From: Candidatus Zixiibacteriota bacterium | Lineage (GTDB): Bacteria; Zixibacteria; MSB-5A5; WJJR01 | Assembly: GCA_036397555.1 (NCBI GenBank) | Contig: DASWIS010000015.1 | Coordinates: forward strand, 1 to 64,000 | DNA length: 64,000 bases | Direction of reading: 5' to 3' | Part shown: piece by piece, positions 1-64,000 of the stretch | Numbering within the stretch: the stretch's first letter is position 1 | Layout: each line of letters begins with the position of its first letter | Notes under the pieces: model-generated | Told to the model about the DNA's origin: nothing | Seen by the model: the letters and a program-made list of their open reading frames with translations, nothing else | Databases searched by the model: none | Made by a program: the position numbers and the translations under genes

Positions 1-1389
1 TTCCCGGTCGCCATCGGTGAAGACGACGGCAGCGACTGGTTGTCGCCGCCGATGATTATGCCCGTTGAGGGCGAAGCGGCGTGGATGGCCGCCATCACGC
101 GCAACGGCCGCGTGCATCGCTGGGAGATGATCGACCGTGACACTGATGGACTGTTTGATCTCTCGGAGGTCATCACGACATCGCGCGACCCGGTCGGCGC
201 ACCCATCATCTGGGACAACGCTGTTGTCGGTCCCAGCCGCATTTTGTTCGTGCCGTTGCAGGACGGGTCCTACGACCTGATCGGATTGCGCAGCACCTTC
301 CACCAGTTCAACCTGACGGGCCGCGGCACGATTCGCGGCGCCGCCGGACGCAATCAGAACGAAGCGCGCGCCGTGTACCGTGACGGCGACGTCTGGCGCA
401 TCGGTAGCATCGGCGCGGGCGGACCGGTCGTTGATGTCACGGCCGACTCGCTGTTGATGCCGGTCTTGGGCGATCTGGATCGCCGTGACGATCCGGCGTC
501 GCTCGAAGTGGTCGTCGCCGATGCCGGCGGACAACTCTTCGCGCTCGATCGCAATCTCGACCCGCTGGCGGGGTTTCCACAAGTCTTGCATTACCATCCG
601 ATCGCGCCGCCGATTTTAGCCGACATGGACCGCGATGGATACCTCGACATCATCGTTCTGGGCGACGACGGCATGACGTATGCCTATGCACACAATGGCG
701 CCCTGGTCCCGAATTTCCCCATGCCGACCGGATTACCCTATCGGCCCGAGTTAGAATCGGTTTCACCGTTGGCGGTTGATTTTGGCGTCGAAGGATTCCT
801 GTCGACCGTGACCGGAGGAGCCGAACGCCTGCTGTACAGTCGCGACGCTACGGGAGCCGAAACAGAGGGGATGCCGCGCGCCTTGGGAAACAGAGTGACC
901 GGTTCAGCCGCCTGGGCGCAGAACACTGCAATAGATCAGTCCGGTGTTTTTGTGCGCTGTGCGGATGGGTTCCTCTACGGGTTTGCGGCGCCGACGCCGG
1001 GGCCATCGCCGTCGACGGCGACCTGGCCGATGTCGCGGCGCGACGCGCGCGCTGCCGCGACCGTCGATACCGATGATCTCGGGCCCATCGATTTGCCCGC
1101 CGGTTTCTTCCTGGAGGAACGCGCCTTCGTCTATCCCAATCCCGCGCGCGATGAGGCCATTGTGCGCTACTGGCTCGGCGACGATGCCCGGGTGACTATT
1201 TCGATCTACGACCTGGCGGGCAATCGCGTCAATGAGTGGAGCGGCAGCGGTTCCGGCGGCGTCTACAACGAATGGACCTGGGAATGTGCCGACGCCGCAT
1301 CCGGAGTCTACTTCGCCCGATTGGAGGTCACGCCCAAAAACGGCGGCGCGGCCGAACAGGTGCTCTGCAAGTTGTCGGTGATCCAATAG
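1..1389 (+). CDS. secreted FG-GAP-like protein with C-terminal sorting domain (5' partial)
   Basis: The reading frame is open to the left edge of the window, so the start lies upstream; the TTG at 40 is only the first in-window start-like codon. Two segments resemble FG-GAP/VCBS propeller blades, with the pattern LADMDRDGYLDIIVLGDDG near codon 205 and a similar one near 150. The last 85 or so residues form a FlgD-like/T9SS type A-like sorting domain: FVYPNPARDEA, then a strand ISIYDLAGNRV, then SGVYFARLEV and a terminal beta strand. The protein is probably exported and held at the cell surface. Substrate or partner cannot be read from the sequence. It is followed at once by two DUF5683-like genes on the same strand, probably one transcript ending at the hairpin at 3325. 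Confidence 0.8.
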   Translation, partial: FPVAIGEDDGSDWLSPPMIMPVEGEAAWMAAITRNGRVHRWEMIDRDTDGLFDLSEVITTSRDPVGAPIIWDNAVVGPSRILFVPLQDGSYDLIGLRSTFHQFNLTGRGTIRGAAGRNQNEARAVYRDGDVWRIGSIGAGGPVVDVTADSLLMPVLGDLDRRDDPASLEVVVADAGGQLFALDRNLDPLAGFPQVLHYHPIAPPILADMDRDGYLDIIVLGDDGMTYAYAHNGALVPNFPMPTGLPYRPELESVSPLAVDFGVEGFLSTVTGGAERLLYSRDATGAETEGMPRALGNRVTGSAAWAQNTAIDQSGVFVRCADGFLYGFAAPTPGPSPSTATWPMSRRDARAAATVDTDDLGPIDLPAGFFLEERAFVYPNPARDEAIVRYWLGDDARVTISIYDLAGNRVNEWSGSGSGGVYNEWTWECADAASGVYFARLEVTPKNGGAAEQVLCKLSVIQ

Positions 1390-1428
1390 TATGCAATGAC
1401 AGGGGGCCGATCGAACGTGATGACAATG

Positions 1429-1434
1429 AGGAGG
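1429..1434 (+). promoter_or_regulatory. Shine-Dalgarno site that fixes the start of the next gene
   Basis: A full AGGAGG lies 6 bases before GTG 1441. The earlier in-frame ATG codons at 1396 and 1420 have no such site, so the GTG is preferred; it also places a clean signal peptide at the N-terminus. Confidence 0.7.
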
Positions 1435-1440
1435 ACATAC

Positions 1441-2484
1441 GTGGGACATCGATTCTTTGTACGGCAACGCAGACTGATCATCGGCACGGCATGCGCCATC
1501 GGCATCATGCCCTGGGCCGACGGACACGGCGCGGCCGACGAGTCATCGGGAATCATGCTCGATGCGCTCGCCCCGCGCGTCACCATCAGGGACATGTTCG
1601 TCAATGGCCTGCCGTCCGACTCCGAACTGGCGGACGGTGGATTGCCCATGTATGCACAGGACGATCTCGGGCTGGGTGACGACGACGAAGCGATCGACGT
1701 CTTCGCCGTCCGGAAGAAATCCCCGCGCCGCGCCTTCCTGCAATCGTTCCTCATCCCCGGCTGGGGACAGTGGTACACCGGCAACCGCTGGAAACCATTC
1801 CTGTTTCTCGGACTGGAAGTCGCCGGCTGGTACGGCGTCAGCCACTTCCATGCCAACGGCAACGACATCGAAACCGAATACAAAGCGTTCGCCGATGAGC
1901 ATTGGGACGACGAAAAGTATCTGTTCGGGCTCTACGAAGTCTATTATGACAACAATCCGTCCGTGATCGACCCCGACGATTCTCTCGATTATTACATGGA
2001 TACGATCACCTACACCTTTGTCGATGAGGTCGGCGGCGACAGCGTGCTCATCAGCCAGGTATTCTCACACCACGCGTTCTTTAAGTCCGACGGCAGCAGT
2101 GTCGAGGAAGACGAGTACTACGAAAACATCGGCAAGTACCACCAATTTAACTTCGGGTGGGACGACTACCCGGACATCGGCGAGCCGGGATTCCCGGATG
2201 ACTGGCAGGTGGACACCAGCGAAGTCCGCTACGAAAGTCCCAATCGCAAGGCCTACACGCAGCGTCGCGCCGATGCCAACCGCGAATTCGAAAAAGCGTC
2301 GAAATTTCTCATCGCCGTCGTGGGCAACCACCTCGTAGCGGGCATCGAGGCCGCGCTGTCGGCCCGACGGTACAACAGAACTGCCGACCATTTCGGCAGT
2401 CGGTTGGAGCCGAAGATGCGTTTGGTACGGTCGCCCGCGGACGGAAACTTCTACCCAAAATTCATTGTGACCTATAAATTCTGA
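1441..2484 (+). CDS. DUF5683-like exported/outer-membrane protein
   Basis: About 347 residues from GTG 1441. The first 30 residues (basic GHRFFVRQRR, then a hydrophobic stretch ending in Gly/Ala) look like a signal peptide. A hydrophobic hairpin follows the motif RAFLQSFLIPGWGQWYTGN near residue 100, which is the hallmark of DUF5683 and similar small membrane proteins of the FCB group. The middle is acidic and aromatic with many Asp, Glu and Tyr residues. The chain ends in an aromatic strand (FIVTYKF), as many beta-barrel or outer-membrane-associated proteins do. The next gene is a shorter paralogue with the same PGxGQWY motif. Function unknown; the tandem suggests a paired membrane component. 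Confidence 0.7.
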   Translation: MGHRFFVRQRRLIIGTACAIGIMPWADGHGAADESSGIMLDALAPRVTIRDMFVNGLPSDSELADGGLPMYAQDDLGLGDDDEAIDVFAVRKKSPRRAFLQSFLIPGWGQWYTGNRWKPFLFLGLEVAGWYGVSHFHANGNDIETEYKAFADEHWDDEKYLFGLYEVYYDNNPSVIDPDDSLDYYMDTITYTFVDEVGGDSVLISQVFSHHAFFKSDGSSVEEDEYYENIGKYHQFNFGWDDYPDIGEPGFPDDWQVDTSEVRYESPNRKAYTQRRADANREFEKASKFLIAVVGNHLVAGIEAALSARRYNRTADHFGSRLEPKMRLVRSPADGNFYPKFIVTYKF

Positions 2485-2492
2485 GAGTGGGT

Positions 2493-3299
2493 ATGCCGAT
2501 CGCTCAGCGGACAAATCGCACCATAGCCGGAGTCTTGTGTGCCGTCCTCACTTTGGTCGTGTGCGGCCCGGCTTGGGCTGCCGGTACCAAGGAAGGGATT
2601 CGGGCGTCGGAGCCGCTCAGCGTCGCGCAATGGATGATGCAGATCCCCTCGGCCGACCGTTGGGCGCCCTCAGAACGCATGTGGGCGCAGAGCTTCGGAG
2701 AATTCGATGACGACTCCGACCGTGATGTCGTCAGCGTCTCCCGCGCCGTGCTCTATTCGGCGGTCCTTCCCGGGGCCGGGCAGTGGTATGTCGGCAGCAA
2801 ACGGCGCGCGTCGATATTTCTGGCGACCGACGCTCTCGCGTGGACCATGTTCGGTTACTTCAAGACGGTCGAGGGCATCAAGGAGCGCGATCACCGGCGT
2901 CTGGCGCAGGTCCATGCGGGCGTCGATCCCTCCGGCAAAGACGACGAGTTCTACCGCACCATTACGTTTCATGCATCCCGCGATGAATTCAACGTCGATC
3001 GGGCGCCGTATCAGGATGCGCTGCCCACGACCGACGCATGGGATTGGCACTGGGACTCGGCGGAATCGATGAACCAGTACCGCACGTTGCGCAACCAAAG
3101 CAACGAGGCGAACAATCGCGCCACGTTTTCGCTCGGCGCGGCTCTGGTCACGCGCGTCGCCGCGGCGCTCGACGCCTGGCGTCTGGCGCGCAATGTCAAC
3201 CGTCAGGCACGGATGGAACTCGGCTGGAAACTGCATGTCAAACCCAAGCCCAGTCTCGACGATCCCAGTCTCATCGTTCTGATCGGTCGAAAATTCTAA
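2493..3299 (+). CDS. DUF5683-like exported/outer-membrane protein, paralogue of the preceding gene
   Basis: About 268 residues. The N-terminus (PIAQRTNRTIAGVLCAVLTL... ending in AWA) is a signal peptide. The motif SAVLPGAGQWYVGSKRRA near residue 90, followed by a hydrophobic segment, matches the PGWGQWYTGNRWK region of the gene just upstream, so the two are paralogues. The C-terminus ends VLIGRKF, again a terminal aromatic strand. GTG 2487 is an alternative start two codons earlier. Only 8 bases separate the genes, so co-transcription with 1441-2484 is likely. The transcript seems to stop at the hairpin at 3325. Function unknown. Confidence 0.7.
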   Translation: MPIAQRTNRTIAGVLCAVLTLVVCGPAWAAGTKEGIRASEPLSVAQWMMQIPSADRWAPSERMWAQSFGEFDDDSDRDVVSVSRAVLYSAVLPGAGQWYVGSKRRASIFLATDALAWTMFGYFKTVEGIKERDHRRLAQVHAGVDPSGKDDEFYRTITFHASRDEFNVDRAPYQDALPTTDAWDWHWDSAESMNQYRTLRNQSNEANNRATFSLGAALVTRVAAALDAWRLARNVNRQARMELGWKLHVKPKPSLDDPSLIVLIGRKF

Positions 3300-3324
3300 A
3301 GGCAGTTTCATAACCCGGAGATGC

Positions 3325-3356
3325 GGCGGCACCCGCCCTCGGGTGACGCCTCTTTT
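3325..3356 (+). terminator. Rho-independent terminator
   Basis: Arms at 3325-3335 and 3340-3350 pair over 10 of 11 positions (GGCGGCACCCG against CGGGTGACGCC) with a 4-base loop, followed directly by TCTTTT. It ends the operon of the first three genes. Confidence 0.75.
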
Positions 3357-3528
3357 CGCCACGCGGGAGCACGCGGCAGGCACATACGAGTGCGGCGATA
3401 CAGGGTTATGCAACTGTCTCCAATCTGTTCCGTCTGCGCTGTTCACTCCTGCGTCTCTCATCCTCCGACACTCAATACGTGATTTTCCCGGTTGCCAATC
3501 GGGCCGGCGGCAATTCACTTGGGGTGTC

Positions 3529-4545
3529 ATGCCGCACCATCGGACCATCGCCGTCATGAGTTCGGCCTGCCTGATCGCCGCATGGGGGATGCTGTTGCAC
3601 GGCTGCGCGACGACGGCGCCCGGTCAGGCCGGCGGCATCGGACCGCGCACCCAGTTGGCCGTGGTGACGATTATCGATGAACAGTACATACGTTCGCTCG
3701 CCGGCAGTGCCTCAACCGTCGGTAACGACTTAAGTCCGGACATGCGCCCGGTCTCGGTCGCGCCACACACCGACGGCGGCGCCGTGGTGTTAGATGCCGA
3801 TGGACGCCTGCTGGTGGACATCCGCGATTCGGCATCCGCGCGCTCGACCGGCACTCCACTGCGGATCTCACCCGCGCAGAGTCGTGAGCCGGTCTGTGCG
3901 CGCATCGATGCGTTGGGTCATCTGTATCTCTGCGATGCCGCCGACCGCCGCATTCTGATCTTCGACTCACAACTGCGCCCCCTCGAACGCATGCCGGAAC
4001 TTCCGTTCGATGCCCTCGGTCTGGCCGCTGGCCGTCTCGGCGGGCTGGCGCTGGGGCCGACGGGGGAGATGTACATCGCCGATCAGACCAATGGGCGCGT
4101 GTATGAACTGGATGCCGCCGGCGGCTTCGTCCGCACCCTCGGCGACGGCGAGCAATTGTGGGCGCGACTGCAGCGTCCGATCGGTCTGGCCGTCGGCCGA
4201 CAGGATCGCGCCGTGTACGTCTGCGACGCCGCCCTGGGATGTATCGTTGTCTTCGAGTCGGATGGTTCGCCGCGCGCCGTGTTGGGGGGCGGTCACCTTA
4301 AGGAGCCGGTCGCCGTGACGATCGACGCGCGCGGCCGGTGCATCGTCGCCGACCGCAAGGCCATGACACTGGTTGTGCTCTCGCGTCATGGCGAGTTGGA
4401 GCGCACAATTGACGGCGCCGATCTGGATGTGTCCCCGTTCGGCGGCCCGACCGACGTTGTTCTGAGCGATTCGACCCTGTGGATTGCCGACCCGCCGACC
4501 GGACGCGTGCTGCAGGTCCGGCTGCGCGAACCGACCGGCGATTGA
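3529..4545 (+). CDS. NHL-repeat lipoprotein (six-bladed beta-propeller)
   Basis: About 338 residues from ATG 3529. This start places a lipoprotein signal peptide with lipobox LLHGC (Cys at residue 26) at the N-terminus; longer in-frame extensions back to 3343 read through the terminator region and are unlikely. The body has repeated blades of NHL type, for example GHLYLCDAADRRILIFD, GEMYIADQTNGRVYELD and DRAVYVCDAALGCIVVFE, then a final STLWIADPPTGRVLQV. The protein is probably anchored to the outer membrane or periplasm as a scaffold. It starts a four-gene envelope cluster in which the next genes follow within a few bases or overlap: two large outer-membrane proteins and a UbiA enzyme. Confidence 0.8.
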   Translation: MPHHRTIAVMSSACLIAAWGMLLHGCATTAPGQAGGIGPRTQLAVVTIIDEQYIRSLAGSASTVGNDLSPDMRPVSVAPHTDGGAVVLDADGRLLVDIRDSASARSTGTPLRISPAQSREPVCARIDALGHLYLCDAADRRILIFDSQLRPLERMPELPFDALGLAAGRLGGLALGPTGEMYIADQTNGRVYELDAAGGFVRTLGDGEQLWARLQRPIGLAVGRQDRAVYVCDAALGCIVVFESDGSPRAVLGGGHLKEPVAVTIDARGRCIVADRKAMTLVVLSRHGELERTIDGADLDVSPFGGPTDVVLSDSTLWIADPPTGRVLQVRLREPTGD

Positions 4546-4552
4546 GACGCCG

Positions 4553-7500
4553 ATGCAATTCATTCCCCGACGTCTGCGTGCACCGTTCTGGCGATGTCTT
4601 GTGCTGACGGTTGCCGCCTGCGCCGCCTCGTCGGCGGTGCGCGCTGCGATCGTGGACGACTCCGTGACGATTCACGGCAATGGCACCAGCGGCCCCTATT
4701 TGCTCAGCGGCTATTTCATCCTCGTCGGCAGCGACACAGTCCGGTCCGCCGATTCGATTCTGTCGCGCGATCGCGACTACGCCATCGACTACAATGCCGG
4801 CCGCATCACATTCGACCATCCCGTCAACGACACCGACTCGCTGCGGGTCGTGTTCCGGCGTCTGACATGGCGTGTCCCCACGCGGGTGCAGCTAAAACCG
4901 GACGAGCACAACGGCGCCGGAAACGTGCCGGTCAGCGCCGCACTCGCCTCCGCTTCCGATGTGCAATGGGCGGATCCTCCCGCTGCACGGCGAGCCGACA
5001 ATCCGGCCGTACCGGGGGTGTCCCACATTGAGTGGGAGGGCTCCAAGTCGTTTGCCCTCAGCGCCGGAAGCAGCAATAACAACGGCATCCGGCAGGGACT
5101 TGAGCTCGCTGTCCGCGGTCAATTGACGCCCGGACTGCAATTGCGCGCCGGGCTCAGCGACCGCACGACCAGCGCGATCGGCCGATCCGGAACGAGCCGA
5201 CGCGACACGCGCCTGGATGACCTGGAACAAATCTTCGTGGAAGCCCAATCGGAGCGATTCGAAGGGCGTTGGGGGGAACTGTCGTTACCGAGCCGCAACA
5301 ACGGCCCCGGCGCCGGGCAACGTCGCGCGTCCGGCTTGCGCGCGTCGTACACGCCCGATTCGCATCGCATCGGCGGATACATCGCGCAGGCCCACGGTCG
5401 CCGCTCTGAGCACCGTCTCGCTTTGCGTTCCGGCGAATCGGGACCGTACCCTCTCTCCAGCCAGGTGTTCACTGGGCCCATCATCTCCGGCAGCGTCGTC
5501 GCGTGGCTCGATGGACGACGGCTGACCGAGGGACCCGGTGCAGACTTTGTCGTCGATCCGGAACGCGGCACACTCTCATTTTCACCGTTATTGGCCATCC
5601 GGTCGACTTCGATCGCGCTCGTCGAGTACGAGCAGGCGCTCGATGAGTATCAACGATTGCTGTCGGCGGCTGCCTGGGATTGGGAGGCGGGACGCAACCG
5701 ACACTCACTTTCTGTTGCCTGGGAGGCGGAGAATGGCTCGCGCCCGCTGTTCGGTACGCTGAGCGATGCCGAGCGCCGAATGCTGGCCGAGAATCCCTCA
5801 GGCACCGTCACCAGCTCCGCCGCGCGCAACGTCGGCGCCAACGACGGCGACTACCGACTCGATGTGTCCGCCGGCGATTCGGTGTTCGTCTATGTCGGTC
5901 CCGAAAACGGCGACTGGACCGTTCAGTTCGAACGCGTCGGTCAGGGGACAGGACGGTATCGGCATGTTATCGGCGAAGTCTTTGAGTATGTCGGTCCCGG
6001 AGCGGGCTGGTACGAACCGACTGCGACTCGCTCCGCCCCGACCGGTCTGCTGCGTCTGGACGAATCGCTGTCCCTCTCCCTGAAGCAATGGGGTGCGGTT
6101 GCCTTCGATTGGCGCGGGGACGCGTTCGATCCGAATCGGTTCGCATCCGGCAACACGCAGTTTCGTTCCGATCATCGCCTCGCATGGACAGGAGGCGACA
6201 CGCTCGGCCGATTTGGTGTTGCCGCCGAATGGCGGCATCGCGCCGATCACGCCGACGATGCCGAGTACACCGCCGGGGAGGCGCTGCGCCAGTCATCGGT
6301 CTGGCGGCTCGATCCGATGATCGGCCGCGCCGCCGGCGACGAGTATTCCGCCTCAACGACGATTCCGGTCGGGAAGCCGCTGCGTCTGGCCGGTGGCGGC
6401 GGACTTCTTGAGGGGCGAACAGTCGACGGCTGGCGCAGTTTTTTCAATCCACAACTCACACTCGGTACGGCGGTGACCGCCGACTATTCGGTTTCCGAGC
6501 GCCATCTCAGTGTGTCCAATCAGCAGCCGTCGGCTGACTGGGGACGCGATCAGCAGGCCGTGCTCAACCTGCGTCCCTCGGTCGCGCGCATCGAAGCCGG
6601 GTGGAAACAGCAGGATTACCGGACCGGCCGACAGCTCATGTTCCCCGGAGCCGACTACAGCGCGGCGCAGTGGGTCTCGCTGGCGCGCTGGGGAATCACC
6701 GCGACACGTCACTGGGACAAGACGCTCGACACCGTCGACGCATCCCCGCACTATGGCCGCGAGTGGCGCCTCAGTATGCCGCTGAACGTACTCGGCGCGG
6801 CCGCCGGAAGCGATCTGTCCGTCGCGCGCGGTTCCGAACAGAGTGGTGGGGAAGATGCGACGCCGTATTACCGCGGACGCATCCTGGGCCGATGGTCCGT
6901 GGCCGGCAATGCCGACATCCAAACCGACCTCGAGCTCAATCGCGGACGGGTCGGCACACAGCGCGAGGTGTTCATTCCCACGCGCCGGGGCGCAGGCGAG
7001 TACCGGCTCGAGCGCGGCGAATACATCCCCGATCCCAATGGCGATTACCGTCGTCTCATTGTCGAGGAGGAATCACAAACGCGGCGCGCCTATGAAAGCC
7101 GCCGCCGCTGGTCGGCGAATTGGCGCCCGCGAATCGGCACGGTCCGCCTCGATCTGCGCGCGCTCCGCGAAATCAACGCCCGCTACGCACCCAATCAGTT
7201 TCGTCCCGATGTCTGGCTGCTCCCGTGGCAGGAGATGTCCGACGCGGTCTTGCCCGGCGGATTCCGCTCGACGCTCGATCATCACGCGGTCACAGTCTAT
7301 CCGGATGCGGCCAGTCAAATCGAGTGGCGGTTGTTGCGCGATCTGCGCACGACCGTCGCCGGCCCATCGGACAACGGGCCCGGATCACGAAGCCGCCGCA
7401 CGACCGCGCAACTGGGTATGCGACGGCAGCTCGACCGCGCCTGGTACGCCGCGGGGCGAATAGAACTTGATAACACCCGTCGCTCCGGAAACGCCGGCCT

Positions 7501-7903
7501 CACGATCGATGCCGATGCCACGACCTTCGCGGCATCGCTCGGCTTGAAGCCCTCATTCTCATCCGCTCTCTCGATTGAAGGACGGCGACGGCTCGACAGC
7601 GACCATCACACAGAATCCGCAACCGGTTTGTGGGGCGTCATCCCCGAGGCGCGGCTGCGGTTTGGTCCATTCTCTGCGAATGCCATCGCCGATCTCACAT
7701 GGGTCCGGGCGCGATCGGGCGACGCTCCCCTCTCGGCGCTGTTGGCACAGGGGCGTCCGTATGGATTTTCCGTAACGCACAATTGGGATGTTCGCTGCGA
7801 ACTCCCGAAACGAGTAACGCTAAAATTGAAGGTCTACGGTGATCACCGTCCCCGCGATGCCGACCGCTGGGGCATGATGGTGGAATCAATCGCGCGCTTT
7901 TGA
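4553..7903 (+). CDS. large beta-rich outer-membrane protein, unknown function
   Basis: About 1116 residues from ATG 4553, 7 bases after the lipoprotein gene. Residues 1-33 look like a signal peptide ending in VRA. Near the N-terminus there is a module with DYAIDYNAGRITFDHPV, and a similar one near residue 330 (DFVVDPERGTLSFSP), so a small beta domain is repeated. The rest is rich in alternating aromatic, Arg and Asp residues as in outer-membrane beta-barrels, and the chain ends in Phe (ESIARF), the usual last residue of a barrel. The repeated module recalls the N-terminal region of SprA-type proteins, but the chain is far shorter and I do not assign it there. The neighbouring Omp85-like gene suggests a shared role at the outer membrane. 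Confidence 0.7.
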   Translation: MQFIPRRLRAPFWRCLVLTVAACAASSAVRAAIVDDSVTIHGNGTSGPYLLSGYFILVGSDTVRSADSILSRDRDYAIDYNAGRITFDHPVNDTDSLRVVFRRLTWRVPTRVQLKPDEHNGAGNVPVSAALASASDVQWADPPAARRADNPAVPGVSHIEWEGSKSFALSAGSSNNNGIRQGLELAVRGQLTPGLQLRAGLSDRTTSAIGRSGTSRRDTRLDDLEQIFVEAQSERFEGRWGELSLPSRNNGPGAGQRRASGLRASYTPDSHRIGGYIAQAHGRRSEHRLALRSGESGPYPLSSQVFTGPIISGSVVAWLDGRRLTEGPGADFVVDPERGTLSFSPLLAIRSTSIALVEYEQALDEYQRLLSAAAWDWEAGRNRHSLSVAWEAENGSRPLFGTLSDAERRMLAENPSGTVTSSAARNVGANDGDYRLDVSAGDSVFVYVGPENGDWTVQFERVGQGTGRYRHVIGEVFEYVGPGAGWYEPTATRSAPTGLLRLDESLSLSLKQWGAVAFDWRGDAFDPNRFASGNTQFRSDHRLAWTGGDTLGRFGVAAEWRHRADHADDAEYTAGEALRQSSVWRLDPMIGRAAGDEYSASTTIPVGKPLRLAGGGGLLEGRTVDGWRSFFNPQLTLGTAVTADYSVSERHLSVSNQQPSADWGRDQQAVLNLRPSVARIEAGWKQQDYRTGRQLMFPGADYSAAQWVSLARWGITATRHWDKTLDTVDASPHYGREWRLSMPLNVLGAAAGSDLSVARGSEQSGGEDATPYYRGRILGRWSVAGNADIQTDLELNRGRVGTQREVFIPTRRGAGEYRLERGEYIPDPNGDYRRLIVEEESQTRRAYESRRRWSANWRPRIGTVRLDLRALREINARYAPNQFRPDVWLLPWQEMSDAVLPGGFRSTLDHHAVTVYPDAASQIEWRLLRDLRTTVAGPSDNGPGSRSRRTTAQLGMRRQLDRAWYAAGRIELDNTRRSGNAGLTIDADATTFAASLGLKPSFSSALSIEGRRRLDSDHHTESATGLWGVIPEARLRFGPFSANAIADLTWVRARSGDAPLSALLAQGRPYGFSVTHNWDVRCELPKRVTLKLKVYGDHRPRDADRWGMMVESIARF

Positions 7904-7935
7904 GCACCGGTGCCCGACTGAATGGCGGATGGCCG

Positions 7936-9480
7936 ATGAAAGCAGTGTCGCAACATATTGTGGTGTTAGCTATTACAGCCGTCGTATCAACTGTTACTTT
8001 GATCGTGAACCCGGCGTTTGCCGGTACGATCTCCTCACGGCGAGCGTCGATTCACGACACGATGCGCGTGACAGAGATTCGATTGCTGTGGGATCGACCT
8101 GTGCATGAGTCCGTGCGGGATGACATCTCGGAGCTTGCGAGCGAAAGGATTCGTAAGCCGTTAACGAATGATGGCTTATCGGATCTCCTTCACGCAATCC
8201 TTTCATCACTCACTGACCGAGGATACCGTCGCGCTGCAATTGTCCCCCACGACTTTGTCGAGACAGGCGACGCGTTTGAGTTCTCCATGTCAATCAACCC
8301 GGGATCGATTCACACGATTGCCGCGTGGCGATTCAGCGGCTTGAACCGAACCGATACGACCTGGCTGGCGAAGGTGCTCGACCTGCCGTGTGGCGTGACA
8401 TGGAGCAACTCCCTGCGCTCGCAAATCGAACGACGCATCCACCGCATCTCGCATCTGTATCTGTCCGGCGAGCCGGGAGTCATCGGCGACAGCGACGACA
8501 CCTGCATCACCATCGAGCTTCCATTTGCCGAACGTGCGACGGCGCTGGCCGACGGCGCGCTCTCGCTCGGCAGTGGTTCGGCCAGTCAAGACCTCAATGG
8601 CAAACTCTCGCTTGAGATGCTGGGTCTTTTTGGGCGCGATCGTTCACTGGGACTCAACTATGAACATCCGCGGCCCGAGGAATCACTGTTGCGCTTCCGA
8701 TTCTCCGAGCGCGGCATCTTCGGCTCACCCTGGTCATGGCGTCTGGCCCTTGAACAGCTCGACCGGCTTGATCACCGCCGCAGTATCGAACTGGGCGCCT
8801 CATACGGCGGAGTCGCCATGGACGGGTGGCGCATCGAAGGCGTCGGACGACTCGCCCAGATTACACCGGGGCGCACGGGTATCCGCGCGACCCGGACACA
8901 GGAAGCGACCTTCGGTTTGTCCAATCGTCCCGACCAGCGACTGCCGCTGATTTACGTCAGTCCCGGACTGTACGTCAGTGCTCATGCCACCTGGTCGCAT
9001 GCCCGGAGCGGTTTGGGTGCCGGGACCCTCGATGAGCCGCAGTCGATCGCGCGGCTGCGCACCGATCTGCGGGCCGCCCAGGTCATCGCGCTCAATCGGA
9101 GATGGCGCCTGCGATTCGACGGCGTTGGCCGTTGGTGGCCCAGACACGAACAACTCGTTGCCGGCGACGAATGGTATCTTGGCGGCGAGGGATGGCTGCA
9201 GGGCTACAGCGACCGTGATGTCGTGGCCGCATCCGGTTGGGTGCTGGTCTCCGAGTTGATGTGCGACCTCGCGCGTGAGGTGGCCGCGGCCGCCTTCGCG
9301 GAGACGGGACTCCTGACCGGGTTCGCCGCACCGGACGGCAGGACCGTGCGCCCATCCTCCTATGGAATCGCGATCATGCTGCATTCGCGACAACGGTACG
9401 GTCGGCTCCAGGTCGCCTGGCGCGATGGCGCTGCCTGGGGCGACGGGCTCATCCGCTTGAATGTGTCCCACGGCTGGTGA
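7936..9480 (+). CDS. Omp85/BamA-superfamily outer-membrane protein
   Basis: About 514 residues from ATG 7936, where MKAVSQHIVVLAITAVV... forms a signal peptide ending in AFA; a TTG at 7900 overlapping the previous stop is less likely. Residues 40-200 contain POTRA-like segments: a region with DRGYRRAAIVPHDF and another with IAAWRFSGLNRTDTTWL followed by LRSQIERRIHRISHLYLSG. From residue 220 on there are alternating barrel strands. The segment GGEGWLQGYSDRDV near residue 420 fits the loop-6 motif of the Omp85 barrel, but with Gln where the conserved Arg of VRGY is expected. The chain is shorter than BamA or TamA, nearer to two POTRAs plus a barrel. It may insert or export substrates for its operon partner. 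Confidence 0.75.
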   Translation: MKAVSQHIVVLAITAVVSTVTLIVNPAFAGTISSRRASIHDTMRVTEIRLLWDRPVHESVRDDISELASERIRKPLTNDGLSDLLHAILSSLTDRGYRRAAIVPHDFVETGDAFEFSMSINPGSIHTIAAWRFSGLNRTDTTWLAKVLDLPCGVTWSNSLRSQIERRIHRISHLYLSGEPGVIGDSDDTCITIELPFAERATALADGALSLGSGSASQDLNGKLSLEMLGLFGRDRSLGLNYEHPRPEESLLRFRFSERGIFGSPWSWRLALEQLDRLDHRRSIELGASYGGVAMDGWRIEGVGRLAQITPGRTGIRATRTQEATFGLSNRPDQRLPLIYVSPGLYVSAHATWSHARSGLGAGTLDEPQSIARLRTDLRAAQVIALNRRWRLRFDGVGRWWPRHEQLVAGDEWYLGGEGWLQGYSDRDVVAASGWVLVSELMCDLAREVAAAAFAETGLLTGFAAPDGRTVRPSSYGIAIMLHSRQRYGRLQVAWRDGAAWGDGLIRLNVSHGW

Positions 9481-10364
9481 CAATGCCGACAGCCGATGCA
9501 CGAATGTCACCCCGCAATACGGCAGCGGCCTGGTGGTCGCTCATTCGCGGCGGCAATGTCCTGATGGCGGGTGCGGCTTCACTGTTGGGTCTGGTTCTGG
9601 CTGCCCCCAATGACATTTGGCCCCAATCGCTCCCCGCCGTTCTCCCTCCCATGCTGATTTGTGCAGCAGGGTACATCGACAATGACATTTGCGATCGGGC
9701 CATCGACCGGCACATCAAGCCCGCGCGCGCGATTGTCAGTGGTCGTGTTCGGTTGTCCGCTGCACGCGCTGCAGCCGGAGCATTTACGATGGCCGGAGTG
9801 CTGTTGGCGTCGGTCGGAGGTTGGCCGGCGTTGGTCGCAGTGCTAGTCGTCGTCGCCTGCATCGCTTGGTACAATCGCGCGCTGTCGGCTCGGCCGCTCA
9901 TCGGAAATGTGGCCGTTGCCGCCATCGGCGCATTCCCGATTATTTATGGCGCGCTGCATGCGCCCCTCATCCATTCCCTGTCGAGGAATGCGGTCCTGTT
10001 GGCGGCCCTGACGGCGTTTTGGCTGCATTGGGGGCGTGAGATTCTCAAAGATGTCGTCGATGTCGACGGCGACCGCGTCGTCGGACGGCGCACATTGCCG
10101 ATCGTGCTGTCCCCCGATTCGGCAACCCGCCTCGCCGGGTTGCCGCTGTTGCTCGGCGCCGTGTCGGCGCTCTGGCTCGGGCTCGGCACGATTATGGCTC
10201 CGATTTATCTCTTCGGAGTCTGCGTCACGGTGATTCCGGCGGTATTGCTGGGCGCGGCGCAGTGTGCCTTGAATCCGTCCACGGCCACAGCGTCGCGCTG
10301 GGTGGCCGGCGCGAAACTCTCGCTGGCCGGAGGCCTGATCTGGATGTTTTTGGGCGCAACCTGA
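9477..10364 (+). CDS. UbiA-family prenyltransferase
   Basis: About 295 residues from GTG 9477, which overlaps the stop of the preceding gene; ATG 9483 is equally possible. It has about eight or nine hydrophobic segments. The first Asp-rich motif is GYIDNDICDRAID (Asn69, Asp73, Asp77: NxxxDxxxD) and the second is KDVVDVDGDR (Asp192-Asp199); both bind Mg-diphosphate in UbiA enzymes. The motifs resemble those of (geranylgeranyl)glyceryl-phosphate prenyltransferases and related lipid enzymes of FCB bacteria more than UbiA/MenA of quinone synthesis, but the acceptor cannot be settled by reading. Its position at the end of an envelope operon suits a membrane lipid role. Confidence 0.8.
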   Translation: MTMPTADARMSPRNTAAAWWSLIRGGNVLMAGAASLLGLVLAAPNDIWPQSLPAVLPPMLICAAGYIDNDICDRAIDRHIKPARAIVSGRVRLSAARAAAGAFTMAGVLLASVGGWPALVAVLVVVACIAWYNRALSARPLIGNVAVAAIGAFPIIYGALHAPLIHSLSRNAVLLAALTAFWLHWGREILKDVVDVDGDRVVGRRTLPIVLSPDSATRLAGLPLLLGAVSALWLGLGTIMAPIYLFGVCVTVIPAVLLGAAQCALNPSTATASRWVAGAKLSLAGGLIWMFLGAT

Positions 10365-10430
10365 ACGGATGGCCGGCGCTTCGAATCGCTTCGTTGACGC
10401 GCAGTATCGCATTCTCTTTCTTCAGCTTCC

Positions 10431-11351
10431 ATGAGCGCCACTCTCCGAGCCGGATGGCCCCTCGCGGTCCTGACTCTCCTCGCCGGCACCCTGCTGTCTG
10501 GCGGCTGGCACGCACACGGTCAGAACGAAGACGTGGTCCGCGTGTTCTCTTCGCATGGACGAGTGAGTGTGGGAGATACCGTCGATATCACCATCGAAGC
10601 CGGCATTTCGCTGCTCCCCAAGGACGCCGTGTTCGTCGGCGCGGAAGTCTGGCCCGACGCTCACTGGAAACGTGGCGGACAGTCGGTCAGTACTGCCTAT
10701 CTCCGTGCCATGCGAATGACCAAGTCCTGGACTTTCCGGCTGGTCGCGCAAAGCCCCGGGCTCACCCGCATGCGGCCGGTCGTCTATTACCGGCAGGAAG
10801 GCGCGGCGGCGGATCAGCCCCGCGATTCCATCGTGGCCGAATACCTGCGCGTCTCGATCGTCGAACGACCGTCCGGGGGCATCATCCCGTGGATGGCAGT
10901 CGGATTCGCAGCACTCATCCTCGCTGCAGCGGTCGGAGTGCTGGCCATGCGCAATCGCCGGGCCCGGACTCGGTCAAAGACCATCCTGACACCGCTGGAG
11001 GAGACGCGGCAAATGCTGACAACCGCCGCCGCCAACAGACGCGAAGACCGTGGCCCCCGATACATCGAAGACCTCGAACGAATCATCCTCGGGTATCTCT
11101 CGCGCCGTCTGGGGCACACAGTGACATCGGCCACGGCCTCGGATGTCGCCCGTTTGCTCTCAACAACCATCCGGGATCCGGCGCTGACGGCGCAACTCAC
11201 CGCGCACCTGAAGCGATGCGGAGAACTCCGCTTCAGAGGCGCGCCTGTCGATCTGAATGAGATGGTCGACTTGGAGGAGCAGATCAGGGCCCTGTTGGAA
11301 CAGCTCGATGCGGCCTGGGTATCATCTGGACCGACCCATGGTCCGTCCTGA
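10431..11351 (+). CDS. BatD-like membrane protein upstream of moxR
   Basis: About 306 residues. A signal peptide (residues 1-30, ending AHG) is followed by a periplasmic beta domain with a Bat-type opening, RVSVGDTVDITIEAG. A single transmembrane helix (IIPWMAVGFAALILAAAVG) lies near residue 150. The cytoplasmic part contains a helical region (TPLEETRQMLTTAAANRRED, then YIEDLERIILGYLSRRLG) like that after the membrane segment in BatD-type proteins and in the gene at 15703. It ends 48 bases before moxR and is probably co-transcribed with it. Bat proteins with MoxR are implicated in stress tolerance and envelope processes in Bacteroidetes and spirochaetes; the exact activity is unknown. Confidence 0.65.
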   Translation: MSATLRAGWPLAVLTLLAGTLLSGGWHAHGQNEDVVRVFSSHGRVSVGDTVDITIEAGISLLPKDAVFVGAEVWPDAHWKRGGQSVSTAYLRAMRMTKSWTFRLVAQSPGLTRMRPVVYYRQEGAAADQPRDSIVAEYLRVSIVERPSGGIIPWMAVGFAALILAAAVGVLAMRNRRARTRSKTILTPLEETRQMLTTAAANRREDRGPRYIEDLERIILGYLSRRLGHTVTSATASDVARLLSTTIRDPALTAQLTAHLKRCGELRFRGAPVDLNEMVDLEEQIRALLEQLDAAWVSSGPTHGPS

Positions 11352-11399
11352 GGGCCGGTTTCGTGCGTCACAACACACAGTAACAACCGAGGGTACTGC

Positions 11400-12386
11400 A
11401 TGCATCCTGAGATCGAGAAGATTCAACGGGACGTCGAAGGGCAAAGCGCCTTCTGTCGGACGCTCAAGGACGCCATCGGGCAGGTCATTGTCGGCCAGAA
11501 TCACCTGATCGACCGGCTGCTGATCGCGCTGCTGGCCGATGGTCACATTCTGCTGGAGGGGGTCCCCGGTCTGGCGAAAACACTGTCGGTTCGCACGCTG
11601 GCCGATGCCATCCGCGCCGACTTTCGCCGATTGCAATTCACCCCCGATCTGCTGCCCGCCGATTTGCTCGGCACCATGGTCTACCACCCCAACACCGGTG
11701 AATTCTCAGCGCGCAAAGGCCCGATCTTCGCCAACATCATCCTCGCCGATGAGATCAACCGCGCCCCGGCAAAAGTTCAGAGCGCCCTGTTGGAAGCGAT
11801 GCAGGAACGGCAGGTGACGATTTCATCCAGCAGTTACCCGCTGCCGTCACCGTTTCTGGTATTGGCCACCCAAAACCCGATCGAGCAGGAAGGGACCTAC
11901 CCCCTCCCCGAGGCGCAGGTCGACCGGTTCATGCTGAAGGTGATCGTCGGATACCCGTCGCGCGACGAAGAGCGCGCCATCATGGATCGCATGACCGGGG
12001 AACAGCTTCCGAAGGTCCGGCCGGTGGTCACGCCCGAAGAGATCATCGCCGCGCGCGCCGTCGTGCGACGCATCTACATCGACGACAAGGTGAAGGACTA
12101 CATCGTCAACATCGTCCATGCCTCACGCAAGCCGGAAGCATACGGTCTCGACCTCACCGGGCTGATTGCCTACGGTGCGTCTCCGCGTGCGTCGATCTAT
12201 CTGAATCTCGCCGCGCGCGCGCATGCCTTCGTCTCCGGACGCGCGTTCGTCACGCCCGAGGACATCAAGTCGGTCGGGCCGGACGTGTTGCGCCATCGCG
12301 TGATCGTCACCTACGAAGCCGAAGCCGAACAGGTGACATCCGCAACCGTCGTGCAGCGCTTGTTCGATCATGTCGAAGTGCCATAG
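11400..12386 (+). CDS. moxR: MoxR-family AAA+ ATPase
   Basis: 328 residues; start ATG 11400 with GAGGG 5-9 bases upstream. The Walker A motif GVPGLAKT is at 54-61, Walker B IILADE at 113-118 followed by INRAPAKVQSALLEAMQER, and the sensor 1 region is LVLATQNPIEQEGTYPLPEA. The C-terminal helical lid has GASPRASIYLNLAARAHA. Length and motifs match MoxR proteins throughout. MoxR ATPases act as chaperones for partners with von Willebrand factor A domains, here DUF58 (13397), BatA and BatB. In most genomes the DUF58 gene follows directly; here a RAYT gene and REP repeats lie between, about 1 kb. Confidence 0.95.
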   Translation: MHPEIEKIQRDVEGQSAFCRTLKDAIGQVIVGQNHLIDRLLIALLADGHILLEGVPGLAKTLSVRTLADAIRADFRRLQFTPDLLPADLLGTMVYHPNTGEFSARKGPIFANIILADEINRAPAKVQSALLEAMQERQVTISSSSYPLPSPFLVLATQNPIEQEGTYPLPEAQVDRFMLKVIVGYPSRDEERAIMDRMTGEQLPKVRPVVTPEEIIAARAVVRRIYIDDKVKDYIVNIVHASRKPEAYGLDLTGLIAYGASPRASIYLNLAARAHAFVSGRAFVTPEDIKSVGPDVLRHRVIVTYEAEAEQVTSATVVQRLFDHVEVP

Positions 12387-12444
12387 GAAGTATCGGCCAG
12401 GATCGTGGATTTGATCGGATGATCGACTCTGTCAATCAAAAACC

Positions 12445-12471
12445 GGGAGGGCGAGGCTTCCGCCGAGCCTG
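12445..12471 (+). repeat. REP-type palindromic repeat, copy 1
   Basis: Starts GGGAGGGCGAGGC and contains the hairpin AGGCT/AGCCT around a 7-base loop (TCCGCCG, one base different from the main version). It begins with a GGAG-type head as REP elements do, and lies 12 bases before the RAYT start codon. Confidence 0.75.
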
Positions 12472-12482
12472 TTCTTGAACCC

Positions 12483-12953
12483 ATGAAGCCCGTTGGCTGG
12501 AACCAACCCCGCAAGCGGCCGGCGCACGGCGTGATTCATTCATCCGCCAAACCGACGGTTGTCTTCCTGACGGTTTGCACACGAGGCCGCGCAAAGTGGC
12601 TCGCAGACGACCAGGTTCACGATCACGTGCTCACGGCATGGGGCAGTGCGAGTGGCTGGCGCGTGGGACGGTACGTGTTGATGCCCGATCACGTTCACCT
12701 GTTCGCAGGATGGGTTGGCGGGAGGTGGACTCTGGAACAATGGACCAGATACTGGAAGGCCATATTCTCGAGAATTCATCGCAATCCCGATCATCGTTGG
12801 CAGACCGATCACTGGGACACGCGCATGAAGAGCCGCAATCAGTTTGAAGCGAAGTGGGAGTACGTCAGGAATAATCCGGTCCGCCACAATCTGATAGCAC
12901 GGGCAGAAGAGTGGCCGTATAGCGGCATCGTGTGCGAGTTCGGACCGTGGTGA
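12483..12953 (+). CDS. REP-associated tyrosine transposase (RAYT, Y1/HUH family)
   Basis: 156 residues, the usual size for RAYTs. The HUH motif is MPDHVHLF (His70, His72), preceded by a hydrophobic strand. The catalytic tyrosine is Tyr127 in KWEYVRNNPVR, which fits the family pattern YxxxNPV, followed by the typical WPYSG near the end. The motif AVFLT-like strand near residue 27 (VVFLTVCTRGR) also fits. RAYTs cut and join single strands at REP hairpins. Copy 1 of the repeat lies 12 bases upstream and an inverted copy starts 4 bases downstream, so the gene is flanked by opposed repeats, the classic REPtron arrangement. All key residues are present, so the enzyme is probably functional. It breaks the moxR-DUF58 gene order. 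Confidence 0.9.
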   Translation: MKPVGWNQPRKRPAHGVIHSSAKPTVVFLTVCTRGRAKWLADDQVHDHVLTAWGSASGWRVGRYVLMPDHVHLFAGWVGGRWTLEQWTRYWKAIFSRIHRNPDHRWQTDHWDTRMKSRNQFEAKWEYVRNNPVRHNLIARAEEWPYSGIVCEFGPW

Positions 12954-12956
12954 AAA

Positions 12957-12985
12957 GGCAGGCTCGGCAGAAGCCTCGCCCTCCC
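12957..12985 (-). repeat. REP-type palindromic repeat, copy 2 (inverted)
   Basis: Reverse complement of the main repeat version (hairpin AGGCT-TCTGCCG-AGCCT with the GGGAGGGCG head), just after the RAYT stop codon. With copy 1 it brackets the gene as an inverted pair. Confidence 0.8.
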
Positions 12986-13126
12986 ATGCGCAATCCATCG
13001 TCTATGTGTTACATTTGCATCCGACAGTTATTGGAGTCTCTCGATGTTACTTTGAGTCACGTTGCCTGAGGAGGAGAGGGAGAGGCACCCCCGCCTGAAT
13101 CATGAATCGACATCCAACCATCGACC

Positions 13127-13374
13127 GGGAGGGCGGGGCTTCTGCCGAGCCTGCCCCACGAACCGCAATCACGCACGATCGGGAGGGCGAGGCTTCTGCC
13201 GAGCCTGCCCCACGAACCGCTATCGCGCACGATCGGGAGGGCGAGGCTTCTGCCGAGCCTGCCCCACGAACCGCAATCACGCACGATCGGGAGGGCGGGG
13301 CTTTCGCCGAGCCGGTCTTATGATTGGGAGACAAGACGACACTCGGGAGGGCGGGGCTTCTGCCGAGCCCGCCT
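13127..13374 (+). repeat. tandem array of five REP repeats, about 54 bp period
   Basis: Copies begin at 13127, 13181, 13235, 13289 and 13345. The first four are exactly 54 bases apart, and the last interval is 56. Each unit has the repeat head GGGAGGGCGRGGC, the stem AGGCT or GGGCT with AGCCT or AGCCC, and a near-identical 25-base linker (CCACGAACCGCAATCACGCA...). The spacers are near copies of each other, so it is not a CRISPR. The fourth copy varies in the loop (TTCGCCG) and the last has altered linkers. Apparent reading frames across the array are artefacts of the repeat. It ends 22 bases before the DUF58 start codon, where no Shine-Dalgarno site is seen. Confidence 0.85.
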
Positions 13375-13396
13375 TTCAATTGTCCGGTCGATAGCC

Positions 13397-14275
13397 ATGC
13401 TCCCCAAGGAACTCATCGCCCAAATCCGACGGATCGAGATTCACACCAATCGTTTGGTCAACGATTTGTTCGGCGGCGAATACCATTCGGTCTTCAAGGG
13501 GCAGGGCATGGAATTCGAAGAAGTGCGCGAATACCTCCCCGGCGATGATGTCCGCCTCATCGACTGGAATGTCACCGCGCGCACGGGCACGCCCTTCATC
13601 AAGAAGTTCCGCGAGGAACGCGAGCTGCTGGTCATGCTGCTGGTCGATTTGTCGGCGTCCGGACGTTTCGGCACAATCAACCGTGCCAAAAACCAGGTGG
13701 CCGCCGAGACGGCGGCCGTCCTCGCGTTCTCCGCGATCAAGAACAACGACAAAGTCGGGATGATCGTGTTCACCGATCAAATCGAACTCTACATTCCGCC
13801 GAAGAAGGGCCGGTCGCACGTCCTGCGCCTGATTCGCGAGATTCTCTATTTCGAGCCGCAGGGAAGGGGGACTAATCTCACGGCCGCGCTGGAGTTCTTC
13901 GGACGCGTGACCCACCGCAAGTCGGTCGCCTTCCTGATTTCCGATTTTTTCGATGCCCACTATGAGCACCGGCTGATGGTGGCGCACCAACGCCACGATG
14001 TCATCGCGGTCGTTGTCGAAGACCCGCGCGAGCGCACCTGGGCCGATGTCGGGCTGATCGAGTTGGAAGACTTCGAAACCGGACGGCGTACCGTCGTCGA
14101 TACGGCCGACCGCGCCGCGCGGATGGCCTTCGAGAACCAGGTCAACATGCGCGCCGCGCGCCGCCGCAAGCTCTTCGATTCGATCCGGCTCGACAATGTG
14201 GCGCTGTCGACCGACAGGCCGATAGCCGACGGATTGATCGCATTCTTCCGCCGCCGGGAACGGCGGCGTCGATAG
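13397..14275 (+). CDS. DUF58 domain protein (MoxR partner)
   Basis: 292 residues. The DUF58 signature FKGQGMEFEEVREYLPGDD, then VRLIDWNVTARTGTPFIKKF, occupies residues 34-72, and a VWA-like fold follows with LLVDLSASGRFG (Asp, Ser, Ser of a MIDAS-like motif) and GMIVFTDQIELYIPP. The conserved end region RGTNLTAALEFF and KSVAFLISDFF is present. DUF58 proteins are partners of MoxR ATPases in the same operons. It has no clear ribosome site; the region just upstream is REP array. The tatA gene starts 14 bases after it. Confidence 0.93.
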   Translation: MLPKELIAQIRRIEIHTNRLVNDLFGGEYHSVFKGQGMEFEEVREYLPGDDVRLIDWNVTARTGTPFIKKFREERELLVMLLVDLSASGRFGTINRAKNQVAAETAAVLAFSAIKNNDKVGMIVFTDQIELYIPPKKGRSHVLRLIREILYFEPQGRGTNLTAALEFFGRVTHRKSVAFLISDFFDAHYEHRLMVAHQRHDVIAVVVEDPRERTWADVGLIELEDFETGRRTVVDTADRAARMAFENQVNMRAARRRKLFDSIRLDNVALSTDRPIADGLIAFFRRRERRRR

Positions 14276-14289
14276 GAAAGGCGGTCGCA

Positions 14290-14484
14290 ATGCTGGGCAC
14301 TCAAGAGTTGCTGCTCATCCTGGGCGCCGGAATCCTGCTCTTCGGAGCCAAACGCATTCCGGAGATCGCGCGCGGGCTGGGACGCAGCGTCCACGAATTC
14401 AAAAAGGGACTGCGCGAAGAGCCGGCGGAGGGGGACAAAGAGCGGAAGGTCGATCAGGAGGACCGCAAGGAACCGCAACCGTGA
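14290..14484 (+). CDS. tatA: Sec-independent protein translocase TatA/E
   Basis: 64 residues, typical for TatA. One N-terminal transmembrane helix (ELLLILGAGILLFG) is followed by the conserved hinge FGAKRIPEIARGLGRS, an amphipathic helix and a short charged tail rich in Lys, Glu and Asp. TatA forms the pore-like part of the twin-arginine translocase that exports folded proteins. No tatC is in this window. AGGAAAGGCGG upstream provides a ribosome site. The stop overlaps the start of the next gene by four bases (GTGA), so both are translated together. A Tat component inside a Bat operon is unusual. Confidence 0.92.
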   Translation: MLGTQELLLILGAGILLFGAKRIPEIARGLGRSVHEFKKGLREEPAEGDKERKVDQEDRKEPQP

Positions 14485-15593
14485 CGTCTTCGGGCATGGG
14501 ACATCCGCGGCGACGCGGATCCATTGGAGTCAAGCGTATCTCGACGAAACGGGGGCTTCCCCCGGGCTCGGCGGTCTATGTCGGTGAGAAGACCGATGCG
14601 CCGATCACCGTCTCGGTCATCGACTACGATGCCGACAACCTGCAGGAGCGCACCGAGATCGCAGCCGATCGGCCGGCAGCGTCGCGCGCGCCTGGAAACG
14701 TCACGTGGATCAACTGCGACGGGATCCACGATCCCGCGCTGATCACCCGCATCGGCGAATCGTTCGGCCTGCATCCGCTGGTGATCGAAGACATCCTCAA
14801 CACCGATCAACGACCCAAGATCGACATCTCCGAGCACTATGTCTTTGTCGTCGTCAAAATGCTCTACCCGGCGCCCGACGACGGGCTGACGGTCGAGCAG
14901 GTGAGTCTCGTCTTCGGGGAGGGGTTTCTCCTGTCGTTCCAGGAACGGGCGGGCGATGTGTTCGATCCCGTGCGCAAGCGCCTGCGCGAGGGACCGCGCC
15001 GCCGATTCATCCACTCCGACTACCTCGCCTACGCGCTGATTGACGCCATCGTCGATGGTTATTTCCTCGTGCTGGAACAGATCGGCGATCGCGTCGAGTC
15101 GATCGAGCACAAGCTCGTTGCGCATCCGACCGCCGAGGACCTGGAAACCATCCACCGCCTCAAACGCGAGCTGGTGGTCCTGCGCAAACCGATCTGGCCG
15201 CTGCGCGAAGTCATCGGCGGCATGAGCCGCTCCGAGACGCCGCTGATCGATTCCGCCACCGGCGTCTACATTCGCGATCTCTATGAGCACGCCGTGCAGG
15301 TGCTCGATACGGTCGAGACCTACCGCGATATGGTATCGGGTCTGCTCGATGTCTACCTGACCAGCGTCAGCAACCGCATGAACGAGGTGATGAAGGTCCT
15401 CACCGTCATAGCGACCATCTTCATTCCGCTGACCTTCCTGGCGGGAGTCTACGGGATGAATTTTTCTCCTGAGGTCGGCGGCCTGAACATGCCGGAATTG
15501 CGCTGGCCGTATGGCTACGTAACTTTCTGGGGCGCATCCCTGGCACTGGGCATCGGACTGTTGGTCTTCTTCCGCCGCAAGGGATGGCTGTGA
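14481..15593 (+). CDS. corA: CorA-family magnesium/cobalt transporter
   Basis: 370 residues from GTG 14481 overlapping the tatA stop. The N-terminal cytoplasmic domain (about 1-300) contains the family pattern PLVIEDILNTDQRPKIDISEH and a long helical stretch. Two C-terminal transmembrane helices follow, and the first ends with the selectivity signature YGMNF at 324-328 (GMN at 325-327). The loop before the second helix is acidic. The chain ends in basic FFRRKGWL on the cytoplasmic side. Length and motifs match CorA throughout. The protein takes up Mg2+, Co2+ or Ni2+. Its role in the Bat gene set is unclear. Confidence 0.95.
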   Translation: MTSSGMGHPRRRGSIGVKRISTKRGLPPGSAVYVGEKTDAPITVSVIDYDADNLQERTEIAADRPAASRAPGNVTWINCDGIHDPALITRIGESFGLHPLVIEDILNTDQRPKIDISEHYVFVVVKMLYPAPDDGLTVEQVSLVFGEGFLLSFQERAGDVFDPVRKRLREGPRRRFIHSDYLAYALIDAIVDGYFLVLEQIGDRVESIEHKLVAHPTAEDLETIHRLKRELVVLRKPIWPLREVIGGMSRSETPLIDSATGVYIRDLYEHAVQVLDTVETYRDMVSGLLDVYLTSVSNRMNEVMKVLTVIATIFIPLTFLAGVYGMNFSPEVGGLNMPELRWPYGYVTFWGASLALGIGLLVFFRRKGWL

Positions 15594-15606
15594 TGGACGG
15601 CAATCG

Positions 15607-15627
15607 CACACGCACACGCGGCGTGTG
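15607..15627. other. small inverted repeat between corA and the Bat genes
   Basis: CACACGC at 15607-15613 pairs with GCGTGTG at 15621-15627. It is followed at once by TATAAT (15628-15633), which is well placed to be a -10 box for the downstream genes, but no -35 match is visible. Confidence 0.35.
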
Positions 15628-15702
15628 TATAATCCCGTGAGGCCCTCGACAGCTCAATCTGCCGACCGGGTCTCGTTTTGTCGTATGCACCAGACCCTGA
15701 GA

Positions 15703-16716
15703 ATGAAACCGTGTCGGCTGCCAATGGCGCTATCCCTGATGGTCGCCGTCCTCGGCCCCGCCGGCGGGGCCGCCGCAGACGCCGATCCGGTCGTCACCCT
15801 GTCGATCAGCCGCACCGAGGGCACTGTCGGCGACCAAATCGACCTGACCCTCAAAGTCCGCTATGATCCCGCGCTGCGCATCGTCTCCGTACCGACCGGC
15901 CCGTCGCTGGGCGGACTCGATGTGCTGCGCGATTCGCTGGTCTCCGAGGACCGGCTCGCAGACAGCAGCAAGCTCTACGAACGCCGCTGGCGGTTGGCGG
16001 CATTCGCCCTCGACACGTTCTGGATTCCGGCGTTGGCCGGAGAACTGGTCGACTCGTCGGGGCAGCGCCATCCGTGGCGTTCCGATTCGCTGCAAGTCGT
16101 TATTCACAGTGTGCTGCCTGCCGAAGCCAATCCCGACTCACTTGATATCAGCGGACTAAAGGGTCCCTATGAGGCGCCGGTCCCGATCAGCGCCTGGTGG
16201 TATGCCCTCGGCGGATTGCTCCTGACGGCGATGATGGCGTGGCTGGTGTGGCGCAAACTCAGGCGCCGCCCGTCGGAGGCAGATCAACCTGCCGCGCCGC
16301 CATGGGAGATCGCGTTTTCCCAATTGAAGGCGTTGCGCACCGGTGTCGACCCCGACGACGACGGTGGGCGCATTTGGTACTTTGGACTCTCCGAAATCCT
16401 GCGCCGATATATCGATGCGCGCTACGGCTGGAACACGATCGACCAAACGACGACCGAGATCGCGCGACGTCTCCCCGTGGCCCCCTTCAATGGTCAGCAT
16501 CGCGAACGCGTCCAGGAATTCCTGCGCCACGCCGACCTGATTCGCTACGCGCGCACCCCCGCCCAACGCGGGCGACCCGAAATCGATTGGGAATGGATGC
16601 GCGAGTTTGTCGAGTACACGCGACCGCGAGCGGCCGCTGAGACGACTGTTTCCGGGGCCTCAAGCGAAGGGCAATCGGATGCGACCACCGATCAGCCGAG
16701 AGGGGGACCGGCGTGA
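15703..16716 (+). CDS. BatD-like/DUF4381-like membrane protein
   Basis: About 337 residues from ATG 15703; ATG 15685 and GTG 15625 are in-frame alternatives. MKPCRLPMALSLMVAVLG... is a signal peptide. A periplasmic beta domain (SISRTEGTVGDQIDLTLKVR) is followed by a transmembrane helix near residue 175 (AWWYALGGLLLTAMMAWLVW). The cytoplasmic part has WEIAFSQLKALR, then IWYFGLSEILRRYIDARYG and ARRLPVAP, features of DUF4381-type Bat-associated proteins. It overlaps the next gene by 4 bases. It shares its architecture with the gene at 10431, so the locus carries two such proteins besides BatD. Confidence 0.7.
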   Translation: MKPCRLPMALSLMVAVLGPAGGAAADADPVVTLSISRTEGTVGDQIDLTLKVRYDPALRIVSVPTGPSLGGLDVLRDSLVSEDRLADSSKLYERRWRLAAFALDTFWIPALAGELVDSSGQRHPWRSDSLQVVIHSVLPAEANPDSLDISGLKGPYEAPVPISAWWYALGGLLLTAMMAWLVWRKLRRRPSEADQPAAPPWEIAFSQLKALRTGVDPDDDGGRIWYFGLSEILRRYIDARYGWNTIDQTTTEIARRLPVAPFNGQHRERVQEFLRHADLIRYARTPAQRGRPEIDWEWMREFVEYTRPRAAAETTVSGASSEGQSDATTDQPRGGPA

Positions 16717-17711
16717 TCGGCATCGACCGCTTTGCCAGTCCCTGGTTTCTCACCGGCGGCGTCATCGTGCTGTTTCTGATCTGGTGGGAATGGCGAGCGT
16801 GGCGGCATCGCCCCGCGGCGGCATTCTCCGATCTCGGTCTGATCGAAGGCACGCGTCCGTCGCTGCGCGCACGACTGCGACCGTTGCCGTCGGTGTTGCG
16901 CGTCCTCGTCCTGCTGCTGCTCGTGGTGGCTCTGGCCCGGCCGCAGTCGGGGACCGCATCCCGTGAAATCACCTCCGAAGGGGTCGATATCGTGCTGGCG
17001 CTGGATGTCTCCGGCTCGATGAAGGCCGAAGATTTCCAGCCGCACAACCGTCTGCACGTGGCCAAAGAGGTCATTCGCGATTTCGTCGAGAATCGCGCCA
17101 ACGACCGCATCGGATTGGTCGTGTTCGCGGCACAGGCATTCACGCAGTGCCCGTTGACCCTCGACTATGAGGTCCTGCTCAGCTTCCTCGATCAGATCGA
17201 TTTCGGCATGATCGAGGACGGCACCGCGATCGGCACCGGCTTGGCGACCGCGGTCGCCCGCCTGCGCGATTCGGATGCCAAGAGCCGCATCATTATTCTG
17301 CTGACCGATGGGGTCAACAATCGCGGACAGATCGATCCGGTGACCGCCGCCGAAGTGGCCAAAGCGTTGAATGTGAAAGTGTACACCATCGGCGCGGGCA
17401 AACCCGGCTCGGCGCGATATCCCGTAGATGATCCGGTCTTCGGCAAACGCTATGTCACATTGCCGAACGAACTCGATGAGGACGTGCTGCAACAGATCGC
17501 CGACGCGACCGGCGGCAAGTACTATCGCGCACACTCCGAGCAGATGCTCGAGCGGGTCTATCAGGAGATCAGCACGCTGGAGAAAACCGAAGTGAAGATC
17601 AAGGAGTATATCCAGTATCATGACCTCTTCAGCCGGTTCGCCCTCGCGGCGCTGGCGGCCGCGTTCGTGGGAATCGTTCTGGGAGGAACCTGGCTGGGGT
17701 CGTTGCCGTAG
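16713..17711 (+). CDS. batA: BatA, VWA-domain membrane protein
   Basis: 332 residues from GTG 16713 overlapping the previous stop. Transmembrane helices at about 10-25 and 60-76 are followed by a VWA domain with a complete MIDAS motif LDVSGSM (Asp98, Ser100, Ser102), then TGLATAVARL and IILLTDGVNNRG. A C-terminal transmembrane helix lies near 310-328. The two N-terminal helices, VWA domain and final helix are the standard BatA build. In Bacteroides and Leptospira the Bat proteins form a membrane complex linked to oxygen and stress tolerance. A MoxR ATPase is the expected partner. Confidence 0.92.
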   Translation: MIGIDRFASPWFLTGGVIVLFLIWWEWRAWRHRPAAAFSDLGLIEGTRPSLRARLRPLPSVLRVLVLLLLVVALARPQSGTASREITSEGVDIVLALDVSGSMKAEDFQPHNRLHVAKEVIRDFVENRANDRIGLVVFAAQAFTQCPLTLDYEVLLSFLDQIDFGMIEDGTAIGTGLATAVARLRDSDAKSRIIILLTDGVNNRGQIDPVTAAEVAKALNVKVYTIGAGKPGSARYPVDDPVFGKRYVTLPNELDEDVLQQIADATGGKYYRAHSEQMLERVYQEISTLEKTEVKIKEYIQYHDLFSRFALAALAAAFVGIVLGGTWLGSLP

Positions 17712-17728
17712 CATGGATAGATGATCCG

Positions 17729-18751
17729 ATGAGATTCGCCGCACAACATTGGCTGTGGGGTCTGATGGCCGTCCCGATCCTCGCTGTCATCCTGGCGTGG
17801 GCGTGGCGTATGCGCCGGCGTCTGGCGGCTCGGTTCGCCGAGAAAGCGCTCTGGACGCGCCTGGCGCCCGATGTCAATTACGCCGTCCGTGGCTGGAAGC
17901 TGACCTGCGGGCTGTTGGCGATTGCCCTGATGATCTTCGCCGTCGCCTCTCCGCAGTGGGGGGCCAGCGCGGTGATGTTGCAACGACGTGGTCTGGATAT
18001 TGTCGTGGCGCTCGATGTCTCCCGTTCGATGCTCGCCTCCGATGTCAAGCCGAATCGTCTGGATCGGGCCAAACGCGAAATCGTCGAAATCTTCAATCGC
18101 CTTTCCGGAGATCGCATCGGGCTGGTCGTGTTCGCCGGCGACGCCTATGTCCAATTTCCGTTGACCATCGACGCCGCCGCGGCGCGCATGCTGCTGGACG
18201 CGGTCGACTCGCGGTCGGCCGGACGTCCCGGCACCATCCTGGATGTCGCCATCCGCAAGGCGGTCGCAATGTTTGAAACCGATGAACGCAAGTTCAAGGT
18301 GCTCGTGCTGATTTCCGACGGCGAAGGTCTGGAAGGCGATCCCCTGGCCGCCGCCCGGGAAGCGGCCCAAACCGGGGTGCGCATCTACACCGTCGGCATC
18401 GGCACGCCGGGAGGCGAGCCGATTCCCGAATTCGATGACAACGGCCGGCAGACCGGGTTCAAAAAGGATCAAAGCGGGCAGGTCGTGCTCTCGAAGCTCG
18501 ACGAGGTGACTCTGCAAAAAATCGCGCTGGCGACCGAAGGGCGCTACTTCCGTGCCGGACCCGCGCAAATGGAGTTAGACGAGCTGTTCGCCGAGTTGGC
18601 CAAGCTGGAGAAGAAGGAACTCGAGGGGCGGCTGTTCACGGAATTCGAGGAACGCTACCAATACTTTTTGGTGCCGGCGTTCCTGCTGCTGGGCCTGGAA
18701 ATGGCACTCGTCGAACGGCGCCGACGTCGCCGAACCGGGACGAACGCATGA
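17729..18751 (+). CDS. batB: BatB, VWA-domain membrane protein
   Basis: 340 residues. Two N-terminal transmembrane helices (about 7-25 and 58-74) precede a VWA domain with the MIDAS LDVSRSM (Asp96, Ser98, Ser100) and GRPGTILDVAIRKAVAMF, then VLVLISDGEGLEGD. A helix near 305-325 (FLVPAFLLLGLEMALVE) is close to the C-terminal RRRRRRTG. It is a paralogue of BatA 17 bases upstream. Its stop overlaps the batC start (ATGA), a sign of coupled translation. Confidence 0.92.
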   Translation: MRFAAQHWLWGLMAVPILAVILAWAWRMRRRLAARFAEKALWTRLAPDVNYAVRGWKLTCGLLAIALMIFAVASPQWGASAVMLQRRGLDIVVALDVSRSMLASDVKPNRLDRAKREIVEIFNRLSGDRIGLVVFAGDAYVQFPLTIDAAAARMLLDAVDSRSAGRPGTILDVAIRKAVAMFETDERKFKVLVLISDGEGLEGDPLAAAREAAQTGVRIYTVGIGTPGGEPIPEFDDNGRQTGFKKDQSGQVVLSKLDEVTLQKIALATEGRYFRAGPAQMELDELFAELAKLEKKELEGRLFTEFEERYQYFLVPAFLLLGLEMALVERRRRRRTGTNA

Positions 18752-19554
18752 GACTCCCGATGAACAATGCGACGCTTGCCGTCCTGCGCATCTGCGCATG
18801 CGCCGGATTGCTGCTTGTCCCGACATCGGCCAGAGCCGATCAATTCGCCGAGTTCATCAACACGGGAAACAGACTCTACGAACAGGGCCATCTTGACTCG
18901 GCGCTGGAACGATACCGCGCGGCCCAATTGGAACGGCCCGATGCGAAGGAGGCCGAGTACAACATCGGCAATGTCATGCACCACCGTGGCGCACTCGATT
19001 CCGCGCTGGCCGCGTATCAGGATGCCGCCCATGCGTCCGACAGCACGCTCCACCCACGCGCCCACTACAACATGGGCAACACGCTGTACCGCGGCAGCCA
19101 ATACGCACCGGCGGTCGAGGCGTATCGCCAGGCGCTCATCGCCGATCCCGACGACCTTGATGCCAAGCACAATCTCGAATTGGCGCTCCGGCAGATGATC
19201 GATGACTCGACGCAAAAGAAACCGGAGCAACAGCCGGACGATCAGCAATCCGATTCGACACAACAGCAACAGCAGCAACAGCAGCCCGACTCGTCACAAC
19301 AGGAACAGAATCAGCAGCAACAGCAGCAAAACACCGATCAACAGGACAACCGGCAGCAGGATGCCCCATCGACCGAGCAACAAGGCGACCAGCAGCAGCC
19401 CGCCGAGCAGAGGCAGTCGCAGGCGCAACAGGAAGGCATGACGCCGCAGGACGCGCAGCGGCTGCTCGATGCCCTCAAACAGGATGAGCTCAATCTCCAG
19501 AAGCAACGCACCCAACGCAGCGCCCGGGGCGTGCCGGTGCTGAAGGACTGGTAA
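18748..19554 (+). CDS. batC: BatC, TPR protein with Gln-rich tail
   Basis: 268 residues. A signal peptide (LRICACAGLLLVP... ending ARA) is followed by three TPR-like units, about 30-140: FINTGNRLYEQGHLDSALERY, EAEYNIGNVMHHRGALDSA and HYNMGNTLYRGSQYAPAVEAY. From about residue 155 to 245 the chain is low complexity, mostly Gln with Asp, Ser and Pro, and then a short helical end. TPR plus periplasmic location is the build of BatC. The Gln tract uses CAG and CAA in mixed runs, so it may vary in length by slippage. It overlaps batB and ends one base before batD. Confidence 0.85.
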   Translation: MRLPMNNATLAVLRICACAGLLLVPTSARADQFAEFINTGNRLYEQGHLDSALERYRAAQLERPDAKEAEYNIGNVMHHRGALDSALAAYQDAAHASDSTLHPRAHYNMGNTLYRGSQYAPAVEAYRQALIADPDDLDAKHNLELALRQMIDDSTQKKPEQQPDDQQSDSTQQQQQQQQPDSSQQEQNQQQQQQNTDQQDNRQQDAPSTEQQGDQQQPAEQRQSQAQQEGMTPQDAQRLLDALKQDELNLQKQRTQRSARGVPVLKDW

Positions 19555-19555
19555 A

Positions 19556-21349
19556 ATGTCCCGTGCCCGCATCACCATCCTCGCATGCCTGCTGGCGGCA
19601 CTGCCACCGGCGGCGCGGGCCGACATCCGTTTCACCGCGTCGGTCGACACCGACAGCATCCCGCGCGACGGCGTTGTCCACTTCACGCTGACGCTGCAGG
19701 CGCCCGAGCAGTCGCTGCCGAATCCGACGCTGCCGGATCTCGGCGCATTCGAGGTATTCTCTTCGGGACGAGCGCAGAACGTCTCGTACGTCGATGGGCG
19801 CGTCACGACATCGATTGCCTACAACTACGCTCTCGTGCCGCGGGGCCCGGGCAACTACACGATCGGCGAAGCGAAAGTCACGATCGACGGTAAAGAATAC
19901 ACCACCCAGCCGATCGCCATCGTCGTCACCAAGGAGGGTGCGGGCTCCGTCACGCAACAACAGCGTCAACAGCCGCCGCCTGAGACTCCGGACCGCGAAA
20001 AACCCGGCGGCAAACGCGAAGGAATCTTCATCACCACCTCGCTGGACAAGGACACCGCGTTGGTCAACGAGCCCGTGACCTTCATCTTTCGGTTCTACCG
20101 GGCGCAACGGCTGCTCTCCAGCCCGGAATACAATCGCCCCGAGTTCCCCGGATTCTGGGTCGAAGAGCTCTCGCCGCAGCGGCGATACCGCCGAACCATC
20201 GACGGCGTCGAATACGACGTCACCGAACTGCGGACGATGCTCTTTCCCACCGACGCCGGGGTCAAGACGATCGAACCGGCGCGCCTGAAGATCGCGATTC
20301 CGAATCGATCCCGCGGTTCCGCGCTCGATCCGTTCGGTCGCGACATCTTCGGGCTGATAGGCGGGGAGGACCGCGTCCTGCAGTCCGATCCGCTTTCACT
20401 GATTGTTCTCGCGCCGCCCGCGCGGGGACGTCCGGAGAACTGGTCGGGCCTGGTGGGACGCTTTCGAATGAAGTCGTCGGTCAGTGCACGTGAAGTCGCA
20501 GTGGGCGACCCGATCACCGTGACCGTGACGATTGAAGGAGAAGGGAACATCAAATCGATTGCCCGGCCGCAATTCGACTCGATTCCCGATTTCCGGACGT
20601 TCTCTGCGGGCACATCCGAGACCGTTTCGAAAGAGGGCTACCGAATCGGGGGGATGAAATCCTTCGAGGAAGTGTTCGTTCCGCAGCGCGCCGGTGTCTA
20701 TGCGCTCCCGGTCTTCTCCCTGTGCTATTATGATTTGAACAGTCAGCGCTACGCAACCCTCACAAGCGACACGATCACCGTCACCGTGACCGGCGCGTCG
20801 ACTGACTTCTCTCTGCCGTCGCTGCGGCTCCAGCCCGATGAGCTCTCCGACCTCGCCGCCGATGTGCGCTTTCTGAAGACCGATGGAACCGATCTGCGCA
20901 CGGTCGCCGGACCCGGCCTGTTCGGTCCGGCATTCTGGGCCGGGCATCTCGTGCCGCTCTGCGGCCTTCTGGCATTCGTCGGATGGCGGCGACGGATTCT
21001 CAGGGACCAGGCCAACCCGGCGTCGCGCCGACGCCGACTGGCGTATCGCTCGGCCCTGCAGCGTCTCCGCAACGGCGAGTCGGCGCGCGTCTCGACCGCG
21101 GATGTCGCATCGGCGCTCGAACAGTTCTTTTCCGACCGCTACAACTGCGCCGCGCGCGGGCTGCGTCGCAATGACATGCGCGACCTGCTCGCCAAAGACC
21201 GTGTGCCCGAATCGACTTTGAATGAGTACATGGACCTGTTGGATTGGTGCGACCGCAGCCGCTACGTTCCGGCCGATTCCGACGGCGCCCCGTCGGAGTT
21301 GATCACGCGTGCCATATCGCTTCTCGCCGAATTCGAGCAGTCACGATGA
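19556..21349 (+). CDS. batD: BatD, periplasmic beta-domain membrane protein
   Basis: 597 residues, near the usual BatD size. A signal peptide ends at AARA. The BatD pattern follows: IRFTASVDTDSIPRDGVVHF, LPDLGAFEVFSSGRAQN, YNYALVPRGPGNYTIGEAKV. A second pattern, KDTALVNEPVTFIFRFYRA, starts near 165. A third beta domain with GRFRMKSSVSAREVAVGDPI begins near 300. A transmembrane helix lies near 460, and the cytoplasmic tail is helical with ASALEQFFSDRY. The stop codon overlaps the batE start (ATGA). Confidence 0.93.
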   Translation: MSRARITILACLLAALPPAARADIRFTASVDTDSIPRDGVVHFTLTLQAPEQSLPNPTLPDLGAFEVFSSGRAQNVSYVDGRVTTSIAYNYALVPRGPGNYTIGEAKVTIDGKEYTTQPIAIVVTKEGAGSVTQQQRQQPPPETPDREKPGGKREGIFITTSLDKDTALVNEPVTFIFRFYRAQRLLSSPEYNRPEFPGFWVEELSPQRRYRRTIDGVEYDVTELRTMLFPTDAGVKTIEPARLKIAIPNRSRGSALDPFGRDIFGLIGGEDRVLQSDPLSLIVLAPPARGRPENWSGLVGRFRMKSSVSAREVAVGDPITVTVTIEGEGNIKSIARPQFDSIPDFRTFSAGTSETVSKEGYRIGGMKSFEEVFVPQRAGVYALPVFSLCYYDLNSQRYATLTSDTITVTVTGASTDFSLPSLRLQPDELSDLAADVRFLKTDGTDLRTVAGPGLFGPAFWAGHLVPLCGLLAFVGWRRRILRDQANPASRRRRLAYRSALQRLRNGESARVSTADVASALEQFFSDRYNCAARGLRRNDMRDLLAKDRVPESTLNEYMDLLDWCDRSRYVPADSDGAPSELITRAISLLAEFEQSR

Positions 21350-22137
21350 TCCGACCGACGATCAACCCGCGCCGCGCCGGGCATTGGACTATCGCCGCCT
21401 GGGCGCTGGCGAGCATCGGGCTGTTGTCCGAATCGGCGCACGCGCAGACGCCCGAAGTCATCTTCGATGCCGCCGTGTCGGCGTATCAGCGGGGCAGGTT
21501 CGACTCGGCGGCAGTGGGATTTCTTTCACTGGCGCGCGCCGGAATCGATGACGCGCGCGTCTGGTACAACCTCGGCAATTCGCACTTTAAGGCCGGGCGC
21601 ATCGGCTCGGCGCTGGTTGCGTACCGGCGCGGACTGCGATTGCATCCGCGCGATGCCGATTTGCAGGCCAATCTGCGCTACGTCAGTCTCTTCGCCGTCG
21701 ACAAGATCGAGCCGGTCGGCGTATTCTTCCTGGAAGAATGGTGGCGCGCCGTGGCCGACCGCATCTCCTTCAGCGAGGCCCGTACACTTGCCGCGCTGGC
21801 CATGTGGTGCGCGGTTTTGCTGACAGTCGGTCGGCTCTGGCCCGGCCCGCGACCGCGCGTGGCCCTCTGGTTGGTGATTGCCGGCTGGGGTCTCTGGCTG
21901 AGCGCAACCGGCGCCGCAGCATCGCGCTATGCGCGTGATGTTCAGCGACGCGACGGCGTGATCGTGGTCGCGCGCGCCGATGTCCGCAGCGGTCCCGGCG
22001 ACAGCTACGCGCTCCAGTTTACCGCCCATGACGGGCTTTCCGGCACGATTCAGCGTACCGATTCGGCGTGGCACTTCGTGCTGTTCCCCAATGGGCTGAA
22101 GGGATGGATCGCCGCCGCGGATTTTGAGCTCATCTGA
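21346..22137 (+). CDS. batE: BatE, TPR and SH3-like membrane protein
   Basis: 263 residues from ATG 21346, which overlaps the batD stop. A longer in-frame extension would run into batD and has no support. The signal peptide ends AHA, followed by TPR units (VIFDAAVSAYQRGRFDSAAV, ARVWYNLGNSHFKAGRIGSA). Two transmembrane helices lie near 145-195. The C-terminal part is an SH3-like domain: VVARADVRSGPGDSYALQF and WHFVLFPNGLKGWIAAADF. TPR, two helices and SH3b is the BatE layout. It closes the Bat operon. Confidence 0.9.
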   Translation: MIRPTINPRRAGHWTIAAWALASIGLLSESAHAQTPEVIFDAAVSAYQRGRFDSAAVGFLSLARAGIDDARVWYNLGNSHFKAGRIGSALVAYRRGLRLHPRDADLQANLRYVSLFAVDKIEPVGVFFLEEWWRAVADRISFSEARTLAALAMWCAVLLTVGRLWPGPRPRVALWLVIAGWGLWLSATGAAASRYARDVQRRDGVIVVARADVRSGPGDSYALQFTAHDGLSGTIQRTDSAWHFVLFPNGLKGWIAAADFELI

Positions 22138-22221
22138 GCGCCTGGGCCGCCCGCTGATAGTGGTTGATTCCTGTGCAAACGGCCTCGATTTTCACAGCAG
22201 GCATGTCATGGCTGTTGGTCG

Positions 22222-22239
22222 CGCGCGACATGTCGCGCG
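22222..22239. other. 18-bp perfect palindrome upstream of the flippase-like gene
   Basis: CGCGCGACATGTCGCGCG is fully self-complementary and ends 13 bases before ATG 22253. It could be an operator or the end of the Bat operon. No T-run follows, so a terminator is less likely. Confidence 0.55.
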
Positions 22240-22252
22240 ACGGCGCTGAGCG

Positions 22253-23365
22253 ATGAATCCGCGTACGCGACGCACCAGGTTGCTCCGCATCGCACTGTTT
22301 GTGGCGGCGCTGGCGGCGCTCGTCTACATCCTGCGCGACATCGATCCTGCCGCGGTCTGGCACACGCTCCTGAGGATGAATCCGTGGCTCTTGCTGCCGG
22401 TGGCGATCGGCGTTCTGGTCATGCCGCTGGTTCGGGCCATGCGGCTGCGGCTGATTATGGAGCCGCAACAGGCCCTGGCGCCGATGCGTGTCTTTTCCGC
22501 CTACAACATCGGGCAACTGCTCAATGTCATGCTGCCCGCGCTGACCGGACAGGTCGCGCGGGTGCTGTTTTTCTCCCGGACATTCCCCATCACCAAGACC
22601 TTCGCGTTCGCCTCGGTCATGCTTGAAGTGCTATTCGACGGGCTGGTGCTGGTGGTGATGATCTTTGCGGCATCGTTTCTGGTCGTCATGCCCGACTGGA
22701 TGGTCAAAGGCGAAGTGGTCGTCTTCATCGCCTGCCTGCTGCTGTTGGGATTTTTCTACCGCATTCTCCACCGACACCGCAATCCGAACCGTCGCCCCAG
22801 TCTGCTGCGCAAGAAACTCCCCGCCGGGGTGTTGCGCCGCTGGGACAACATGAAAGAATCGTTTCTGGCGGGGCTGGATATGCTCACGTCGCGCCGCCAT
22901 CTGACGCTCGTCGTGCTGTTGTCGATCCTGTCGTGGGTGTCCCATGCTCTGATCGTCATGTTCCTGCTGCAGGCGTTCGGATTCTCGGTGCCGTTTTGGG
23001 GCGCCATCGTCATCCTTATCGTCAACACATTGGCGATCATGATTCCGGTCAGTCCCGGCAATCTGGGTGTGTTTCAAGTGGCGTCGGTGGTCGGGTTGGC
23101 GTTTTTTCATGTGCCCAAGGATGAGGCGCTGGCGTTTTCGATCGTCCTGCATGTCGCCGAACTGGGACCGATCTTCGCGCTCGGGGCGGTGTCGTCGCTG
23201 ACCGGCCACGTACGCATCCGTGAGTACACCGACGCCGATCTGCTCAGCGAAGAAGAGCGACTCAAAGAATCGCTTGACGACTCCCGCTTGCAGCCCACGC
23301 CTCAGACGGCACAAGATGAATCAGTTATTGCTCCCGGGACGGAGCCGCAATCCGGCGCTCCGTAG
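22253..23365 (+). CDS. flippase-like membrane protein (UPF0104/LPG synthase TM-domain family)
   Basis: 370 residues with about eight transmembrane segments. The N-terminal motif RIALFVAALAALVYILRDID and the central LRLIMEPQ... AYNIGQLLNVMLPALTGQVARVLFFSRTF follow the pattern of the flippase-like domain (UPF0104; also the membrane half of MprF). The later motif IPVSPGNLGVFQVASVVGL is also typical. The family is associated with lipid or lipid-linked substrate movement, but the substrate is unknown here. The C-terminal 50 residues are charged and cytoplasmic. Only 35 bases separate it from rsgA, which may be co-transcribed. Confidence 0.85.
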   Translation: MNPRTRRTRLLRIALFVAALAALVYILRDIDPAAVWHTLLRMNPWLLLPVAIGVLVMPLVRAMRLRLIMEPQQALAPMRVFSAYNIGQLLNVMLPALTGQVARVLFFSRTFPITKTFAFASVMLEVLFDGLVLVVMIFAASFLVVMPDWMVKGEVVVFIACLLLLGFFYRILHRHRNPNRRPSLLRKKLPAGVLRRWDNMKESFLAGLDMLTSRRHLTLVVLLSILSWVSHALIVMFLLQAFGFSVPFWGAIVILIVNTLAIMIPVSPGNLGVFQVASVVGLAFFHVPKDEALAFSIVLHVAELGPIFALGAVSSLTGHVRIREYTDADLLSEEERLKESLDDSRLQPTPQTAQDESVIAPGTEPQSGAP

Positions 23366-23400
23366 TTTCACTGTGTGCGATACCCGGCACATTCCTCACG

Positions 23401-24327
23401 ATGAATGACGATTCCCGACAGCTTCAGGGCCGGGTGATCCAAAGCTACGGAAATCGCTATGTCGTCCAGTCCGTTGCCGGAACCTACGATTGCGGGCTGC
23501 GCGGACGGCTGCGCCTCAGCGATCAACCGACCCGGACGCCCGTGGCCGTCGGTGATCATGTGATCTTTGCGACCGAAGGTCCGGGTATCGGAATGATCGA
23601 GGAGGTCGAGGAACGCCGCAATCGCATCTCCCGCCCCGATGTCATTAAGCCGGGACAAGAACAGGTCCTGGTGGCCAATTGCGACCAGCTCGTCGTCGTC
23701 GCCTCGGTCAGCCGCCCGAAGCTCAAGCTCGGCGCCATCGACCGCTTCCTGCTCATTGCCGAGCGGGAGAGGATGACCGGCGTGGTCGTCATCAATAAGT
23801 CGGATCTGGCATCAAAGGCCGAACTCGATCACGCGCTCGGCGTGTACAACTCCGCAGGGTATCCCGCGCTGGCGACATCGGCCGTGACCGGAGATGGGCT
23901 CGAAGAATTGCGCCGGATGTTGACCCTGAAGACCTCGATTCTCGCCGGACATTCCGGTGTCGGAAAGTCGTCGCTCGTCATGGCCCTTGATCCCACCTTG
24001 AATCTGCGCACCGCCGCGGTCTCCGAGGCGACCGGGAAGGGCTCGCACACGACGACCACTGTGCGCCTGTTCCCGTTGCGCGCCGGCGGTTACATTGCCG
24101 ACATGCCGGGTCTGCGCGTCATCGGGCTGTGGGGGCTGACCCCCGAGGAACTGCCGGGCTTGTTCCCCGAGTTTGCCTCCCGCGCTCATGGGTGCAAGTT
24201 TCATAATTGCATGCACATCGGCGAGCCGCAATGCGCCGTGGCCGCAGCGCTGGCGTCGGGCGAAATCAGGCCCGAACGTCACCAGGGGTATCTTCGCATT
24301 CGGGAGTCGCTCATAATGAAGGGCTGA
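23401..24327 (+). CDS. rsgA: ribosome small-subunit-dependent GTPase A
   Basis: 308 residues. An N-terminal OB-fold (about 1-75, GRVIQSYGNRYVVQ) precedes a circularly permuted GTPase: G4 NKSD at 132-135 lies before G1 GHSGVGKSS at 183-191, G2 region TTTT at 217-220 and G3 DMPG at 234-237. A zinc-binding knuckle follows with Cys265, Cys270, His272 and Cys278. This order is diagnostic for RsgA/YjeQ. It helps 30S subunit maturation. Confidence 0.97.
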   Translation: MNDDSRQLQGRVIQSYGNRYVVQSVAGTYDCGLRGRLRLSDQPTRTPVAVGDHVIFATEGPGIGMIEEVEERRNRISRPDVIKPGQEQVLVANCDQLVVVASVSRPKLKLGAIDRFLLIAERERMTGVVVINKSDLASKAELDHALGVYNSAGYPALATSAVTGDGLEELRRMLTLKTSILAGHSGVGKSSLVMALDPTLNLRTAAVSEATGKGSHTTTTVRLFPLRAGGYIADMPGLRVIGLWGLTPEELPGLFPEFASRAHGCKFHNCMHIGEPQCAVAAALASGEIRPERHQGYLRIRESLIMKG

Positions 24328-24334
24328 GCCGGGC

Positions 24335-24802
24335 GTGAATGACCCTCACACAAAACCCCCGCAACAGTGGACGACTCCACCGGGGATGACGGCAATACTC
24401 ATGGCGGTGCTGTTCGCCGTCTTCGGCTGTCGTTCCGCTCCGACTGACCCCATCGAGGAAGTCAAGGCCATGATCCCGAAGATCGAGTCGGCACTGAATC
24501 GGCGCCTCATCGGGGATTTGCAGCGGATGGGAACCGGAGAGTTTGAGGCCAACAGTTTCATCATGGACATGGTTGGCCAGCGGGTGGACGCCCAAGCGAC
24601 CCTGTCATTGCGGCGCGCCCAGCTCACTGGGAATGAGATTCACATGGCGCTCGATGCGAAAATGGTTGATAACGCCGGGACATGGACGCAACGTCTATTC
24701 CTGACGATGCTTCAGGACGGACGCTGGAAGATCGCCGCTTATGAGATCGGGACGCCTGATGACGAACTGCCGCCTCTTGACGGCGGGATCGACTCACTGT
24801 AA
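24335..24802 (+). CDS. small lipoprotein of unknown function
   Basis: 155 residues from GTG 24335, seven bases after rsgA; ATG 24386 would also give a signal sequence but without basic residues. The hydrophobic stretch MTAILMAVLFAVFGC ends in a lipobox with Cys32. The mature part resembles a small alpha+beta ligand-binding domain of NTF2-like type, with DLQRMGTGEFEANSFIMDMV and a C-terminal strand motif QDGRWKIAAYEIG. I recognise no specific function. Members of this fold often sit next to signalling or enzyme genes. Confidence 0.55.
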   Translation: MNDPHTKPPQQWTTPPGMTAILMAVLFAVFGCRSAPTDPIEEVKAMIPKIESALNRRLIGDLQRMGTGEFEANSFIMDMVGQRVDAQATLSLRRAQLTGNEIHMALDAKMVDNAGTWTQRLFLTMLQDGRWKIAAYEIGTPDDELPPLDGGIDSL

Positions 24803-24829
24803 ACGCTCAACCGCGAGGATTCCGGACTT

Positions 24830-25357
24830 ATGAAGCAGTCAACATCCAGGCAGATTCTGTTTTTGCTGAGTGCGGCCGTGGTGCTCGGGCTGCTGCGCAA
24901 TGCCGTCGCGCCCGGGAGCATCCCCTGGCGCGGACAATGGGGGCCGCCCCAGGTCGCGCCCGGCGATTCAACCGGCGTACCGCAGTCCGCCCAGCCCGAT
25001 GATCCGCCCTTCATCACTCTGCAAAAGGCGGCCGAAATGCACGCAGATCCCAACGTGGTCTTCATCGATGCCCGCGATCCCGAGGATTTCGAGATGGGCT
25101 GTATCCCCGGCTCGATTCTGTTGCCGTTTGAGATGTTCGATGACTATTGGCCCGCGGTGAGCGAACGACTCTCGCAAGATCGTCCGATCGTCGCCTACTG
25201 TTCCGGTTCCGAGTGCGAAGCGTCGCTGATGCTGGCCCGTCTGCTGGTTCAGGAGCACGGATACGAGCATGTCTACGTCTTCTTCGGCGGCGCGACGATG
25301 TGGGAGGATGCGGGTATGCCGATGGACACCATCCCGGCGCCGCCGCCGGGGGTGTAA
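24830..25357 (+). CDS. rhodanese-like protein, membrane-anchored or exported
   Basis: 175 residues. An N-terminal hydrophobic stretch (QILFLLSAAVVLGLLRNAV) is a signal anchor, then a Pro-rich linker. The rhodanese domain runs about 62-170 with VVFIDARDPEDFEMGCIPGS and the active-site loop CSGSECE, catalytic Cys124, then VYVFFGGATMWEDAGMP. The active Cys and loop are intact. Such proteins carry sulfane sulfur. The next gene is a MauE/DoxX-type membrane protein with a CGC motif, so the pair likely works in sulfur or thiol redox chemistry outside the cytoplasm. Confidence 0.88.
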   Translation: MKQSTSRQILFLLSAAVVLGLLRNAVAPGSIPWRGQWGPPQVAPGDSTGVPQSAQPDDPPFITLQKAAEMHADPNVVFIDARDPEDFEMGCIPGSILLPFEMFDDYWPAVSERLSQDRPIVAYCSGSECEASLMLARLLVQEHGYEHVYVFFGGATMWEDAGMPMDTIPAPPPGV

Positions 25358-25382
25358 AGCGTCACACAACAACGAGGGAACG

Positions 25383-25838
25383 ATGAGTATACTGAGAAAT
25401 GATGCCGTGGCGCTGTTGGTCCGACTCCTCGTCGGGGGGGTCTTCGTCTATGCCTCGCTCGACAAAATCATCCACCCGGCAGGATTCGCCAAGGCGGTCA
25501 ACAACTACCACATCCTACCCAACGATCTCATCAGCATCTTCGCCCTGATTCTGCCATGGCTGGAGCTGCTCTGCGGTATGGCGCTGATCATGGGCACAAA
25601 AGTGTCCGGGGCGGCGCTGATCCTGCTGGGGATGAACTTCATGTTCGTGATCGCGATCGCCAGCGCGCTCGTTCGCGGGCTCAATATCGACTGCGGATGC
25701 TTTTCGACGTCCACACGCGCGCGCACGATCGGTCTGACGACACTCTTGCTGGATATCGGACTGGTTGTTTTAATTTTCTATACGGTGCGTTTCGGTGCGG
25801 GACGCTGGTCGCTGGATCGCCGGACCGTCGCGGCCTGA
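25383..25838 (+). CDS. MauE/DoxX-family redox-associated membrane protein
   Basis: 151 residues from ATG 25383 (AGGG 5-8 bases upstream). About four transmembrane segments. The start motif VRLLVGGVFVYASLDKIIHP and the central region PWLELLCGMALIMG are typical of MauE/DoxX proteins. The short loop NIDCGCFSTS near residue 105 has the two-cysteine CxC motif common to redox-linked members. Its position directly after a rhodanese gene points to thiol or sulfur redox chemistry at the membrane. Confidence 0.88.
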   Translation: MSILRNDAVALLVRLLVGGVFVYASLDKIIHPAGFAKAVNNYHILPNDLISIFALILPWLELLCGMALIMGTKVSGAALILLGMNFMFVIAIASALVRGLNIDCGCFSTSTRARTIGLTTLLLDIGLVVLIFYTVRFGAGRWSLDRRTVAA

Positions 25839-25889
25839 AACCGATCCTACCGAATCGTTGCGACCGCTCGGATCATCCGCCCGCAATCA

Positions 25890-25919
25890 AAAGGACCCTC
25901 TCCCCGCAGAGGGCCCTTT
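25890..25919 (+). terminator. probable terminator after the MauE/DoxX gene
   Basis: Arms at 25890-25901 (AAAGGACCCTCT) and 25908-25919 (AGAGGGCCCTTT) pair over 11 of 12 positions with a 6-base loop. It lies 51 bases after the stop codon. There is no long T-run. Confidence 0.6.
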
Positions 25920-26368
25920 CCGCACTGACCGCGCTGAGCGCAGTCAACGTGTGACTGCTTGCGACGGGCGTCATCGAGACGCCCGCCTGTATCACGTCAG
26001 TAGTGCGAGTAGTCGTTGGGATTGGTGCGCGTCCATGATGGGATGCCGTCGATTCTTGGCCATGGCATGCGTCCGTGCAATTCGCTTGTGGTGAGCGCAA
26101 CCGAACCGCTCACCGCTGGTGCTGTGTCGCCCCAATCCCAGTGTCACGACGAGAGTCGCTCAGGTCCTACCACAAAAGCAACAATTCCCATGCCAATTCG
26201 TGATCACGATTCCGCGGGCCGTAAGTGTCTGATTCTCAACGCACCTGATCCTCACCACGGTCGGCGTGGCCATGATTCAGGGGCTCGTCGCGCAGCGTCT
26301 GCGCCGCCGCGGATTCGATGACGGCCGATTCCATCGCGCATCTGCTTTAATCTCACTCAGATGCGCCA

Positions 26369-26398
26369 ACCCGCAATTCCTGCGCAGACGTTGCGGGT
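26369..26398 (-). terminator. probable terminator of the site-2 protease gene
   Basis: ACCCGCAA at 26369-26376 and TTGCGGGT at 26391-26398 are a perfect 8-bp stem just past the minus-strand stop codon at 26402. No T-run, so assignment is modest. Confidence 0.45.
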
Positions 26399-26401
26399 CC
26401 T

Positions 26402-27445
26402 TTAACTGCCGGGAAATGAGAATGGGATCGGAGTGAAGCAGATGATGAATACGACGAACGAAATGCAGCCGAGAACAAATCGCGATCGTCCGACTGGAAG
26501 CTCATCTACGATCGTCGGCGGATGGTGCGGCCTCAGAAAAAATCCGATGCCGGCCCACACGATCCACCACGGCCACCAGAACGCGGCGATCAGCAAACCG
26601 GCGATTGTCGCCAGCGCGATCGGGCGCTGCGCGCGCCGCCATAGCGCGTACGCGATATGCCCGCCGTCCAACTGCCCCATCGGCAGCATATTAAACATCG
26701 TCACCAGCAGTCCCGCCCATCCCGCGAACGCCACCGGGTGCAATATGATCGTTTGTTCGTCCGTCACCCCCGGCAAGACCACCGCCGCCACGGCGCGAAA
26801 CAACAGCGATTCGCCGAGCAAGAGCCCGTCGCCCGCCGCATCGCTTGGTGCGACGTCCGACCCGGCCAGCCCGACGGCCAGCGCCACGACCGAAACGACA
26901 AATCCCGCCAGCGGTCCCGCGACCGCCATATCGAACAGCCCGCGCCGGTCGCGGATCGGCGAACGCAGTTGGATGAAGGCCCCGAACGTTCCCAGGATGT
27001 TCGGCGCCGGAATGAAATACGGCCAGCTCACATCCATGCGCCGCAGCCGCGCAAAGATGAAATGCCCAAACTCATGAAACAGCAGGATCGCCAAAAACCA
27101 CGCGGCAAAGCTCGGCCCGCCGAATAACACCGTCGTCATGACCGTCGCCGCAAACAGCGCGATGTTCACCAGCGGAATGGCATGCCCCGCCCGTTCGGTC
27201 AATGGCACGCTGACGATGGCCGTTTCCGCAGGGCTGCCCGGCGGCGCCAGCGTTTCAACTTCGACCGTCAGTCCCGCCGCGCGAAAGCGCGCGTCGATCA
27301 CCGCGCGAAAGTCATCGGCCGGGAGTCTCGGCGTGCCGCGCACGACGATCGTCGACCGCGTTGTCAGCACCGTCTCGATGGCGAGCACGTCTTCGATCAG
27401 CCCGTGCACCACGCGTGCCTTATCGACAATTTCGTCGCGCTTCAT
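26402..27445 (-). CDS. site-2 protease family (M50) membrane metalloprotease
   Basis: About 347 residues from ATG at 27445; an upstream TTG at 27499 falls beside the terminator of the neighbouring gene and is less likely. About 100 residues of cytoplasmic N-terminal domain precede the membrane part. The zinc motif HEFGH is at about 124-128 inside a helix, and the third ligand is in NMLPMGQLDGGH near 260. FIPAPNILGTFGAFIQL follows the first motif, as in EGY-type site-2 proteases of plastids, cyanobacteria and other bacteria. All catalytic residues are present. Substrate unknown. It is convergent with the MauE/DoxX gene. Confidence 0.88.
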   Translation of the reverse strand: MKRDEIVDKARVVHGLIEDVLAIETVLTTRSTIVVRGTPRLPADDFRAVIDARFRAAGLTVEVETLAPPGSPAETAIVSVPLTERAGHAIPLVNIALFAATVMTTVLFGGPSFAAWFLAILLFHEFGHFIFARLRRMDVSWPYFIPAPNILGTFGAFIQLRSPIRDRRGLFDMAVAGPLAGFVVSVVALAVGLAGSDVAPSDAAGDGLLLGESLLFRAVAAVVLPGVTDEQTIILHPVAFAGWAGLLVTMFNMLPMGQLDGGHIAYALWRRAQRPIALATIAGLLIAAFWWPWWIVWAGIGFFLRPHHPPTIVDELPVGRSRFVLGCISFVVFIICFTPIPFSFPGS

Positions 27446-27497
27446 GCGTCTCTGAGTCAGTCTAACCCGCCGCAGCGCCCCGGACAAATGTGTTCTC

Positions 27498-27531
27498 AAA
27501 AAAAGGGAGGAAGGCGAAATGCCTTCCTCCC
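27498..27531 (-). terminator. Rho-independent terminator of the 1620-aa dockerin protein
   Basis: An 11-bp perfect stem (27505-27515 with 27521-27531) and a 5-base loop, followed on the minus strand by seven T. It lies 28 bases after the stop codon. Confidence 0.9.
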
Positions 27532-27558
27532 TTAAGGTGCGTTGGATACGTCACCCGA

Positions 27559-30500
27559 TTACAGTGGGAACCTCCAGGCGCCGACCGGCTGTGCCGCGAG
27601 ATTGCCGGACACATAGTCGACCAACTGGACCACATCGAGGTTGTCAACGTTGCCGTCGTTGTTGACGTCACCCGAGTACGTATCGGGATAGATGAAATTC
27701 CCCACGTCGATCCACAACGCGTCGCCAAGGTCCACGAAGCCGTCATCGTTGACGTCGCCGCGGGCAAAACCGCCCCAGCGCGCCGCGCGAGCCGCCAACG
27801 CGGTCGCATCGGCGTCGATCAGAGCCACATCGGGAGCGCCGTTGTATCCATCGACCGCAAATAGCGCCTGATGGACCGCATGCGAACCCAACGGATCCAG
27901 CGTGAACGGCTGATGGACAAGGACCGCGGCACGATCGATGAGGAAGCCGATGCCGCCGTCGATCAGACGCGTCGGTAGTTCGTTGACGATGTCGTTGTAG
28001 ATCAACGCGTCGTCTTCGATGAATCCACGGTTCCAGCCGCGTGTCGTCTGACGGTCCGAGTTGTTGTAGACCATGATGCGATACGGCGAATTGGCCGACG
28101 GATCGACACCGCTGTAAACCGACGGCTGATCGGGATCCAGCATGCCGAACGCGTTGCGCGGACTGGCTGCTGCGTCATCCCAAATCGCATACCCGTTGTA
28201 GTTATCCGACGGGCTGCCGGTATTGGTGGCGTAGCCGGACCCACCGCCAACGTCCCAGTCAAAATACGTACCGGCATAGATCGGTCCGTTCGGGGCGTTG
28301 TTACGGTTGATCAGCTCCCAACGAATCAGCTTGAAGTCTCCATACAGCGGGTCGAAGGCGCCGACCTCGGTCTGGAGAACGTTCACGCCGATTGCCGCGG
28401 CCGCACTGGCACTGACAACCTCAAAGTTGGTGTCAGAATAGTGCGACTGAATCCACTGGCCGTTGATCGCTTCGGGAACTCCCACGCCTGCCCCGGTGCG
28501 CTTGTAACCCAGGACGATATCGTCCATGCGTTCGAAGCCGCACAAACCATCAGACAGCTTGGGGTTCGGCACATAGTCGGCCGGGACGTGTCCGAACAGT
28601 TCGAAGCGCGCATTCGCTGCGTTGGGAATCGCTTCGCCCGTTCCGGAGTCGCCGACCAGAACCAATGTTCCGTCATAGATGTTGTCGTCACTGTTGTGTG
28701 GATCATCCGGCCAGTGCAACGCCGTATTGGATGCGCCCAGCGTGCCCCAGTTCCACATCGTCTCGGAGCGCTCGCTGCCGCCGCCCGGGGTGTCGTTGAA
28801 CACCAACGTCGCGGTGTCTCGCGAGCAGCCGCCAACGTAGGTGATCTCGAGGGTTGCCTGTTGCGGATCGCCTGCCTGGAATGCCAGCACGTCAAAGTCG
28901 GGATCGTCGTGATCGAAGATCAGATACTCGACTTCGGTGTTGCGCTCCAGCCCGGCGCCGTTGAAGTCCCAGGCCACTTCGCCCAGATCATCCGGAGCCA
29001 GTGTGACCGGCAGACCGGACGCGTTGATCGTGACGCTCGCCGCAATCGTCCGTCCGACCGCGGAACCGGCCGCACGGATGATCTGATTGCGCACGCTGTT
29101 GCCGTAACGAGCATCTTCCTGTTCCAACGGCAGCATGTAGCGATTGTAATACCGCTCGCTCCACTCGCCATTGAGAACCTTGCGGTCGGCTGCGCCGATG
29201 CCGCGGACCATATCATCTTTCGATATGTCTCCGTCGGCATAACGCGCAAAACGATCCGCGGCCTGAGCCACGCTCGGCAATTCGCGCTGGAAGCGGCGAA
29301 CCGTCGGCGAGGTCGAGGCCAATGCGCTCGGACCCGCATCCACGGCAACAACCGCCGTGAAGTTAAGGTCTTCGCAACCGTCGTTACGGAACACATCGGG
29401 CTCCGAATGCGATAGAGGACCGGAACCCAGGGGCACGATGACCTGCACTTCGTCGATCAGTTGCGTCAGACGCGGACGGGTACCGGCATTCAGCTTGTAA
29501 GCCGAAACGATGCCCTGATTCAACAGCGCACCGCCGCCGAGGCGGGAGGATACGACCGCGAATTGGTCGCCGCTGGAATGCTGAACGAGCGCCGTGCCGT
29601 TGACGACCTGCCCGACGAGCACCGGGTACTGCCTGTACCACTCGACATCGAGCGTGTTCGCATTCAGCACCCACCAACGCGCTGAACGCGTCCCGGCAAA
29701 CAGGTAGTTGTCGCAGGTGAGCGTGACATTGCTGGTCACGAAATCTACGCCGTTGAGACCGAAGTTGTGCACGCCCAGACCGATGACCTTGTCGACCATG
29801 ACGATGCCGCCGGCGTTCCCATCCTGGCCCATGTACAGGAAATTGCGGCCGATGGTCGGCGCGCCATAGAGACTGGCCTCTTGCGCCGCATCCCAGGCGA
29901 TGTCCGGGGCGCCGCTGGAGACATCGAGAGCATAACGACGCCCGGCAACGTCCCCATTGTGTGCCGCGGCATAGACAAAGTCACCCTCGGCCGAGACACC
30001 GCCGGGGAAGCCGAGCAGAGGATCGGCCGGCACAAACTGCCAGTTGGCCGAACCATCAGATGGGTCGATCGACCAAATCGAGCCCGAACCCAGATCCGAA
30101 TCGGCAGTACCGACCAACAACTCGGTACCGTTCCACGTCGGCCCGTGACGAGCCGCTTTGTCGAGCGTGATCGGGTTGGTCGTCCAGGGGCCGTACAAGC
30201 ACCCCGTCGCCGCCTCATACGCATGCACCTGGCCCAACTGGCCGGGGGAGGCGATCGGCTCGGTCAGGACAAAAAGCACGTCCGTGCCACCGACGTCGAC
30301 AACCACCGATGCATTAAAGCGGTTCTGGGCGCCCAGAATGCCCGGAGGCGCTCCGCACGCAGGACCGGTATGGCCCAACGACGTGTTCGACCAGATCGGC
30401 GAACTTAAGTCGTGCGGGTACTTGTTGATCGAACGGAACGTGCCGCCGGTGACATAGACCCCATCCGGACCGATCGTCGTGTTGCCACGATTCGATCCGC

Positions 30501-32421
30501 CCATGATCAGGTTGACGACCGAGGAGGTGATCGAATCGACGATCGCGCCGGTCAGCAGATTGCGCGCCATCAGTGACGACGACGCCGACTGGTACACGAT
30601 GTCGTTGGCCGCTGTCGGGTTGCAGAAGTCCGCCGTTTGCGGCACCAACTCCGACCATTCGAGATTCACCTGGCAAGGATCGCCGATGTTCATGTTGGAG
30701 GCCGAGGTACGGCGCTCATCGCGCCCGTACTCGTTCCACACATCTGCGCCGGGAACCGCGCAGACGTCCTCAACGACCGGCACGACTTCCTTGCAGATCA
30801 ACGCGTCCATGAACATCTCGGCGTGATGGAACCCGGCGCCGATGTCGGTGGCGTACTCGCCTACGTAGCGCCATGTCGGCAAGCCGGCGTTGGGTACGTA
30901 CGCGTCAAAGAACACAATCGAGCGCGGGTAGTCCGGCGGGACACAGCCCGGATTGGGCCACAAGAGGGGCTCGCCGCAGCTTCCACCGCCGTACACGCCC
31001 GCGAAGGACGTGCCAACTAGCGGCGATGCGGCGCTACGTTCGACTGTGACAAAGAAGTGCTCCGGAATTCCCCCGTTGAGTGTCCCAAATGTCAAATCCG
31101 GGATGGGAACAACCGTCTCCATAGGATAGAAACTCCCGGGGACGTCCACCGAGTAGAGCGGCGCCGCGCCCGGAGTCGGTTCTCCGCAAATACTGGAGGG
31201 CGGACCACTCGCATCCCAAACTGATACGGTCATGATAATTCCCGGCGCCGAGACAATCAGCAGGAACCGGACCTCTTTGAGAGTGTCCAGCCCGACTGCG
31301 GAGTAGCGGACTCCGAACTTCGTGCGCGGCCCCGTCGAAGGGGGGGCAGCCGGAAGTCCGAAGTGGATGTCCCAGTCGTCGTTGCCGTCAGCATAGCGCA
31401 CCGGCTGCCCGTAATTAAAGAAGGTTGTCCCATCCAGATGTGACGGGTAACACCCGGTCGCCAAGTACCAGAAATCGTACACGCAATCACCCGCGGTGCA
31501 GTGCGTGGCGACATCGTCGGGAGTGTAGCCCTCCGACCACAGCAGGTAATTCAGCATCACCGAGCTGTACCCAGTCGCCGGGTAGATCCCAAACGCACCG
31601 TCCAGGTCGGCTTCAAAGTAGTTGGCCATGTCGTCCCAGCCGAACCCGTAATCGTTGAGAACGGCGCAGTCCGGGCCGCCGCCAGCCGCATCAGGGGCAG
31701 TGTCCTGGCTTCCGTCGTCCACAAAGAGACGCAGGGCGCCGACCGCAATGAAGTTCGGGGCGTAGTAGCCCGCGAAATACGGACCGGTCACGCAGCATTC
31801 GATCGGGAACGCCAGGTTAAACAGAAAGCTGCCGCCCGGGCTGGGGAGATTGAAGGCATTCAGGTTTCCGACGCAGAGAATGCCGCCGGGCAAGTGGCCC
31901 GTACCCGAGGGGCTGCTGCCGCAAAGCACCTCAACGTCAGCGTCCCACACGACCGGTTGCAACACCAGCGGGTTGTTGGCGGGCCAGAAGGCGGCCGCCG
32001 GCCCCGTGTTGTTCAGGATCGTGTTGACCGCTGTAACGTCGAAGGTGTAGTTCGACGGGGCGCCGCAGACATCATGCCAGTCCGGGTCGTCGAAATCCTG
32101 GTAGGCCGCGTAAAACTCGCCGCCGGCCCACCAGCCGCCGAACACAAGATTAATTCCGAAGTCGGTCGACTGCTGCCAGAGACCGTCGCAGAAAGTCCCG
32201 GGGACTGTACGAGTCTGACCGCCCTGCATTAAGACGGTCGGATCGCCCCAGACCTCCGCTTGCGAGGCATTCGGCGACACACCCGACTTGTCGTGCTGAC
32301 CCGTCTGAATTCGCGGGTAAGCCTCGTTCGTCAAGGCGTCGTCGTACGCCAAGGCCGCAGTTGACCCCATCAAGAACAGCAGTCCCGAACAGAGAACTGC
32401 AATGAAGGGTTTTTTGTGCAT
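27559..32421 (-). CDS. large secreted PQQ-propeller protein with C-terminal dockerin repeats
   Basis: 1620 residues. AGGAGG at 32431-32436 fixes the ATG at 32421. The signal peptide KKPFIAVLCSGLLFLMGS... ends at ALA. The N-terminal part (to about 550) is rich in Gly, Pro and Cys without a recognised fold. From about 590 to 980 runs a PQQ-like beta-propeller (for example GSIWSIDPSDGSANWQFVP and NYLFAGTRSARWWVLNAN). A further domain with RNQIIRAAG and LIRWELINRNNAPNG reaches 1550. The last 66 residues hold two dockerin-type loops, GDVNDDGFVDLGD and GDVNNDGNVDNLD, with the canonical Asp positions 1, 3, 5 and 12. No sorting domain follows, unlike the other large secreted proteins here. It may be held at the surface through its dockerin. 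Confidence 0.85.
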   Translation of the reverse strand: MHKKPFIAVLCSGLLFLMGSTAALAYDDALTNEAYPRIQTGQHDKSGVSPNASQAEVWGDPTVLMQGGQTRTVPGTFCDGLWQQSTDFGINLVFGGWWAGGEFYAAYQDFDDPDWHDVCGAPSNYTFDVTAVNTILNNTGPAAAFWPANNPLVLQPVVWDADVEVLCGSSPSGTGHLPGGILCVGNLNAFNLPSPGGSFLFNLAFPIECCVTGPYFAGYYAPNFIAVGALRLFVDDGSQDTAPDAAGGGPDCAVLNDYGFGWDDMANYFEADLDGAFGIYPATGYSSVMLNYLLWSEGYTPDDVATHCTAGDCVYDFWYLATGCYPSHLDGTTFFNYGQPVRYADGNDDWDIHFGLPAAPPSTGPRTKFGVRYSAVGLDTLKEVRFLLIVSAPGIIMTVSVWDASGPPSSICGEPTPGAAPLYSVDVPGSFYPMETVVPIPDLTFGTLNGGIPEHFFVTVERSAASPLVGTSFAGVYGGGSCGEPLLWPNPGCVPPDYPRSIVFFDAYVPNAGLPTWRYVGEYATDIGAGFHHAEMFMDALICKEVVPVVEDVCAVPGADVWNEYGRDERRTSASNMNIGDPCQVNLEWSELVPQTADFCNPTAANDIVYQSASSSLMARNLLTGAIVDSITSSVVNLIMGGSNRGNTTIGPDGVYVTGGTFRSINKYPHDLSSPIWSNTSLGHTGPACGAPPGILGAQNRFNASVVVDVGGTDVLFVLTEPIASPGQLGQVHAYEAATGCLYGPWTTNPITLDKAARHGPTWNGTELLVGTADSDLGSGSIWSIDPSDGSANWQFVPADPLLGFPGGVSAEGDFVYAAAHNGDVAGRRYALDVSSGAPDIAWDAAQEASLYGAPTIGRNFLYMGQDGNAGGIVMVDKVIGLGVHNFGLNGVDFVTSNVTLTCDNYLFAGTRSARWWVLNANTLDVEWYRQYPVLVGQVVNGTALVQHSSGDQFAVVSSRLGGGALLNQGIVSAYKLNAGTRPRLTQLIDEVQVIVPLGSGPLSHSEPDVFRNDGCEDLNFTAVVAVDAGPSALASTSPTVRRFQRELPSVAQAADRFARYADGDISKDDMVRGIGAADRKVLNGEWSERYYNRYMLPLEQEDARYGNSVRNQIIRAAGSAVGRTIAASVTINASGLPVTLAPDDLGEVAWDFNGAGLERNTEVEYLIFDHDDPDFDVLAFQAGDPQQATLEITYVGGCSRDTATLVFNDTPGGGSERSETMWNWGTLGASNTALHWPDDPHNSDDNIYDGTLVLVGDSGTGEAIPNAANARFELFGHVPADYVPNPKLSDGLCGFERMDDIVLGYKRTGAGVGVPEAINGQWIQSHYSDTNFEVVSASAAAAIGVNVLQTEVGAFDPLYGDFKLIRWELINRNNAPNGPIYAGTYFDWDVGGGSGYATNTGSPSDNYNGYAIWDDAAASPRNAFGMLDPDQPSVYSGVDPSANSPYRIMVYNNSDRQTTRGWNRGFIEDDALIYNDIVNELPTRLIDGGIGFLIDRAAVLVHQPFTLDPLGSHAVHQALFAVDGYNGAPDVALIDADATALAARAARWGGFARGDVNDDGFVDLGDALWIDVGNFIYPDTYSGDVNNDGNVDNLDVVQLVDYVSGNLAAQPVGAWRFPL

Positions 32422-33134
32422 TTAGATACTCCTCCTAAACAGTTGAAGAATTCGGACTCGCCGCAGGCAACTCAGATTGCCGGTTCTTTGCTGTCGTATT
32501 GCCCATGACGTTCCTTGATCTTCTTTCATCAAGCTCCAGGATTGACTCTCTCTTGCTTAACTTCGGCACAACCGCCTCTCCGTGGAGCCCGCTTTGTAAC
32601 GATGTCTTAGACAGACGGTTGACACTTGTTTCGCGAGGACGAAGGCGCGTTCCGATGCGGGCTCGGAGGAAAGATAAAACCAACCCGCCCGGTCTCTGCC
32701 TTCCCTCTTGAAAGGGAGTACCGTTGAGTGGATATCTAAACTTGAAGAGTCACAGTCGCTTTCTGCAAAGCGACCTTTGAAACGCTCGACAGTGAAAATA
32801 CAATCTTTTCCGCCCCTGTCAACATTTTTCGCAGAAATTTTGACCGCAACGCCAACAGGTTCGGTGATGAGCCGCTCCCATCGGCGCCGGTATCGCACAC
32901 CGAAAGCTTGCCTCGGAAATCCTTAAAGAATGTCACCCCGAGTCCCGACCCGACCGCCGCAGGCGGGTGAGGGAGGGCGAGGGGTCTCTGTGCGCACCGG
33001 ATTGCCCACAGCCCCAACACCCCGGTGGAATTACGACTTGGTAAGAATCTTGAGCAACTTCCGCAAATCCCCCATCGCATTTTCCGCCCCGATTGCATAT
33101 AAGAGATTGAACCACCCCGTCGATCTGTCCGACT
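32422..33134. other. divergent intergenic region, no gene seen
   Basis: About 700 bases between the 1620-aa gene (minus) and the gene at 33135 (plus). It should hold promoters for both. A perfect 8-bp hairpin GTCGCTTT/AAAGCGAC lies at 32755-32774. A short string at 32971-32980 (GGGAGGGCGA) matches the head of the REP repeat but lacks its stem. No RNA gene or coding frame is supported. Confidence 0.6.
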
Positions 33135-34223
33135 ATGGCGCTCCTTCCCCTAATCGCACTCATCACGGCGCTGCTCGCCCAGGTCGCGCCGCCCAAGGGT
33201 GTTCCCCTGGGAATCCGTTGGTTGCCTTCCGCAACGGTGGAAACCGGACTGACCAATCTGGCCGGGATCGCGATCTGCCCGACCCCCGATCGCACCGGCC
33301 CGCAAATGGTGGCCGTCGACAGCGCCGGCAACGCGGTCGAGCTCCTGTTTTCCGAAGGCAACTGGAAGACCGCCAGGAAGTTTCGTGTCCCCGGGCCGGT
33401 GGCGATAGTGACCGGCGCGCACACCGCCGGGGCGCAGACAGACGCACGCCTGATTGTCGGGACTTTGGATGGACGACTGTTGGCAGCCCGGCGCGGCCCG
33501 CTCGGCTGGACCCATAACGACATCGCCGAGCTTCCCGGGCCGATTCGCGCCATCCAGGCAACTGCCGCCGCCTGGGGAGGGGCTTCCTCCAGTGTTTTTG
33601 TGGCGGATGGCGCCGGTTCGGTCACGGAGTTCGTTGAAGATGAGCACGGGGAGTGGCGGTCCGGACGGCTGCCGACAATCCCGGGCGGCGCCCGCTTTAT
33701 AACCTTCGATTACGATCAACGTGGTCTGCGGGTCGGCCTCGTCAGCCCAGCGGGCGCAATCTACCGCGTGACCACCGACTCGCTGGGCAATTGGGGCGCC
33801 GCCGAATGGGCGGTCATGCAGGCGCCGCCCAAGGATGTGGTCGCATCCGCCGATCCCACCATGCGCGACATGGCGTTCTTCTACTCCGGCGAAGATGGCT
33901 ATCTGCGTTACCTGTTCCTGGGCAGTACGATCGACACGCTCTCCCGTCTCGTGGTCGGGGGAGGAGCCACGCACCTGATCGGAAAAGGGGACCAGCGACG
34001 CTTCAACGAGTTCTTCGGGATGCGCAAGGGGACCTTCAGTCTGTTCGAATATGACGCCGTGTTGCTCGACTGGCAGGAGATCCCTATCACAAAGATTGAA
34101 GGGACCACAGTTGCCACTTGTTTTGGACCGGGGCGCGGTGAATTGTTACATCAGATTTACGTGGTGACCCTCGAGGGCCGGGCTTACGAGTTTGTTCGCG
34201 GACCCTACGAGGGCGAGCATTAG
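33135..34223 (+). CDS. secreted beta-propeller-like protein, unknown function
   Basis: 362 residues. A short signal peptide (LLPLIALITALLAQ) is followed by repeated segments of about 45-50 residues ending in strands, such as GPQMVAVDSAGNAVELLFSE, DARLIVGTLDGRLLAARRG, SSVFVADGAGSVTEFVEDE and GEDGYLRYLFLGSTID. They look like blades of a beta-propeller but match no family I can name. There is no sorting domain. The next gene, 33 bases on, is another secreted protein that does carry one. The two may be a small surface operon. Confidence 0.6.
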   Translation: MALLPLIALITALLAQVAPPKGVPLGIRWLPSATVETGLTNLAGIAICPTPDRTGPQMVAVDSAGNAVELLFSEGNWKTARKFRVPGPVAIVTGAHTAGAQTDARLIVGTLDGRLLAARRGPLGWTHNDIAELPGPIRAIQATAAAWGGASSSVFVADGAGSVTEFVEDEHGEWRSGRLPTIPGGARFITFDYDQRGLRVGLVSPAGAIYRVTTDSLGNWGAAEWAVMQAPPKDVVASADPTMRDMAFFYSGEDGYLRYLFLGSTIDTLSRLVVGGGATHLIGKGDQRRFNEFFGMRKGTFSLFEYDAVLLDWQEIPITKIEGTTVATCFGPGRGELLHQIYVVTLEGRAYEFVRGPYEGEH

Positions 34224-34256
34224 ACAACTTGATGCGGGGGCAGCTCTTAGGGCCAC

Positions 34257-35918
34257 ATGCGCCTCCGCTTACTCACGCTGACTCTCCTCACATTCGCAGC
34301 CGCCGGTCACAGCGCCCAAGCGGTTTGCCCAATTCTGTTCTGGGTTGACGCGCAACCGACTCCCGGCTCAGGCGCATTAGTCCAATGGACCTCGGCACAG
34401 CCCTCCGGCGAGACACACGCGGCTTATGGTGGTCTGACCTCCGGCAAGTTCTTCATCGGTTTCGGCTTGGAAAGTCAGCGCGTCGGACTCCAACTCCCGG
34501 GAGTCGTGGAGGGCGGCGATCACCTGTTGGTTCGCGCCAGGTTCATCGGAGACAGCTCGGTTAACTCGGAACAATGGCAGGATTTGGCCGGCTTCACTTG
34601 GTCGATCTGGACAGACATAAGCGGCTCTCCGGGGACGCCGCTTTGCGATGAAGTCGAGGTTCCCCTCGCCGAGGATCCACAAGGGTATCAGGGGCAATGG
34701 TTTGAGACGCTCGTCCCATGCTCCTTGTCGTCCGCGTCGACCGCTCTATGGCTAATAGGCCGCTGGCCGGATGACGCGGTCCCGGTGGTTCGTTTATCCT
34801 CAGCCAACGCCAACGGCCTGATCCCCACAGTCGCCGGGTTTGAGTCGCAGCCCGGAGTGCCTGAATGGCAAGCGCTGTCAAACTACCAGCTTGCGGTCGA
34901 GGCCACTTTCCTGACTCACGCATTCAACTGTGAATCCGGCAGCGGCTTATCGCGATTGCCCGTGACCCCGTCGCCAGCCTTCGCGTCAACTCTGAGCTAT
35001 GAAGTCCTGCGACGGGTGGTACTGTCGACTCCTTCCGCCGAAGTACTGACCGAGCTCGGACCATTCTCGGATCTCAATTGCCTCGAAGACACGTCATGCC
35101 CGGTCGGCGTCAACGTCAGCTACGGCATCACACCCATAGGGTCTGATCCCTGTCCGCAGGTGTGGACCGGGACTTTTACCTTGGCCGCCGCCAACAACGT
35201 GGATGTCAGTCCGATCTCAATCGACCAAGCCGTTAATCCGCTTGATATTGAGCCGATTGTAGTTTTGGTCTTCAATCACCACCTGACCGATACCATGAAA
35301 GTTTGCACGGATCCCGCGACCGTGTTGAGCCCCGATGTGTCCCTGCGGCGATACGCAGAGGAGGGCCTGACCCTGTCGGCGCAAACGACCGAAGTGCTCA
35401 TACCACCGGCACATTGGCAGTCATTGACGTTCTCGCCAGTCGTCGGCGCCGGTGGTCCCTTGGGGTGGTTTGCCGGCACTGTTCCGTTGACTGTGGAGTC
35501 GATGTCGACCGGCAGCAGGGACGTTCATCTGATTCATATGCACCTGCAAGTCGATATCTCGCTGGACGTTGCCGATGGGTCGACGCAATCAGCTCCAGAT
35601 CGGCAACGCCTGCGTGTCAGCCCATCTTCCGGCAGCAACGACGGCGACTTCGCTGTGCGCATCGATATCGCCCCGCTCTCAACCGGCGCCTCCACTGAAC
35701 CCGCTGTCAGTGACTGCCTTGGTCGGTGTGACAGAATCGAGATCGTCATCGTCAATGCCTTGGGTCAGATATGCTCGCAGCGATCAATCGACGGATACGA
35801 GGGTCTGTCAGCATCGCTGACGATTCCCGGGAGCAGAAGCTGGCCCTCAGGCGTATACTTCTGTCGGGTGAATTGGGCCGGGCAAGTTGCCGCTACCAAA
35901 CTGATGCGCCTCAAGTGA
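34257..35918 (+). CDS. secreted protein with C-terminal T9SS-like sorting domain
   Basis: 553 residues. The signal peptide LLTLTLLTFAAAGHSAQA is clear. The middle contains beta-rich domains with conserved Cys and Trp that I cannot name. The last 85 residues form a FlgD-like/T9SS type A-like sorting domain: RIEIVIVNALGQICSQ, SGVYFCRVNW, then AATKLMRLK at the end, like the KMxLLK tail of the giant proteins. The protein is probably exported to the surface. AGGG lies just upstream of ATG 34257. Confidence 0.75.
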   Translation: MRLRLLTLTLLTFAAAGHSAQAVCPILFWVDAQPTPGSGALVQWTSAQPSGETHAAYGGLTSGKFFIGFGLESQRVGLQLPGVVEGGDHLLVRARFIGDSSVNSEQWQDLAGFTWSIWTDISGSPGTPLCDEVEVPLAEDPQGYQGQWFETLVPCSLSSASTALWLIGRWPDDAVPVVRLSSANANGLIPTVAGFESQPGVPEWQALSNYQLAVEATFLTHAFNCESGSGLSRLPVTPSPAFASTLSYEVLRRVVLSTPSAEVLTELGPFSDLNCLEDTSCPVGVNVSYGITPIGSDPCPQVWTGTFTLAAANNVDVSPISIDQAVNPLDIEPIVVLVFNHHLTDTMKVCTDPATVLSPDVSLRRYAEEGLTLSAQTTEVLIPPAHWQSLTFSPVVGAGGPLGWFAGTVPLTVESMSTGSRDVHLIHMHLQVDISLDVADGSTQSAPDRQRLRVSPSSGSNDGDFAVRIDIAPLSTGASTEPAVSDCLGRCDRIEIVIVNALGQICSQRSIDGYEGLSASLTIPGSRSWPSGVYFCRVNWAGQVAATKLMRLK

Positions 35919-35920
35919 CA

Positions 35921-36667
35921 ATGCGATCACACAGCGAATCCCGAATCCGGATGTCGACGATCCCGCGACAGATCGCCCTGACGCTTATCGTCATACATCT
36001 CATTGCTGGATTGTCAGTTGCCGGAGAGCCCAAAATTCGGCTTCCCGAGGTGACCTTTGATTTCGGCTATACGCCGTCCGGATTGAAGGCCTACCACCGC
36101 TACTGGCTGGTCAACGACGGCGACGACACGCTCAAAATTCAGCGCGTCAAGCCGGGATGCGGTTGCACGACTGTCCCGCTTCCCAGCAATGTCATCAGCC
36201 CCGGAGATTCAGTTCCACTCGATCTGGAATTCGACACCCAGAAATTCAAGGGGAAGGTCCACAAGTCTGTTTCCATCTACAGCAATGAAATGGTCCGTGT
36301 CGACACCGCCACCACCAACGTGCGCAAGATTTACTTCACGGGGATGATTGAGGATTCCTATGGCCCCGTGAAGGTTACGCCGACAACCGCTTACCTGGAT
36401 ACGCTCGGAAAAACCGAACAAGTTATCACGATCGCCAATTCATCAGCCGATCCCCTCACGCTGAGTGTGACATCGCCCCCGCCCGATTACCTGCTTCTGC
36501 AGATCCCCAACGCCGAAGTTCCGGCCGCTGGCAAGGCGCAGCTTGTTCTAAAGCCGGGACCGCAGACCCCGATCGGTGCCTACAACGGGTCTTTGACCCT
36601 TCGCCTCGAGGGGAAAGAGACATTCTCGCTGACCATCCCGATTTATGGGATGGGGTACTTCCAATAG
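35921..36667 (+). CDS. DUF1573-type secreted protein
   Basis: About 248 residues from ATG 35921; ATG 35951 is an equally possible start and begins the signal peptide MSTIPRQIALTLIVIHLIAG. The DUF1573 motif VKPGCGCTTVPLP near residue 85 (both Cys present) follows an Ig-like strand VTFDFGYTPSG. A second Ig-like domain follows from about 145 (GPVKVTPTTAYLDTLGKTEQ). These proteins are common in the Bacteroidetes/FCB group and are thought to be periplasmic or surface Ig-fold proteins; no activity is established. It is followed by the archease-RtcB pair after 77 bases. Confidence 0.8.
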   Translation: MRSHSESRIRMSTIPRQIALTLIVIHLIAGLSVAGEPKIRLPEVTFDFGYTPSGLKAYHRYWLVNDGDDTLKIQRVKPGCGCTTVPLPSNVISPGDSVPLDLEFDTQKFKGKVHKSVSIYSNEMVRVDTATTNVRKIYFTGMIEDSYGPVKVTPTTAYLDTLGKTEQVITIANSSADPLTLSVTSPPPDYLLLQIPNAEVPAAGKAQLVLKPGPQTPIGAYNGSLTLRLEGKETFSLTIPIYGMGYFQ

Positions 36668-36744
36668 CATTCTGAGCCCGACGACAGCAGATTGTCATCG
36701 ATGTCCCTGCTCCGACATTCGGAGGGCCGCACAGGGGAGGGCAG

Positions 36745-37176
36745 GTGCCTTACTCATATAAGTTTCTGGAAGATGTCGCTTTGGCAGACTCGGCCTTTGA
36801 GGTCGAGGCCGACAGTTGGGGCGAGTTGTTCTCCGGCGCGGCCGCGGCTTTAACGGCCGTTATGGTTGATGGCGGCGGTCTTGCCCCCAGCACTCAGCGT
36901 CACCTGGATCTCTCTGCCGGCTCAGTCGAGGACCTGCTCTACGACTGGCTCTCCGAGATCGTATATCTGAAAGACACAGAAAGTCTAATCGTCGCGTCGG
37001 CGCACGCCGACGTGGCCTCGGCTCCGCTTTGGGGAGTTCTCGGGACACTGGAGTGCGACCGGATCGACCCCAAACGGCACCAGATGGGCCAGGATGTCAA
37101 AGCGGTGACGTACCATTTGTTCTCAGTGGAGCAGATTGGCAACAAGTACAAGGCCCGCATCGTATTGGACATCTGA
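36745..37176 (+). CDS. archease (RtcB activator)
   Basis: 143 residues from GTG 36745 with GGGGAGG upstream. N-terminal PYSYKFLEDVALADSAFEVE has the Asp-rich pattern DVALAD of archease in place of the DHTAD seen in archaea. VEDLLYDWLSEIVYLKDTES and the C-terminal DVKAVTYHLFSVEQ plus terminal Asp-Ile complete the family. Archease speeds RNA ligase RtcB guanylylation and turnover. It ends 1 base before the rtcB start. Confidence 0.93.
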   Translation: MPYSYKFLEDVALADSAFEVEADSWGELFSGAAAALTAVMVDGGGLAPSTQRHLDLSAGSVEDLLYDWLSEIVYLKDTESLIVASAHADVASAPLWGVLGTLECDRIDPKRHQMGQDVKAVTYHLFSVEQIGNKYKARIVLDI

Positions 37177-37177
37177 A

Positions 37178-38635
37178 ATGTCGATCCGCGAATCGGCGGT
37201 CCAAGTCAAGCCCTACGTCTGGGAGATCCCCCCCGATGCCAAACCGGGTATGCGTGTCCCCGCGCGCATTCTCGCATCACCGGTGCTCTTTGAATCGATG
37301 GATGATGGTGTCTTTGAGCAGGTTACCAATGTCGCGACCCTGCCCGGCATTCGCCGCCACGCGCTTTGCATGCCGGATGGACATTGGGGATATGGCTTCC
37401 CGATCGGCGGTGTGGCGGCTTTTGATCTCAAAGAAGGTGTCATCTCACCCGGTGGAATTGGCTTTGACATCAATTGCGGGATGCGTCTGCTGCGCACAAA
37501 TCTCACGCTCGACGAAGTCCGACCGAAGCTCACGTCGCTGATGGACACTCTCTACGCTCTGGTCCCCTGCGGAGTCGGCTCAAAAGGGGTTTTAAGGCTC
37601 TCTGACGCCGAGTACAAGGAGATGACGACGTTGGGTGCGGGTTGGTGCGTTCGCCGCGGTATGGGACGCCCTGACGATCTCACGCACATCGAAGAAAACG
37701 GCTGTATCCCCGGAGCCGACCCGGATGCGTGTTCGGAGAAGGCGATTACACGCGGGCTGTCCCAACTGGGCACTCTCGGGTCAGGGAATCACTATCTCGA
37801 AGTCCAGGTGGTCACCCCGGACAATGTCTTCGACCCGGCTGTTGCCCAACAGCTTGGCATTGATCGCCCCAATCAGATCTGCGTGATGGTCCACTGCGGT
37901 TCTCGCGGCTTCGGCCATCAGGTCGGGACCGATTATCTGCGGATCTTCGCCCCAGCGATGCGTCGCCACGGAATCACGACCGCCGACCGTGAACTTGCCT
38001 GCGCCCCATTCGACAGCGATGAAGGGAGAAGTTACTACAAGGCAATGATTTGCGCGGCAAACTCGGCCTTCGCCAATCGACAGATGATTACCCATAAGAT
38101 TCGTGAGGGCTTCGCAAAGACCTTTGACAAGCCCGATTCCGCGCTCGGATTGGAACTTGTCTACGACGTTGCGCACAATATCGCCAAGATTGAACGTTAT
38201 GACATTGATGGACAACCAGTTGAACTCCTAATACACCGTAAGGGTTCAACCCGCTCTTTCGAGCCGGGCCATCCCGAAGTCCCGGAGGTATATCGTTCTG
38301 TTGGGCAGCCCGTTATCGTCGGCGGATCGATGGAGACAGGGTCATATCTCCTCGTTGGTACACGCACGGCGATGCAGGAAACATTTGGATCGACACTGCA
38401 TGGCTCCGGCCGCACCATGTCACGCACCAAAGCCAAGAAGCTTGTTCAGGGCGAAAAACTCCGTAAGAGCATGCTTGACAGAGGGATAGTCATCCGAGCC
38501 GCTTCGCTGAGCGGGCTGGCCGAAGAAGCCGGATTTGCCTATAAAGACATCTCCGAAGTGGTCGAAACAGTCCACGCCTTGGATATATCTCGCCGCGTTG
38601 TTCGCCTGTTGCCGATCGGCAACATCAAGGGCTAA
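37178..38635 (+). CDS. rtcB: RNA-splicing ligase RtcB
   Basis: 485 residues from ATG 37178; earlier in-frame codons overlap the archease gene and lack support. The metal site is complete: GIGFDINCGMRLLRT with Cys100, SGNHYLEVQ with His205, MVHCGSRGFGHQ with His239 and His247, and YDVAHNIAK with His333. The guanylylated histidine is His408 in STLHGSGRTMSR. RtcB joins 2',3'-cyclic phosphate or 3'-phosphate ends to 5'-OH ends of RNA with GTP and Mn2+. With archease next to it, this is an RNA repair pair. A bidirectional terminator follows. Confidence 0.97.
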   Translation: MSIRESAVQVKPYVWEIPPDAKPGMRVPARILASPVLFESMDDGVFEQVTNVATLPGIRRHALCMPDGHWGYGFPIGGVAAFDLKEGVISPGGIGFDINCGMRLLRTNLTLDEVRPKLTSLMDTLYALVPCGVGSKGVLRLSDAEYKEMTTLGAGWCVRRGMGRPDDLTHIEENGCIPGADPDACSEKAITRGLSQLGTLGSGNHYLEVQVVTPDNVFDPAVAQQLGIDRPNQICVMVHCGSRGFGHQVGTDYLRIFAPAMRRHGITTADRELACAPFDSDEGRSYYKAMICAANSAFANRQMITHKIREGFAKTFDKPDSALGLELVYDVAHNIAKIERYDIDGQPVELLIHRKGSTRSFEPGHPEVPEVYRSVGQPVIVGGSMETGSYLLVGTRTAMQETFGSTLHGSGRTMSRTKAKKLVQGEKLRKSMLDRGIVIRAASLSGLAEEAGFAYKDISEVVETVHALDISRRVVRLLPIGNIKG

Positions 38636-38667
38636 ATCCGCTCTTCAGAAGCGATGGATCACAAAGA

Positions 38668-38703
38668 CTCAGCCCCTCCGGTCGACTGACCGGAGGGGCT
38701 GAG
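38668..38703. terminator. bidirectional terminator between rtcB and a giant gene
   Basis: A perfect 16-bp stem (38668-38683 with 38688-38703) around a 4-base GACT loop. It lies 32 bases after rtcB and 28 bases past the minus-strand gene end at 38732, so it can end both. Confidence 0.85.
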
Positions 38704-38731
38704 GTGTTTCGCGTGGTGCTGAAGCGTGGGA

Positions 38732-41700
38732 CTACTTCATCAACGTCATCTTGCGGCTGGCGACAAATTCGCCGGCATTGACGCGATAAAGGTACACACC
38801 TGACGCAACGGAATTGCCGTTTTCATCAAGTCCATCCCAGGAGACTTGCTGCGGACCGACGCCGTTGCCCGCAAATGTGCGGACGGTCTGGCCGGCGACG
38901 TTGTACACCCGCAAGGTCCAGTCACCCTCGTTGACCAGGTCGAACGGAATCACCGTGCCCGCGTTGAACGGGTTCGGGTAGTTCTGGTGCAACGAGTATT
39001 CGGTGGGACGATTGATGGCCGCCGCCGAGGTCGACAGCAGTTGGCCTTCCGCATCCGAGACCTGGTTGTCCACCAGCTCGATGCGTCCGGTGCCCTCGAG
39101 GGGCACGCTAAACAGCGCCTGTGTGCCGGAGGCAACGCTGGTCGGGTTGTTCGCGTCGGGAGAAACCAACACGCGCAACTCGCCATTGCGTGCCGATGAA
39201 CTGATGTTCATCCCCTGGGTCGCGGCGGTGAGCACGGGCTCGCCGATCGCGACTCCGGAATAGCGGAAGACGAACATCGCGCCGCCCAAGCCGTCCGGCG
39301 TGGTGGCGGATACGTTCATGGCACTGTTGTCCACAGAATAGGACACGCTGCCGGCACTGGCATACGGCGACATTCTCGGATTGCCGCCCGGCGGGAACGG
39401 CTGCGCATCACCGGTGATGATGCGAATCAGGTACACCAGGTCCGCGACCGTCAGGACGACACCGTCGTCGTTGACGTCGGAGGCCAATAGCTGCACCGCC
39501 CGCAGGTTGGCATCGGAGTGGAAGACGTCGATGCCATAGATGAAGTACCGTGAATACAGAACCGCATCACCGATCTCGTTGGCGATCGCATTCAGGTTCA
39601 GGTCGCCGCGGTCATCCGGCGGCTCCTGCACACAGACACGGCCGTTGCAGAGGTTGATGATGTCGCGCGGGAACGTCTTGCCCTGGTCGATGCACGAGAT
39701 GTCCGAACCGATCGGCAGGAACGTCGTGTCGCCCGATCTGCTGGAGAGCGCGTTGTCGCCGCAATCCAGGGTGCAGAAGCCCACCAGCAGGCAGGACCCG
39801 ATGAAGTTGCGATCGGAGGTGACCAGGAAGCTCAACGCGATGATCTCGCCGTCCAGAAGGAATTCGGCATCGTCGGGATGATTCGCCGGCCCGTTATCCA
39901 GATCGGCGATGGCGACCACGCGCAGGTAACCGGTCGGGCATCCGCCCGGGCAGTTCGACTGCGGGCTGTGACGCCACGTGAAGTACTCCCATGCGGCCAG
40001 GTTGCCGACCGCCTCGGCGCCTAAGAACGACAAACCGGTTTGATCGTAGCACAGCAGCAGGTCCAGACCGCCGAGCGCGTATCCGTCGGCAATCTTGACA
40101 TACACAGTGACGATCTCACCGTTGAAGGCGTCGATGATCGAGTCGGTCACTTCGCCGGAGTCGCCCGCGCAGAGCGTGAACGCCAGCACGTCGATGGTGA
40201 AGCAGCATTGATCGCTGCCGCCGCAACCGTCGGCGACATCAAGGCACACTTCCCACAAGCCCTCGTCGTTGTTGTCCGACGATTCGGTCTGCCACGAGAA
40301 TTCACCCGTGTTCGGATCGATGCTGGGGGCATTGTGCGGAACACGTCCCGGATCCTGGAGGTGCTCAATCGAGATCAGCGAGAACGTCAGGTCGTCGCCG
40401 TAAGCATCGCTGGCGTCCGCGTCCGTTTCGATCAGGTCGCCCAGGATCGCCAAGTCGATGTTGTCCGGACAATCGATGACCGGATCCGGATTGATGACTT
40501 CGATCGTAAAGTCGCAGTCATCAGTCTTGCCGGTCGCATCGGTGACTCGCACGGTGATCGTGTAGACCTGTCCCAAGTCCGCGCAGTCGGCGTCGAAGCT
40601 GTAAGTCGCGCCGTTGATGCTGCCCGCATTGGTCGGGGCCGGCACTTCACTGACGATCGACCAGGAGACCGGACCGCAATCGACGAACGATGTGGTCAAC
40701 GCCTTGTCGAACGAGTCGTCCCAGTTGACCTGATGTGCGCCGGAGACATTGCACACCGGCGGATTCGAGGTGATCGTCACGTCGAACGAGCAGTCGATCG
40801 AATCGCAGTCGTCGGACCCACGGAAATTGATCGTGTGCAAGCCGACGTCGCTGCAATCGGTGCCGTCCAGATTGAACAACCCGTCGGACGATACCGACAC
40901 GCTCGCGCCGCCGTTAAACGGCGGAACCACGCTCACCAGCGAGTAGGTGATCGCATCGCCGTCCGCATCATCGACATCCAACTGCTTGTCCACGATGCTG
41001 GCGGAATGATGGATCGACTCGTTGTTGTTCGTGCCGCAGGTCGGCTGGGTGTTGGTGACCTCAACGTCGAAGCTGCACTGTGCGGTCGCGCCGCACTGGT
41101 CTTCGACTTCCGCGGTGAGCGTGTGGGGGCCCTTGTCCGCGCAGACCGCGTCATACTCGAACAACCCGTCCGAGGACAACGTGGCGCCCGTCAGCCCGCC
41201 GTCATCAACCAACGTCCAGCTCAGCGACGCGATGTCGCACGCGTCCGGATCGGACGCGTCCAGCTGCTGGCTGAGCGAACCGTTCCACGGCGTGCTCTGG
41301 TCCGGGCACGAGGTCGTGTACGGATCCTCGTTGACCAGATCCCACTCGCCCTTGGACCAGCCCAAGGCAAGCGGCAGGGCGAAGCAATCGAGGGTGACCC
41401 ATGCTCCGGCCGGTGGATAAAATGCTGTGTCTAGCTCGAGATGCCCTATGCAGTCGTCCGGTGTGGTAATCGTAACGGTCCAGAAGTCCGGGTAGTTGCC
41501 GTCCGGAACGCAACCAACGAAGTTGGCGACGCCCTGGTTGCCGGAAACCCCGGTCCCGATCGTCAATCCACCCGGCTGATCTACGCCGGGTACGATTGCA
41601 TCAATCGTACCGCCACCGGTGAGAATCAGGGGCAATCCCCATGCACCCATGTCTGTTCCCGCCAGACTCAAGAAAATCGGGATATCGACCTGGGCACAGC

Positions 41701-41824
41701 GGGGCAATGTCTGCGATTGCAGACCGCCCTGATCCACTCCGCCTGCTGATTGGGCAAAGGCGAGACTGGTTGAAAGAAGCAAGGCCATGCTCACGCAGGC
41801 CAAGACTATAAGTTTATGCTTCAT
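38732..41824 (-). CDS. giant mosaic surface protein 1: Ig-like repeats, cohesin-like, dockerin-like, sorting domain
   Basis: 1030 residues from ATG at 41824, where GGAG precedes it and KHKLIVLACVSMALLLSTS... ends in FAQ; the in-frame ATG at 41920 has no ribosome site. About residues 190-540 hold Cys-rich Ig-like repeats (for example DGDAITYSLVSVVPPFNGG). The cassette shared with the genes at 51296 and 58646 follows: cohesin-like (about 545-735, AFNGEIVTVYVKIADGYALG, LLLCYDQTGLSFLG), dockerin-like pair (about 738-813, RGDLNLNAIANEIGDAVLY and SDVNDDGVVLTVADLVYLI), a beta domain, then a sorting domain (about 943-1030) with QNYPNPFNAGTVI and end KMTLMK. Probably a surface structural or adhesion protein. 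Confidence 0.8.
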   Translation of the reverse strand: MKHKLIVLACVSMALLLSTSLAFAQSAGGVDQGGLQSQTLPRCAQVDIPIFLSLAGTDMGAWGLPLILTGGGTIDAIVPGVDQPGGLTIGTGVSGNQGVANFVGCVPDGNYPDFWTVTITTPDDCIGHLELDTAFYPPAGAWVTLDCFALPLALGWSKGEWDLVNEDPYTTSCPDQSTPWNGSLSQQLDASDPDACDIASLSWTLVDDGGLTGATLSSDGLFEYDAVCADKGPHTLTAEVEDQCGATAQCSFDVEVTNTQPTCGTNNNESIHHSASIVDKQLDVDDADGDAITYSLVSVVPPFNGGASVSVSSDGLFNLDGTDCSDVGLHTINFRGSDDCDSIDCSFDVTITSNPPVCNVSGAHQVNWDDSFDKALTTSFVDCGPVSWSIVSEVPAPTNAGSINGATYSFDADCADLGQVYTITVRVTDATGKTDDCDFTIEVINPDPVIDCPDNIDLAILGDLIETDADASDAYGDDLTFSLISIEHLQDPGRVPHNAPSIDPNTGEFSWQTESSDNNDEGLWEVCLDVADGCGGSDQCCFTIDVLAFTLCAGDSGEVTDSIIDAFNGEIVTVYVKIADGYALGGLDLLLCYDQTGLSFLGAEAVGNLAAWEYFTWRHSPQSNCPGGCPTGYLRVVAIADLDNGPANHPDDAEFLLDGEIIALSFLVTSDRNFIGSCLLVGFCTLDCGDNALSSRSGDTTFLPIGSDISCIDQGKTFPRDIINLCNGRVCVQEPPDDRGDLNLNAIANEIGDAVLYSRYFIYGIDVFHSDANLRAVQLLASDVNDDGVVLTVADLVYLIRIITGDAQPFPPGGNPRMSPYASAGSVSYSVDNSAMNVSATTPDGLGGAMFVFRYSGVAIGEPVLTAATQGMNISSSARNGELRVLVSPDANNPTSVASGTQALFSVPLEGTGRIELVDNQVSDAEGQLLSTSAAAINRPTEYSLHQNYPNPFNAGTVIPFDLVNEGDWTLRVYNVAGQTVRTFAGNGVGPQQVSWDGLDENGNSVASGVYLYRVNAGEFVASRKMTLMK

Positions 41825-42173
41825 TCTCCATTGCTCCTTTACCTTCGTTTCCAAGAAATCAGCGTCAGATAATCCTGACACCGTCGCGCTCTCGCTGCAG
41901 TTTTCCATGATGCAGTGCATCAGGCGTAACCGCCTAAAGCGCTTTAGAATAGGAACACGAAAGGAAATCTATTGGTGACAGGAAACCCTATGGAACGCAG
42001 GGCACCCTCGCGGTCTTGATCTTTCGCGATTCAAAACCAAAGAGTGGTTGATCAATGAGGCTATGTCACTTACAAGCAGCGTGAACTGCTCAGCACGATG
42101 ATGAAGGTAAAGAAAAATGTGAGATTGTCAACTGAATTCACGCAAGTTTCTCAGGGCGGCCTACCGATCCGGC
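41825..42173. other. intergenic region upstream of giant protein 1
   Basis: No gene seen. The minus strand should hold the promoter of the giant gene. The palindrome at 41934-41947 and an adjacent hairpin AGGCG/CGCCT (41922-41935) lie about 100 bases before its start. The rest up to the end of the cysteine-synthase-like gene shows nothing I recognise. Confidence 0.55.
41934..41947. promoter_or_regulatory. 14-bp perfect palindrome, possible operator
   Basis: CTAAAGCGCTTTAG lies about 110 bases before the start of giant protein 1 and touches a 5-bp hairpin. Placement suits a regulator site or a leader stem. Confidence 0.4.
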
Positions 42174-43148
42174 CTACGACAAACCCTCCCGCGCCATCCA
42201 GGTATCGCTCAGAAACTTCGATAAATAGCGCATGCCGCTGTCCGGGAGTATGGTCACCACCCGCAACGGCTCAGACTGCGCCTCCAGCCACTTGCACATT
42301 CCGGCGACTGCGTAGCCGGATGACCCCCCGACGATCATGCCCTCCTCACGGACAATCCGTCTGGCCATGCTAAACCCCTCTTTATCAGTAACTTGCACAA
42401 CCTCGTCGACAACACTGAAATCCATCGCCTTCGTCGGGGTATCAGTGCCGATACCTTCGACCTTATACCGCCCCGGCTCTCCTATGATGTTGTCATGGAA
42501 TATGTTATGGAAAATCGACCCGACCGGATCCACCGCGATGACCTTTATCGACGGATGCATCGTCTTCAGAAATCGGCCAACTCCCGAAAGAGTGCCCCCT
42601 GTCCCGATCCCAGCCACCAAGACGTCAATCTCCCCATCCGTCTGCTCCCAGATCTCAGGCCCGGTTGTCTCCGCGTGGCAGTCGATATTCCACGGGTTGT
42701 GATATTGATCGATCAAGTATGCCCCCTTCGCTTTAGCGAGACGGCGGGCTGTCGAGTAGTACGAATCCGGGTGGGCGGCTGGCACATCCGTCGGGCACAC
42801 AACCACTTCGGCGCCGACTGCACGAATCAGATCGATCTTCTCCGTGGACGTCTTGTCCGGGACCGTAAACAGCGAGCGATACCCCTTGACCGCGGCGACC
42901 ATGGCGACGGCAACCGCCGTGTTGCCGGAGGAATTGTCGATCAACAGCTCGCCCGGCTTAATCAACCCCTCTCGCTCGGCGCGTTCAATGATGTACAGCG
43001 CCATGCGGTCCTTGATCGAGCCGGACGGGTTCAGGTACTCGAGTTTTGCCAATACTTCGTGCGGCAATTCCGTCGTGACATGACGTAACGGAACCAGAGG
43101 CGTGTGGCCGATGCAGGAGAGCAAGTCGTTTCGATGAGTACGATTCAT
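42174..43148 (-). CDS. PLP-dependent cysteine/cystathionine beta-synthase-like enzyme
   Basis: 324 residues, fold type II PLP enzyme. The PLP lysine is Lys46 in YLNPSGSIKDRMA; the Asn-loop is NSSGNTAVAVA (TSGNTG in most relatives) and the phosphate-binding loop is GIGTGGTLSG near 180. SSGYAV near 290 completes the pocket. Length suits cysteine synthase or the catalytic core of cystathionine beta-synthase without a CBS domain. The loop is changed from the usual TSGNTG, so substrate may differ. Same strand as the two genes to its right, 88 bases from the dehydrogenase. Confidence 0.88.
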   Translation of the reverse strand: MNRTHRNDLLSCIGHTPLVPLRHVTTELPHEVLAKLEYLNPSGSIKDRMALYIIERAEREGLIKPGELLIDNSSGNTAVAVAMVAAVKGYRSLFTVPDKTSTEKIDLIRAVGAEVVVCPTDVPAAHPDSYYSTARRLAKAKGAYLIDQYHNPWNIDCHAETTGPEIWEQTDGEIDVLVAGIGTGGTLSGVGRFLKTMHPSIKVIAVDPVGSIFHNIFHDNIIGEPGRYKVEGIGTDTPTKAMDFSVVDEVVQVTDKEGFSMARRIVREEGMIVGGSSGYAVAGMCKWLEAQSEPLRVVTILPDSGMRYLSKFLSDTWMAREGLS

Positions 43149-43236
43149 CAGCCGTCTCCGCTAATAGATTATACGCCAACCGGTTCCGCCGGAACCCGTG
43201 GACCACGAAGCATGTATCCGCATGTCAATTAAAGCT

Positions 43237-44697
43237 TTAGATGATACGGAAGTAGTCCACGAGCGTGCAGCGGCGAGGCCGGGTAAAGGTCGATGCCCTA
43301 GTGATTCCTTCTCCGGTCGTGCCCGCGATCGACATGCTGGCGAATCCTTCACCGCCCAACCCCAGTCCGGCGAGATTCGGACCATTCTTGACGAAGATGT
43401 TACCGTTACAACGCTGCGCCATCGCCGATAGGTTTGCGACATTGGTCGAGTGCATGACGAAGGTGTGCTGATAGTCATGCTCCGCAACGACCGCGTGCTC
43501 TATCGCCTCCTCGAATGTCCGGCAACGGACGATGGGGATGACTGGCATCAACTGCTCGGCCATCACCAGTGGGTGATCCCAATTGACCTCAATGATCGCG
43601 AGTTTGGCATCAATGGGCGGTTTCAAGTCGATCTCGCGGCAGATCTGATCTAAGTCTCTGCCCACCATATCCTTATTCGGCCGTACATGTCGATGCCCGC
43701 GCCCAATTTTGTCCTCTTCAATGACCAATCGCGTCAGACGGTCGGCATCGTTGCCGGTCACTTCAAACGCGCCGTTCGCGATCATCTCACGCTTCAGTGC
43801 ATTGGCGACCTTGTCGACGACAAAGACTTCCTTTTCATCGGTACACAAGATGTTGTTGTCGAAGCTCGCCCCACGGACAATGTCACGCCCTGCCTGCGCG
43901 ATGTCCGCTGTCTCATCGACCACTACCGGGGGGTTGCCGGGTCCCGCGCAGATCGCGCGATTGCCCGAGGTCATCGCCAACTTGACAACCACGCTGCCGC
44001 CCGTCACGAGAATCAGATTGATTCCCCTGTGTTTCATCAGCTTGACAGCGGATTCCTGCGTTGGCTCGGCGACAATCGTGACGGCATTCTCCGGGCCCCC
44101 CGCATCGACAATCGCCTGGTTCAGTGCCACCGCGACCGCAGTACAGACATGCTTGGCCGCCGGATGCGGATTGAAGACACAGGTATTGCCTGAAGAAACG
44201 AGCGAGATCGCATTGTTGACCACGGTGGCAGGCGGATTTGTCGACGGCGTAATGACCCCGACCACCCCGAATGGCGCCGGCTCGACCAGAGTGATCCCAT
44301 GATCACCGGTGAACGTCTGCGGTGAGAGGTCTTCAGGGCCCGGGGTCTTGCGCGCCGACAGCAGGATTTTGTCGAGCTTATCTCCGGGTCGTCCCATGCC
44401 GGTCTCTTCGACCGCCATTTTGCCCCACAACTCAGCATTCGCCTCGGAGACACGTCGCATCCGGTCTACCAGGGCAAACCGTTTGGCCAGCCCGAGATCC
44501 AGCAACTGTTTTTGGGCGATTCGCGCCGCATCGATCGCCTGATCACAATCCACAAATACCGCTCGACCGGGCAAAGAGGCGCCGCTCTCGCGTTGCCGAG
44601 GAGGGATAGGCGAGTGCGACAGACCGCGCCCGGCATGCTTCAGGTCGGCGATGACCTTTGCCGCCAGATCGGAAACTTCGCTATCCGTGAGAGACAA
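43237..44697 (-). CDS. CoA-acylating aldehyde dehydrogenase (EutE/PduP type)
   Basis: 486 residues from TTG at 44697; a stop codon two codons upstream rules out an earlier start. It has the dehydrogenase core with PAPFGVVGVITPSTNP and catalytic Cys285 in FDNNILCTDEKEVFVV, then the EutE/PduP features GNIFVKNGPNLAGLGLGGEG and FTRPRRCTLVDYF. The first 20 residues (SLTDSEVSDLAAKVIADLK) are an amphipathic helix with a linker, like encapsulation peptides of microcompartment enzymes. It converts an aldehyde with CoA and NAD to acyl-CoA. The BMC shell gene lies 160 bases upstream on the same strand. Confidence 0.9.
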   Translation of the reverse strand: MSLTDSEVSDLAAKVIADLKHAGRGLSHSPIPPRQRESGASLPGRAVFVDCDQAIDAARIAQKQLLDLGLAKRFALVDRMRRVSEANAELWGKMAVEETGMGRPGDKLDKILLSARKTPGPEDLSPQTFTGDHGITLVEPAPFGVVGVITPSTNPPATVVNNAISLVSSGNTCVFNPHPAAKHVCTAVAVALNQAIVDAGGPENAVTIVAEPTQESAVKLMKHRGINLILVTGGSVVVKLAMTSGNRAICAGPGNPPVVVDETADIAQAGRDIVRGASFDNNILCTDEKEVFVVDKVANALKREMIANGAFEVTGNDADRLTRLVIEEDKIGRGHRHVRPNKDMVGRDLDQICREIDLKPPIDAKLAIIEVNWDHPLVMAEQLMPVIPIVRCRTFEEAIEHAVVAEHDYQHTFVMHSTNVANLSAMAQRCNGNIFVKNGPNLAGLGLGGEGFASMSIAGTTGEGITRASTFTRPRRCTLVDYFRII

Positions 44698-44857
44698 ATC
44701 CTATCTCTTTGTATCACTGCGGCTTAACTTCGAAAAAGACGCTCTGGAAGGAAACAAGCGACTGCCATGCTTCCCGCTCGACCCTCCCGGGCGCAAAGCA
44801 TGGCAGAATCATCACCACGCCTCGGGCATTCCCGAGGTGGGTCCAGTCGACTACGGT

Positions 44858-45142
44858 TTAAGTTCCGTCGGGCAGCTTCGTCGGGAAGATATCGTGGACG
44901 TTGGTGTGGGGACGCGGGATCACGTGTACCGTCACCAACTCACCGACTCTCTGCGCTGCGGCAGCTCCGGCATCGGTCGCGGCCTTGCAGGCCGCCACAT
45001 CGCCGCGAACCAACGCAGTGACATATCCGCCGCCGATCTTCTCGTACCCGACCAGAGTGACTTTTGCTGCTTTGACCATGGCATCGGCGGCCTCAATGAG
45101 CGCCACCAAGCCCTTGGTTTCGATCATTCCCAGTGCTTCCAT
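44858..45142 (-). CDS. BMC-domain (BMC-H) microcompartment shell protein
   Basis: 94 residues, typical for a single BMC domain of EutM/PduA/CcmK type. It starts [20 protein letters not shown], then [20 protein letters not shown] (edge and pore regions; the pore loop here is KIGGGY) and ends [23 protein letters not shown] forms hexamers that tile the shell facets. Only one shell gene is visible; no BMC-T or BMC-P vertex protein lies nearby. It leads the group with the aldehyde dehydrogenase and the PLP enzyme on the minus strand. Confidence 0.95.
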
Positions 45143-45474
45143 AAGTTGGTCCCCGGTCGCCAGTTATAGGGACGTCGACACGACCCCCCGTCCGACCGAA
45201 GTTGGAGCATGGTAGACCCCCCTTGTGACACTGTCAACGAAAAAAGAAGACCGAAGTCAAATTCGCACAACTCTGATTCTTTGCCCTTGGGGCGAGCGAT
45301 GCCTTGCAGTGGCACGTCGTGCGCGAACGATAGGACCGGGCCGTCGTAGAGCTGTCGCCAATCCCGGACTCCGAGCCGAGTGCGGCTCTGTCATCTCGTG
45401 TTCAGCGCGACTCAGTGTTTGTCGGGGCCGGATTCCACTGCTATAATGCGCGTTCGGATCGGCGGTAAACAGCT
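45143..45474. other. divergent intergenic region between the BMC gene and purD
   Basis: About 330 bases; no coding frame is supported. It contains the purD promoter (45419-45447) and should contain the BMC promoter on the minus strand, which I could not pin down. Confidence 0.6.
45419..45447 (+). promoter_or_regulatory. sigma-70-type promoter for purD-purE
   Basis: TTGTCG at 45419-45424 and a perfect TATAAT at 45442-45447 are 17 bases apart, the optimal spacing. The predicted start of transcription is near 45454, about 20 bases before ATG 45475. Confidence 0.7.
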
Positions 45475-46797
45475 ATGCGCAAGATTCGGGTACTGATCAT
45501 CGGGGGTGGCGGGCGTGAACATGCGCTGTGCTGGGCGGTCGCCCAGTCCCGGCAGGTCGAGCAAGTGTTCTGCGCTCCGGGGAACGCCGGCATCCGTGAC
45601 GTGGCGCAGATCATCGACATCAGCGCGACCGATATTCCCTCGCTGATCTCATTGGCCGAACGCGAGACAATCGACCTGACCATCGTTGGCCCCGAAGCGC
45701 CATTGGCCGCAGGGATTGTCGATGACTTCCGACGTCACGGCCTGCGCATCTTCGGTCCCACTATGGCGGCGGCGCGCCTGGAGAGCTCAAAGGTATTCGC
45801 CAAGGAGTTCATGCGCCGCCATTTCATCCCGACAGCACCGTTCCAGGTCTTCGACAATCCCGATGAGGCGTTGAAGTTCATCGCAGCAGCCGAGCGATCG
45901 CTGGTGGTGAAGGCCGACGGCCTGGCGGCCGGCAAGGGTGTCTTCGTCTGCAGAGACTCAGGCGAAGCCCGCGCCGCCGTCGAAACGATCATGGTCAAAC
46001 GTGCATTCGGCGATGCCGGTAATCGCATTGTCATCGAGCGCGTCCTCGATGGCGAAGAGATGAGTGTGATGGCAATAACCGATGGCGAGCGCCTGGAACT
46101 GCTCGTCCCCGCGCGTGACTATAAACGCCTCTACGACGGCGACCGCGGTCCCAACACGGGGGGCATGGGAAGCTATGCGCCATCACGTCCGCTCGATGAT
46201 GAGCTGCTGGCCGAGGTGAAGGAGACGATTCTGGAGCCGACGCTGGCTGCATTGAAGGCCGAAGGTTTCCCGTATTCCGGCGTTCTCTATGCCGGGTTGA
46301 TGGTCTCCGAGGCCGGTCCCCGCGTGCTCGAGTTCAACTGCCGCTTCGGCGATCCGGAAGCGCAGGCCGTGCTGCCCTTATTGAAAACCGATATCGTCGA
46401 TGTGATCGGCGCGGCGATGGCGGGACGATTGGACGCCGAACCGCTGGCGTGGCGCGATGAGTATTGCGTCTGCGTTGTTCTGGCGGCACGCGGCTATCCG
46501 GGGGCGCCTGACAAGGGGGTGCCGATCGAGGGAAAGGTATCGACACAAAACGGCGGCAGTTCATTCTGCTTTCATGCCGGCACAGTGCGCGACGCCAACG
46601 GGATGCTCGTCACGGACGGCGGTCGCCTCCTGGGGATGGTTGCGCGCTCCGACACGCACGAAGCGGCCGTTGCCGCTGCTTATGCGGCATTGGAGGGTGT
46701 GCGGGTCAAAGGCGGGCACTTCCGCACGGACATCGGTGTCCGTTCCGGCACGTTCGCGGCACGCCGTCGTCCGGACGCGCGTCGGCGTCGGCGGTGA
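45475..46797 (+). CDS. purD: phosphoribosylamine-glycine ligase
   Basis: 440 residues. N-terminal GGGGREHALCWAVAQS at 10-25, ATP-grasp core with VVKADGLAAGKGVFVC and GDRGPNTGGMGSYAPSRPL, then the metal site VLEFNCRFGDPEAQ. These are diagnostic for PurD, which makes glycinamide ribonucleotide in purine synthesis. The C-terminal end has an Arg-rich tail (FAARRRPDARRRRR) that is unusual for the family. The next gene is purE, 17 bases on. Confidence 0.97.
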   Translation: MRKIRVLIIGGGGREHALCWAVAQSRQVEQVFCAPGNAGIRDVAQIIDISATDIPSLISLAERETIDLTIVGPEAPLAAGIVDDFRRHGLRIFGPTMAAARLESSKVFAKEFMRRHFIPTAPFQVFDNPDEALKFIAAAERSLVVKADGLAAGKGVFVCRDSGEARAAVETIMVKRAFGDAGNRIVIERVLDGEEMSVMAITDGERLELLVPARDYKRLYDGDRGPNTGGMGSYAPSRPLDDELLAEVKETILEPTLAALKAEGFPYSGVLYAGLMVSEAGPRVLEFNCRFGDPEAQAVLPLLKTDIVDVIGAAMAGRLDAEPLAWRDEYCVCVVLAARGYPGAPDKGVPIEGKVSTQNGGSSFCFHAGTVRDANGMLVTDGGRLLGMVARSDTHEAAVAAAYAALEGVRVKGGHFRTDIGVRSGTFAARRRPDARRRRR

Positions 46798-46813
46798 ATG
46801 ACTGGATCGACGG

Positions 46814-47278
46814 ATGGCTACGACGCCCATGACCAAGGTGTTGATTCTACTGGGATCCGAATCGGATCGTCCGGTCATGGAGAAAACCGTGGCGACGCTG
46901 CAGGAGTTCGAGGTTCCCTGCCGTCTCGAAGTCGCCTCGGCGCACCGTCATCCGGAACGCGTGCGGCAGTTGGTTTCCGACGGGAATCGTGACGGGGTCG
47001 CCGTTTTCATCTGCGGCGCGGGCATGGCGGCGCATCTGGCGGGTATGGTTGCCGCGCACACGGTGCGTCCGGTGATCGGCGTGCCGTTGGAGGGCTCCGC
47101 CCTGCACGGATGGGACTCGTTGTTATCGACCGCGCAGATGCCGCGCGGCGTGCCGGTGGCCACTGTCGCCATCGGCAGCCACGGGGCGGTCAATGCGGCG
47201 CTGTTGGCTGTGCAAATTCTCGCGTTATCCGACGCGCGGCTTGCGGAGATGCTCCAGAAGCGCCGCGATCAGGGTTGA
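46814..47278 (+). CDS. purE: 5-(carboxyamino)imidazole ribonucleotide mutase
   Basis: 154 residues from ATG 46814; ATG 46829 is the alternative. [10 protein letters not shown] at 12-21, SAHRHPERV at 42-50 and [16 protein letters not shown] near 70 are the PurE signatures, and VIGVPLEG plus [13 protein letters not shown] complete the active site. The sequence pattern is class I (N5-CAIR mutase). No purK is in the window. Shares the purD promoter. Confidence 0.95.
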
Positions 47279-47380
47279 TCTTCCGGAAAAACCGGGAAAT
47301 TCGATCGGGACACCAGGCAGCATCAGGAATGTATAAGGTAGTAGTCGACGTCAATGGGCTGTGATGACAGTCCGTACTCC

Positions 47381-47386
47381 AGGAGG
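47381..47386 (+). promoter_or_regulatory. Shine-Dalgarno site deciding the TPR gene start
   Basis: AGGAGG lies 7 bases before ATG 47394. The upstream in-frame ATG at 47361 has no such site. Confidence 0.7.
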
Positions 47387-47393
47387 CCAGAGA

Positions 47394-48191
47394 ATGCGCT
47401 ACAGTCGTGCGCGTGCACACGGTTGGGTCGGTATCGGCATCATGACGGCGTTGGCCGTGGCGGTGTCCGTGGCCGGCGTTTCGGCCGACATCAGCGACGA
47501 TGCCAAACGGAAATTCAACAGCGGCGTCGAACACGAGAGCGCCGGACACACCGATTCGGCCATCGCCGCCTACGAGGGCGCGGTCACGCTGGCGCCGGAA
47601 TACCTTGATGCGCACATCAATGTCGGCGCGCTCTACTATGAGAAGGGCGAGCTGCCCAAGGCGGCCGAACACCTTCAGAAGGCGATTGCCATCGACTCGA
47701 CCAGTGCCAGCGCCTACAAGAATCTGGCCCTGGTGCGCCAGAAGGCCAGCGACCACACAGCGGCCATCGCCACCTTCAGCCAATACCTATCACGCGAAGC
47801 CGGTGATGCCAAGGGCTGGGCTTCGCTGGGGCAGAGCCAGTTGGAGTTGCGCGACAGCAGCGCCGCGCTGGCGTCGTATGAAAAGTCGCTGACGCTCGAT
47901 CCCTCGGACTATCGCACCGCATTTAACATTGGAAACATTCATCAAAACCGTGGTGAGTTTCACAAGGCCATCGCCGCCTATGACAAGGCCATCGCGAAGA
48001 ATTCGAAATATGTGCCCGCCTATTTCAACCGGGCGGTGTCCTCGCAGCAGTTGGACATGGCCGGATGCGTCAAGCACTACGAATCGTTCATCGCCGTGGC
48101 CGGATCGTCCAAAGAGTGGACGTCGAAAGTCACCCAGGCGAAGGACATCGTCAAGCAGATCAAAGATTGGCTCGATGCACAAGGCGAGTAG
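47394..48191 (+). CDS. exported TPR-repeat protein
   Basis: About 265 residues from ATG 47394. The N-terminus is a signal peptide (RYSRARAHGWVGIGIMTALAVAV..., end VSA). About six TPR units follow from residue 35: AKRKFNSGVEHESAGHTDSA, LDAHINVGALYYEKGELPKA, ASAYKNLALVRQKASDHTAA, AKGWASLGQSQLELRDSSAA, YRTAFNIGNIHQNRGEFHKA and VPAYFNRAVSSQQLDMAG. The fit to TPR consensus is good (small residues at 8 and 20, Gly at 15). Function is probably protein scaffolding outside the cytoplasm. A strong terminator lies 24 bases after the stop. Confidence 0.85.
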   Translation: MRYSRARAHGWVGIGIMTALAVAVSVAGVSADISDDAKRKFNSGVEHESAGHTDSAIAAYEGAVTLAPEYLDAHINVGALYYEKGELPKAAEHLQKAIAIDSTSASAYKNLALVRQKASDHTAAIATFSQYLSREAGDAKGWASLGQSQLELRDSSAALASYEKSLTLDPSDYRTAFNIGNIHQNRGEFHKAIAAYDKAIAKNSKYVPAYFNRAVSSQQLDMAGCVKHYESFIAVAGSSKEWTSKVTQAKDIVKQIKDWLDAQGE

Positions 48192-48214
48192 CGCGCGCCA
48201 CTGACCGACGTTTC

Positions 48215-48247
48215 GATGCCCCGTGTCCGGCATGGACACGGGGCATC
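48215..48247 (+). terminator. terminator after the TPR gene
   Basis: A perfect 14-bp stem (48215-48228 with 48234-48247, GATGCCCCGTGTCC against its complement) and a 5-base loop. No strong T-run, but the stem is long and well placed. Confidence 0.7.
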
Positions 48248-48335
48248 ATTGTGATGTCATCCCGCTGACAAATTCGTGTTGCACCAAATCCCGGCCGATG
48301 ACAGAATAGAGCCATCGCACAGAATCGGAATCGGA

Positions 48336-49286
48336 GTGGACACGATCGAAATGCCCGGCGATCCAAACCGAAGCTGCCTGCGGCGGGGGCTGTTCAGCAA
48401 CATCCTGCTGGTGGCCATCAAGCTGACGGCGGGCATCGTCGGGTCGTCCCAGGCGCTACTCGCCGATGGCATCAACTCGCTTTTGGACGTCGTCGCCGGC
48501 GGCGCCTCGCTGTTCGGGTATCGCGTGTCGCTGCGCCCGCCCGATCGCAATCACCACTTTGGGCATCATCGCGCCGAGTCGATTGCGGCATTGGTGGTGG
48601 GGATGGCGATTCTGGCGACCGGCGGGATCATCATCCGCGACGCGGTCGCGACTTTGATCCGAGGGACCGACCATGTCCCGACGCTGTGGACCGTACCGGT
48701 GGCAGCGGCCGTCGCCTTGCTCAAGGTGGGGCTGGCGGCGCAGGCGCGACGTGTGGCAAAGTCGACCGGGAGCCCCTCGGTGAGCGCTCTGGCCGCCGAC
48801 CACGGCGCCGACGTCTGGGCGAGCACCGGGGCCCTGATCGGTGTTTCCGCCGCGCGCCTGGGGTGGCCGTTTATGGACCCGCTGGCGGCGTTCTGGGTGG
48901 CGGGGGTCATCCTGATGCATGCGCTGCGCGTGCTGCGTCAGAACATGTTTGCCCTCTCCGGCGCCGCACCGCCTGAGCCGTTGACTCAATCGATCATCGA
49001 TTCACTGCATTCCGTCCCCGGCGTCCTCGGTTTGCACCGGCTGAAGGTGCAGACCAGCGGCATTCGGCTGCTGGTGGACACCGAGATCCTCGTCAGCGGC
49101 GAGTTATCGGTCGATCAGGCGCATGCGATTGCCACGCAGGCAAAGGATGCGGTCAAAGGGAATCACCCCAGCGTGCTGCATGTCAGCATTCATGTGGAGC
49201 CATACTCGGCGCGGCGTGCCGCCGAGGGCGCCGACCCGTTGCGTCCGCAGGACGCCGTCACATCGAACGTGAGCGCCGCACCGTGA
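48336..49286 (+). CDS. cation diffusion facilitator (CDF) family transporter
   Basis: About 316 residues from GTG 48336 (GGAA 5 bases upstream); ATG 48351 is an alternative. Six transmembrane segments in the CDF pattern: GLFSNILLVAIKLTAGIVG, then ADGINSLLDVVAGGASLFG (metal-site Asp) and HHFGHHRAESIAALVVG. The second metal-site pair is AADHGADVWASTGALIG. A C-terminal cytoplasmic domain of ferredoxin-like type follows (VPGVLGLHRLKVQTSGIRL, SVLHVSIHVEP). CDF proteins export Zn, Fe, Mn or Co; the metal is undetermined here. It overlaps the next gene (GTGA). Confidence 0.9.
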   Translation: MDTIEMPGDPNRSCLRRGLFSNILLVAIKLTAGIVGSSQALLADGINSLLDVVAGGASLFGYRVSLRPPDRNHHFGHHRAESIAALVVGMAILATGGIIIRDAVATLIRGTDHVPTLWTVPVAAAVALLKVGLAAQARRVAKSTGSPSVSALAADHGADVWASTGALIGVSAARLGWPFMDPLAAFWVAGVILMHALRVLRQNMFALSGAAPPEPLTQSIIDSLHSVPGVLGLHRLKVQTSGIRLLVDTEILVSGELSVDQAHAIATQAKDAVKGNHPSVLHVSIHVEPYSARRAAEGADPLRPQDAVTSNVSAAP

Positions 49287-50593
49287 CGCGGCACCTGATC
49301 TTCGGACAACGGCGCCACGGATATTTTTATCCGTTCGATTTGGTGCGACCGACGTTTCTGTTGCGAGATGGCGCCTGGAGCATCGCCGACCGATGGATCA
49401 TGGCGCTGTCACCGGTGTCGGTTGCGGCGGTCGTCCCGGAACCGTTGGCCGCGGTCACGGCCGCAGAGACCGGCTGGGGCGCGCCGCCGTCGCATGTGGA
49501 CGACCGCGACGATGTCTGGCTCATCGTCGGCGCGACCAACCCGTCCGACTCCGGTGTCAACATCGCAGATTCTCATAATACGCAGTTTCATTTCTCCGAC
49601 TCCTGCGGCGATGTCTTCCGAATACCCGGCGCCGAATGGAATAAACGCAGCGCTGACCTGATCGACTGGATCAGGGCCACCAACGGCGATGGTTGTGCGG
49701 TTCCCGCGACGGATTCCGCCGGGGCCGATTCCTTCATCACCGCCAAGGGGATTTGGCGTCTGATCGAACGGCTTGATGCCCGTTTGCGCGCCGACTGCGA
49801 GTTGTGGCGTCACGCTCACGGGGCCACATCACAACCTGAGACACACGCGACAACCGCCGTCATCAACCGTTCCGATCTTTGGGTCGGACGCGGTGTGCGC
49901 ATCGGGCCGCAGACAGTGATCGAGGCCACATCCGGCCCGATCATTCTCGACGATGGCGTCACGGTCGAACCGTTCACGCATCTCGCCGGCCCGGCGTATA
50001 TCGGCAAACACACGTCGCTGTTGGGCGGCAAGTTTTCCGGCGGTACCGCGATCGGCCCCGGCTGCAAGATCGCCGGCGAGTGGGAGCAGTCGATCGCGCA
50101 GGGGTTCTCCAACAAGGCCCATGCGGGATTCTTCGGCCACGGCATCCTCGGCGAGTGGGTCAACCTCGGCGCCATGACAACCAACAGCGATCTGAAGAAC
50201 AACTACGGCAGCGTGCGCGTTGCCCAACGCGGAGAGATGGTGGACACGGGGCAGATGAAGATCGGCTCCTTTATCGGCGATCACACCAAAACCGGCATCG
50301 GCACACTGATCCCGACCGGCGCGACGATCGGTATCGGCTCCAATATCTTCAACGGCGGCCTGTGCCCCAGGGATGTGCCGTCGTTCGTCTGGTGCGGCCC
50401 CGAGGGAAATCTCGAGCACCGGCTCGACAAGATGCTCGCCACCGCGAACGCCGCGGTCGCCCGGCGTGCCCAGGTTCTCAGAGCAATCGGACGCAGCGAG
50501 GAGCTGACGCCGGCGTCCATCGAACTCCTGCGTCGCATATTTGCCGAGACGGCCCCGGCGCGCCGCGGATTCGTATCGCCGCCCCGGAGTTGA
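49283..50593 (+). CDS. GlmU-like UDP-GlcNAc synthesis protein (bacteroidete alternative type)
   Basis: 436 residues from GTG 49283 overlapping the CDF stop. The N-terminal half (FGQRRHGYFYPFDLVRPTFLLRDGAWSIADRW) has the nucleotidyltransferase-like layout of the alternative GlmU family found in Bacteroidetes and relatives (TIGR03991 type), without the usual LAAGKGTRM. From about 190 a left-handed beta-helix follows with hexapeptide turns such as VGRGVRIGPQTVIE, PAYIGKHTSLLGGKFS. NKAHAGFFGHGILGEWVNLG and TTNSDLKNNYGSV are the acetyltransferase signature. It likely makes UDP-GlcNAc for peptidoglycan or LPS. The nucleotidyl site is divergent, so the activity is inferred. Confidence 0.8.
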   Translation: MTRHLIFGQRRHGYFYPFDLVRPTFLLRDGAWSIADRWIMALSPVSVAAVVPEPLAAVTAAETGWGAPPSHVDDRDDVWLIVGATNPSDSGVNIADSHNTQFHFSDSCGDVFRIPGAEWNKRSADLIDWIRATNGDGCAVPATDSAGADSFITAKGIWRLIERLDARLRADCELWRHAHGATSQPETHATTAVINRSDLWVGRGVRIGPQTVIEATSGPIILDDGVTVEPFTHLAGPAYIGKHTSLLGGKFSGGTAIGPGCKIAGEWEQSIAQGFSNKAHAGFFGHGILGEWVNLGAMTTNSDLKNNYGSVRVAQRGEMVDTGQMKIGSFIGDHTKTGIGTLIPTGATIGIGSNIFNGGLCPRDVPSFVWCGPEGNLEHRLDKMLATANAAVARRAQVLRAIGRSEELTPASIELLRRIFAETAPARRGFVSPPRS

Positions 50594-50624
50594 CAACGGC
50601 CCCCGGGCCGAATGTCCAAGCCGG

Positions 50625-50654
50625 TTGACACGATCAGGTTTTCGGTTCATCAAT
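50625..50654 (+). promoter_or_regulatory. possible promoter of greA
   Basis: TTGACA at 50625-50630 is a perfect -35; ATCAAT at 50649-50654 is a weak -10 at 18 bases. It lies about 50 bases before the greA start. A second TTGACA at 50590 overlaps the previous gene's stop. Confidence 0.4.
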
Positions 50655-50706
50655 ACAGTCTGAGCGGGCGGCATCCGGCCCGCTGGCTCTCAGTCACGGA
50701 TCCGCT

Positions 50707-51189
50707 ATGGCGATTGCCGACTACATCTACCTGACGCCCGACGGCAAACGGAAGCTACAGGATGAACTGAAGCATCTGAAAACCGTCGAGCGCCCCCGTA
50801 TCATCGGCGAGATTTCGCGTGCGCGCGATCTGGGCGATTTGTCTGAGAACGCCGAATACCACGCCGCCAAGGAACGGCAGGTCTTCATCGAACGGAAGAT
50901 TTCCGACCTGGAAGACAAGCTGATGCGCGTGCGGCTGATCGACGGAAGCGCCGTCGATGGCGACCGGGCGCGACTGTTGTCCTTCGTCACGGTCCGCGAT
51001 CCCAATTCCGGCGAGAAAATCCGCTACCAACTGGTCTCCGAAGAGGAGGCCGATTTCGAGGAGGATCGCATCGCGATCCAATCCCCGGTCGGCAAGGGAC
51101 TGCTCGGCAAAGCCGTGGGGGAGACAGTCAGAATCAAGGTCCCCGCCGGGGAGATCACCTACGAGATCCTCGCGATCGATCGGCCCTGA
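50707..51189 (+). CDS. greA: transcription elongation factor GreA
   Basis: 160 residues. N-terminal coiled coil with YLTPDGKRKLQDELKHLKTV and the conserved tip region ARDLGDLSENAEYHAAKERQ holding the acidic residues that reach into the polymerase channel. The C-terminal FKBP-like domain has AIQSPVGKGLLGKAVGETVR. Length and motifs match GreA, which rescues backtracked RNA polymerase by stimulating transcript cleavage. Confidence 0.97.
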   Translation: MAIADYIYLTPDGKRKLQDELKHLKTVERPRIIGEISRARDLGDLSENAEYHAAKERQVFIERKISDLEDKLMRVRLIDGSAVDGDRARLLSFVTVRDPNSGEKIRYQLVSEEEADFEEDRIAIQSPVGKGLLGKAVGETVRIKVPAGEITYEILAIDRP

Positions 51190-51201
51190 CCCCGACGCCG
51201 G

Positions 51202-51237
51202 GTGTGACTCACACGGCGCTATTCGCCTGTAGCGAAT
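51202..51237 (+). other. two small hairpins after greA
   Basis: GTGTGA/TCACAC at 51202-51214 (1-base centre, so more a palindrome than a loop) and ATTCGC/GCGAAT at 51221-51237 with a 5-base loop, followed by AAAAA. They lie between greA and the terminator for the opposite strand. Confidence 0.4.
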
Positions 51238-51238
51238 G

Positions 51239-51269
51239 AAAAACCCCCTGACGCTCTCACATCAGGGGG
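51239..51269 (-). terminator. Rho-independent terminator of giant protein 2
   Basis: On the minus strand the stem CCCCCTGA/TCAGGGGG (51244-51251 with 51262-51269) is followed by five T. It lies 26 bases after the stop of the 2205-aa gene. Confidence 0.8.
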
Positions 51270-51295
51270 CTTGCTGTTGCTGCGAATTCAGAGTT

Positions 51296-54200
51296 CTACT
51301 TCAGCAGCGTCATCTTGCGCGTGGCGGTGAAGCTGCCGGCGCTGACACGGTAGAAGTAGATGCCCGATGCCAGCGGGTCGTGGCGGTTATCCGTTCCATC
51401 CCAGTTGACCTGGATGTTTCTGGCGTCATCGGAACCGCTGAACGTCCGCACCGCCTGCCCGGCGACGTTGTAGATCCTCAGGTTCCACGCACTGGGCTCG
51501 GCCAGGTCGAATGTGATGACCGTGCCGGCGTTGAACGGATTTGGATAATTCTGATTGAGCGCGAAGTGTTCCGGACGCTGCACCGCCGCAGTCGAGACGG
51601 ACATCAGACCGCCCTGGGCATCGGAGAGCTGCGACCCGACCAGTTCGACGGTTCCCTGTCCATCGACGGGTATACGGAACAGTTCGCGCGGACCCGACGC
51701 CATCGAGCCGGGCGATTCCGGATCGGGTGCGATGAGAACGCGCATCTCCCCGTTGTTGGCGCTCGCCCGCACGGACATTCCCGGATAATGGCCCGTCAAT
51801 TCCGGCTCGCCCAGCGTGACGCCCGAGTAGCGGAACACGAACGCCGCCGCGCCCAGGTCGACCGGTGTTGCCGTGGAGACACTCAGCACGCCGTCGCTGA
51901 CAGCATAGCGGACCGTGGCGTCATTCACATACGGTGACATCTTCGGGTGTCCGCCCGGCGGGAACGGCTGCTCATCGCCGGTGATGATGCGGATCAGGTA
52001 GACTAAGTCCGCAACCGTCAGGACGATACCGTCGTCGTTGATGTCCGATGCCAGCGTTTGCACCGCACGCAACTCCGGATCGGAATGGAACACGCTGACC
52101 CCATAGATGAAGTAGCGCGAATACAAAACGGCATCGCCGACTTCGTTGGCAATCGCATTCAGGTTCAGATCGCCACGGTCATCGATCGGCTCTCTGACGC
52201 AGACAAAGCCGTCGGAGACGCACAATCCGGGGATCGGATCGCCCTTCGGATTGCTCTGGCACGTGTCGAACAAGATTGACGTTTCAAGGAAGGTCGTGTC
52301 GCCCGAGCGGCTCGCCACTGTGTTGTCGCCGCAATCGATCCAGCAGAACCGAATCGGCAGGCACTGATTGATGAAATTGCGGTCTTCGGTAACCTGGAAC
52401 ACGAGTTCTGCAATCGTGCCCATCGGCTGGAAGGCCGGTTCGGAGGGATGCTGCGGGCCGTTGTCCAGATCGGCGATCGCAATGATGCGAATCAGGCCGG
52501 TGGGACAACCCAAACCGCAATTGGAACGGCTCCCGAGCCGATAGGTGAAGTACTCCCATTCGTCCAGTTCCGACCCAGCGCTGACAGCGATCGCCGCCAA
52601 GCCCGTCTGGTCGTAGCAGAACAGCAGGTCGAAGCCGCCGATCGGCACGTCCAGTTCGTGAATGATGATCGGTACGGTCACCTGCGTGCCGTTGAGGGCC
52701 TGAATCACCCCGCCGGATTTGCCCTGTCCCGCTTCGGGGCCGACGCTGATGCGTATGTTGCACTCAGTCTCGCCGCACGAGTAGTAGATCGTGCGCTCAC
52801 ACTCCGATGTGTTGCCGCACTCATCGGTGGCCGTGTAGGTGTCGACGATGAGGATCGGGTCGCCGAGTTGCCCGCTGCCGCTGCTGTCGGTGCGCAAGCA
52901 GACGACGTCGACCGGGCCCCCGCAATTGTCGGACACGTCGGCATCGGACTCATCGCATACGGGAATCGTGTCGCCGCAGCCCAGGAACAGATTGGCCGGG
53001 CAGACGATGACCGGCGGAACATTATCGTCGATGGTGAATATCTGCTGGCAATAGTCAACGTTTCCGCAGTCATCGGTCGCGCTGTACGTGCGCGTGACCG
53101 AGCCGCCGCACGGTCCGCCGGGCAACGGCGAGTCGCCGACCCACGTGATCGTCACCGTGTCGTCGCAGTTGTCGCTCGCGATCACCAATCCCGTGTTCGC
53201 GGCGGGAATGTCGTCGACGCACCCGACGGTCGCATTGGCCGGGCACTGCGTAATCACCGGCGCTGTGGTGTCATCGACGGTGAACACTTGCAGGCACGTA
53301 TCCGCGTTGCCGCAGAGATCGGCGGCGATGTAGCGCCGTGTGACCGTGCCGCCGCAGGGACCGCCTGTCAACGGGCCGTCGCCGTCATGCGTAATGGTCA
53401 CGCTGTCGCAGTTGTCGGTGGCGCTGACCAGACTGGTATTGGCCACGGGTATCGCGTCGGCGCATTCGACCGTGGCCGGATCCGGGCAATCGGTAATCAC
53501 CGGCGGGGTGTCGTCCAGCACCGTAATGGTCTGCCACTGGTTGGCCAGGTTTCCGCACGAGTCGACGATGCGGTAGTAACGCGAGATCGTCGCGCCGCAC
53601 GCCGAGCTGTCTGTGTAGGTGTCGCTGTCGTGGAAGGCATACGACGGCCCGCAGTTGTCCGTCGAGGTGATCAGCGAGGGATTCGGCAAGGGCACGTCGT
53701 CGAAGCACTGCACCGTCGTGTCGTTCGGGAACGATGTCACGACCGGCGGGATATTGTCGCGGACGATGATGTATTGCTCGCACTGCGCGGCGTTGCCGCA
53801 CTCGTCGGTCGCTTCATAAGTCCGCAGGACCGTAAATCTGTGCTGACAGCCGTAGTTGATGATCTGATCGCTGACAAAGTCGATGTCGACCGGGCCGCCG
53901 CAGTTGTCGGTTGCAGCCACCAATCCCGGATCCGGGATCGGGATGTCGCCCGCGCAATCCACCGTATCGTCATCCGGACAGTCGGAAATGACCGGCGGCG
54001 TGTCGTCGATCACGGTGAAAACCACCAGGCAGGTGTCCTCGTTGCCGCAATCGTCGCCTGCAATGTAGCGGTCGGTGATGACCAGCGGGCTGGCCGCGCA
54101 TCCGGCGCCGCCATTGTCGGAACGCTCGCAGCGTTTCTCGACGTCGTTATCGCAATTGTCGGTCGCCGATGCCGCCGACGTGTCACAGTCAGGTACATCG

Positions 54201-57200
54201 TCGGCGCACTGGAAGTTGAGAGTCGGATACACAGGGCAGGTAATGTCCGGCGGCGTATCGTCGATGACCGTGAAAACCACCAGGCAGGTGTCTTCGTTGC
54301 CGCAATCGTCGGTCGCGATGTAGCGGTCGGTGATGACCAGCGGGCTGGCCGCGCATCCGGCGCCGCCATTGTCGGAGCGCTCGCAGCGTTTCTCGACGTC
54401 GTTATCGCAATTGTCGGTCGCCGATGCCGCCGACGTGTCACAGTCAGGTACATCGTCGGCGCACTGGAAGTTGAGGGTCGGATACACAGGGCAGGTAATG
54501 TCCGGCGGCGTGTCGTCGATGACCGTGAAGACGACCTCACAGGTATCCTCATTGCTGCAATCGTCGGTTGCAATGTAACGGTCGGTGATGAGCAGCGGGC
54601 TGGCCGCACATCCGTCACCGCCGTTATCGGAACGCTCGCAGCGGATCGCGACAGCAGTATCGCAGTTGTCGGTCGCCGATGCCGAGGCGGTATCGCAGTC
54701 GGGGACTTCTGAGGCGCACTGGAACAGGACCGTCGGATAGGCCGGACAAGTGACCACCGGCGGCGTCGTGTCGTTGACGGTGATGACCTGTTGACAGTCG
54801 GTCGAGTTGCCGCAATCATCCGTTGCGCGGTAGGTGCGCGTGATCGTGCCGCCGCACGGGCCGCCCGTCAACGGCGAATCCCCGACATGACTGATTGTCA
54901 CGGTGCCGCAATTGTCGGTCGCACTCACCAGTCCGATGTCTGGAGCCGGGATATTGCTCTCGCATTCGACCGTCAAACCGGCAGGGCACTGAACCGGTGT
55001 CGGCGGCGTGGTATCATCAACCGTAATAATCTGTACGCAGTCGGCGGTGTTGCCGCAATCATCCTCGGCCCGATATGTGCGAGTAATTGTCCCGCCGCAC
55101 GCTCCGCCCGTCAACGGCGAGTCCCCGATGTGGCTGATCGTCACATTGCCGCAGTTGTCGGTCGCGGAGACCAGGCCGGTGTCGGCCGCCGGCACATCGG
55201 CGTCACATTGGACCGTGATCGCCGGCGGGCACAGCGTGATGACCGGATCGGTGTCGTCAATGACCGTAATCGTCCGCGAACAGGTATCCGCATCACCGCA
55301 TGAATCGGACGCTATATATGTATAGGTCAGGATCAACGGATCCCCGGGGCAACCCAGGCCGCCATTGTCGGTGCTGCTGCACGTGACGACGACCGGCGGT
55401 GTACCGCCCGTGACTGTCGCATCGTTGGGATCGCACGCCGGGATATCGGCGATACACTGGACTGTTTCATTGCCGGGGCAAGTAATCGACGGTGGCATGC
55501 CGATCATGAATGTGACTTCAAATGATGCCGTGCACGTGTCGCAGACGCCCGCGCACTCAATCGTAACGTTGACTGTTTCATCACCAGCCGGTGTATAGCA
55601 CCAGTTCGTGCCGACCAGCGTGCCGGGCCCGCCGCCGACGATGGTGCAAGTCGCGCCGGTCGCAAACGCCGGGAGGCACACTTGCGTCGGAGCGCATTGG
55701 AAAATCGTTGTGTCGTTCGGCACCTCGCAGATCGGCGGCGCCGGATTCGGGAACTGAATATCGACGAACAGCGTGCAGCACTCGCCGCACGGGTCGCAGC
55801 AGGTGATGGTGTCGACGACGTGCTCACCCGGAGTGGGGGAATACTGCCACGTTCCGGCGCCCAGCGTGGCGTTGGGATTTGTGTTGCCGCACGTCAGCGT
55901 ATCGCCGTCCGGATCCGTCGAACTGAACAGAATCGTGTGCACCGGCGGCGTGCACTGCGGCGGTGGCGGAGGTCCGCCGCCCTCAAGCTCGCAGGTAGGC
56001 CCCTCGTTGATTTCAAAGGTAATCGAGAAATTTCCGAAGCACGAATCACCGCAGGCGTCGACGCACTTGATCGTCACATCGACTGTCTCATCACCGGTCG
56101 GAGTGTAGCACCAGTTGCCGCCCGCCAGTGCGCCGGGTCCGCTGACGATGCTGCAGCCGACAAGGTTGCCATCAGCATCGGTCGCCGAGACCGGCAGGCA
56201 GACTTCGGTCGGATCACACTGCTCGAATGTCTGGTTCGACGGCAGATTGCAGGCCGGCGGCTCATTGAACTCAAACGTGACCTTGAATGAATCGACGCAG
56301 GTCGCGCTGCAGGAATCGACACATTCGACGATGACCGTGACCGTGCCCTCAGAAACAGGCGTGTAGCACCAATTAGCGCCCGACAGCGCGCCGGGGCCGC
56401 TGAGGATGGCGCAACTGTCGAGATTGCCGTCGACATCGGTCGCCCCCACGGGAAGACAGACTTGCGCCGGGTCGCACTGAAAGATCGTCGTATCGCCGGG
56501 CAGGACACACACAGGCGCCGTATTCGTGTCGCATGGGTCGGTGCAATCGCCGCTTATGACATTCGACACGCCGACCATCATATCATCATGATCGCCGTTC
56601 CCGCCGGTGTGATCGTCGTCGATGAAGATCAGATAGTCGAAATCACCGGAGAACGCGTTGGCGTCCCCGTCACCGTCATACCACACATAGTTCTGGAATC
56701 CGGACCCGCTGACATCATAGACGATGAACCACTGGTAACTCTGATTGGCCGGGGGCTCGGAGAGGGCCATCTCTCGGAACAGCCAGGCGTCATTGGGCGG
56801 ATCGTACACGCCGTTGGTGACACCGACGCCGAGGTTGATATCGTTGAGCAGGTTCAGCCCGAAGACCCCGCTGATTGGGACCGATGCGGTCGCGCCGGTG
56901 GCGGCCGTCGGGCTGAAGATCACGTTCATCCCCTGAACGCCCGAAGCAGCCCACGACAGCCAGTTGTTGTCGTCCCACGGGGTGTTCTCACCGAGAATTT
57001 TGAAATCGATGTCCGGCCCCGTCGGCGTGAAGCAGGGATCGGAGACCGAGTCTCCGATCAGGCAATCCTCGTCGGTCGTGAGCACCAGCTCAAACGACGA
57101 CGGCGTGTTGCCGTTGCAGAGATCACACGCGCTGGAATCGACCACGATCGGTTCGCAATCGTTGGATGACGAGAGCTCCACGCAACGCTTTGAGGACGAC

Positions 57201-57913
57201 GAATGCGTGGGATTGCAGGCGCTGTTGCCCGGATTGGGGCAGGGGTTCGGTTTGTCCTCACCACGGAACTTGGCGCGGATCGTGTAATTCCCCGGCGTCG
57301 TCGGAAACGTGAGGACGGCGCACGCATCGCCGCTGGAGTTGGTCAGGGCGCTGTCGTTGGCGGTTTGCCCGACGTTGGCGCCGCAATTGCCGGGATTGAT
57401 GAAGAACAAGATCTCGCGTCCCGCCAATGGCGCCGTCGAGGAGCCGCCGCAGTTCTGTACCAGCTCGGCGCAGACGGTCAGCGTGTCACCGGGACAAATC
57501 GAATCGGGGATCGCCGACGTTATCGTCAGGATCGTATTGTGATCCCAGAAGGTTGTTTCGGCATGCAGTCCCGAGGTGAGGCCGTCGGCTGTCAGCAGCA
57601 ACTCTTCGCCGACATTGTCGTCATAATCGACGATCCAATACGCCTCAAAGCCGCCCCCGGCATCCGCCGTCACGTTCCAAGGGTCGTGGCCGGCGCCGCC
57701 CAGCGGGTCGCCGTCGAGGTGCACGACCTGCAGCGTGACTGTCTCGCCTGCCCAAAACCCCGTGCCCGTGATGATGACCGAATCACCGGGCGCGTAATCG
57801 TTCTGGTCGGTCGCGACACTTGCGCCCCAGGCGGAAGTGGCTGTCAGCGTGAGAACCGCACACATCGCGATGACCAATCCGGTTGTCTTCAGCAGGCGTG
57901 TGGCAGAACTCAT
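51296..57913 (-). CDS. giant mosaic surface protein 2: eleven HYR-like and four Ig-like repeats, cohesin-like, dockerin-like, sorting domain
   Basis: 2205 residues; the minus-strand start at 57913 has AGGGGA upstream and a signal peptide ending TSA. An N-terminal region of Ig/beta domains includes an acidic stretch FIDDDHTGGNGDHDDMMVGV. Four Cys-rich repeats follow (for example CVLPGDTTIFQCDPAQVCLP), then eleven HYR-like repeats of about 80-85 residues in the pattern VxCxxDxPxxDxxxxxATDNC ... YxATDxCGNxxxC (about 870-1715). The shared C-terminal cassette runs from about 1715: cohesin-like (ALNGTQVTVPIIIHELDVPI, LLFCYDQTGLAAIA), dockerin-like pair (RGDLNLNAIANEVGDAV, SDINDDGIVLTVADLVY) and sorting domain (QNYPNPFNAGTVITFDLAEP, end KMTLLK). 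Repeats 5 and 6 of the HYR set are almost identical. Confidence 0.82.
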   Translation of the reverse strand: MSSATRLLKTTGLVIAMCAVLTLTATSAWGASVATDQNDYAPGDSVIITGTGFWAGETVTLQVVHLDGDPLGGAGHDPWNVTADAGGGFEAYWIVDYDDNVGEELLLTADGLTSGLHAETTFWDHNTILTITSAIPDSICPGDTLTVCAELVQNCGGSSTAPLAGREILFFINPGNCGANVGQTANDSALTNSSGDACAVLTFPTTPGNYTIRAKFRGEDKPNPCPNPGNSACNPTHSSSSKRCVELSSSNDCEPIVVDSSACDLCNGNTPSSFELVLTTDEDCLIGDSVSDPCFTPTGPDIDFKILGENTPWDDNNWLSWAASGVQGMNVIFSPTAATGATASVPISGVFGLNLLNDINLGVGVTNGVYDPPNDAWLFREMALSEPPANQSYQWFIVYDVSGSGFQNYVWYDGDGDANAFSGDFDYLIFIDDDHTGGNGDHDDMMVGVSNVISGDCTDPCDTNTAPVCVLPGDTTIFQCDPAQVCLPVGATDVDGNLDSCAILSGPGALSGANWCYTPVSEGTVTVIVECVDSCSATCVDSFKVTFEFNEPPACNLPSNQTFEQCDPTEVCLPVSATDADGNLVGCSIVSGPGALAGGNWCYTPTGDETVDVTIKCVDACGDSCFGNFSITFEINEGPTCELEGGGPPPPPQCTPPVHTILFSSTDPDGDTLTCGNTNPNATLGAGTWQYSPTPGEHVVDTITCCDPCGECCTLFVDIQFPNPAPPICEVPNDTTIFQCAPTQVCLPAFATGATCTIVGGGPGTLVGTNWCYTPAGDETVNVTIECAGVCDTCTASFEVTFMIGMPPSITCPGNETVQCIADIPACDPNDATVTGGTPPVVVTCSSTDNGGLGCPGDPLILTYTYIASDSCGDADTCSRTITVIDDTDPVITLCPPAITVQCDADVPAADTGLVSATDNCGNVTISHIGDSPLTGGACGGTITRTYRAEDDCGNTADCVQIITVDDTTPPTPVQCPAGLTVECESNIPAPDIGLVSATDNCGTVTISHVGDSPLTGGPCGGTITRTYRATDDCGNSTDCQQVITVNDTTPPVVTCPAYPTVLFQCASEVPDCDTASASATDNCDTAVAIRCERSDNGGDGCAASPLLITDRYIATDDCSNEDTCEVVFTVIDDTPPDITCPVYPTLNFQCADDVPDCDTSAASATDNCDNDVEKRCERSDNGGAGCAASPLVITDRYIATDDCGNEDTCLVVFTVIDDTPPDITCPVYPTLNFQCADDVPDCDTSAASATDNCDNDVEKRCERSDNGGAGCAASPLVITDRYIAGDDCGNEDTCLVVFTVIDDTPPVISDCPDDDTVDCAGDIPIPDPGLVAATDNCGGPVDIDFVSDQIINYGCQHRFTVLRTYEATDECGNAAQCEQYIIVRDNIPPVVTSFPNDTTVQCFDDVPLPNPSLITSTDNCGPSYAFHDSDTYTDSSACGATISRYYRIVDSCGNLANQWQTITVLDDTPPVITDCPDPATVECADAIPVANTSLVSATDNCDSVTITHDGDGPLTGGPCGGTVTRRYIAADLCGNADTCLQVFTVDDTTAPVITQCPANATVGCVDDIPAANTGLVIASDNCDDTVTITWVGDSPLPGGPCGGSVTRTYSATDDCGNVDYCQQIFTIDDNVPPVIVCPANLFLGCGDTIPVCDESDADVSDNCGGPVDVVCLRTDSSGSGQLGDPILIVDTYTATDECGNTSECERTIYYSCGETECNIRISVGPEAGQGKSGGVIQALNGTQVTVPIIIHELDVPIGGFDLLFCYDQTGLAAIAVSAGSELDEWEYFTYRLGSRSNCGLGCPTGLIRIIAIADLDNGPQHPSEPAFQPMGTIAELVFQVTEDRNFINQCLPIRFCWIDCGDNTVASRSGDTTFLETSILFDTCQSNPKGDPIPGLCVSDGFVCVREPIDDRGDLNLNAIANEVGDAVLYSRYFIYGVSVFHSDPELRAVQTLASDINDDGIVLTVADLVYLIRIITGDEQPFPPGGHPKMSPYVNDATVRYAVSDGVLSVSTATPVDLGAAAFVFRYSGVTLGEPELTGHYPGMSVRASANNGEMRVLIAPDPESPGSMASGPRELFRIPVDGQGTVELVGSQLSDAQGGLMSVSTAAVQRPEHFALNQNYPNPFNAGTVITFDLAEPSAWNLRIYNVAGQAVRTFSGSDDARNIQVNWDGTDNRHDPLASGIYFYRVSAGSFTATRKMTLLK
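54003..54512 (-). repeat. near-identical 255-bp tandem duplication within giant protein 2
   Basis: 54003-54257 and 54258-54512 are direct repeats, each an 85-codon HYR unit. They differ at only a few bases, whereas the neighbouring units differ widely. One visible coding change is ATDDC to AGDDC. Confidence 0.9.
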
Positions 57914-57960
57914 TGCATTCCCCTGATGAGTGATCGGTGAGAGTGGCGCTCGGATATCGA

Positions 57961-58014
57961 CGACGGCCGCAAGCGCATGGCACCTGCGGACCGTTGTGCA
58001 GTGCCGCAGGCCGT
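57961..58014 (-). other. nested stem structure in the leader of giant protein 2
   Basis: GACGGC (57961-57966) can pair with GCCGTC (58009-58014) around the inner stem CCTGCGG/CCGCAGG (57982-57988 with 58003-58009; they share one base). This is a compact fold 50-100 bases before the start codon. It matches no riboswitch I recognise. Confidence 0.4.
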
Positions 58015-58435
58015 CGAAGTCAATGGAGTTGGGTATGGGTCGAAATGCGAAATAAGACTCAGATAAAATCCCGCCTCAGAAGCCGCCGCTCTTACAAGAC
58101 CCCCCGAATTGCGTAAGAGCCGACATCGGTGTGTCGGAGACACCACAGGAGCTGGTGCGGGGATGAATGCCATGTAATGAAACTTTCGCTGACTCTCTCT
58201 AAGGCCTCGTCTTGTTATGCTCTAAGAAACCAACTCGGTTTCTCAATTTGATTTGTCTTCCGCGATTCTACCCGATGCAACACCGCCTTGTCGCGGCGTC
58301 ATCCCGACGCGAATCACCCCGTCCATGGGATGGACTACAGGCATCAGCCTGCGTGTGTAAACTCGGCTTTAGGTTCTACTGCGAGTAAAGACAAACCACT
58401 CAACGATTGGGTCCGGTACCGGCCCAACCACTAGG

Positions 58436-58460
58436 CAATTAACCGGGGGGCGGTTAATTG
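58436..58460. promoter_or_regulatory. 25-bp inverted repeat (10-bp arms), possible operator or terminator
   Basis: CAATTAACCG (58436-58445) and CGGTTAATTG (58451-58460) flank a 5-base G-run. The arms are perfect. Confidence 0.45.
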
Positions 58461-58645
58461 TCAAGGACTTATGCCACTGATCGCGCGAGAAAATCCCCCA
58501 AACCTGGCATTCTTGAGGAAGAGTGCGGGGCGGGCGGGGAGGGCAATGCCCGCCGCCGTCGAGGGACCCTGAATCCGAATCCAAAAAGTACAGGCAAGCC
58601 GCCAAAACACAACGACTTGCCCATGCTGTCTCAGGGTGTGTTTGA

Positions 58646-61600
58646 TTACTTCAGCAGCAGCATCTTGCGGCTGGCGACAAAACCGGATGCTTCGAGTCGG
58701 GCAAAATAAATCCCCGTCCCGACCGGATGCCCATCGGCCCGATCGCCGAGCCAGTTGACCGAAACCCATCCCAACCCGGCCGCACCCTCAAATCGCCGGA
58801 CCGGCTGGCCTAATACATTATATATGGTCAGACGCCAATCTGATGTCTGCGGCAAATGGAAACGGATCGTCGTTCCGGCATTGAACGGATTGGGGTAGTT
58901 CTGCTGTAATTGATAGCTCCCCGGCCGTGACCCAGCGCCGGCGACCGTCACCTCGGCGGTGACGATGGCTCCATCGGGGTCTCCCGCCTGCGCTTCGAAC
59001 GCTTCGAGGTCGGCGTTCGCAGGCAGCGCCACGCCAAACAGCAGGTGCCGTCCGGCCGGCATCGAACCGCCCGAAGTGTCGCGCACGATCAGAGCCCGCA
59101 GGACACTGCCATCAACATTGGCCGACCGGGACAAGCCGGAAGGCAACTCGGCCCACTCGATGCCGCCGAAGCTTGCCTCCGCCGACAGAGAAACGAACAC
59201 GCCGCCTAAGTCGACGGTGTTCTGTACATAGACATCGAGCCGATCGTGCCCGCGCTCGACGATGATCTCCGCGTGACCGTCGGAGTTGACAACCTTCGGC
59301 TGCACATCAGGGCAATTGACCGGGCTGGCGTCGCCGGCGATGATCCGGATCAGCAGGATCAAATCGGCCAGCGTCAGCACGATGCCGTCGCAGTTGACGT
59401 CGGATGCCAGGATCTGGTTCTGCATGTACAGCGGATTCCAGACACCGTTGCCGTAGATGAACCAGTTCGAGAACAGGACCGCGTCGCCGATGTCATAGAC
59501 GATCCCGTTGAGATTGAGATCGCCGCGGTCGTCCTCGGGCGGGATGATGCAGATCGCGCCGTCGCAGAAGAGGATTTTGCGGATTGCCGTGAACTTGTCG
59601 CCGTCGAAACACGAATCGGCGACGCCCGTAAACGACAGATACGTCGTGTCGCCGTCGCGGTTGGAGATGGCGTTGTCCGAACAGACCATCCAGCAAAACC
59701 GGATCGGCACGCACTGCCCGATGAAGTTGCGATCGGGCGTCGTGTAAAACGAGATGAGCGCCAATGGTCCTTTGGGTTTGTAGGCGTCCTCCGACGGGTG
59801 CGCCGCGCCGTTGTTCATGTCCGCGATGCCGAGGATGCGGATCGACCCGCTCGGGCAGATAAAGCAGCCGGTCTGCGCGCCGGTACGGAAGGTGAAATAC
59901 TCCCACTCGGCGATCGCGCTGTCCGCCGTGATCCCGGCAAACCCGAGCGCCGTCTGATCGTAGCACAGCAGGAAGTCGAAGCCGCCCATCTCGAGTGTCT
60001 CGATGACGCGCAGTTTGACGGAGACCAGTTCGGCGTTGAGCGCCTGGATCGTATCGATGCAAACGATGAAGGCCGTATCGATCGACACGCAGATGAGCGC
60101 GGTGTCGCGATCATGCAGCCCGCAGGAATCGGCGACGTCGAAGATGAAACGATAACATCCGGTCGTGTCGGCGGTGAAACAGTGCTGCGCGCCCGCCGCA
60201 TTCCGTCCCAGGATGGCCGAAAACGCGCCCGCGCCTTCCACTTTGGTGACCTCGAAAAGCTGGTCGGTGTCGGGATCGGTCGCGTCGACCGAAAAGCAAA
60301 TTTGTGTCGGCGCTTCAAAGACCAGATCGTCGGGAACGCCCGTGATGCCCACGCTGGGCGCCTGATTCAATTGCACCACGACGTAGGTCGTGTCCACGTC
60401 GCTGGCGTTGCAGGAGTCCAGCGCCGTCATCTCAAAGCAGTAGACTCCCATCGTATCGGCATCGAAACACAAGATTCCCGTCCCCTGATCGATGCTACCG
60501 ATGCCCTGCGTGATGTCGACGGATTTGAGATTGCCGTTCTCGTCGGTCGCCGCGATGCCGCCGATACAGATCGAGTCGGCTTCGCAGAGCAGGGCGGCCA
60601 CCGTGTCGGGCACCGACAACTGCGGCGGCGCATTGATCGTTACGTCCACACAAATGGTGTCGGCGTCGGTCAGCCCACAGGAATCGGTGACCTTGACGCC
60701 GATGCAGAATTGGTCGGACCCGATCGGCGTGAAGCAGACACTATTGGCGACCGTATCGAGCACCGCGCCCGCCGGAGCAAATTGCAGCATCTCCGTCAGC
60801 TTGGCGGGACCGTCGGGATCGGAGACCGTGTAATTGACGCAAATCTGTGTCGGCGAACACTGGAAACGCGTGATGTCCGCTCCGAAAGCCAGCGTGGGCG
60901 GGCGGTTTAGTTGCACCGTGATGTAAATGGTGTCAGCGGCCGCACCGCCGCATGAGTCGCTGACCGTCATCAGAATCTTGTAGACACCCGCGGTATCGGG
61001 GGTAAAGCACACCTTGTTCAGTGCGGTATCGAGCTGCGCGCCGGGCGGCAGAATGGGTGCCTGCTCTGTGAGCTTCGCCGGACCGTCGGGATCGCTGACC
61101 GTGTAGTCGATACAGATCGGCGTCGGCGCGCATTGGAACGTCGTGAAGTCGGCGCCGAGATCGATTTCCGGGTTGCTGTTGAAAGTGACTGTCACCGCGA
61201 CCGTGTCGGTATCCATCGCGCCGCACGAGTCGGTGACTTTCGCGATGATGATCGAGGTTCCGGCCGCGCCCGGCGTGAAACAGATGCGATTGTTCAGCGA
61301 GTCGACCTCGCCCGGTCCGGAGACGAGCACCACGCTCAGCCCCGAACCGCTATCCGGATCGCTAATGCCGTAAGGGATGCAGATGAGTTGCGGCCCGCAG
61401 ACGAAAATATCCTGATCCGCTCCCAGATCGATTGTCGGCGGCCCGTTCAGGTTGACCGTCACGCAGACAGTGTCCTCGCCGGTGTCGCCGCAGGAATCGG
61501 TGGCGGCCACCGCAATACAGTATTCGCCCGCCGTCGGTGGCGTAAAGCACACACGGTCAAGCGCCGTGTCGATGGTTGCGCCCTGCGGCGCCAACGTGAG

Positions 61601-63697
61601 CAGCTCAGCGACAATTGCCGATCCGTCTAGGTCGCTCACCGTGTACTCGATGCAAATCTCGCCGGGGGCACACTGCGCGACGGCGCGGTCCTCGCCGAGC
61701 GACACGACCGGCGGATCGTTGTAGCGAACGGTGATATAGATGGTGTCATAGTCGCGGATGCCGCAGGTGTCTTCGACAAAGCCGCAGAGGCAGTAGACCC
61801 CGGCGGTGTCGCTGGGGAAGCAAATCCGGCCGTTGGGCAAATCGAAGTAGGCGTCATCGGGGCCGTTGCACAGCATCGGGTCGAGGTTGTCGCCGTCGGG
61901 ATCGGTGATCGTGTAGTCGGCGCATACGGTCTGCGGCGCGCAGAGCGTCAGTTCGAAATCCGGCCCCAAGTCGAGCGTCGGCAACGTGTTGACATGCACC
62001 GTCACCGCGATCGTATCGCGGTCGGTCTCCCCGCAGGGATCGAGGACTTCGACGATGATGGTGTGCACGCCATCGCCGGACGGTGTGAAACACACCTGAT
62101 TGGCGGCCGTATCGATCGCGCCGGGACCGCTGATGTACGCTTCCACAAGACCCGACAACCCATTGGGATCGGAGACCGAATACGGCAAACATATCATGGC
62201 CGCCGTGCACTGATTGATCGTCGTGTCGTTTCCCAGCGTGATCGACGGCGGCTCGTTGGCTTCGGCCAGCACCGTGACCGTGTCGGTGTCCATCGCTCCG
62301 CAGGAATCGGTCACCTTGACGATGATCTGGTATGTGCCCGACGTGTCCGGGGTAAAGCAGACCGTGTTGGCGGCAGTATCGATCGTTCCGAACGCGCTGA
62401 GCAATTCCTCGATGACCGGCTGGGGACTGTCCGGATCGCTGACGGTATACGAGACGCAAATCTCGCCGGGCTCGCACTGAAAGACCGGCGCGCCGTTGTT
62501 GAGGTCCACCGACGGCGGCGAATTCAGACTGACCGTCGTATAAATCGTGTCACGGTCAAACAGCCCGCAGGGATCGACTACGCGCACGACCGATGTGACG
62601 ATGCCTTCGGCGCTGCCGGGAACGACCAGCTCCCAGGTGCTCTGATCGACCCGACCCTCGCCGTTGGACACATGGATGAAGAGTCCGGCGGAGCCGTCGG
62701 GATCAGTGACCGTCAGCGGAATGCGAATGGAGTCGGGTTCGCACAAAAAGACGCTGGAATCGGGTCCGGAGACCGTCGGCGGAGAATTGACCGATATCGT
62801 GAAACTCACTTCACAACTGTCGATGGCGCCGCAGTTGTCGGTCGTACGGATGTCATAGGTAAAGTCGCCGCCCCCGGCCGCGACCGGGATGCACACGGAG
62901 TCCTCGATGCCGCTGGCGGCCAGACGCGACTCGGACACGCCGGGACCGTTGATGTCGACTAAGAGCGAATCACCGTCGGGATCGGTCGCGGTAAAGTAAA
63001 AGCATACCGTTCCGGAGTCGCACAGACTCGTCACAACGGGGGGACGGCACACCACTTCCGGCAGACCGCTGGGGAGACGGAAGATGGCGACCAGATCATT
63101 GAAGTCGGCGTCGGTCAGGAAGGGGAGATCCTCCCAAAACATGTAGAAGGCGTTCGGATCGGGCGTCGGGTAAAACTTGACGTGCGATTTTGCATCGAGG
63201 TTGAAGACTTTTTGCGAATACCAATATGTATAGGGGGCACGAAAGAGACACAGCCCGATGGAATCGACATTGCCGATGTCGAACGTCGATGTGTCGCCGG
63301 CGCTGGCCGGGCCGGGGACAATGATGACAGAACTGTCCTTGTTCCCGACACGATACCAACAGACGGCATTGGTATTCAGCGTGCCGGAATACTCGGCGAT
63401 CAACTCGATCCAGCCGCACCCCGGGTCCAGGCCGAACGTCTCGAACATCAGAACGTCTGCCGTGGCGTCCAGACCAGTGCCCAGACTGTCGAGTATCTGC
63501 TGCACCGTCGGCTCGGCCGCGGTCAATCCCGCCGCCATGCGACCGAGGGAGTCGGCGAGCTTTTGATCGTACCAATCCGGGTGCGCACTCTCAGCCCCGA
63601 AGGCATCGGACACACCGGCTGTGAGCAGCAGCAGGATCGCGCCGAGAATGGCGTACACGTATATTGCGGCCCGTCTACGGGGATGATGGCAGGTCAC
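58646..63697 (-). CDS. giant mosaic surface protein 3: DUF4114-like, Ig-like repeats, cohesin-like, dockerin-like, sorting domain
   Basis: 1683 residues from GTG at 63697, with GGAGG 4 bases upstream. The N-terminus (HHPRRRAAIYVYAILGAILL) is a signal peptide ending in SDA or FGA. A DUF4114-like domain (about 95-210) has WEDLPFLTDADFNDLVAIF. About eleven cadherin/Ig-like repeats of 85-95 residues follow, each starting PPxxxLGxD... QCxPxxICxxYTVSDPDG. The C-terminal cassette: cohesin-like (ALNAELVSVKLRVIETLEMG, LLCYDQTALGFAGI), dockerin-like pair (RGDLNLNGIVYDIGDAVLF, SDVNCDGIVLTLADLILLI), beta domain and sorting domain with QNYPNPFNAGTTIRFHL, end KMLLLK. Repeats differ from those of protein 2, but the cassette is homologous. 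Confidence 0.82.
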   Translation of the reverse strand: MTCHHPRRRAAIYVYAILGAILLLLTAGVSDAFGAESAHPDWYDQKLADSLGRMAAGLTAAEPTVQQILDSLGTGLDATADVLMFETFGLDPGCGWIELIAEYSGTLNTNAVCWYRVGNKDSSVIIVPGPASAGDTSTFDIGNVDSIGLCLFRAPYTYWYSQKVFNLDAKSHVKFYPTPDPNAFYMFWEDLPFLTDADFNDLVAIFRLPSGLPEVVCRPPVVTSLCDSGTVCFYFTATDPDGDSLLVDINGPGVSESRLAASGIEDSVCIPVAAGGGDFTYDIRTTDNCGAIDSCEVSFTISVNSPPTVSGPDSSVFLCEPDSIRIPLTVTDPDGSAGLFIHVSNGEGRVDQSTWELVVPGSAEGIVTSVVRVVDPCGLFDRDTIYTTVSLNSPPSVDLNNGAPVFQCEPGEICVSYTVSDPDSPQPVIEELLSAFGTIDTAANTVCFTPDTSGTYQIIVKVTDSCGAMDTDTVTVLAEANEPPSITLGNDTTINQCTAAMICLPYSVSDPNGLSGLVEAYISGPGAIDTAANQVCFTPSGDGVHTIIVEVLDPCGETDRDTIAVTVHVNTLPTLDLGPDFELTLCAPQTVCADYTITDPDGDNLDPMLCNGPDDAYFDLPNGRICFPSDTAGVYCLCGFVEDTCGIRDYDTIYITVRYNDPPVVSLGEDRAVAQCAPGEICIEYTVSDLDGSAIVAELLTLAPQGATIDTALDRVCFTPPTAGEYCIAVAATDSCGDTGEDTVCVTVNLNGPPTIDLGADQDIFVCGPQLICIPYGISDPDSGSGLSVVLVSGPGEVDSLNNRICFTPGAAGTSIIIAKVTDSCGAMDTDTVAVTVTFNSNPEIDLGADFTTFQCAPTPICIDYTVSDPDGPAKLTEQAPILPPGAQLDTALNKVCFTPDTAGVYKILMTVSDSCGGAAADTIYITVQLNRPPTLAFGADITRFQCSPTQICVNYTVSDPDGPAKLTEMLQFAPAGAVLDTVANSVCFTPIGSDQFCIGVKVTDSCGLTDADTICVDVTINAPPQLSVPDTVAALLCEADSICIGGIAATDENGNLKSVDITQGIGSIDQGTGILCFDADTMGVYCFEMTALDSCNASDVDTTYVVVQLNQAPSVGITGVPDDLVFEAPTQICFSVDATDPDTDQLFEVTKVEGAGAFSAILGRNAAGAQHCFTADTTGCYRFIFDVADSCGLHDRDTALICVSIDTAFIVCIDTIQALNAELVSVKLRVIETLEMGGFDFLLCYDQTALGFAGITADSAIAEWEYFTFRTGAQTGCFICPSGSIRILGIADMNNGAAHPSEDAYKPKGPLALISFYTTPDRNFIGQCVPIRFCWMVCSDNAISNRDGDTTYLSFTGVADSCFDGDKFTAIRKILFCDGAICIIPPEDDRGDLNLNGIVYDIGDAVLFSNWFIYGNGVWNPLYMQNQILASDVNCDGIVLTLADLILLIRIIAGDASPVNCPDVQPKVVNSDGHAEIIVERGHDRLDVYVQNTVDLGGVFVSLSAEASFGGIEWAELPSGLSRSANVDGSVLRALIVRDTSGGSMPAGRHLLFGVALPANADLEAFEAQAGDPDGAIVTAEVTVAGAGSRPGSYQLQQNYPNPFNAGTTIRFHLPQTSDWRLTIYNVLGQPVRRFEGAAGLGWVSVNWLGDRADGHPVGTGIYFARLEASGFVASRKMLLLK

Positions 63698-64000
63698 AGA
63701 CCCTCCGATGGGTAATGGCCATGAGAGACACGATTGGCGTCATGCCGCGAACCTTGCGAACAGGCGGCGCGTCCCTCATCATAATGAGGACCTTCGCCCG
63801 GAGATGGGACGTCCGCGTTACCGATTTCCCCACAAGCGTGAGTCACGTCCGAGCGGGCCGGGCATTCGGTTCGCTGAGGCCGCCGGTTCAGAACGGTTCG
63901 GCTTGGTACAGCAGTACGATTGGCCTCTTGTGTGACTCGATTGTGGATCCGACACCGGGCGGTGAGGGTCTGTCCTGGTGTCAGCCGTTCGCAGTAAACT
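63698..64000. other. upstream region of giant protein 3 at the window edge
   Basis: About 300 bases with no supported gene. It should hold the promoter of the 1683-aa gene. A small stem CCTCAT/ATGAGG lies at 63774-63789; on the minus strand the TATGAT inside it could be a -10 box, but no -35 match was found. Confidence 0.45.

Follow-up and report, generated by a model that had tools for sequence, protein, structure and literature searches.

The locus described here raises the question of how an exported protein which has a dockerin at its C terminus, and no sorting tail, might be held at the cell envelope. The protein, P0001 (1620 aa), is encoded near three proteins with cohesin-like domains and type IX secretion system (T9SS) tails in a window, by which we mean the whole 64,000-nucleotide stretch of Candidatus Zixiibacteriota DNA that was analysed. 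The P0001 dockerin would plug, in a Ca2+-dependent manner, into a cohesin of the cell envelope and tether the propeller domain of the protein there, the candidate sockets being the T9SS-displayed cohesin-dockerin-cohesin proteins, three of which lie in the window, or a cohesin lipoprotein encoded elsewhere in the genome. We consider P0001 as a putative plug of this kind to have about an even chance of being right, and the same balanced judgement holds for the simpler proposal that its dockerin binds a cohesin at all. That the partner would be one of the cohesin proteins of the window is doubtful. The features of P0001 are as follows:

27559..32421, minus strand: P0001, 1620 aa, exported protein with a PQQ propeller and a dockerin at its C terminus (open reading frame, Pfam and structure matches)
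29488..30684, minus strand: BamB/YxaL-like PQQ propeller domain, residues about 580-978 (AlphaFold2 model and PQQ_2 in relatives)
27595..27762, minus strand: dockerin, residues 1554-1609, two 12-residue loops (PF00404 and conservation)
27562..27594, minus strand: C-terminal tail with P-x-G-x-W-R-F, residues 1610-1620 (invariant residues; putative clasp by analogy)

The P0001 reading frame opens with an ATG codon and encodes a Sec-type N-terminal signal peptide (by eye, with no lipobox seen by eye), a 535-residue N-terminal part, the PQQ propeller, a beta-rich C-terminal part and the dockerin, followed by the stop after residue 1620. In the Pfam scan the N-terminal part gave a DUF7451 match of 26.8 bits, under the cut-off of 27, and P0001 itself gave no PQQ_2 match at E<=0.01. 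An AlphaFold2 model of residues 536-1620 (m9e45a18fd294, mean pLDDT 61.2) placed the propeller at residues about 45-443 of the segment, mostly above pLDDT 65 with dips near 40. Structure alignment of this model with YxaL (Z 36.1-37.0, 342 residues aligned; 7eq5_B, Z 37.0, rmsd 2.5) and with E. coli BamB (Z 30.6-32.9, 325-331 residues aligned; 9a3d, Z 32.9) indicated that a PQQ-type beta-propeller fold is present. The propeller that an earlier note on this DNA had claimed for the 1620-aa protein is thus backed by Z values of up to 37.0 and by PQQ_2 matches in seven of nine members of the P0001 family (best E 7.5e-17). Compared with BamB and YxaL, with which it has the fold in common (Z 30.6-37.0), P0001 adds about 535 N-terminal and 600 C-terminal residues and a dockerin, and by eye the lipobox is absent.

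Neither the T9SS domain TIGR04183 nor any other sorting domain was found in P0001 at E<=1, and the chain stops 16 residues past the last helix of the AlphaFold2 model, just past the dockerin, which bears out the earlier claim that a sorting domain is absent. P0001 gave no match at E<=1 to a Pfam family of glycosidases or other polysaccharide-degrading enzymes, and at E<=0.01 the aligned part of eight P0001 relatives gave none either. In a cellulosome, in contrast, the dockerin is carried by a polysaccharide-degrading enzyme.

The two dockerin loops of P0001 are DVNDDGFVDLGD and DVNNDGNVDNLD, and both have the ligand pattern Asp1, Asn3, Asp5 and Asp12. Two loops with Asp at positions 1, 5 and 12 had been reported before and were found again, but the Asp reported at position 3 is Asn in both loops. 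The domain lies close to the PF00404 cut-off of 22.9 bits, scoring 23.2 bits (E 1.8e-4) in the genome search and 20.8 and 22.1 bits in protein scans, and PF00404 was found in 8 of 9 members of the P0001 family, with a best E of 1e-8. The two Ca2+-binding loop-helix repeats which define a type I dockerin are present, and the domain was modelled with two helices at a pLDDT of about 55-81 (ten-residue means). Solved dockerins in the PDB matched it by sequence at E 0.38 or worse, and no dockerin match to the P0001 model appeared among the top 1000 Foldseek chains that were re-aligned, where the propeller filled the match list. The two-loop Ca2+ ligand pattern is shared with the clostridial type I system (CelS dockerin; CipA and OlpA cohesins) at the level of weak sequence matches; the cohesin fold is shared too. 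Compared with that system the first helix of the P0001 dockerin is shortened in family f1 (by eye; the helix of the model has 8 residues), and the 13-loop modules described below have an extra residue in each Ca2+ loop and are found on T9SS-tailed carriers.

When 65-residue segments were ranked by conservation among eight orthologues of the same order, the best five of 1529 started at residues 1541-1545, covering the dockerin and its flank, and the segment 1554-1618 ranked 12th of 1529. Few parts of P0001 are as constrained as the dockerin. The constrained positions are the Ca2+ ligands, which are mostly invariant or nearly so in the eight orthologues with some changed, the glycines, W1549 ahead of loop 1, and P1612, G1614, R1617 and F1618 in the tail; W1549 and these four tail residues are invariant in all eight. 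Identity in four orthologues was 0.17 for helix 1 and 0.48 for helix 3, against 0.51 for the dockerin and 0.31 for the whole protein. In type I complexes it is the dockerin helices which contact the cohesin, and docking of P0001 to a cohesin is therefore weakened by the finding that this domain varies most in its helices.

The invariant tail is probably an intramolecular clasp with W1549, by analogy with DocScaA of Ruminococcus flavefaciens, in which a Trp-Pro clasp joins the two dockerin ends according to passages of PMC5934362. We set aside the idea that P-x-G-x-W-R-F is a new sorting signal, the clasp being the simpler explanation. The same passages describe the R. flavefaciens ScaA and CttA dockerins as having atypical loops, with insertions of 12-13 residues in the second loop (PMC5934362); the Trp-Pro clasp of ScaA resembles W1549/P1612 of P0001, which in contrast has no such insertion, and the 13-loop modules of this genome differ in having one extra residue in both loops.

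Three proteins nearby carry these modules:

38732..41920, minus strand: P0002, 1062 aa, with Ig-like repeats, cohesin 1, 13-loop dockerin, cohesin 2 and T9SS tail (Pfam, TIGR04183 and model)
51296..57913, minus strand: P0003, 2205 aa, with HYR repeats, cohesin-like 1, 13-loop dockerin, a region homologous to cohesin 2 of P0002 and T9SS tail (alignment)
58646..63697, minus strand: P0004, 1683 aa, with Big/PKD repeats, cohesin-like 1, 13-loop dockerin, a region homologous to cohesin 2 of P0002 and T9SS tail (alignment)

The TIGR04183 tails of P0002, P0003 and P0004 scored 35.7, 45.2 and 35.5 bits (cut-off 23). The Pfam cohesin family PF00963 did not match any of the three at E<=1, and their assignment as cohesin proteins follows from close relatives in the same genome (L009, L011 and L012), which pass the PF00963 cut-off and carry the same module, together with the fold modelled for P0002. 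The model covers the last 480 residues of P0002, the one protein of the three that was modelled (mean pLDDT 62.7), and contains two cohesin folds, at 12-187 (Z 13.7 to 5nrk_A, 131 residues aligned, rmsd 2.4) and at 274-386 (Z 12.6 to 1ohz_A, 113 residues aligned, rmsd 2.5), and a PorU-type C-terminal domain (CTD) at 391-480 (Z 10.7). With two cohesin folds in its model, P0002 has the more than one cohesin by which a scaffoldin is defined, and P0003 and P0004 align with it over the cohesin-dockerin-cohesin stretch at 58% and 42% identity, respectively. The three proteins had been described as giants with cohesin-like and sorting domains; the tails and the cohesin folds of P0002 agree with this description, and the size of P0002, at 1062 aa, does not.

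Each of the three proteins also has a dockerin-like module of its own ahead of the tail region. In P0002 this module lies between the two cohesin folds and was modelled below pLDDT 50. Both of its Ca2+ loops have 13 residues, not 12, in six of six aligned copies, and the cohesin-dockerin module profile matched the solved dockerin 3ul4_B at E 0.016 and cohesins weakly, at E 0.1-0.69. In the same four genomes as were used for P0001, the helices of the P0002-type dockerin had conservation values of 0.76/0.83, where the module as a whole had 0.51. Because the neighbours' own dockerins are better conserved in this respect than that of P0001 (0.17/0.48), docking of P0001 to the cohesins of the window is weakened. 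The complementarity which had been suggested, of a dockerin protein without a tail and tailed cohesin proteins beside it, is incomplete since the neighbours have dockerins too.

The rest of the genome (2.63 Mb, 35 contigs) contains several sockets and several plugs. There are seven PF00404 matches, and among the six proteins whose ends could be seen (L007 aside) a T9SS tail is present in L001 and L004 and in none of P0001, L002, L003 and L006; an 1838-aa protein on contig C8 also ends in a dockerin-like repeat pair, with the tail absent. PF00963 gave six matches at E<=1, five of them over the cut-off and none on the contig of the window, and one protein on contig C25 has two cohesin matches and a tail. 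The cohesin-dockerin module profile matched seven times, three of these within the window, and SprA_N of the T9SS translocon was found at E 2.1e-41. Another PF00963 match, on contig C8 (8614-10011, L103), falls in a protein of 465 aa whose N-terminus is lipobox-like by eye; it is a probable lipoprotein and a possible periplasmic or outer-membrane cohesin receptor. A rule by which dockerin proteins lack the tail and cohesin proteins have it was rejected, as at least two of the seven PF00404 proteins have T9SS tails and the genome has other cohesins, one of them with a lipobox by eye. Contigs C2 (at L011) and C5 (at L012) end inside nearly identical cohesin-dockerin modules and C6 starts in one, so that the assembly seems to break at a repeated cohesin-dockerin gene family. 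Two T9SS tails with identical scores, at C12:14896-15132 and C9:3757-3993, lie in open frames of 100 aa and are possibly another repeat.

Among 12 named P0001-like loci, nine were from Candidatus Zixiibacteriota and one from a 'bacterium', and those from Clostridia and Bacteroidaceae matched in the dockerin alone. Across 132 genomes of the class the P0001 family profile matched 89 at E<=1e-15, usually once or twice per genome. A core match was defined by a profile start <=700 and end >=1025 (propeller or beta part plus C-terminus), which dropped 16 of the 89 and left 73. The cohesin-dockerin module was found in 117 genomes at E<=1e-15: 73 genomes had both core and module, 44 the module alone, none the core alone and 15 neither (Fisher test 1.9e-6, with kinship ignored and optimistic since whole families lack the P0001 core). 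Three of these 15 (G031, G041, G054) have the module at a looser cut, and moving them gave 3.2e-5, again with kinship ignored. The earlier note would have been contradicted by a dockerin protein as common in genomes without the cassette; this was not the case, the core being found in none of the 15 module-less genomes, and two of these had any family match, either to the C-terminal part alone (G045) or to a propeller piece (G031). All nine genomes of the order to which the window belongs have both P0001 and the module. Loss of T9SS as the cause of the joint absence was rejected, as 13 of the 15 module-less genomes have SprA, which was found in 117 of the 132 overall.

One clean contrast was seen, in genus g52, where G072 has P0001 and the module and G071, G073 and G074 have neither. 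A second copy of an M50 peptidase gene lies beside the P0001 homologue of G072, the other three genomes having one M50 gene each, and this M50 copy and P0001 may have been gained or lost together. Among 58 relatives, PF00404 dockerins were found in 53 and PF00963 cohesins in 49; dockerin counts, among the matches listed, correlated with those of cohesins (Spearman 0.39, kinship ignored) and of modules (Spearman 0.29). In two genomes of family f16, with 30 dockerins in G045 and 18 in G053, neither a cohesin nor the module was recognised, by which the docking explanation is weakened. Either the cohesins of f16 have diverged or its dockerins have another use.

The position of the genes says little about pairing. 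In G002, G003, G006 and G007 a single contig carries P0001, the P0002-type protein and the larger module proteins in an unchanged order (the G004 contig ends early, the pieces fetched for G005 and G008 are on separate contigs, and G001 was outside the comparison), but the intervening genes are kept as well, among them RtcB, archease, PurD, PurE, GreA and a cation efflux protein, and RsgA flanks the stretch at its far end. Because gene order is stable here down to the housekeeping genes, proximity is not informative, and a dedicated P0001-cohesin cassette was rejected as evidence for pairing, given the housekeeping genes between and the synteny of the stretch in the order. Two further features lie immediately downstream of P0001:

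26402..27499, minus strand: M50 (site-2-type) intramembrane peptidase, downstream neighbour of P0001 (PF02163, E 1.3e-21)
27503..27533, minus strand: hairpin resembling an intrinsic terminator, with a 13-pair stem and a T tail, between the P0001 and M50 genes (pattern search)

The true start of the M50 gene is likely an ATG near 27445, as judged from the alignment. The M50 gene, which was the sole P0001 neighbour tested outside the order, is directly downstream of the P0001 family on the same strand in 55 of the 73 core genomes, over nine families, at a distance of 95-1606 bases between profile edges; by eye the other neighbours of P0001 differ between genomes. It is present in 68 of the 73 core genomes, and the 18 of 73 without adjacency include five in which no M50 was found and some at contig ends. 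Class-wide, 117 of 132 genomes have M50, mostly one match each, with two in G072 and G077. Pattern searching of the region gave 10 terminator-like patterns against 6.4 expected in shuffles, the hairpin between P0001 and M50 having the longest stem. As this hairpin separates the two genes, a simple operon is weakened and co-transcription is not required. In G009, G015, G036 and G045, which lack core P0001, M50 is preceded by a same-strand protein of 359-508 aa with TolB-like repeats by eye; these are four of the 16 readable M50 stretches from genomes without adjacent P0001. On the other side of P0001, and divergent from it, lies a gene for a 553-aa protein (34257-35918, plus strand) with no Pfam family at E<=0.001 and a T9SS tail match of 22.2 bits, under the cut-off.

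These results can also be explained in other ways. The T9SS-tailed cohesins may bind the 13-loop dockerins of the same proteins, in cis or between copies, to form a surface layer or fibre, in which case P0001 would not be their ligand and its dockerin would have another partner; we regard this as possible if somewhat unlikely. It would account for cohesin and 13-loop dockerin standing side by side in six aligned copies (which were chosen as whole modules), for dockerin helices that are better conserved than their module where those of P0001 stood at 0.17/0.48 against 0.31 for the protein, and for a module that is found in 117 of 132 genomes when the P0001 core is found in 73. Dockerins, however, often do not bind the cohesins of their own protein, which we counted against self-assembly, and the dockerin stretch of the P0002 model, being below pLDDT 50, gives no readable cis contact. 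Self-assembly of this kind and docking of P0001 are compatible and not exclusive.

If P0001 does not reach the surface, it might remain in the periplasm or at the periplasmic face of the outer membrane, bound by a cohesin lipoprotein, and work with the adjacent M50 inner-membrane peptidase. The signal peptide seen by eye without a known outer-membrane export signal, the 465-aa cohesin protein with its lipobox by eye, the M50 gene that immediately follows P0001 in 55 of the 73 core genomes, over nine families, while other neighbours vary by eye, and the TolB-like repeat protein (by eye) that precedes M50 on the same strand in 4 of 16 genes without adjacent P0001 all point this way. We nevertheless judge it unlikely: a strong terminator-like hairpin separates the two genes, M50 is not dedicated to P0001, being present in 117 of 132 genomes, and 18 of the 73 core genomes do not have the adjacency. 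It is quite unlikely that the dockerin has no cohesin partner and serves P0001 as a C-terminal cap stabilised by Ca2+. Such a cap would fit the conservation, in which the top residues are the Ca2+ ligands, the glycines, W1549, P1612, G1614, R1617 and F1618 and not the helices, and it would fit the two genomes with many dockerins and no recognised cohesin, but not the correlation of dockerin with cohesin counts (Spearman 0.39 in 58 genomes, among the matches listed and with kinship ignored) or the lack of any core family match in the 15 module-less genomes.

For docking at the surface, P0001 would have to cross the outer membrane. Passages of PMC9251779 and PMC5445135 state that T9SS substrates need a folded C-terminal domain. 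Because P0001 is without a CTD, no known outer-membrane route applies to it, and it would either use another route, stay in the periplasm with the cohesin lipoprotein, or travel with a carrier. The last would mean that tail-less dockerin proteins pair with a cohesin carrier while still in the periplasm and pass folded, together with it, through the wide SprA translocon, which we think highly improbable. Were it true, the cohesin-dockerin pair would be a non-covalent ticket to T9SS as well as a surface tether, and a small number of tailed carriers could transport and retain dozens of proteins without a tail. The passages on piggyback transport in PMC9251779 concern peroxisomes and glyoxysomes.

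The holding of dockerin proteins at the surface by tailed cohesins is already published as an inference for Cloacimonadota. Passages of PMC8542988 infer for Candidatus Stygibacter a cellulosome-like complex in which dockerin enzymes accompany a cohesin scaffoldin that bears a T9SS CTD, and also mention a 'planctosome' of Planctomycetes. A T9SS-CTD cohesin surface protein and signal-peptide proteins with C-terminal dockerins are found there, as they are here. In those passages one scaffoldin of 3755 aa, with tandem cohesins and CBMs, holds the dockerin enzymes (PMC8542988), whereas in the present genome a dockerin is also part of the cohesin proteins, and no catalytic domain was recognised in P0001. 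In the literature found under 'Zixibacteria' there was none with dockerin or type IX secretion, the spelling Zixiibacteriota and most subscription papers being outside the scope of that search. As far as these searches go, two things are new: the cohesin-dockerin-cohesin-T9SS layout, in which the loops have 13 residues, and the P0001 family, which is found across the class and has M50 as a neighbour. If the pairing is true, it would represent a class-wide tether system of uncultured bacteria for exported proteins without a sorting tail, and it raises the testable question of the route by which a tail-less dockerin protein reaches a T9SS-displayed cohesin. The layout itself is a variant of the cohesin-dockerin theme, the cohesin-dockerin profile of which matches 117 of the 132 genomes.
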